A stretch of DNA of 21,431 bases, from the NCBI GenBank assembly GCA_910586425.1, contig CAJUHL010000029.1, positions 1-21,431 on the forward strand, read 5' to 3'. The position numbers and the translations under genes were made by a program. This document shows, piece by piece, positions 1-21,431 of the stretch (its first letter is position 1; every line of letters starts with the position of its first letter). Source of the stretch: an uncultured Bacilli bacterium. GTDB lineage: Bacteria; Bacillota_I; Bacilli_A; RF39; UBA660. The notes beneath the pieces are model-generated. The model was given only the letters and a program-made list of their open reading frames with translations. It did not search any database and was not told the DNA's origin.

Positions 1-148
1 TTGCATTGCTGATTTCAGAAAGCAGCTCCCACTCTAGATTGAACACGTCAATAAGAAAGGCAAGTGCCTCCCTATATATAAAAACTGTCTGTTTTATCGG
101 CTTATTTAAATGCTTAATTTCTACAGCGTAACTGGAAACTGTTTTCAT
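1..148 (-). CDS. TnpB-like IS200/IS605-family protein, N-terminal part (runs off the left edge)
   Basis: Forty-nine codons are visible, read leftward from the ATG at 148, which is preceded by AAAGGAG with 6 bases spacing. The protein begins MKTVSSYAVEIKHLNKPIKQ and continues with TVFIYREAL and an FNLEWELL segment. This SYAVEI...IYR.AL.FLI.VF..EW pattern matches, from memory, the N-terminus of TnpB-related proteins of IS200/IS605-type elements in Lachnospiraceae. TnpB proteins are RNA-guided RuvC-type nucleases, but the RuvC and zinc-ribbon parts lie outside the window, so activity cannot be judged. The gene points out of the window, so any omega RNA at its 3' end would also be outside. Moderate confidence. 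Confidence 0.6.
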   Translation of the reverse strand, partial: MKTVSSYAVEIKHLNKPIKQTVFIYREALAFLIDVFNLEWELLSEISNA

Positions 149-198
149 GAAATCTCCTTTATGATCATATTTCTCTTTTCCCTGATGCTCATATTCTC

Positions 199-212
199 AA
201 ACGCAATCGTTT
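199..212. other. Small perfect hairpin next to the TnpB-like gene, possible element end
   Basis: AAACG-CAAT-CGTTT forms a perfect 5-bp hairpin about 50 bases upstream of the TnpB-like start and touching the stop codon of the next gene. IS200/IS605-family elements end in subterminal hairpins rather than inverted repeats, so this could mark the left end of an inserted element. The position is suggestive; the sequence alone does not prove it. Confidence 0.25.
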
Positions 213-798
213 ATGCCCAGTTAACAATAATAACACCATTTTCATCATACACTGAATAATTATATTCTACATATCCAGATTCCAGCATTGATTCTAATTC
301 CTCCTGAAAAGGATTAGTCCCTCTTATTAACTGATACAGCTGCTTTTCCGTAGCCTCAAACTCCTGACAAACACGCATTGATTTTTCTAACGTCACCTCG
401 ATCTTTACCATACCCTCTTTGGAAGATAGTAATTTATATAATTCTTCAATCATGTTCTTGATCGCTTCAGCATCATCTACTAAAACTTTTATACTACTGG
501 GACAGCCTCCTTTACCTCTATCAGGCAGCCTTTTTTCTACATGTTCATCAATATCAAAATTTTCTGCATAATCACTTAAATTTTTTGAAAATGAAGATAT
601 CGGGTCATCCACATCAAAGTCAATATCCATAATGAAGTCTTCTCCTGCAGGTGAACAGGCTCTTAGTTCTACATAGTTTCTCTCTCCATAATGTGAATTT
701 CCATGATTTAATTCTGGTTCATTATAAATTTCAAAACTCCAGTCTAATTTTTCGCTTCTTTCCAACAGTTTATGTAATTCCATACTATTCTTTTCCAT
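211..798 (-). CDS. Conserved hypothetical protein of phage/plasmid type (195 aa)
   Basis: Function not recognised. I start the gene at the ATG at 798 (MEKNSMELHKLLERSEKLDW). It overlaps the end of the upstream gene by 14 bases, and a longer reading from 927 would run through that gene. The protein is acidic. A central block reads YVELRACSPAGEDFIMDIDF, followed by FDIDEHVEKR and a DDAEAIKNMIEELYKLL helix. This spacing of aromatic, 'SP.GED', 'FD.DEHVE' and 'DDA..IK' elements is familiar from small orphan proteins of Firmicutes phages and conjugative elements. It ends VIIVNWA. It is the last gene of an operon with the two genes upstream of it (785-982 and 999-1508). Confidence 0.75.
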   Translation of the reverse strand: MEKNSMELHKLLERSEKLDWSFEIYNEPELNHGNSHYGERNYVELRACSPAGEDFIMDIDFDVDDPISSFSKNLSDYAENFDIDEHVEKRLPDRGKGGCPSSIKVLVDDAEAIKNMIEELYKLLSSKEGMVKIEVTLEKSMRVCQEFEATEKQLYQLIRGTNPFQEELESMLESGYVEYNYSVYDENGVIIVNWA

Positions 799-982
799 AT
801 CTTTCGCTTTCCTTTCTACTAATTCCGTTTTCCATTTTAAATACATCTTCTTTTGGAATAAAATGCCACTCATCATCAAATGGCGTATGCACATACCACC
901 AGCCATCTGGCATTTGATATCCAACACACTTTATCAAATTTTTAAAGGGTGCCCATTTGACCATTATCTCTTTATTTTCCAT
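785..982 (-). CDS. Small hypothetical protein with Trp-rich strand (65 aa)
   Basis: The start is the ATG at 982, which has GGAGG five bases upstream. An in-frame ATG at 994 would place that site inside the gene, so it is less likely. The protein has the pattern of a small beta-sheet fold: MVKWAPFKNLIKCVGYQ, then DGWWYVHTPFDDEWHFIP, then a charged tail. No family recognised. It lies 16 bases after the HAD gene and overlaps the next gene by 14 bases, so the three are almost certainly translated from one message. Confidence 0.7.
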   Translation of the reverse strand: MENKEIMVKWAPFKNLIKCVGYQMPDGWWYVHTPFDDEWHFIPKEDVFKMENGISRKESERYGKE

Positions 983-998
983 GAAATCCTCCATATCC

Positions 999-1508
999 TT
1001 AATTTTTTGAACGTCTTAAAGTCTGTATTGCCTGGTCTACATGTCTTTGTTGTAGCCCTCCATCTGATTCCTTTTCACAAAAGAATTCTGTTTTTACCAA
1101 CTGCTCGCCAATCCCATATTTTTCGTATTCTTCTTTTGTAAAATCATCATCAAGACTCACAAAATGGATATTTTCTTTATTCTTTTGCTCATTCAGCCAA
1201 GAAACAATCTCCAATGGCCTATTTAAATCTATGAAAGGTGTTTTTGATATAATCTCCATATCATATCTTGCCATACACTCTAACAGATATTGGTACATCG
1301 GATAAACAGACTTGTCAGACTCATCATCCAATCCTCTCCAAGTCGAAGATAATACAATCTTTGCATTACAAGCATGATAAATTTTTGCAAGCATTTCCAG
1401 ATGATAATCGCTTATTTCCTGATACAAAGTATCCATATCAGGCTTTAATGATTCAAAATATGCTAAAGAATTTAAGACGCCATCTACGTCTAAAAAAATA
1501 ATATTCAC
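999..1508 (-). CDS. HAD-superfamily hydrolase-like protein (169 aa)
   Basis: A compact HAD-fold protein, predicted to be a Mg-dependent phosphatase or phosphotransferase. Motif I is FLDVDGVLN (nucleophile D7, acid D9). Motif II is the SSTWR at 54-58. An acidic motif IV, LDDDF, lies at 119-123. The short length, the IVLSSTWR and the late DDD match the HAD domain class described from 'Swiss army knife' RNA-repair proteins and common as stand-alone proteins in phages and plasmids. That class assignment is from memory and the substrate is unknown. The start is GTG at 1508 with AAAGGAG six bases upstream. It is the first gene of a three-gene operon (999-1508, 785-982, 211-798). A TATAAT sits upstream on this strand near 1550, but the -35 is poor. 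Confidence 0.85.
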   Translation of the reverse strand: MNIIFLDVDGVLNSLAYFESLKPDMDTLYQEISDYHLEMLAKIYHACNAKIVLSSTWRGLDDESDKSVYPMYQYLLECMARYDMEIISKTPFIDLNRPLEIVSWLNEQKNKENIHFVSLDDDFTKEEYEKYGIGEQLVKTEFFCEKESDGGLQQRHVDQAIQTLRRSKN

Positions 1509-1620
1509 GAATTTCTCCTTTCTTGTTTTTCTGGTTTTATAATGTTAAATATATTATAAAAATAATACTAACTCTTTTAATTCTTTTATCTCTAGCTTAC
1601 AAGTTTTTGATCTATCAGTT

Positions 1621-1913
1621 TGAAACAAGAGTACTCCCGGTTCTGTAACCAGCGAGGTGAATTGTTTCTTTTAAAGATATAATTTACTTCTCAAAAAATT
1701 ACATTATAATGTTACTGAGGAGGGTCTGAGACTACCGGAAACAGTAACAGATACACTCAGAAACAACCGCTCAGCCTAAGAGAAACTCCTGCCTCTTAGT
1801 GCAACGTAGGCGGGAGTAGTTCATGTTTAGACAAAAAGTGAAATCCAGAGAATTTTCGAAAAGACTCACGCTTCTGTAACCAAGAGTAGTTTAATAAAGA
1901 TAAAATTTCTCTG
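1621..1913 (+). ncRNA. Candidate structured RNA in a 490-base non-coding gap
   Basis: No plausible gene lies in 1509-2002, yet the segment is richer in G and C than other gaps and is full of complementary pieces. Seen directly: GAAACAA 1622-1628 pairs with TTGTTTC 1662-1668; GTTACTG 1711-1717 pairs with CAGTAAC 1742-1748; CTAAGAG 1776-1782 pairs with CTCTTAG 1793-1799; ACTCCTGCCT 1785-1794 pairs with AGGCGGGAGT 1808-1817; CAGAGAATTTT 1846-1856 pairs with AAAATTTCTCTG 1902-1913. The third and fourth overlap, so they are either alternatives or a pseudoknot. A similar hairpin-like block occurs twice (1633-1657 and 1864-1888), each containing TTCTGTAACCA. Plus orientation is favoured because one pair is G-U only on that strand. 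Not matched to a named RNA family from memory; it could also be a long leader of the 2003 gene. Confidence 0.45.
1683..1710 (+). promoter_or_regulatory. Possible sigma-A promoter inside the RNA candidate
   Basis: TTTACT at 1683-1688, 16 bases, then a perfect TATAAT at 1705-1710. Transcription would begin near 1717, inside the first half of the GTTACTG/CAGTAAC stem. If this promoter is the real one, the 5' third of the proposed RNA is not part of the transcript. The two calls are therefore partly in conflict. Confidence 0.4.
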
Positions 1914-2002
1914 TAGCTTCAGGTACATAGTGATTCTCAGTTATTTATATTTCTTTTCTCACATTCTATTATAGATTTTAAAGATGAGAGGAGAGATTAT
2001 TT

Positions 2003-2245
2003 ATGTTAAATGCTTTAGAGGCAAGAATTCGTACAAAACAGAAAATGGAAATGCTTTTATCCAAGGAGCTAGAGATGATTGAGGCCAAAATCATTGACAC
2101 GATTGAGGATGATGCCAACGAAGGCAGAGTCTATCAGGTCTCTATTGAAAAACCATCTGCAGAAGCCGAAAGAGCATTGAAGGCTCACGAATATCACCTT
2201 TATCCTTGCAGTGATAAGGACAAGATCGTTATTTCTTGGGCATAA
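2003..2245 (+). CDS. Small phage/plasmid-type protein ending in ISWA (80 aa)
   Basis: GAGGAGAG lies seven bases before the ATG. Residues 1-40 form a charged helix (MLNALEARIRTKQKMEMLL, then EMIEAKIIDTIEDDANEG). A short alpha/beta part with a GYxV-like register follows and ends KIVISWA. The layout (Ala-rich helix with a Lys-Glu pattern, then a small sheet ending in ISW) resembles short orphan proteins of Firmicutes phages, recalled without a name. It follows the RNA candidate by about 90 bases and has a strong terminator directly after its stop. It may share a promoter with that RNA. Confidence 0.75.
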   Translation: MLNALEARIRTKQKMEMLLSKELEMIEAKIIDTIEDDANEGRVYQVSIEKPSAEAERALKAHEYHLYPCSDKDKIVISWA

Positions 2246-2282
2246 AAAAGAGGAGGGACTGATTAGCAGTTCCTCTTTTTCT
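2245..2282 (+). terminator. Intrinsic terminator after the 80-aa gene
   Basis: AAAAAGAGGA (2245-2254) pairs with TCCTCTTTTT (2271-2280), with an inner ACTG/CAGT stem and a three-G bulge. The T-run is part of the 3' arm. Confidence 0.8.
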
Positions 2283-2345
2283 TATCATTTTTTTCTTGTC
2301 TTTATGTAAATTATTAATGTTAAACATTTTATAAATCAGAATCAA

Positions 2346-2375
2346 AATAAAAAGCCCTTGTAAAAGAGCTTTTAT
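2346..2375 (-). terminator. Probable terminator of the GNAT operon
   Basis: AAAAGC...CTT-GTAA-AAG...GCTTTT forms an imperfect hairpin. On the minus strand it is followed by TTTTTATTTT, 16 bases after the GNAT stop. It could also work in the plus direction. Confidence 0.6.
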
Positions 2376-2390
2376 ATCTTTATTTTTTTA

Positions 2391-2729
2391 TTAGGCCACT
2401 TTATAAATATTACCTCTTATTCTTTGCACATCCCTATTTGAAAAATAAGAATTCCAAAACTTAATCGCACTTTCGCTGTGCTTTGAAACACAGAGGGAAA
2501 CTGGAACTTTAAAATATTCCATCAATGCATCTACCACCCGCGTAGAATGCCCTTTTCTCCTGTAACATTCATTTATGCTTATTTGCCTAATAAATACCTC
2601 CTCTTTATGGATGGTCAAAAGGAGTTCTCCTATCTCCATACTCTCATAAAAGATTTTTGTATCCAAAAAATTCTCAAATTCTGAAGTTATAATTAAACTA
2701 TAATTATTATTGAGATTGATCCTATTCAT
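2391..2729 (-). CDS. GNAT-family N-acetyltransferase-like protein (112 aa)
   Basis: A short GNAT-fold protein, predicted to move an acetyl group from acetyl-CoA to an unknown amine. The acetyl-CoA loop (motif A) is visible as YRRKGHSTRVVDALMEYF at about 56-73, a variant of R/QxxGxG/A in which the last glycine is Ser. It is preceded by the expected strand (EVFIRQISINE) and followed by SLCVSKHSESAIKFW, the usual beta-5/alpha-4 region. At 112 residues it lacks part of the usual N-terminal half of the fold (typical length 140-170), so it is a minimal or degenerate member. Start ATG with AAGGAG seven bases upstream. It follows the 181-aa gene by 19 bases and is co-transcribed with it. Confidence 0.75.
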   Translation of the reverse strand: MNRINLNNNYSLIITSEFENFLDTKIFYESMEIGELLLTIHKEEVFIRQISINECYRRKGHSTRVVDALMEYFKVPVSLCVSKHSESAIKFWNSYFSNRDVQRIRGNIYKVA

Positions 2730-2748
2730 ATTTCTTCTCCTTCATTCT

Positions 2749-3294
2749 TTAATCCATGAAACAGTATTCCGGAATATATACTTCTAACCCATCTTTTTTA
2801 TTTATCTTTACTACCAATCTTCCCTCCTTGATATGAAAAACCTTCTGTCCCTCCATAACCTGTAACGTAATATAGTACATCTTATCAGGAAGTTTCTCAG
2901 CCTTGTTTTTTATGTATTCCATAATAGAATCTACCATTTTCAGATAGTATTGTTCCAAAATCTCTCGATTGAGATATTTTAGATATGCGTTAAAGTTATG
3001 GTTTCCTGGCATCTCACACCATTCATATTTTACTTGAGGATTATGGTTTCCTTTCGCCTGCTCGTTATAGTATTTCATTCTTCCATCAAACAGGTAAAAC
3101 ATGGAAGCTAAATCATAAAGTAACTTTTTTAATGGCTGTAAATCCTCATTTTTACTCAAAGACAAGATTTCCAAACACTGTTCCTTCATGCGCTTTAAAT
3201 AGTCCTCTTTATAAAGAGGTGTTTTCTCAATTCCATCATCTGTTAACTGCTTAAGAATTTCTTCCCAAGTGATATCCTTTCGTTTTCTTCTCAT
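2749..3294 (-). CDS. Hypothetical protein, helical with C-terminal sheet (181 aa)
   Basis: Not recognised. It begins with a basic stretch (MRRKRKDITWEEILKQL) and is largely helical to about residue 140, with an aromatic-rich middle (KYEWCEMPGNHNFNAYLKYL). It ends in a small beta meander (MYYITLQVMEGQKVFHI, GRLVVKINKKDGLEVYIPEY). No signal peptide or TM segment. Start ATG behind GGAGAGAGG. It heads the two-gene unit with the acetyltransferase-like gene and could encode its target or partner, by position only. Confidence 0.7.
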   Translation of the reverse strand: MRRKRKDITWEEILKQLTDDGIEKTPLYKEDYLKRMKEQCLEILSLSKNEDLQPLKKLLYDLASMFYLFDGRMKYYNEQAKGNHNPQVKYEWCEMPGNHNFNAYLKYLNREILEQYYLKMVDSIMEYIKNKAEKLPDKMYYITLQVMEGQKVFHIKEGRLVVKINKKDGLEVYIPEYCFMD

Positions 3295-3476
3295 TTTCCT
3301 CTCTCCTTTTCACGTTGTTATATGTATTATGCGATTTTTTAATATATGAAAATTTAGAATAGCCTTTTTAATAAGAGAAGGACTATAGATCCTTTTTGGT
3401 AGATAAGGCCTTTAGTCTTCATGAATGTATTTTTTACAGAGTTCTGCTTCAACTTGAATTGTTACTATTTCATTTT

Positions 3477-3497
3477 AAACAGGATACGTATCTGTTT
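3477..3497. promoter_or_regulatory. Imperfect palindrome upstream of the nuclease-like gene
   Basis: AAACAGGATACGTATCTGTTT is a near-perfect palindrome centred on a fully symmetric GATACGTATC, with one extra G. It sits about 80 bases before the gene at 3576 and just upstream of a TATAGT (3502-3507), a good place for an operator. No convincing -35 was found. The rest of the 3295-3575 gap shows nothing clear. Confidence 0.35.
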
Positions 3498-3575
3498 TCT
3501 GTATAGTGATTATCGTTATCTCTCTTCTTTTATGAACATTATTTATGCGAGAAAGATTGAAGGAGAAAGATTAAC

Positions 3576-4313
3576 ATGATGTTCATGTGTCAACATAGCG
3601 TAAAAATCAAGAAGGATACAGCGCTTACTTATAAAGAAATACAACAATTAGTAAGAAGGGATAAATTAAATAGTCCAGGTTTTGCTAAATATTTTAAAAC
3701 ACTTGAGGAGATGAAGAAATATGATAAAAAGGAACTTCCAGGGCTTGGAAAGCAGGAGTTCAGTGCAGCATATAAGCTACATCTTAGCAAGTTTCAAAGA
3801 AAAGTAACAGCAGCAATAACAGCTCTCATCGATTATTTAAAGATCTGCCATGGGATTCAACTGACTTTAATGATTGACGCACGGCTGATTGATGGCAGAA
3901 AATTTGAGGTAGATTGTTTTATAAAGGAACTTAAAGCTTGTTATGATGTATATGGGAGTGACCATGATAGATTGGAACGTAGACTTGATGATCGAGAGAA
4001 GCATTTGCTATTAAAAGGATTGGGTTACAAAGTGACAATCATCTGTCCATACGGGTATGGATGTAATGAAGAAGATCAAGTAATTCAATCTGCAGAAAAC
4101 AGATGTGGAATCGATACACTATTTGATGTAATAAAGGATATTCTTAAAGAAACAAACAAGAAATATAAATGGAGATTGAGTAGTTACGATCTGGACCATA
4201 AGACGAATGAAGTTTTAAAATTTATGGAATCTGATATTCGGTATGACACGAATTGTTTCTTAGTAGACTGGGAAGTAGAAAAACTAAGAAGATTAAATAA
4301 AATTGCGATTTAA
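3576..4313 (+). CDS. PD-(D/E)XK-nuclease-like protein (245 aa)
   Basis: The C-terminal half has the order of elements seen in small Vsr/DUF559-type restriction-like endonuclease folds. A strand carries VDCFI (112-116), and a second carries KACYDVYGSDHD (120-131), where the catalytic (E/D)xD-G-xxH region usually lies. A helix with DDREKHLLLKGLGY (138-151) follows, then the strand KVTIICP. In the family this reads 'D..R...L...GY.V..I'. The active-site set here (D113, D124, H130) is not canonical, so it may be inactive or a diverged nuclease. The N-terminal 100 residues are basic and helical (KDTALTYKEIQQLVRRDK). Start ATG with AAGGAG ten bases upstream. It stands alone between a palindrome and a terminator, next to the ParB-like gene. 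Fold inferred, function unknown. Confidence 0.6.
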   Translation: MMFMCQHSVKIKKDTALTYKEIQQLVRRDKLNSPGFAKYFKTLEEMKKYDKKELPGLGKQEFSAAYKLHLSKFQRKVTAAITALIDYLKICHGIQLTLMIDARLIDGRKFEVDCFIKELKACYDVYGSDHDRLERRLDDREKHLLLKGLGYKVTIICPYGYGCNEEDQVIQSAENRCGIDTLFDVIKDILKETNKKYKWRLSSYDLDHKTNEVLKFMESDIRYDTNCFLVDWEVEKLRRLNKIAI

Positions 4314-4350
4314 AATTGAAAATAAAGTAGACTATATAGTTGAATTACAT

Positions 4351-4377
4351 AAATGGAGGGAGACCTCCTTTTTTATT
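4351..4377 (+). terminator. Intrinsic terminator after the nuclease-like gene
   Basis: GGAGG-GAGA-CCTCC with a GNRA-type loop (4355-4368), followed by TTTTTTATT. Confidence 0.75.
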
Positions 4378-4433
4378 ATCCATAAAATTTTAATTCCATA
4401 CTACATTTATAATAAAGACGAATGGAGGAATTA

Positions 4434-5456
4434 ATGATGGCAAAAGAGTTAAAAGTTCTTAACAGGGAGCAGCTTTTTAAGGAAGCCTTTCAAGATGTAT
4501 TGGACAAACTTGAAAAGCTGGGTATTGCAAGTAATTTGCTTATGGATATTGCATTGAAACTTTTCGAAAGAGCTGTTGGTTGTTCATCTAAGACACATGT
4601 TTGTACAGTTGTATATGAAACGACCGACTATGAGATGTTTAGGTTTATTGAAGGCAATCGTGAAATAAACAAGACAAATGAGAAAAACCTGAAAAAGAAT
4701 TTTGGAGAAAATGGAGAAGACTATATCATGAATCCCATCATTGTGAATGAAAAGATGGAGATCATTGATGGTCAACATCGGTTCAAGGCATTAAAGGAAC
4801 TTGGAAAGCCAATTCATTATATTGTTGTTGAAGGTATAGGATGCGATGCGGCTCAGAGGATGAATCAGGTAAGCCTTCGCTGGTCTTTGCTAAATTACGT
4901 AAAGTACCACAGTGAGACCGATCCGAACTGTGCTAGGCTTTATGAATTAATTAAAATTTATAATATGGAGAAGCCTCGTGGGAAGAAATTAACTGTTACT
5001 ACAATCTACGGGAATGTATTAGGCCATCCAGCAAGTAGTTCAAATCAGGCAGTGAAGGATCTTTTAACGAGTAATTCTTTTAAATTTTCAGAAAAGGAAT
5101 ATGAAAAAGCAAAAGGAAAGTTTAATATAGTTTCTGAGTTTAAAAAAGAATATAAATTCCTTAGCAAAACGGCTCATCCGGATAAGCTTTTGAGTGCGAT
5201 ATATTATTTGATAGCAGTTAAGGGATGCAATCAAACCCGGTTTAGCAATGGTTTAAAAATGATGTCAACACAGAAAGATAGAAAAGATCTTAAATCAGGA
5301 AACTTCAAGGAGTGTTTAAATACAGCCTACGAGATTTACTGCATGGGTCCTGGAAGGTACAAGAAACTTGATATCGATGAAATTAATAAGGAATGCCATC
5401 CGATAGCCCGCAAGAAGGGTAAAACTAAGACAGTCAAAGCAAAAACAGAAGCGTGA
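4434..5456 (+). CDS. ParB-like N-terminal (DGQHR) domain protein (340 aa)
   Basis: The sequence IIVNEKMEIIDGQHRFKALK with the GKPIHYIVVEGI that follows is the hallmark of the ParB/sulfiredoxin-like domain (DGQHR at about 112-116). In chromosome and plasmid partition ParBs this fold binds CTP. In many phage and plasmid homologues it occurs with DNA-binding or nuclease roles. Here a helical N-terminus of about 60 residues precedes the domain, and a helix-rich C-terminal half ends in a basic tail (HPIARKKGKTKTVKAKTEA), consistent with nucleic-acid binding. No ParA partner is in the window, so partition is unproven. An in-frame ATG at 4422 contains the GGAGG site (4424-4428), so the start is 4434 or 4437. 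TATAAT at 4408-4413 could be its -10. A strong terminator follows. Confidence 0.85.
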   Translation: MMAKELKVLNREQLFKEAFQDVLDKLEKLGIASNLLMDIALKLFERAVGCSSKTHVCTVVYETTDYEMFRFIEGNREINKTNEKNLKKNFGENGEDYIMNPIIVNEKMEIIDGQHRFKALKELGKPIHYIVVEGIGCDAAQRMNQVSLRWSLLNYVKYHSETDPNCARLYELIKIYNMEKPRGKKLTVTTIYGNVLGHPASSSNQAVKDLLTSNSFKFSEKEYEKAKGKFNIVSEFKKEYKFLSKTAHPDKLLSAIYYLIAVKGCNQTRFSNGLKMMSTQKDRKDLKSGNFKECLNTAYEIYCMGPGRYKKLDIDEINKECHPIARKKGKTKTVKAKTEA

Positions 5457-5477
5457 TAACGCGTTTTTTGCAACAAG

Positions 5478-5506
5478 AGGGAAGGATCGAAGCCTTCCCT
5501 TTTCTT
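5478..5506 (+). terminator. Intrinsic terminator after the ParB-like gene
   Basis: AGGGAAGG (5478-5485) pairs with CCTTCCCT (5493-5500) around a 7-base loop, followed by TTTCTTA. Confidence 0.85.
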
Positions 5507-5651
5507 ATAGATAAATCTTATTTTTTTCTATCATTGAAATCAAGTTTTTATCATATATCGATAATTCTTTTTCAGATAGTTTTGGTTTTAATTGTTCCAA
5601 GCTTTTAATTATAATCCATGGACAATTTTCTCTGCTTTTTCGTATTTTCAT
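5505..5651 (-). CDS. Possible small protein (48 aa), convergent with the ParB-like gene
   Basis: An open frame begins MKIRKSRENCPWIIIKSLEQ, continues with two charged helices and ends KNKIYL. Composition is protein-like, with amphipathic helices and no rare-codon bias. However, there is no convincing ribosome site before the ATG; an AGGAAG lies 25 bases upstream, before codons that cannot start. It fills part of the 5507-5798 gap, which otherwise holds only the purA terminator. Low confidence. Confidence 0.35.
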   Translation of the reverse strand: MKIRKSRENCPWIIIKSLEQLKPKLSEKELSIYDKNLISMIEKNKIYL

Positions 5652-5754
5652 TCTATTGTTCTTTATAACAACTTCCTGATTTTATAATGATTCATTTTAA
5701 CAATATACGCAATCTTTTTAACTCGAAAAATTTTCTCCATTTTATGGAATTTAC

Positions 5755-5785
5755 CCACAAAAAAAGAGTACAACGTACTCTTTTT
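5755..5785 (-). terminator. Intrinsic terminator after purA
   Basis: AAAAAGAGTAC-AAC-GTACTCTTTTT is an 11-bp perfect stem at 5761-5785. On the minus strand a TTTTTTTGTG tail follows. It lies 14 bases after the purA stop. Confidence 0.85.
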
Positions 5786-5798
5786 ATATTCCTTTTCC

Positions 5799-7075
<1,277 letters not shown>

Positions 7076-7082
7076 CTAATAT

Positions 7083-7157
7083 TTACAATACATTCTTTTC
7101 TTTTTTACTACCATTTAAATAAGAAATAACTGCCTTCTTATCCTTTACCGCAATCAT
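7083..7157 (-). CDS. Possible leader peptide before purA (24 aa)
   Basis: ATG at 7157 opens a 24-codon frame, MIAVKDKKAVISYLNGSKKE followed by KNVL. It ends five bases before the purA ribosome site. Only a weak AAGGA lies upstream, at about nine bases. It could be a coupled leader, a gene remnant or chance. Confidence 0.25.
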   Translation of the reverse strand: MIAVKDKKAVISYLNGSKKEKNVL

Positions 7158-7174
7158 TTTTTATGTTCCTTGCA

Positions 7175-7810
7175 TTACGATACCGAATATTCTATGATCT
7201 GCATGAGTATATAGTCACCTTCTATACTTTCGTCATCTCTATGATAGTTTCTGATCAGTTCCATAAATTCCTTATCATACATTTGCTTTAATAGGGATTC
7301 TCTTCCTTTCTTTACATAGGTTTCATATAAACGATTTATGATTGCCCAATGATGAATCCTATTTTCATCGATAAACTTATATACTTTTTCAAGATATTCA
7401 ATTTTTAGCGGGTTTTCACATTTTATAAATCTCCTGAGTTGATAGATCATGTCTGGTGACCAATATTTTGAAAGGATCTGCTTTGCTAAAAGATAGCTCC
7501 TTTCCCATTCTTTTGTTTCTCCATAAAGTTCCTGGCTGTCTTCCAAGTAACGCCGCATCTCATTGATTTGTGCTGCTGATACATACTGATCCTCTATAAA
7601 TAATTCATATGGAATATCATGTGTCATACATTTAATCAGTTGTTCTAACTGCTCCGTTTCATATCCGCTGTCAATTTTACTTAAAAAATAAAAAAATTGT
7701 CCTTCCTTTCCTCTTTCCTCTAAAAAACGGTAGAGGAACAAAAGCTGATAGATCTTAATTGGCCAGTAGTCCTCTTCAAGAAGCTTATCATACAACTCCT
7801 TTAATTCCAT
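7175..7810 (-). CDS. Hypothetical all-helical protein (211 aa)
   Basis: Not recognised. Predicted to be almost wholly alpha-helical, with repeated aromatic/Leu helices: MELKELYDKLLEEDYWPIKI, IYQLLFLYRFLEERGKEGQF, WSPDMIYQLRRFIKCE, IHHWAIINRLYETYVKKG. The spacing suggests paired antiparallel helices of a TPR- or HEAT-like adaptor, but no consensus repeat was found. No signal or TM segment. Its ATG overlaps the last ten bases of the disrupted small membrane gene upstream (ATGGAATTAA), so its translation may have been coupled to that gene. It ends about 110 bases before purA. Confidence 0.7.
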   Translation of the reverse strand: MELKELYDKLLEEDYWPIKIYQLLFLYRFLEERGKEGQFFYFLSKIDSGYETEQLEQLIKCMTHDIPYELFIEDQYVSAAQINEMRRYLEDSQELYGETKEWERSYLLAKQILSKYWSPDMIYQLRRFIKCENPLKIEYLEKVYKFIDENRIHHWAIINRLYETYVKKGRESLLKQMYDKEFMELIRNYHRDDESIEGDYILMQIIEYSVS

Positions 7811-7914
7811 GTTCCTTCTTTGTCTCCTTCGTCCATGTAAGAATGCTTTTTCTTATTGAACATAACTAAAATACTTTAAATCAAACAACAAATTGCCGTA
7901 AATATTTCTAACAT
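7801..7914 (-). pseudogene. Small single-TM protein gene interrupted by an in-frame TAA
   Basis: A strong AAAGGAG sits five bases before the ATG at 7914. The reading frame gives MLEIFTAICCLI, a TAA (7876-7878), then in the same frame SILVMFNKKKHSYMDEGDKE and GTWN before a real stop at 7801. Read through, this is a typical small membrane protein: one hydrophobic helix of about 19 residues, then a Lys cluster and an acidic tail, 37 residues in all. The TAA falls in the middle of the helix; one base change from TTA (Leu) would create it. As it stands only a 12-residue hydrophobic peptide is made. Alternatively it is a short leader and the downstream match is chance, which I consider less likely. 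Confidence 0.5.
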
Positions 7915-7971
7915 TATGTCTCCTTTCTTTCATATACATAATTAGTATGCAAGTAATTTTAAGACAAAGAA

Positions 7972-7998
7972 AAAACAGTAGAAAAAATCTACTGTTTT
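7972..7998 (-). terminator. Intrinsic terminator of the 9103-8055 operon
   Basis: AAAACAGTAGA (7972-7982) pairs perfectly with TCTACTGTTTT (7988-7998) around AAAAA. A T-run lies on the minus strand and also on the plus strand. Confidence 0.85.
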
Positions 7999-8054
7999 TG
8001 TTTGATAGACTTGCACCCTTTATTCATTGTTTTTTGTGAACTCCTCATGACAAA

Positions 8055-8189
8055 TCACGAAAGTTCTTTGCCAGCTTCTAAAATATATCTCTCTTTAAAC
8101 TCATCCTTAAAGATATCTATCTGTGGATCTGCTTTTAATGCGACAATTGCTCTAGCAATTCGGCACATAGCTTCTATATCATCCATCAT
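8055..8189 (-). CDS. Small helical protein (44 aa)
   Basis: A short gene with a good ribosome site: GAGGAG five bases before the ATG at 8189. The protein is MMDDIEAMCRIARAIVALKA, then DPQIDIFKDEFKERYI, ending EAGKELS. It looks like two or three amphipathic helices and has no known family. It is the last gene of the operon, 27 bases after the Cys-rich gene, and the terminator at 7972-7998 follows. The opposite-strand open frame over it (8002-8205) is a shadow. Confidence 0.6.
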   Translation of the reverse strand: MMDDIEAMCRIARAIVALKADPQIDIFKDEFKERYILEAGKELS

Positions 8190-8216
8190 TTTGGCTCCTC
8201 TATAGGAATTCTGTGT

Positions 8217-8408
8217 TCATTCATTACACAGCCCTCCTTGATCATAGATAGCGAATACTTTTGTGCTCTGAAATTGCTCTCTGAATACGCTATCTCCGTA
8301 TTTTAAACAGTCATACCCAAATGGATAACCCTTATCATCGGTTCTAATGTTAAGCTGCCTGCATTTTTCACAGTTTCTATTACATGATATCATCTTTGTA
8401 TCAATCAT
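8217..8408 (-). CDS. Small Cys-rich protein with CxxxCxxC (63 aa)
   Basis: The N-terminus has ISCNRNCEKCRQLN (three Cys within eight residues), then GYDCLKYGD, and a last Cys three residues from the end (GGLCNE). Four or five Cys in this pattern suggest a single zinc site or a small ribbon. Aromatic residues (GYPFGYD, VFAIYDQ) provide a small core. Ribosome site GGAGAG is 10-12 bases from the ATG, rather far. It lies between its operon neighbours with gaps of 22 and 27 bases. It shares the CxxC theme with three larger proteins at 12142-14727. Confidence 0.65.
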   Translation of the reverse strand: MIDTKMISCNRNCEKCRQLNIRTDDKGYPFGYDCLKYGDSVFREQFQSTKVFAIYDQGGLCNE

Positions 8409-8430
8409 TTTTTTGTTCTCTCCTTATAAA

Positions 8431-8850
8431 TTATCTAGATTTTCTTCTTTTAACATTTGTCAGTTTCCACAGTTCTCTCTCAGGGATATAACATCCGCCA
8501 GACTGAAGGATTGGATCAGAAATAACCGTTGATTTTTCCCAATTGCAATCATAGCAAGATGTATCATTTGGTATTTCAGCTTCCCAGCATGGTACTTTCT
8601 TTTTTAGATGGTTTAATGCCAGATTACTTTTGTGGCCATCTATGAAACACCAAATCCCTCTCTTGAAATCCTCCAAATGTTCTGTATAAAAGCTCACTTT
8701 GTTTTCATGACTTTGTTTGACTTCCAGTCTCATAAATTCCGGATAATCTTCCAGTTTAAACTCATCTGAAAGATGATATCGAATATGTTCAGCATGATGA
8801 GTTTGTTTCTGTGGATGAAATCCTGTTGTGGAATACCTAATTATCCTCAT
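8431..8850 (-). CDS. Hypothetical protein (139 aa)
   Basis: Not recognised. The sequence is rich in His and aromatics: MRIIRYSTTGFHPQKQTHHA, then HIRYHLSDEF, RGIWCFIDGHKSNLALNHLK, a CYDCNW pair and GGCYIPERELWKL, ending in a basic KRRKSR. A 'strand, FIDGHKSNLA, helix' segment suggests an alpha/beta fold. Possible metal ligands are His19, His20, His23 and the CxxC, but no known motif emerges. Start ATG with AGGTGATT upstream. It begins four bases after the stop of the gene at 8855-9103, so the two are tightly coupled. Confidence 0.7.
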   Translation of the reverse strand: MRIIRYSTTGFHPQKQTHHAEHIRYHLSDEFKLEDYPEFMRLEVKQSHENKVSFYTEHLEDFKRGIWCFIDGHKSNLALNHLKKKVPCWEAEIPNDTSCYDCNWEKSTVISDPILQSGGCYIPERELWKLTNVKRRKSR

Positions 8851-8854
8851 ATAA

Positions 8855-9103
8855 TCACCTCAATGAAAGTGTTAGCACTACTGCATTCACCTTTTCCTTG
8901 TTATAATGATTCGTGTAATATTCACTCCCTAAGTAGCTGCAATCATCAATATACTCTTCCAAAGTATTCCTATCCCGGCTCTGATGAACGATTTCCTCAC
9001 GGACATTTTTTAATTCGTGATAACCCAGTTCTATATCATTTAATAATACAACTGGATTTCCTTCAATAGACTGTAATTTTTTAATCAATTCATTTTTTGT
9101 CAT
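8855..9103 (-). CDS. Small phage/plasmid-type protein, MTKNELIKKL family style (82 aa)
   Basis: It begins MTKNELIKKLQSIEGNPVVL, followed by a short strand and a helix, and ends VNAVVLTLSLR. The opening 'MTxxELIxxLxxI.GNP.V' is a very common start among short orphan proteins of Firmicutes phages and conjugative elements; no biochemical role is known to me. Ribosome site AAAGGA, seven bases before the ATG. It is the first gene of the five-gene operon that ends at the 7972-7998 terminator. The upstream gap 9104-9268 holds AT-rich sequence with no convincing promoter. Confidence 0.72.
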   Translation of the reverse strand: MTKNELIKKLQSIEGNPVVLLNDIELGYHELKNVREEIVHQSRDRNTLEEYIDDCSYLGSEYYTNHYNKEKVNAVVLTLSLR

Positions 9104-9268
9104 ATACTATCCTTTCTCTAAAAATTATCCTCTATTTATCTATTTACGAATAGTATGTTTAATATAACAAATGATAATAATGAATTGACGCGAAACTTTA
9201 TATTAAGTTATTTCAATAGGATTCATTTTTCCAGCTTTTCTTAACCTTTTAAATATTCTTATTTGCTC

Positions 9269-9314
9269 TGTGAGTTTGCAATTATATCAAATGTGAGTTT
9301 GCAATTATATCAAA
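9269..9314. repeat. Perfect 23-bp tandem duplication at a gene end
   Basis: TGTGAGTTTGCAATTATATC plus AAA occurs twice without any mismatch (9269-9291 and 9292-9314). The second copy lies in the last codons of the gene at 9282-9740 and the first holds its current stop. With one copy only, that protein would end ANSQSK instead of ANSHLI. Confidence 0.95.
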
Positions 9315-9740
9315 TAGAACTGCTTCAAAAATTGATCTGTATGTCATATTATCATACACGACATCAATTGTTTTAGGTTTATAATCTATTTCAAATCTTT
9401 CTTTATATTCCCTGATATCTTGTTCCCATACAATTCCATAATTTTTTCTCATATAGTTATAGATGTAATGGAGTACCTCAGATCTTTTTCTAAAAGAAGA
9501 ACCTCCACTAATTAATATCCTTATCTGCCCATTTATTTCCCTACGCCATTTTATCCTATCATCTACTACAATAACTTTCTTTTTGGATCTAATAGTTTTT
9601 TTTGAAGATGATTTTCCATAAATAGATAATAAATCCGTTTTCATTTCATTAAGAAAAGAGTTTATTTCTTCCATATCTTTTTGCAATACTTCTAATTTAT
9701 GTTCAATATCATCATAATTTACAGAGAATGTTTGTTTCAT
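9282..9740 (-). CDS. Hypothetical protein with N-terminal coiled coil (152 aa)
   Basis: Not recognised. Residues 8-40 form a probable coiled coil (DIEHKLEVLQKDMEEINSFL). A lysine-rich linker, SSSKKTIRSKKKVIVVDDRI, follows, then an alpha/beta part (QIRILISGGSSFRKRSEVLH, YIYNYMRKNYGIVWEQDIRE). The basic linker and helix-rich second half would suit nucleic-acid binding, but no motif is diagnostic. The C-terminus has been rewritten by the 23-bp duplication over the stop. Ribosome site GGCGGGAAG just before the ATG is unusual. It stands alone, 126 bases from the J-domain gene. Confidence 0.7.
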   Translation of the reverse strand: MKQTFSVNYDDIEHKLEVLQKDMEEINSFLNEMKTDLLSIYGKSSSKKTIRSKKKVIVVDDRIKWRREINGQIRILISGGSSFRKRSEVLHYIYNYMRKNYGIVWEQDIREYKERFEIDYKPKTIDVVYDNMTYRSIFEAVLFDIIANSHLI

Positions 9741-9866
9741 TCTTCCCGCCTTTACTGTCTATATATCATTTTCATTATCTATATAACTATTTTCTATATT
9801 CTAAGATAACACCTATTATATGAATTATAGTCATTCCATATCATTAATCTAATGATTATATATTTA

Positions 9867-10664
9867 TTATAACCTCCAGTCATTTTTCAGTTCATTCAGT
9901 AATTTCATATGTTCGCTGGTATCTTGTCCAATATTCGCATCAGGATGATAAAATTTTGCTAAAGTTCTATAAAATTGTTTCAATATTTTTCTTTGATTTA
10001 TGGTATAAATGGTATTACAACTTTTGTAGTTACTATTTTGTTCTTTTTCATAACTACTTCGGCTTTTAATTTTTTTCAAGTATGATTCATTAGTTAAATT
10101 TCCGTATAAGTCATAACAAATGTCATACTCCTGACTGAAAGCATCATATTCAAGTAAAAATTTTCGCTTAGCATCTTCATAAGTATTAATTAATTTCTTG
10201 TGTTTTAAAAATATTCTTCCTTCTTCTGTTTCACTAAATTCTTTTCGTATTTTATCAAATAAAGGATCTATTTTTATAGCCAAAGAATCATATAAATCTT
10301 CTATATATTCATCCTTTTTATCATCTTGAATATTAAAAGATTCAATAATTAAATCTAACTTAGAAAATAATCGATAATAAAGAGAGTTTTCTGAATCATA
10401 AGAATCTTCTTCACGTGATTCTGCTATATCATAATAGTTTAAAGTTGCAACCACACACTGTCTTTTTTTAATTTTCCCGTCTTCTCTATAAGATTCATGT
10501 AAAGATATACGATAAGATTTTTTTATGGTTCTCTTAAAACATTCTTGGCTAAACGTATAAGTATTAACCAATATACCATCAACATTTTTAGTACCTAATA
10601 TAATCTCTTTGGGTCTACCTTTAACTTCTCTTTTCATCTTTAATTCTTGTATATAAAAATACAT
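9867..10664 (-). CDS. Protein with C-terminal J-domain (HPD motif), 265 aa
   Basis: The last 40 residues read as a J-domain: helix II KILKQFYRTLAKFYHPDANI with HPD at 240-242, then helix III EHMKLLNELKNDWRL. J-domains recruit and stimulate an Hsp70 (DnaK). Here the domain is at the extreme C-terminus and the protein ends inside helix III, so helix IV is missing. The first 220 residues are not DnaJ-like. A beta-rich N-terminus (MYFYIQELKMKREVKGRPKE) with a CVVATLNYYD strand is followed by long charged helices (about 100-205). No zinc fingers or G/F region. The N-terminal part probably picks the client. AGGAG is eight bases before the ATG. It is flanked by AT-rich gaps and has no clear operon partner. 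Confidence 0.75.
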   Translation of the reverse strand: MYFYIQELKMKREVKGRPKEIILGTKNVDGILVNTYTFSQECFKRTIKKSYRISLHESYREDGKIKKRQCVVATLNYYDIAESREEDSYDSENSLYYRLFSKLDLIIESFNIQDDKKDEYIEDLYDSLAIKIDPLFDKIRKEFSETEEGRIFLKHKKLINTYEDAKRKFLLEYDAFSQEYDICYDLYGNLTNESYLKKIKSRSSYEKEQNSNYKSCNTIYTINQRKILKQFYRTLAKFYHPDANIGQDTSEHMKLLNELKNDWRL

Positions 10665-10716
10665 ACATTATTCTCCTAAAGTTATTATATTTAAAAATTA
10701 AATAACTACATATATT

Positions 10717-10752
10717 TCGCACTCGTCTGAAGAAGAGATTTCCGAATTGCGA
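10717..10752. other. GC-richer patch with a weak stem, upstream of the J-domain gene
   Basis: TCGCA (10717-10721) pairs with TGCGA (10748-10752) around a segment containing a CTC/GAG stem. It stands out from a very AT-rich gap 50-90 bases before the J-domain start. It may be a cis-regulatory RNA hairpin or a protein site; weak evidence. Confidence 0.22.
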
Positions 10753-10814
10753 CATTTTATTACATACTCACATATGACTTAATATAATGATAACGATATT
10801 ATACATCTAAAATC

Positions 10815-11066
10815 CTAGTTTAACAAATCTTCATATATTTTCAATGCTTTTCTTAGCCCAGCATTTTTACCTTTACTATATGTATCTTTAACAATTACTC
10901 CATTTATCTCTTTTGATATTTCTTCATTATATTGTTCATATAAATGCAACTCCGCTATTGTTTCAATAAGATATTCCGCCATATCTTCAGCATCAAAATT
11001 CATTCCTCTTTCACTATTACCATAAATTTGAATAGCAGAAATTAGTCTATCTTTTAAATCTTCCAT
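10815..11066 (-). CDS. Small helical hypothetical protein (83 aa)
   Basis: Mostly alpha-helical and acidic: MEDLKDRLISAIQIYGNSER, then DAEDMAEYLIETIAEL, and a C-terminal KGKNAGLRKALKIYEDLL helix. GGAG lies seven bases before the ATG. No family recognised; the size and helix pattern would fit a small regulator or antitoxin, but nothing in the sequence decides this and no toxin partner is adjacent. It lies 150 bases upstream of the J-domain gene. Confidence 0.65.
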   Translation of the reverse strand: MEDLKDRLISAIQIYGNSERGMNFDAEDMAEYLIETIAELHLYEQYNEEISKEINGVIVKDTYSKGKNAGLRKALKIYEDLLN

Positions 11067-11233
11067 TTACTTTCTCCATTTCAATTCCAGCAAATATCCA
11101 CAAAGGCTCTTTATATTTTCTTCCGTATTTTCCGAGAATTGTTACAATACTGTCTCTAATATTTTCTCAATCTCTATGACTTTCAAATGTTAGGTAATTT
11201 ATTCATTGTATTGTCTCCAACTCAGTTTTAATT

Positions 11234-11557
11234 TTACAGTCCTATCCATACTCTGTCATCATCACAAAAATCATAAAATTCTCTCAAATTAAAATTAAGA
11301 TTATTCTCTTCATCATAATAGTTGTAGATATCTGTATCTACTTCTGGGCACGAAGTTTGAAAATCTTCTATCATACAATCTATATTATATTGCATATTAA
11401 TTTTGTCTACTCCAATGAGTTTCAATTTTAGACACTTTAAGCAAACAACCATCTGATTATATACAGAAACTATGGTATCCAGCGATTCGTTGCCTTCATC
11501 AATTAACTTTCTTAGCTGCTTGCCCTCGTCTTCTAATTTATATTTCCATCTTCCCAT
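11234..11557 (-). CDS. Hypothetical acidic protein (107 aa)
   Basis: I place the start at the ATG at 11557 (MGRWKYKLEDEGKQLRKLID), six bases after a GGAGG. The frame is open for eight more codons, but that would put the ribosome site inside the gene. An N-terminal helical half (LDTIVSVYNQMVVCLKCL) is followed by a very acidic, aromatic-rich C-terminal half (DTDIYNYYDEENNLNFNLRE, CDDDRVWIGL). No family recognised. It lies 28 bases after the 94-aa gene and is probably in the same transcript. Confidence 0.68.
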   Translation of the reverse strand: MGRWKYKLEDEGKQLRKLIDEGNESLDTIVSVYNQMVVCLKCLKLKLIGVDKINMQYNIDCMIEDFQTSCPEVDTDIYNYYDEENNLNFNLREFYDFCDDDRVWIGL

Positions 11558-11585
11558 ATATTGCCTCCACCTAAAAAACATTCTA

Positions 11586-11870
11586 TTACTTATTTACATC
11601 TAACCATATGCAACTCTTATCATATTCTATATCCAATCTTAAAAAATCTGCTCTCATTTTATCTCTCATTTTCGCCATCATATCTAATTGCAAATAAGAG
11701 ATTGTACTTCTGGTTTGTTCTAATGCAACATCACTTTCAGGCATGTAATAAATATAAACAATAGTATCCAGATAACCATTAAATTTCGCCCAAAGTTCCA
11801 TTTTACTTGTATCATCATTCTGTGTGGCTATGTACTTATATCCTTGTTTAATCAATTCTTGTTTATTCAT
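11586..11870 (-). CDS. Hypothetical protein (94 aa)
   Basis: A perfect AGGAGG lies eight bases before the ATG. The protein opens MNKQELIKQGYKYIATQNDD, then a strand pair (LDTIVYIYYMPESD) and a long helix (YLQLDMMAKMRDKMRADFL), ending CIWLDVNK. The alpha/beta-hairpin/alpha plan is common in small orphan accessory proteins; no name. It is the first gene of a two-gene unit whose probable promoter is at 12057-12085, giving a leader of about 180 bases. Confidence 0.7.
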   Translation of the reverse strand: MNKQELIKQGYKYIATQNDDTSKMELWAKFNGYLDTIVYIYYMPESDVALEQTRSTISYLQLDMMAKMRDKMRADFLRLDIEYDKSCIWLDVNK

Positions 11871-12056
11871 AAGTAGGTCCTCCTATATATACTATACTAT
11901 TCTCTTCTCTTTCCTCTTCCAGCATATTATTTAAGAGTCCGTTTATCTTCAATAAAAATAGTTCGCTGGTTACAGCATATCACTTTATTTGTCCATATCC
12001 CATATCAAGGTATCTTTATCCAACTTTGCAAAAATGATAATATAAACATTACAAAT

Positions 12057-12085
12057 AGTATACTATGTTTTTCTATTACAGTCAA
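12057..12085 (-). promoter_or_regulatory. Strong sigma-A promoter, 180 bases upstream of the 94-aa gene
   Basis: On the minus strand TTGACT, exactly 17 bases, TATACT. The -10 sits inside a perfect 12-bp palindrome, ATAGTATACTAT (12055-12066), which could be an operator. Between the expected start near 12050 and the gene at 11870 I see no convincing gene; short open frames there lack ribosome sites. The promoter lies just past the terminator of the upstream gene. Confidence 0.75.
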
Positions 12086-12100
12086 TTTTTTCTATAATAT

Positions 12101-12141
12101 AAAAAACTAGGCTATCTGTGAACCAGATAACCTAAGTTTTG
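12101..12141 (-). terminator. Intrinsic terminator of the 131-aa gene
   Basis: AAAACT.AGG.TATCTG pairs with CAGATA.CCT.AGTTTT (two small interruptions) around TGAAC, followed on the minus strand by TTTTTTATATT. It begins immediately after the stop codon. Confidence 0.82.
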
Positions 12142-12537
12142 TTACTGTAATTTAAACAACTTTTTCCACCACACATCCTTACTTACGACATAATTCCCGT
12201 CTTCATCCGATAAAAATAACTGTATATCATCCTCAGAATCTATATGAAGGAATTTTCCCGGATTCAAACTTGAAAATCCTCCGGTTAAAGTTAAAACTGT
12301 TTGTCCCACTTTCGGATACTCCGCCTTCTCCTTATAACCCAGATAAGATAGATATAGTAAAGGATCACTCCAGAATACAAAATAATCCAACGTCCCTTCC
12401 TTTAATGACTTTATTTCTTCCCTCTCAAGAATACAGTTCTCGATTTGAAACACATCTGCACCTCCCATTAGCGGGCATAGATTTCTTTTGTAAAATTCAC
12501 AATTTAAACATCTCTTCCTGTTCTCTATTTTACCCAT
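12142..12537 (-). CDS. Protein with N-terminal Cys4 module (131 aa)
   Basis: Residues 10-37 hold CLNC-x7-C-x13-C, in the segment KRCLNCEFYKRNLCPLMGGA and the Cys of IENCI, a likely single zinc or iron-sulfur site. The rest is a beta-rich domain: YFVFWSDPLLYLSYLGYKEK, then VGQTVLTLTGGFSSLNPG, LHIDSEDDIQLFLSDEDGN, ending in an aromatic DVWWKKLFKL. The order suggests a small-barrel or OB-like C-terminal domain. No known family. It is one of four proteins in this window with a CxxC-led four-Cys pattern. The ribosome site (GAAGGGAAAG) is far from the ATG. Terminator directly follows. Confidence 0.7.
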   Translation of the reverse strand: MGKIENRKRCLNCEFYKRNLCPLMGGADVFQIENCILEREEIKSLKEGTLDYFVFWSDPLLYLSYLGYKEKAEYPKVGQTVLTLTGGFSSLNPGKFLHIDSEDDIQLFLSDEDGNYVVSKDVWWKKLFKLQ

Positions 12538-12680
12538 AATTCTCTTTCCCTTCTTCTATTCTTGTACTGGGAATCCTTCTTGTATCAGTCCTCTATTTCT
12601 TTGCAGTTTATTCTGGCAATCTATTGACATTCATTAAAACGTGCCGTCTGCAGTAACCTCTGATATATTTACACCTTATT

Positions 12681-13148
12681 TCACCGATCATAAACGGTTC
12701 CATGATCGAATACATTCCTCTCCGACGCATCGCATTTTGATTGTTTCCCTTTACTAGCTCCAGTAATCCCGCAGAAATGTTCATCAAAACCTCCAATGCT
12801 CCAATTGGGACACTGTTCACACTTCATTTCCTCATAATCAATAAGGATTTTCACGTTAACTCCTGGTTCAATTGCTCTTGAATAATAATGTAACAAATTC
12901 TTTTTATAATCTATATCCCAATCATGTAAATGCTCTTCTAAAATTGCTCCATGTTGATGAGATGGTTTAAGAGATTCTAAATCATCTCTATTTACCTTTA
13001 CACCAGTATCTGGATTATATTGATAATGATTCCACATTTTTTCTTCATCATAAATCATCCACAATTTATTAATCCTGGGAATTCCTTTAAATCCATAATC
13101 GCTCAGTTTTATATTTTCTCCCGTGATTACCTCTATAATTTTCTTCAA
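12681..13148 (-). CDS. Protein with C-terminal Cys4 module (155 aa)
   Basis: GGAGG lies five bases before a TTG (13148), giving MKKIIEVITGENIKLSDYGF. The in-frame ATG four codons upstream (13160) overlaps that GGAGG and has no site of its own, so TTG is preferred but not certain. An N-terminal alpha/beta part includes INKLWMIYDEEKMWNHYQYN. The C-terminal module is CEQC-x12-C-x12-C (KCEQCPNWSIGGFDEHFCGI, then SKC), close in plan to the modules at 12142 and 14062. It resembles small zinc-binding orphan proteins of phages. A second frame over its end (12608-12820) is a shadow. Confidence 0.68.
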   Translation of the reverse strand: MKKIIEVITGENIKLSDYGFKGIPRINKLWMIYDEEKMWNHYQYNPDTGVKVNRDDLESLKPSHQHGAILEEHLHDWDIDYKKNLLHYYSRAIEPGVNVKILIDYEEMKCEQCPNWSIGGFDEHFCGITGASKGKQSKCDASERNVFDHGTVYDR

Positions 13149-13228
13149 ATCTCCCTCCATATCGATTAAGCGCTGCTCTAAACCATTTTTAAGTGCTGCT
13201 TTATGAATACCTATTTATGTGTTAGGTT

Positions 13229-13399
13229 TCAAGACTCTTTATTCGATATCAAATAATTTATGGTATAAGATAACTTAGCGATTTTTTCAGCGGCTTCTGT
13301 CACAGCCATAAAATTATTTTTTGGGTATGAAATATCTAAAATTCTCTTCCAGTATGCTAATGCAGATTTTAAATCATCTATATTTTTTTGCATTTCCAT
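13229..13399 (-). CDS. Small helical protein (56 aa)
   Basis: GGAGGAGG lies about nine bases before the ATG at 13399, the strongest class of ribosome site here. The protein is MEMQKNIDDLKSALAYWKRI, then LDISYPKNNFMAVTEAAEKI and AKLSYTINYLISNKES: two amphipathic helices joined by a short loop, as in a helical hairpin. No family recognised. The gap to the next gene downstream is about 80 bases. Confidence 0.68.
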   Translation of the reverse strand: MEMQKNIDDLKSALAYWKRILDISYPKNNFMAVTEAAEKIAKLSYTINYLISNKES

Positions 13400-13446
13400 A
13401 AAGGTATTCCTCCTCCTATTTTAAATATTTAAAGAAATTCCAGCAA

Positions 13447-13489
13447 CTTCAGGCACTGGGTCTGATGACTTAGACCCAAGCACCTAAAG
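13447..13489. other. Two-tier hairpin without T-run
   Basis: TGGGTCT (13457-13463) pairs perfectly with AGACCCA (13472-13478). An outer CTTCAGG (13447-13453) pairs with CCTAAAG (13483-13489) with one mismatch. There is no T-run on either side, so it is not a standard terminator. It lies alone in the 13400-13546 gap and could be a processing site, attenuator or protein-binding palindrome. Confidence 0.45.
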
Positions 13490-13546
13490 GCCGCTAAGAT
13501 TATTCTATGCAATTTAAGGATCTATCTTATCCCATATCTTTGTCTA

Positions 13547-14053
13547 TTAATCTTCACTCAGTTCCTCTAAATAATTATATTTCCCGTAAGAGCGATAGTC
13601 TGTATCAATATGCAGTTTGGAGATGTCACCCAATTCTTCCATAAATTCATAATGTCCATTCCCGGCATCATGAAGCAATACATACGCATCTTTGTATTTA
13701 AATACCCATGAGGTATAGCCTTTTTCCGGACAATATCCAATAATTTTAAGGTCATTTTTTGATACAGTTTCAAGCATATCATCCTGTTCCATAATTTTTC
13801 TTAATTCTTCCGCTTCAATTACTCTTCTAGAATAAGATTTAAAATATCTTATGGCAATTTCCTCATAAAAAAGCTCAATCACAAAATCGGTTGCTTCGGA
13901 AAACATCTCAAACCTGCAAATCTCTTTAATCTGTTTTGCATACGAGTCCAGGTTTCTCGGACGAAGCCCAGCTTCCTTACTCTCTACAATGTCTTTATAT
14001 ATTTCACACATTTCCTTGTCTGATACATTCACAAATATCTCAAATTTATTCAT
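13547..14053 (-). CDS. Hypothetical protein (168 aa)
   Basis: Not recognised. The N-terminal two-thirds is helical and charged (MNKFEIFVNVSDKEMCEIYK, FVIELFYEEIAIRYFKSYSR). The last 65 residues form a beta-rich part (NDLKIIGYCPEKGYTSWVFK, YKDAYVLLHDAGNGHYEFME). This helix-then-sheet order suggests two domains. AGGAGG is four bases before the ATG. It follows the double-Cys-module gene by eight bases and is the last clear member of the 15225-13547 operon. Confidence 0.72.
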   Translation of the reverse strand: MNKFEIFVNVSDKEMCEIYKDIVESKEAGLRPRNLDSYAKQIKEICRFEMFSEATDFVIELFYEEIAIRYFKSYSRRVIEAEELRKIMEQDDMLETVSKNDLKIIGYCPEKGYTSWVFKYKDAYVLLHDAGNGHYEFMEELGDISKLHIDTDYRSYGKYNYLEELSED

Positions 14054-14061
14054 AGATCCTC

Positions 14062-14727
14062 CTAATACATGATTCTGACTTCATTTTTTTTCTTTAACTT
14101 AACATAAATAGTACTTTCACTATCTTTAATCTTATAACCTTCTAACGCTTGACAATAAACATCAATTTCTGTATTCGTAAGTTTTGACTCTATGTGTAAC
14201 ATATCTGGGTTGTGATTCTCTACAAATTCATTAATATCTCTAATATCTGAAAATCCATATGTAGATAATGCACCATAGATAATACCTACAAGATTTCCTT
14301 CCTTTGCTTTGTTATAGATATCTATTATTAGCTTCTTGAATTTTTCTTTTACCTTGCTTCTTTGTTGTAGTTCCGCTGCTTCATGAGCGGATACACAAAC
14401 ATGGCACTCAGGTTTTTCGTCATCAAATGGATTACTCGAACACCACTCACAATTTCTTGATTCACAAATGTCTTCTTTAATCCAATCTTCATATTTTATG
14501 TCTGTAAGCCGTTTCTTTTTATATTTTGTCTGCAAATTTTCGCTAATATCTGATTCTAGATACTCTTTAAGCCCTAATTCACAAGAAGAATCATTTATAT
14601 TTTTATGACATAATTCCTGGTTTCCATCCCAATAAGAGTTGGAGCACCTTTTACACTTTCCTACTCCAGATACCACTTTTAAAAATTCTTCTCCTGATAA
14701 AGATTTAATATATTCCTCTCCTGTCAT
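14062..14727 (-). CDS. Protein with two CxxC metal-binding modules (221 aa)
   Basis: Module 1 near residues 23-46: CKRC-x11-C-x8-C (CKRCSNSYWDGNQELCHKNI, then the Cys of SSCEL). Module 2 near 88-105: CEWC-x11-C-x2-C (CEWCSSNPFDDEKPECHVC). Each looks like a zinc site, and they read as a duplicated ribbon. A C-terminal alpha/beta part follows (KLIIDIYNKAKEGNLVGIIY, EIDVYCQALEGY). I start at the ATG at 14727 (MTGEEYIKSLSGEEFLKVVS), eight bases after AGAGG; the in-frame ATG at 14763 would overlap the upstream gene by 14 bases. The family is unknown, but the 'MTGEEYIKSLS' opening is typical of phage/plasmid orphan genes. Possible nucleic-acid binding. Confidence 0.7.
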   Translation of the reverse strand: MTGEEYIKSLSGEEFLKVVSGVGKCKRCSNSYWDGNQELCHKNINDSSCELGLKEYLESDISENLQTKYKKKRLTDIKYEDWIKEDICESRNCEWCSSNPFDDEKPECHVCVSAHEAAELQQRSKVKEKFKKLIIDIYNKAKEGNLVGIIYGALSTYGFSDIRDINEFVENHNPDMLHIESKLTNTEIDVYCQALEGYKIKDSESTIYVKLKKKNEVRIMY

Positions 14728-14749
14728 ATGCAGTGCCTCTTTCTTCCTT

Positions 14750-15022
14750 TCATATAAATGCATTGTAATATCCTGCCTTTCTATTATTCGCTAATATTAA
14801 ACATGGATATCCAATTTCATCTCCCTCTTCAAAATCTAACACAATATGCATTCCTGGATATGCATTCTCATGATTCTCTATTTCTTCTACAAGCTCAAAC
14901 ACAGATAGTTTTTTTAGATATTTTCTTTCTTCTCTGGTATAATATTTTCCGCTCTCTTTAAAGAACGTGAGGTTGACTCTTCGTTTACTCCCATCTTTTA
15001 ATTTCAGATTCTCTTTACACAT
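14750..15022 (-). CDS. Hypothetical protein (90 aa)
   Basis: A short alpha/beta protein: RRVNLTFFKESGKYYTREER, a helix KLSVFELVEEIENHENA, then YPGMHIVLDFEEGDEIGYPC and a final LILANN strand. The 'FFKESGKYYT...PGMHIVLDFEEGDEIGYPCLI' order gives the impression of a conserved phage/plasmid orphan. GAGG lies about ten bases before the ATG, within the end of the upstream gene. It sits two bases after that gene and 22 bases before the chosen start of the Cys-module gene, all in one operon. Confidence 0.72.
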   Translation of the reverse strand: MCKENLKLKDGSKRRVNLTFFKESGKYYTREERKYLKKLSVFELVEEIENHENAYPGMHIVLDFEEGDEIGYPCLILANNRKAGYYNAFI

Positions 15023-15024
15023 AT

Positions 15025-15225
15025 CTACGATTCCTCTTTCTTTTCCATCTTTTCTAGGGTTTGACTTAACTTATAATATCTACATTGTTTTTTGCTGCAT
15101 CTACAACACACATGATAAGAGCGTCTGTAGCAGCCAGATGACTGATAGGAATTATTATTTTCTCCCAAAACAGCAATCCCTAATCCAATGCAAAATATTA
15201 TGATAAATACTGTGATTAATTCCAT
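15025..15225 (-). CDS. Small membrane-anchored Cys-rich protein (66 aa)
   Basis: Residues 1-21 (MELITVFIIIFCIGLGIAVL) form one hydrophobic segment, a membrane anchor or uncleaved signal. A soluble part follows with five Cys in 16 residues: SSGCYRRSYHVCCRCSKKQC, then a basic/acidic helix (LSQTLEKMEKKEES). The Cys cluster could bind metal or form disulfides if outside the cell. No lipobox (the Cys in the TM segment is followed by Ile-Gly). It is the first gene of the operon that continues through 14750, 14062 and 13547. GGGAG lies ten bases before the ATG. Confidence 0.65.
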   Translation of the reverse strand: MELITVFIIIFCIGLGIAVLGENNNSYQSSGCYRRSYHVCCRCSKKQCRYYKLSQTLEKMEKKEES

Positions 15226-15317
15226 ATCTTATATTCTCCCTGTATCATAATATCAACTTAAATATGGAAAAAAAATATATATAATAAAAATTATTTATTT
15301 TGAAAAGAGGAGGAATT

Positions 15318-15344
15318 AAAAAGGTGCCTGAAGCACCTTTTTTT
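15318..15344 (-). terminator. Intrinsic terminator of the Rpn-type gene
   Basis: AAAAAGGTGC-CTGAA-GCACCTTTTT is a perfect 10-bp stem with T-runs on both strands, 17 bases after the Rpn-type stop. It also insulates the operon that starts at 15225. Confidence 0.88.
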
Positions 15345-15360
15345 GTTCATTCTAAATTTA

Positions 15361-16371
15361 CTATAGATCAAGCCATTCTTTTACCACCTTTACAGACACT
15401 TCGGAGGCTTCCGCAATATCTTCTAGAGAAACTCCCTTTTGATACAGTTTTCTTGCTGAACGTTTCTCTTTTTCTGCCGCTTTAGCCATCATCTTTTCTG
15501 TTACTTCCTCTGTCACTTCTCTTGTTACTTCTCTTGTCACTTCTCTTGTCACTTCTTCTGTTACTTCTTCTGTCACTTTTTTTGTTACTTTTTTTGTTAC
15601 CTCTTCTGTCACTGCCTCAGTCGTTTCATTAATTATCCGATTCCAGTAAGCCTGTTGGATATATTCTTCATCAAATAGCGCCATCATGATCAACACCACC
15701 TCCCTTTCTCTGTTTCCTAAATATTCGGTTAATACATCCTTATCTTTGCAGATACGGATTGTTTCTTGTACTGCTTCCCTGGTATAACCATGTTTTTTAA
15801 CTTGTTCTGTGTATACTTTTGAAAAGTCAACATATTGACTTATAATATCTTTACTATCTCCGCCATATAAAACTTTAACTCTTATTTCTACAGAACACTG
15901 TTTCCCATAAAAGAATTCCTCTGATAAAGAAATATATTCTGGCTGTCCAATTTTATTTCCTGTAAAAATGACATATAACTCTGCCTCTGGTATCGAAACC
16001 TTTTTGCTGCTATATAAGTCTGTTTTTGTCTGCCTAAAATAACCATGATACGTTTCCGCTAAATATAATAACATCCGGATCAGGATATTCATCGACCATG
16101 TAGACTGTGCCTCTGTAAGGATTATAATCTTATTTTTATTCCGAAAACCGACATCATTATAAATCCCATCTGTTAACACATTCCGTATCGTAACATCTGT
16201 TAGATCATCTTCTATTGTTTCGGTATCTTCTGGATGCAAGGCTTGATATAACTGTAACAGATACTTCTTATCTCTGAAAAGATCACAAAATACCGAATCT
16301 TTTGCCGTGTGTCTAGCGATATTGTCCTTTATTTCTTCAACTTTTGTTCCCTCTTGCATTTTATCTCCCAT
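15361..16371 (-). CDS. Rpn-family / PD-(D/E)XK nuclease-type transposase protein (336 aa)
   Basis: The N-terminal 200 residues have the Rpn pattern: AKDSVFCDLFRDKKYLLQLY, LHPED, then YNDVGFRNKN (catalytic D about 73) and IIILTEAQSTWSMNILIRML (E-x-Q core), followed by LYLAETYHGYF. Rpn proteins are DNA endonucleases that promote RecA-independent recombination and are common in many copies in gut clostridia. Residues about 249-290 are a VTEE/VTKK/VTRE tetrad repeat, probably a long helix or coiled coil. The C-terminus is a helix-turn-helix-like SARKLYQKGVSLEDIAEASE, then VSVKVVKEWL. The core motifs are intact, so it may be active. A good promoter lies at 16404-16432. AAGGA is seven bases before the ATG; an AGGAGG 20 bases further up is unused. 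Confidence 0.9.
   Translation of the reverse strand: MGDKMQEGTKVEEIKDNIARHTAKDSVFCDLFRDKKYLLQLYQALHPEDTETIEDDLTDVTIRNVLTDGIYNDVGFRNKNKIIILTEAQSTWSMNILIRMLLYLAETYHGYFRQTKTDLYSSKKVSIPEAELYVIFTGNKIGQPEYISLSEEFFYGKQCSVEIRVKVLYGGDSKDIISQYVDFSKVYTEQVKKHGYTREAVQETIRICKDKDVLTEYLGNREREVVLIMMALFDEEYIQQAYWNRIINETTEAVTEEVTKKVTKKVTEEVTEEVTREVTREVTREVTEEVTEKMMAKAAEKEKRSARKLYQKGVSLEDIAEASEVSVKVVKEWLDL
15501..15620 (-). repeat. Ten 12-bp tandem repeats inside the Rpn-type gene
   Basis: Units of the type TCACTTCTTCTG / TTACTTCTCTTG follow one another without gaps, coding VTEE, VTKK or VTRE. Some neighbouring units are identical, so copy number is likely to vary by slippage or unequal crossing. Confidence 0.9.
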
Positions 16372-16403
16372 ATCTAAGTCCTTTATGTGTTCCTCCTACT
16401 TAT

Positions 16404-16432
16404 AGTATACACAGATTGCATCTAAAATTCAA
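16404..16432 (-). promoter_or_regulatory. Sigma-A promoter of the Rpn-type gene
   Basis: On the minus strand TTGAAT (16427-16432), exactly 17 bases, then TATACT (16404-16409). The start would be near 16397, giving a leader of about 25 bases. The remaining part of the 16372-16712 gap (16433-16596) is AT-rich and I see nothing in it. Confidence 0.78.
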
Positions 16433-16596
16433 GTACAATTGTAAACCACCAACTCTCAAAATAAAACTTATCCCATAAATTTTACTAAATAAAGATTTTA
16501 TTCTATAACATAAAGATTTGCATTTCTAAATGTAACAAGTATAGGAGACTTATATTATTAAATGGCAATAGTAATTCGTTTAGATTAAAGAAACTA

Positions 16597-16620
16597 AAAA
16601 AGGAGCCTGTACTCCTTTTT
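16597..16620 (-). terminator. Intrinsic terminator downstream of the two-TM gene
   Basis: AAAAAGGAG-CCTGTA-CTCCTTTTT forms a 9-bp stem. On the minus strand a T-run follows. It is 93 bases after the stop of the gene at 16713-17270. Confidence 0.8.
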
Positions 16621-16712
16621 ATCATGAAAACATAATTCCAAATCTTTTACTCTAGTCCTTGGTCCCTATATTACTATCATCTATCACATTACCAGGTATG
16701 TAGCACACTATA

Positions 16713-17270
16713 TCAATCCAAAAGATATTTTGCGGATATCGTTATTTTCTTTTGCCTTACGTCCAATTCCATCTCGTTCTTATCAAATGTAGGAGAGTAC
16801 TTAATATTTAAACTATTAAATATTATTCCTTTTAACGTCCCATCATCCCTTTCAAAATAAAAAACAAGATCGTTTTCTTCTTTCCTAACCATTTTAACCC
16901 GGACCTGTAAAAATAGCATTACCGCTGCTTTATATTCTTTAAGTAATTTACTATAGTTTCTTTTCTGTTCCGTAAACCATTCATTACATTGAAGACCTAT
17001 CGGCAATATTCCTATAAATGCAATGGTGCGAAACAACCATCCTTTATTCATTAAACTCAGAATAATTACAATAGCAGGAATAATTATGCTTGAAATTGAA
17101 CAGAGAAAAGCTCCTATAATCTTTCTGTTGTAGGAAGCTTCCACCTCACTCATATATATTTCATTACTCACTTTAACATCAACAAAACCATCTGTATCGC
17201 ATCCATAATTATAGTTCGTTTCTACCTTTTCTTCATTTCCTCCAAATATATCTAAAATTGAATAATTCAT
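16713..17270 (-). CDS. Membrane protein with two TM segments (185 aa)
   Basis: A polar N-terminal 45 residues (MNYSILDIFGGNEEKVETNY) are followed by two TM helices, about 50-74 (IIGAFLCSISSIIIPAIVII) and 80-95 (LFRTIAFIGILPIGL). They are separated by a short NKGW turn, so both ends of the protein probably face the cytoplasm. A 90-residue soluble tail has a helix (NYSKLLKEYKAAVMLFLQVR) and a small sheet (DLVFYFERDDGTLKGIIFNS). No family recognised. It follows the 89-aa gene by 33 bases and is co-transcribed with it. Confidence 0.72.
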   Translation of the reverse strand: MNYSILDIFGGNEEKVETNYNYGCDTDGFVDVKVSNEIYMSEVEASYNRKIIGAFLCSISSIIIPAIVIILSLMNKGWLFRTIAFIGILPIGLQCNEWFTEQKRNYSKLLKEYKAAVMLFLQVRVKMVRKEENDLVFYFERDDGTLKGIIFNSLNIKYSPTFDKNEMELDVRQKKITISAKYLLD

Positions 17271-17303
17271 AGCCTACCTTTCTTTAACCAATGATTTGTT
17301 AAG

Positions 17304-17573
17304 TCACGATTCGTCAGATAATGAAATCTCTATTGTCCCATACCAGGCGCCTCCACATACCTCAAAAATTCTTCCTTTGTAATGCATTAGACTCCACCAG
17401 TCACATTGCCATCCATTAAAATCTGTAACTTCGTCAATATCATAAAGTTCATAGAATTCACTAGATACTATGTTACTTACACCAATACTCTCATCGCTTC
17501 CTGTATTCACTATCTCATCCAGTTTTTTATCTAACTGCTCTTTTGCATTCTTATCTTTCCAATTTAGTTTCAA
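17304..17573 (-). CDS. Hypothetical acidic protein with TTG start (89 aa)
   Basis: The start is a TTG with AAAGGAG exactly seven bases upstream, a strong site; no ATG is available nearby. The protein is MKLNWKDKNAKEQLDKKLDE, then a Ser/Val segment, and an aromatic core FNGWQCDWWSLMHYKGRIFE with VCGGAWYGTIEISL. It is beta-rich and Trp-rich (WQCDWW, AWYG), perhaps a small binding protein of immunity- or anti-defence-protein size. That is a guess from size and composition only. It belongs to the 17899-16713 transcription unit. Confidence 0.68.
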   Translation of the reverse strand: MKLNWKDKNAKEQLDKKLDEIVNTGSDESIGVSNIVSSEFYELYDIDEVTDFNGWQCDWWSLMHYKGRIFEVCGGAWYGTIEISLSDES

Positions 17574-17674
17574 TTTTTTTCTCCTTTATAATTGTTTTTT
17601 TTGCAATTTTTTTAACATCGAGTTTGCTTCTTTCTTAGTTCTCATTTACCCGCTCATTTTCTGTCTCCTCCATT

Positions 17675-17899
17675 TTATCTAAGAATATTTTTGCAATGGA
17701 CATATAGTTTCTCAATTGTATCGAATTCCATATGCATCAGAGGGTTCTCAAAGAAATCCGCTTCCACATTCTCATAGCTCATCATAGGAATATCAACGTC
17801 ATCTGATTCCATTTCATTCGTAAAATCAAAAATATGATCATATTCCCTCTTGATCTGTTCTCCATTTTCATTATCATACCTGATTATCAGATCTTTCAT
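17675..17899 (-). CDS. Small acidic hypothetical protein (74 aa)
   Basis: AAGGAGG lies nine bases before the ATG. The protein is MKDLIIRYDNENGEQIKREY, then DHIFDFTNEMESDDVDIPMM and SYENVEADFFENPLMHMEFD, ending in a HCKNILR helix. Highly acidic with Met/Phe-rich segments. No family recognised; acidic proteins of this size in accessory regions are sometimes inhibitors or DNA mimics, but nothing proves it here. First gene of a unit of three. The 17574-17674 gap after it holds only a 19-codon basic frame without a good ribosome site. Confidence 0.65.
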   Translation of the reverse strand: MKDLIIRYDNENGEQIKREYDHIFDFTNEMESDDVDIPMMSYENVEADFFENPLMHMEFDTIEKLYVHCKNILR

Positions 17900-18079
17900 G
17901 TAAGCTGTCCTCCTTAAAATTTAATATTGTTCTCCATCTTTGTAGGCTCCATCTTATAATGTTATTTTTTCCTTCTAATTAATCAAAGATTAAAAGTTCA
18001 CCCTTTTTTAATTTTAGATGTGAATTATTTAATTTAAGCCCACAATTCTTCCATACTAAAAATAAACGAAAGGCGTAGT

Positions 18080-18733
18080 ATGAATATTATAAAAAAAATA
18101 TCTATCACAGGTGCAGTCTTAATGTCTGTTCTTTCTTTATGTGCATGCGGTAATCAAACAAAGTTAGCAGAAGAATTACATAATATTTCCATGAAAGAAC
18201 AATGGGAAACCATGAATGAAGAAAAAACCTTTTATACAATTTTCACACAAGACGAAAAGGAATATGAATACCTTGTAGAACCAGGCGATGAGGGAAATGC
18301 ATACTTTAAGCTTACTGATTTTAAAACCGGAAAAGTAACTGAACATTATTTTGTTGATTGTCATAATATTGAATATGACCGCAATACAGATACCGCATCA
18401 TTTATATCAAAGTTTAATTTTTCCACAGATTATCTTCCAATTTCCTATCTTCCAAAAGGATTAAATGATACTATCGATTTTATTCGTTATGGTTCTGAAA
18501 AAAAACTCGAAAGAAAATCCATTTCTACAGGATATCAACTAAATTATGATTTTTCTATGGCATTTACGGATTATTCTGCAGAAATTAAAACTGACAAAGA
18601 CTATACTATACAATCTGGTACGTTAAAATGTGGAGACTCTATTTATGAAATTTCTTCTTTTCAATATTCTTATGATAAAGTTGAGATCCCGGAGGCTGTT
18701 CTTGCCGTCTATAGAAACTTACAAAATAATTAA
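18080..18733 (+). CDS. Lipoprotein of unknown function (217 aa)
   Basis: An N-terminal lipoprotein signal is clear: Lys after MNII (MNIIKKISITGAVLMSVLSL), a hydrophobic core and a lipobox ending CAC, with cleavage before Cys21 or Cys23. The mature protein would be fixed to the outer face of the membrane by lipid. It is beta-rich (EYEYLVEPGDEGNAYFKLTD, YQLNYDFSMAFTDYSAEIKT) with no enzymatic motif. AAAGG lies six bases before the ATG. It stands alone with its own terminator, divergent from the gene at 17899. The gap 17900-18079 has no promoter I can defend. Confidence 0.8.
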   Translation: MNIIKKISITGAVLMSVLSLCACGNQTKLAEELHNISMKEQWETMNEEKTFYTIFTQDEKEYEYLVEPGDEGNAYFKLTDFKTGKVTEHYFVDCHNIEYDRNTDTASFISKFNFSTDYLPISYLPKGLNDTIDFIRYGSEKKLERKSISTGYQLNYDFSMAFTDYSAEIKTDKDYTIQSGTLKCGDSIYEISSFQYSYDKVEIPEAVLAVYRNLQNN

Positions 18734-18786
18734 TGGAAGACTTTATACTTGCAAACTCAAGTAAAAAATCCTATTGTTCCAATTTT

Positions 18787-18812
18787 AAAAGAGAGCTCAT
18801 ACTCTCTTTTTT
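18787..18812 (+). terminator. Intrinsic terminator of the lipoprotein gene
   Basis: AAAAGAGAG (18787-18795) pairs with CTCTCTTTT (18802-18810), followed by TTA. It lies about 55 bases after the stop. Confidence 0.8.
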
Positions 18813-18872
18813 ATTTTATCAATATTTTTATCATTATATAAATATCAAATGAAAAAAAGAGGAGGATTCATA

Positions 18873-19490
18873 ATGAAAGTATCAATGATCTTGAACTATG
18901 CACTTAGAAAGGAGATGTGGCTATTAGACGCCGGTGACCGATATAAGAGCGATCTTGGTTCTATCAAGCAAGGCATCCTGAAGGTCATGGAGGAATACAT
19001 AAAAACAGAAAACGGTAAGAAATATTTCGAAGCTAACAATAAGAAGATATTCCTATGTCACTTTGTGGATATCATCAACGATATCCCGGATGAGATCTTG
19101 GATAGGTACGAGATTCACCCAAGTTCTGGTTCAAAAGCAGATTTCGTTATAGCCTTTTCAGCGACTGATGTGTTGATTGACATCCCTACCTGTGCTGTTT
19201 TTGGTAAATATGATGAAGAATATCCATTATCAAAATATCAGATAGACCGGCTTTTAAAATCTGTAAATCTATATGATGACATTTATCTCTTCCGACCACT
19301 ACTATCGGAAAATGGAAATCTTGTTGGTATTGGTTTTGTTTCTGACGAAGTCTTAGATGATGCAGGGTTTTCCTTACAGGAATTTTTAAAGGCAGCAGCA
19401 AAGACGGTTTCAGCGACATCTGAAGTCCAAGATAACGAAATTCACGAAAATCAAGGTCATTTTTATAAGCTGATTGATCTGCGGTTTTAA
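18873..19490 (+). CDS. Hypothetical protein (205 aa)
   Basis: I start at the ATG at 18873 (MKVSMILNYALRKEMWLLDA). AGAGGAGG lies seven bases upstream; the in-frame ATG at 18849 would include that site. The protein looks globular and alpha/beta: a helical N-terminal half, then DFVIAFSATDVLIDIPTCAV and LYDDIYLFRPLLSENGNLVG, a helix (SLQEFLKAAAKTVSAT) and an acidic tail. No signal peptide. Not recognised. First gene of a two-gene plus-strand unit, 42 bases before the next. Confidence 0.72.
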   Translation: MKVSMILNYALRKEMWLLDAGDRYKSDLGSIKQGILKVMEEYIKTENGKKYFEANNKKIFLCHFVDIINDIPDEILDRYEIHPSSGSKADFVIAFSATDVLIDIPTCAVFGKYDEEYPLSKYQIDRLLKSVNLYDDIYLFRPLLSENGNLVGIGFVSDEVLDDAGFSLQEFLKAAAKTVSATSEVQDNEIHENQGHFYKLIDLRF

Positions 19491-19532
19491 CAATACATAT
19501 CACAAAAAGAATAAATAGTTAGGAGGATCTAG

Positions 19533-19997
19533 ATGCGAACCGTATATACTCATGATGTGAAATGGAGAATCTATCTTTTAGACGGTAGTGTTATTAAGAA
19601 GAATCCATTTCGTAACAGTTACAGTAGACTTGTTTATAAGTATGGAGAAAAGCCAGAAAATAAGATTGAGGAACACTGTGTTAAAAAATTAGATAATAAA
19701 GACGAACAGTCACGAATTTTTGAAGAACTTATACGAACCATGCAGTTTGAAAAAGAGTATCATGGTCATCGTACTTTATTTAAAAAGCGTCTGTTTCTGG
19801 AAAGTGACTGGTTTGGCAAAAAAATATTCATGGATCAACTCATAGGATGGGAAATCAGGGATATTTATCAAACTGTAGAAAATCCAGATTTATTTCTTTT
19901 ACAAAGGGATCTTCGTTTTAAGGAATATTCTCAATTGATTTTTGATCGGGAACAAGAATTGCGATCTATTCTAAATCTAAAAGAAAAGCAGGCATAG
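19533..19997 (+). CDS. Hypothetical basic protein (154 aa)
   Basis: AGGAGG lies six bases before the ATG. The protein is basic and charged: MRTVYTHDVKWRIYLLDGSV, then a helix with EQSRIFEELIRTMQFEKEYH, HGHRTLFKKRLFLESDW, and a C-terminal EYSQLIFDREQELRSILNLK helix. No known family. Its last codons (KQA-stop) are part of the terminator hairpin. It ends with TAG, so amber is an ordinary stop in this genome. Confidence 0.72.
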   Translation: MRTVYTHDVKWRIYLLDGSVIKKNPFRNSYSRLVYKYGEKPENKIEEHCVKKLDNKDEQSRIFEELIRTMQFEKEYHGHRTLFKKRLFLESDWFGKKIFMDQLIGWEIRDIYQTVENPDLFLLQRDLRFKEYSQLIFDREQELRSILNLKEKQA

Positions 19998-20008
19998 CCT
20001 GCTTTTTT
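19984..20008. terminator. Bidirectional terminator between convergent genes
   Basis: AAAAGCAGGC (19984-19993) pairs with GCCTGCTTTT (19997-20006) around ATA, with T-runs on both strands. It overlaps the 3' end of the plus-strand gene and lies just past the stop of the minus-strand gene ending at 20013. Confidence 0.85.
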
Positions 20009-20012
20009 CTAC

Positions 20013-20513
20013 TCAACAATCTTTGATGATAACCACTTCACCAAACCTGTCGTAGACTTCCTGCATAGTGACGTAACGAATCGGCTTAATTGTTCCATCA
20101 GGATTTTTCATAACCTGATAAAAGAATTCATCATCACAATCATTATCATCGATCCAGCCTCCGAACTCTGCTACAATCTGCTTCATCAGGTCAATATTTT
20201 CCTTACAGCTACACATAGAAAGATCTGTTGTTTCTGTTTCAGCTATTTCCTTTAGGCCTTTTTCAACCCAATAATTATAGTCATCAGGGTGGAGAAAATG
20301 ACGATTTTCTCCTGCCTTGCTGTTATAATAATAATATAAGTTTCCACAATCAAAAAACATATATCCGCATTCCATATACCAACTTTTATCTTTCCGATCA
20401 GACAGACTACCTACCTTCGAAATTGCCTTGGCATCTACCTTCTGTTTTAAGAAATTTAAGATTTCCTCTGCCTTCACATGACCTCTTAATTTTACCTTTA
20501 CCGATGCTGACAT
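20013..20513 (-). CDS. Conserved hypothetical protein of phage/plasmid type (166 aa)
   Basis: It begins MSASVKVKLRGHVKAEEILN with a beta strand and a helix, then a Tyr-rich sheet (CGYMFFDCGNLYYYYNS), a helix (YNYWVEKGLKEIAETETTDL) and MKQIVAEFGGWIDDNDCDDE. It closes with NPDGTIKPIRYVTMQEVYDR and FGEVVII. The 'IVAEFGGWIDDNDCDDE...NPDGTIKPIRYVTM' section recalls a family of orphan proteins in Firmicutes phages and plasmids, for which I know no function. GGAGA lies seven bases before the ATG. It follows the disrupted small gene by 21 bases. Confidence 0.75.
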   Translation of the reverse strand: MSASVKVKLRGHVKAEEILNFLKQKVDAKAISKVGSLSDRKDKSWYMECGYMFFDCGNLYYYYNSKAGENRHFLHPDDYNYWVEKGLKEIAETETTDLSMCSCKENIDLMKQIVAEFGGWIDDNDCDDEFFYQVMKNPDGTIKPIRYVTMQEVYDRFGEVVIIKDC

Positions 20514-20534
20514 TGTGATTCTCCTTTCTATCGT

Positions 20535-20801
20535 CTAATTACAAATTTTTTCTCGATTTTCCATCTTATTTTCCAGCCATTCGCTTGCATCTTTCTTTTT
20601 TGTGAAAATGTACTTCCTGTTTAAATATTTCAGACTGCACTCATAAGGAATGGTGAATCTGGTCTATTCTAAATTCCCGTGGGCGGTAATATTATCCGCA
20701 AATACTTTTAAACAGTCTACGGTAAATCTTCTTACCTTTTTTCTCTCCAAATCCACAAAGTAAAGGGTGTCTCCTATGTTGCATCCAAAGTCTACATTCA
20801 T
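20535..20801 (-). pseudogene. Small gene interrupted by an in-frame TAG
   Basis: GGAG lies eight bases before the ATG at 20801. The frame gives MNVDFGCNIGDTLYFVDLER, KKVRRFTVDCLKVFADNITA, HGNLE, then TAG (20664-20666). It continues in the same frame TRFTIPYECSLKYLNRKYIF and TKKKDASEWLENKMENREKI before the next stop at 20535: 88 codons in all. The parts fit one known plan of small phage/plasmid proteins, with 'GDTLYFVD...' at the front and '(K)xIFxTKxxAxxxLE' at the end. One change from CAG would make the stop. TAG is an ordinary stop elsewhere in the window, so a nonsense mutation is more likely than recoding. If only the first part is real, it is a 45-aa protein. Confidence 0.6.
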
Positions 20802-20862
20802 GCTTATCACTCCATTCATCTTTAATTTTAATAATAGTATGCATTTAATCCATGTAAAATAA

Positions 20863-20884
20863 AAAGAGCCCTATGGCTCTCTTT
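20863..20884 (-). terminator. Intrinsic terminator of the right-edge operon
   Basis: AGAGCC-CTAT-GGCTCT (20865-20880), with A and T runs on both sides; on the minus strand TTTTTATTTT follows. Confidence 0.8.
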
Positions 20885-20885
20885 A

Positions 20886-20948
20886 CTATTCATCATATAA
20901 TAATTCCTGCCAGACTAATATAACTTTCTCATATCCGCTATCATCCAT
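20886..20948 (-). CDS. Possible 20-aa coupled peptide
   Basis: ATGGATGA overlap: this ATG lies inside the stop of the previous gene. The peptide MDDSGYEKVILVWQELLYDE ends at the foot of the terminator. The overlap suggests translational coupling, but the length is too short to be sure. Confidence 0.3.
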   Translation of the reverse strand: MDDSGYEKVILVWQELLYDE

Positions 20949-21231
20949 ACATTATAGCTCTCTCTTTCCAGGTGATCGTTCCATAATCTTTTTCATATTC
21001 GGCAATAGCCAGAGCTATGGCCCTTTTTTCGTCATACATATAGCCTGGGATTTTTTGACCGTTCCTCTCATAGATAACACTTCCATCTTCGTTCTGCATT
21101 GCGTAGATAACCCTACTCTCCTCAGAAACCATGATATCCACAAATCTTCCATCTTCTATTTCAACTGTATAAAACACTCTTTTTAAATTGGAATTCGGAT
21201 AACTGTCATCATATTTTCCTATGATTTCCAA
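20941..21231 (-). CDS. Hypothetical protein, probable TTG start (96 aa)
   Basis: AGGAGG lies five bases before TTG at 21231, giving MEIIGKYDDSYPNSNLKRVF. A longer in-frame ATG at 21285 would read through the ribosome site and the end of the upstream gene, so TTG is preferred. A beta-rich first part (VFYTVEIEDGRFVDIMVSEE, SRVIYAMQNEDGSVIYERNG) is followed by a C-terminal helix (DEKRAIALAIAEYEKDYG). No family recognised. The upstream gene's stop lies just before the AGGAGG, so translation is coupled. Confidence 0.65.
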   Translation of the reverse strand: MEIIGKYDDSYPNSNLKRVFYTVEIEDGRFVDIMVSEESRVIYAMQNEDGSVIYERNGQKIPGYMYDEKRAIALAIAEYEKDYGTITWKERAIMYG

Positions 21232-21242
21232 ACCATACCTCC

Positions 21243-21431
21243 TTATATGATGTCTTCTTTCAAACACTGCTTTCCAGTATGCCATGGAAGATTTTCTCTG
21301 AGTTTCTGGCTCCTATCATCCTGAAATTCATCTGTGAAATATTCACTTGTATCGATCTCTATCAGACCATCGCCTCGCATCTGCAGCCTGGCAAGAAAAT
21401 TCACAATCCGGTAAAACATCTGATACTCATA
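21243..21431 (-). CDS. 3' part of a hypothetical gene (runs off the right edge)
   Basis: An open frame enters at the right edge: YEYQMFYRIVNFLARLQMRG, then DGLIEIDTSEYFTDEFQDD, a charged helix and a final GKQCLKEDII. It stops at TAA (21243-21245), immediately before the AGGAGG of the next gene. At least 62 residues; the start is outside the window. No family recognised. Confidence 0.55.
   Translation of the reverse strand, partial: YEYQMFYRIVNFLARLQMRGDGLIEIDTSEYFTDEFQDDRSQKLRENLPWHTGKQCLKEDII

What the first reader, a model, noticed from the sequence alone, without database searches (positions are those of the whole stretch)
1621..1913. Candidate uncharacterised structured RNA with overlapping hairpins or a pseudoknot
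About 490 bases lack a gene but hold at least five complementary stem pairs of 7 bp or more. One 7-bp hairpin (CTAAGAG/CTCTTAG) carries in its loop the start of a 10-bp pairing (ACTCCTGCCT/AGGCGGGAGT), so the two either exclude each other, as in a riboswitch, or form a pseudoknot. ACTCCCG at 1633-1639 is a third possible partner for the CGGGAGT at 1811-1817. The plus strand is favoured because one pair is a G-U wobble only there.
Basis: partly seen in the sequence, partly recalled or inferred. Interest (0 to 1): 0.72.

Follow-up and report, generated by a model that had tools for sequence, protein, structure and literature searches.

The report
Orphan structured RNA candidate
A stretch of gene-free bacterial-type DNA of unknown origin looks like the template of a folded RNA of about 215 bases that matches no catalogued RNA family, but no relatives could be reached to prove the fold or show what it does.

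Summary
The 494-base gene-free gap (1509-2002) holds one compact unit, 1618-1832 (+), closed by a long helix (1618-1639/1811-1832) around three hairpins. It folds better than shuffles on the + strand (z -4.2, 0 of 300) and less so on the - strand (z -2.4); fixed tiles and the whole gap give weaker values. Its core 1714-1830 is 49% G+C, against a mean of 31% for intergenic tiles of this window. No Rfam family matches. CGGGAGT 1811-1817 can pair with ACTCCCG 1633-1639 (favoured by about 7 kcal/mol) or ACTCCTG 1785-1791, not both, so 'overlapping alternatives' is right; a pseudoknot is possible but not favoured. A unit at the 5' end (1622-1685) is repeated at 1858-1908 (0 of 3000 shuffles). No homologue was found in the phage, plasmid, viral-contig and genome searches made, so covariation, the decisive test, is untested; 'riboswitch' stays a guess. 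Best reading: a + strand structured RNA, probably the 5' leader of the 80-residue gene at 2003, whose ribosome site also lies in a hairpin. A self-standing small RNA is almost as likely. Real-looking, unclassified and unproven.

The parts
1618..1639 (+). P1, 5' arm of the closing helix; contains ACTCCCG (1633-1639)
   Evidence: MFE fold of 1618-1832, z -4.17, 0 of 300 shuffles
1811..1832 (+). P1, 3' arm; CGGGAGT 1811-1817 is the strand shared by the alternative pairings
1654..1690 (+). P2 hairpin, 12 bp (1654-1665/1679-1690) with G-U pairs, capped by 4 more pairs
   Evidence: 1650-1695 (+) z -5.50, 0 of 300; (-) z 0.15
1710..1765 (+). P3 hairpin (1710-1719/1756-1765 and inner 1724-1728/1748-1752); alternative 8-bp stem 1710-1717/1742-1749
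   Evidence: 1700-1770 (+) z -3.29, 0 of 300; (-) z -2.14, 11 of 300
1774..1802 (+). P4 hairpin with CTAAGAG/CTCTTAG; loop 1783-1792 holds ACTCCTGC
1785..1817 (+). P5, alternative 10-bp pairing 1785-1794/1808-1817, exclusive with the inner part of P1 and overlapping P4 by two bases
1714..1830 (+). G+C-rich core, 48.7% G+C against a mean of 30.6% (sd 5.7) for 120-nt intergenic tiles; the 8 richest of 258 tiles start between 1699 and 1769
1622..1685 (+). Unit A of an internal direct duplication (ACTCcCGgTTCTGTAACCA ... TAAAGATATAATTT)
   Evidence: score reached by 0 of 3000 shuffles
1858..1908 (+). Unit B, second copy (ACTCaCGcTTCTGTAACCA ... TAAAGATAAAATTT)
1823..1879 (+). 18-codon ORF with GGGAG six bases before its ATG; that GGGAG is buried in P1 or in P5; stop codon inside unit B; not known to be translated
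1949..1997 (+). 13-bp hairpin (1949-1961/1985-1997) that covers the Shine-Dalgarno of the 80-aa ORF; energy not unusual against shuffles (z -1.8, 16 of 300; z -1.2, 28 of 200)
2003..2245 (+). 80-aa ORF of unknown function, taken as real because two database proteins match it along its whole length (99% and 79%)
2248..2280 (+). Terminator-like hairpin; the scan of 1400-2400 listed no other on the + strand

Best explanation
A + strand structured RNA of about 215 nt (1618-1832), most likely a cis-acting 5' leader element of the 80-aa gene at 2003. Shown: the arms, the fold excess, its strand bias, the G+C island, the internal duplication, and that the scan lists no + strand terminator-like site before 2248. 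Inferred: it is transcribed with the 80-aa gene. The strand CGGGAGT first meets the nearby ACTCCTG (P5) as it is made, or the more stable distant ACTCCCG (P1); a protein, ligand or ribosome shifts the balance, freeing or hiding unit A, and this changes downstream folding around the ribosome site of the 80-aa gene, which sits in a 13-bp hairpin. The signal is unknown.
For: Fold 1618-1832 (+) z -4.17, 0 of 300; P2 alone z -5.5 on + and 0.15 on -. G+C 48.7% in 1714-1830 between flanks of 21% and 29%. Gene-free, between divergent genes. Alternative partners with modelled energies -65.3 and -58.0. The scan of 1400-2400 lists no + strand terminator-like site before 2248, so a + transcript could run into the 80-aa ORF. 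Among 31 gene starts tested, the start at 2003 had the least accessible Shine-Dalgarno (unpaired 0.00) and the second lowest local energy.
Against: No homologue, hence no covariation. No transcript data. Fold values for stretches not chosen from the fold are weaker (the observation check), and 1717-1835 alone is ordinary (z -0.53, 59 of 200). The part between the unit and the gene does not stand out (1840-1920 z -0.33), and the ribosome-site hairpin is not unusual (28 of 200). About 73 bp before 2003 (1927-1999) resemble those before ORF 3576, perhaps a shared promoter, so the gene could be transcribed without the unit. Promoter-like sites lie inside the unit (1683-1710, 10 of 12) and just before the gene (1944-1972, 9 of 12); either would leave out the P1 5' arm, though such sites are about as common in shuffles (5 found, 3.5 expected). 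Stronger fold outliers among fixed tiles exist in this window (5401-5600 + z -4.48; 7801-8000 + z -4.31; 13332-13531 - z -3.54).
Confidence: 0.38

Rival explanations
1. A self-standing small noncoding RNA that uses the same structured unit, acts in trans or as a protein partner, and is made from its own promoter and ended by processing.
For: Compact unit closed by a long terminal helix; G+C island; the downstream gene may have its own promoter because the sequence before it resembles that before ORF 3576 (score 41, 3 of 3000 shuffles).
Against: No terminator-like site listed on the + strand between 1832 and 2248, and no promoter-like site listed on the + strand between 1400 and 1618.
Confidence: 0.28
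2. A DNA-level control region between divergent genes: the repeated unit (A and B) is a binding site for a regulator or partition protein, and folding of the strand is a by-product.
For: Units A and B are duplicated in sequence (0 of 3000 shuffles) although they fold differently; the gap is divergent; a ParB-like gene lies at 4422-5456 (PHROG match).
Against: The fold excess of 1618-1832 is stronger on one strand, and P2 exists on that strand only; the G+C island is mostly between the units, not in them.
Confidence: 0.17
3. Upstream-ORF or leader-peptide control: translation of the 18-codon ORF 1823-1879, whose GGGAG is hidden in P1 or P5, governs downstream folding.
For: ATG with GGGAG at six bases' distance, stop inside unit B.
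Against: Very short; conservation not testable; both alternative folds hide the same site, so the switch would not control it.
Confidence: 0.07
4. Chance: an AT-rich gap with some complementary stretches and no RNA.
For: Stem numbers are at expectation when G-U is allowed; unselected stretches give z between -0.5 and -2.8 in several tests; no + strand 120-nt tile of the gap is among the 14 best of 182; no homologue found.
Against: 0 of 300 shuffles fold as well as 1618-1832, and fixed 220-nt tiles reach -3.62; P2 and P3 are each extreme on their own; the G+C island is the richest of the 258 intergenic tiles tested.
Confidence: 0.1

Closest known systems
ROOL and GOLLD RNAs (passages seen in PMC12286853)
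   Same: Large folded RNAs of unknown function; ROOL's predicted structure has multiple pseudoknots.
   Different: Many GOLLD members exceed 800 nt, and both classes are often near tRNA islands in phages and prophages (PMC12286853); here the unit is about 215 nt, ARAGORN found no tRNA in the window, no Rfam family matches, and whether the source is a phage or other mobile element is not known.
raiA motif / ModT (RF03072; passages seen in PMC11706538)
   Same: A Bacillota RNA with pseudoknots and of similar size (a 215-nt stretch was deleted in C. difficile).
   Different: No Rfam match here.
Low-ranking and riboswitch candidates of the intergenic-region screen of 50 genomes (passages seen in PMC11109978)
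   Same: Structured gene-free region upstream of a gene whose ribosome site can be hidden.
   Different: That screen ranks motifs by number of distinct representatives and consensus model (usually fewer than five: low-ranking; insufficient evidence: unnamed). Here there is one sequence and no covariation.

Membership tests
   0 matches in the whole window; at E up to 5 only two matches in 1500-2010, 13.6 and 13.3 bits against 40 and 45 needed; at E up to 1 three sub-threshold matches in the window, none in the gap
ROOL / GOLLD | tRNA genes nearby (often, not always) | tested here: not met
   ARAGORN found none in 21431 bp
Riboswitch (as a kind) | Structured aptamer conserved by covariation in homologues | not testable with these tools
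   No homologous DNA found
Riboswitch (as a kind) | Mutually exclusive pairings | tested here: met
   CGGGAGT 1811-1817 shared by P1 and P5; possible in sequence, not shown to occur
Riboswitch (as a kind) | Expression platform coupled to the aptamer (terminator or hidden ribosome site that overlaps a switching strand) | tested here: inconclusive
   Hidden ribosome site at 1985-1997, but neither P1 nor P5 overlaps it; no + strand terminator-like site before 2248
H-type pseudoknot | Two crossing stems able to exist together | tested here: inconclusive
   P4 (7 bp) and an 8-bp part of P5 could coexist by loop lengths (recalled rules); with P4 formed and both P5 strands open the fold has -35.4 and the crossing duplex -12.3, against -65.3 for the P1 state; pseudoknots were not modelled explicitly

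The most novel reading that the evidence does not exclude
The founding sequence of a new structured RNA class from a poorly covered bacterial or mobile-element lineage, in which one strand toggles between a long-range and a local helix and thereby exposes or hides a duplicated recognition box (ACTCnCGnTTCTGTAACCA).
Probability: 0.2. Interest if true: 0.68.

Novelty: new member of a known kind. Interest (0 to 1): 0.4.

Why it matters
If the fold is confirmed it adds an RNA class from a lineage that the genome collections searched here hardly cover: the gene beside it has two database relatives and the 245-aa gene nearby three, all with source tags 'lgn' or 'ena' only. Orphan RNAs of this sort can prove to be new ligand sensors or control parts of mobile DNA. 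At present it is one sequence with thermodynamic and compositional support only.

Tried and rejected
Known families: Rfam at gathering level and at relaxed E gave nothing credible. tRNA/tmRNA: none. A hammerhead-like string around 1715-1742 was considered by eye (recalled consensus) and dropped: the helix order does not fit and Rfam gives no match.

Homologue hunting, all negative for the gap: blastn of 1560-2002 against phages and plasmids; megablast of the window against both; the 80-aa protein in viral contigs (4 pattern matches, no relative) and, as an alignment of three, in genome contigs (103 pattern matches, no relative); the HAD alignment in viral contigs (24 pattern matches, no relative) and genome contigs (94 pattern matches, one relative, L005, Acetivibrio ethanolgignens, without the RNA); the 265-aa protein in phages and viral contigs; the ParB-like protein in plasmids (two distant hits, not followed). 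Exact RNA strings in viral contigs: none, 4, 2 and 6 loci. Of those 12 loci, the four were read around the hit and L020, L021, L023: nothing like the unit; L022 and L024-L027 were judged only by the covariance model, which found nothing in the 8 loci. blastn of 1608-1930 in 397 genomes of the family of G001: 2 hits, L006 and L007, both inside long ORFs (protein names, subtilase-like and ComFC-like, are my reading and recalled), judged chance. blastn of window 1-19990 in 397 genomes of that family: 35 have a match at E 1e-8, none within the gap. Single-sequence covariance model R1: 0 of 397 genomes and 0 of 391 of the class; in the loci it gave the window itself, the window's minus strand at 1652-1692 (18.5 bits), L005 (14.5 bits, a plain inverted repeat on view) and L003 (7.1 bits). 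An empty model search shows little: one sequence, strict filters, samples of the groups.

A third copy of the repeat, CTGTAACCAGCGA at 11963-11975 (-), is the best match to unit A elsewhere in the window, but 44 of 200 shuffles do as well; not claimed. It was 0 of 100 under a looser scoring and 104 of 3000 in the gap-to-gap comparison. Similarity of the gap to 7811-8430 (-) and 20514-20940 (-), 0 of 100 at first, came to 18 and 31 of 3000. The 2003/3576 upstream similarity: 0 of 100, 4 of 100 under a looser scoring, 3 of 3000 and 0 of 200 (where 3 of 325 upstream pairs had 0 of 200; this one scored highest). Reading the repeat as paired promoters was dropped because the spacing from repeat start to the TATAAT-like part differs (39 and 31 nt).

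Full report
What is there. The window is AT-rich (33% G+C) with many small ORFs without a Pfam family. Between a HAD-domain gene read leftwards (999-1508; Pfam PF18143) and an 80-aa ORF read rightwards (2003-2245) lie 494 bases without a gene. Two bases of the 10-base arm are shared with the hairpin's own 3' arm.

Is it more than chance. Stem counts are a poor test: 7 perfect stems of at least 7 bp, reached by 7 of 150 shuffles, and no excess once G-U is allowed (25 against 24.8), although 5 stems of 10 bp or more with G-U are reached by only 2 of 150. Folding energy: 1618-1832 has -63.8 kcal/mol on the + strand, z -4.17, 0 of 300 shuffles; the - strand z -2.38, 6 of 300. A second run with the fold tool on 1608-1835 gave z -4.13, 0 of 200. 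The ends were picked from the fold, and less selected stretches are weaker: fixed 220-nt tiles peak at z -3.62; 200-nt tiles gave -2.83 for 1501-1700 and -1.34 for 1601-1800, which cuts the closing helix (426 tiles); 1700-1835 -1.89 and 1600-2010 -1.58; 1560-2002 -1.83, 2 of 100; the whole gap -2.46, 0 of 60; 1717-1835 -0.53. P2 (1650-1695, z -5.5 on +, 0.15 on -) and P3 (1700-1770, z -3.29 on +, -2.14 on -) stand out on their own, but in a scan of 182 intergenic 120-nt tiles no + strand tile of this gap is among the 14 best listed. Other fixed tiles of the window stand out more (5401-5600 + z -4.48, 7801-8000 + z -4.31), some of them at terminator-like hairpins. A second, independent sign is composition: 1714-1830 is 48.7% G+C, with flanks of 21% (1509-1617) and 29% (1833-2002); of 258 intergenic 120-nt tiles the 8 richest all start between 1699 and 1769. 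That G+C-rich gaps in AT-rich genomes often mark structured RNAs is recalled; a pipeline named GC-IGR is mentioned in passages of PMC11109978.

Anatomy. The favoured fold is a long closing helix P1 (1618-1639 with 1811-1832, with bulges) around P2 (1654-1690), P3 (1710-1765) and P4 (1774-1802). In P4's loop lies ACTCCTGC, which can pair with GCGGGAGT of the P1 3' arm. Forcing this P5 pairing costs about 7 kcal/mol (-58.0 against -65.3), while the outer part of P1 stays. So the two are alternatives, with the distant one favoured at equilibrium and the local one able to form first during synthesis (inference). An H-type pseudoknot of P4 and the first 8 bp of P5 has workable loop lengths (recalled rules), but it would lose the inner P1 and is not favoured by these energies; pseudoknots were not modelled explicitly.

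The duplication. The segment 1622-1685 recurs at 1858-1908: ACTCcCGgTTCTGTAACCA (17 of 19 identical) and TAAAGATATAATTT/TAAAGATAAAATTT (13 of 14); the alignment score is reached by 0 of 1000 and 0 of 3000 shuffles under two scorings. Unit A supplies the 5' arm of inner P1; unit B has one mismatch to CGGGAGT, and its surroundings (1840-1920) do not fold better than shuffles. It may be a recognition box or a decayed duplicate.

Surroundings. In the scan of 1400-2400 the only + strand terminator-like site is 2248-2280, after the 80-aa gene, so a + transcript would be expected to run on. The Shine-Dalgarno of that gene is inside a 13-bp hairpin (1949-1961/1985-1997); it was the least accessible of 31 starts, but folds of that energy arise in 28 of 200 shuffles. 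About 73 bp before 2003 (1927-1999) resemble 3503-3573 before ORF 3576 (score 41; 3 of 3000 shuffles; highest score among the three of 325 upstream pairs with 0 of 200; but 4 of 100 under a looser scoring). This could be a shared promoter, in which case the structured unit need not be in the same transcript. Promoter-like sites lie within the unit (1683-1710) and before the gene (1944-1972), in numbers close to what shuffles give (5 found, 3.5 expected). An 18-codon ORF (1823-1879) starts just after the CGGGAGT strand.

Relatives. The 80-aa protein has two relatives, at 99% and 79%, among 5.8 billion proteins; the 245-aa neighbour has three. Their source tags are 'lgn' and 'ena'; I take these as assemblies of public reads (inference). 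The HAD protein's own entry spans 314 contigs, the longest 525,091 bases. None of the searches of phages, plasmids, viral contigs and genomes found the gap; the genome searches with DNA or the model saw samples of 397 and 391 genomes, and metagenome contigs were not open to me. Hence no covariation test was possible. The source organism is not known; one distant HAD relative lies in Acetivibrio ethanolgignens.

Judgement. That it is a + strand structured RNA of some sort I put at about 0.65 (leader 0.38 plus self-standing RNA 0.28). It belongs to no Rfam family tested. What lies beyond 'alternative pairing is possible in the sequence' is inference. Papers: PMC12286853, PMC11706538 and PMC11109978 were seen as passages; others only in search listings. 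I make no claim that nothing in print describes it beyond those two searches and Rfam.

Noticed in passing
5799-7066 (-): Adenylosuccinate synthetase gene split into two frames (5799-6305 and 6359-7066, both PF00709); the frame changes just after the AEGAQ stretch. It may be a broken gene, an assembly error or a frameshift site.
   Followed up: partly
1927-1999 and 3503-3573 (+): About 73 bp upstream of ORF 2003 and ORF 3576 are similar (score 41; 3 of 3000 shuffles; 4 of 100 under a looser scoring), suggesting a shared promoter or leader.
   Followed up: partly
13385-13530 (-): Long imperfect hairpin, z -3.2 to -3.8, followed by AGGAGGAGG and an ATG; possible leader structure.
   Followed up: no
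11963-11977 (-): CTGTAACCAGCGA, 13 bases of unit A, in the gap upstream of the ORF at 11870, with AAGATAAA 17 bases after CTGTAACCA; not significant over the whole window (44 of 200 shuffles). The terminator scan also lists this spot as a weak 5-bp hairpin.
   Followed up: yes
999-1508 (-): HAD_SAK_2 protein: 336 proteins at E 1e-10 or better (120 listed, tags lgn, ena or jgi); its own entry spans 314 contigs up to 525 kb, which suggests a large source replicon, yet the pattern-based genome scan gave only one relative.
   Followed up: partly
1717-1729 and 2250-2262 (+): GAGGAGGGTCTGA in P3 is repeated (12 of 13) in the 5' arm of the terminator-like hairpin after the 80-aa gene; purine-rich, may be chance.
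   Followed up: no
15361-16371 (-): 336-aa protein behind most of the DNA matches that 35 of 397 genomes of the family of G001 gave to the window, with VTxEVT-type repeats towards its C-terminus; may be of a nuclease or transposase family (recalled, not tested).
   Followed up: no
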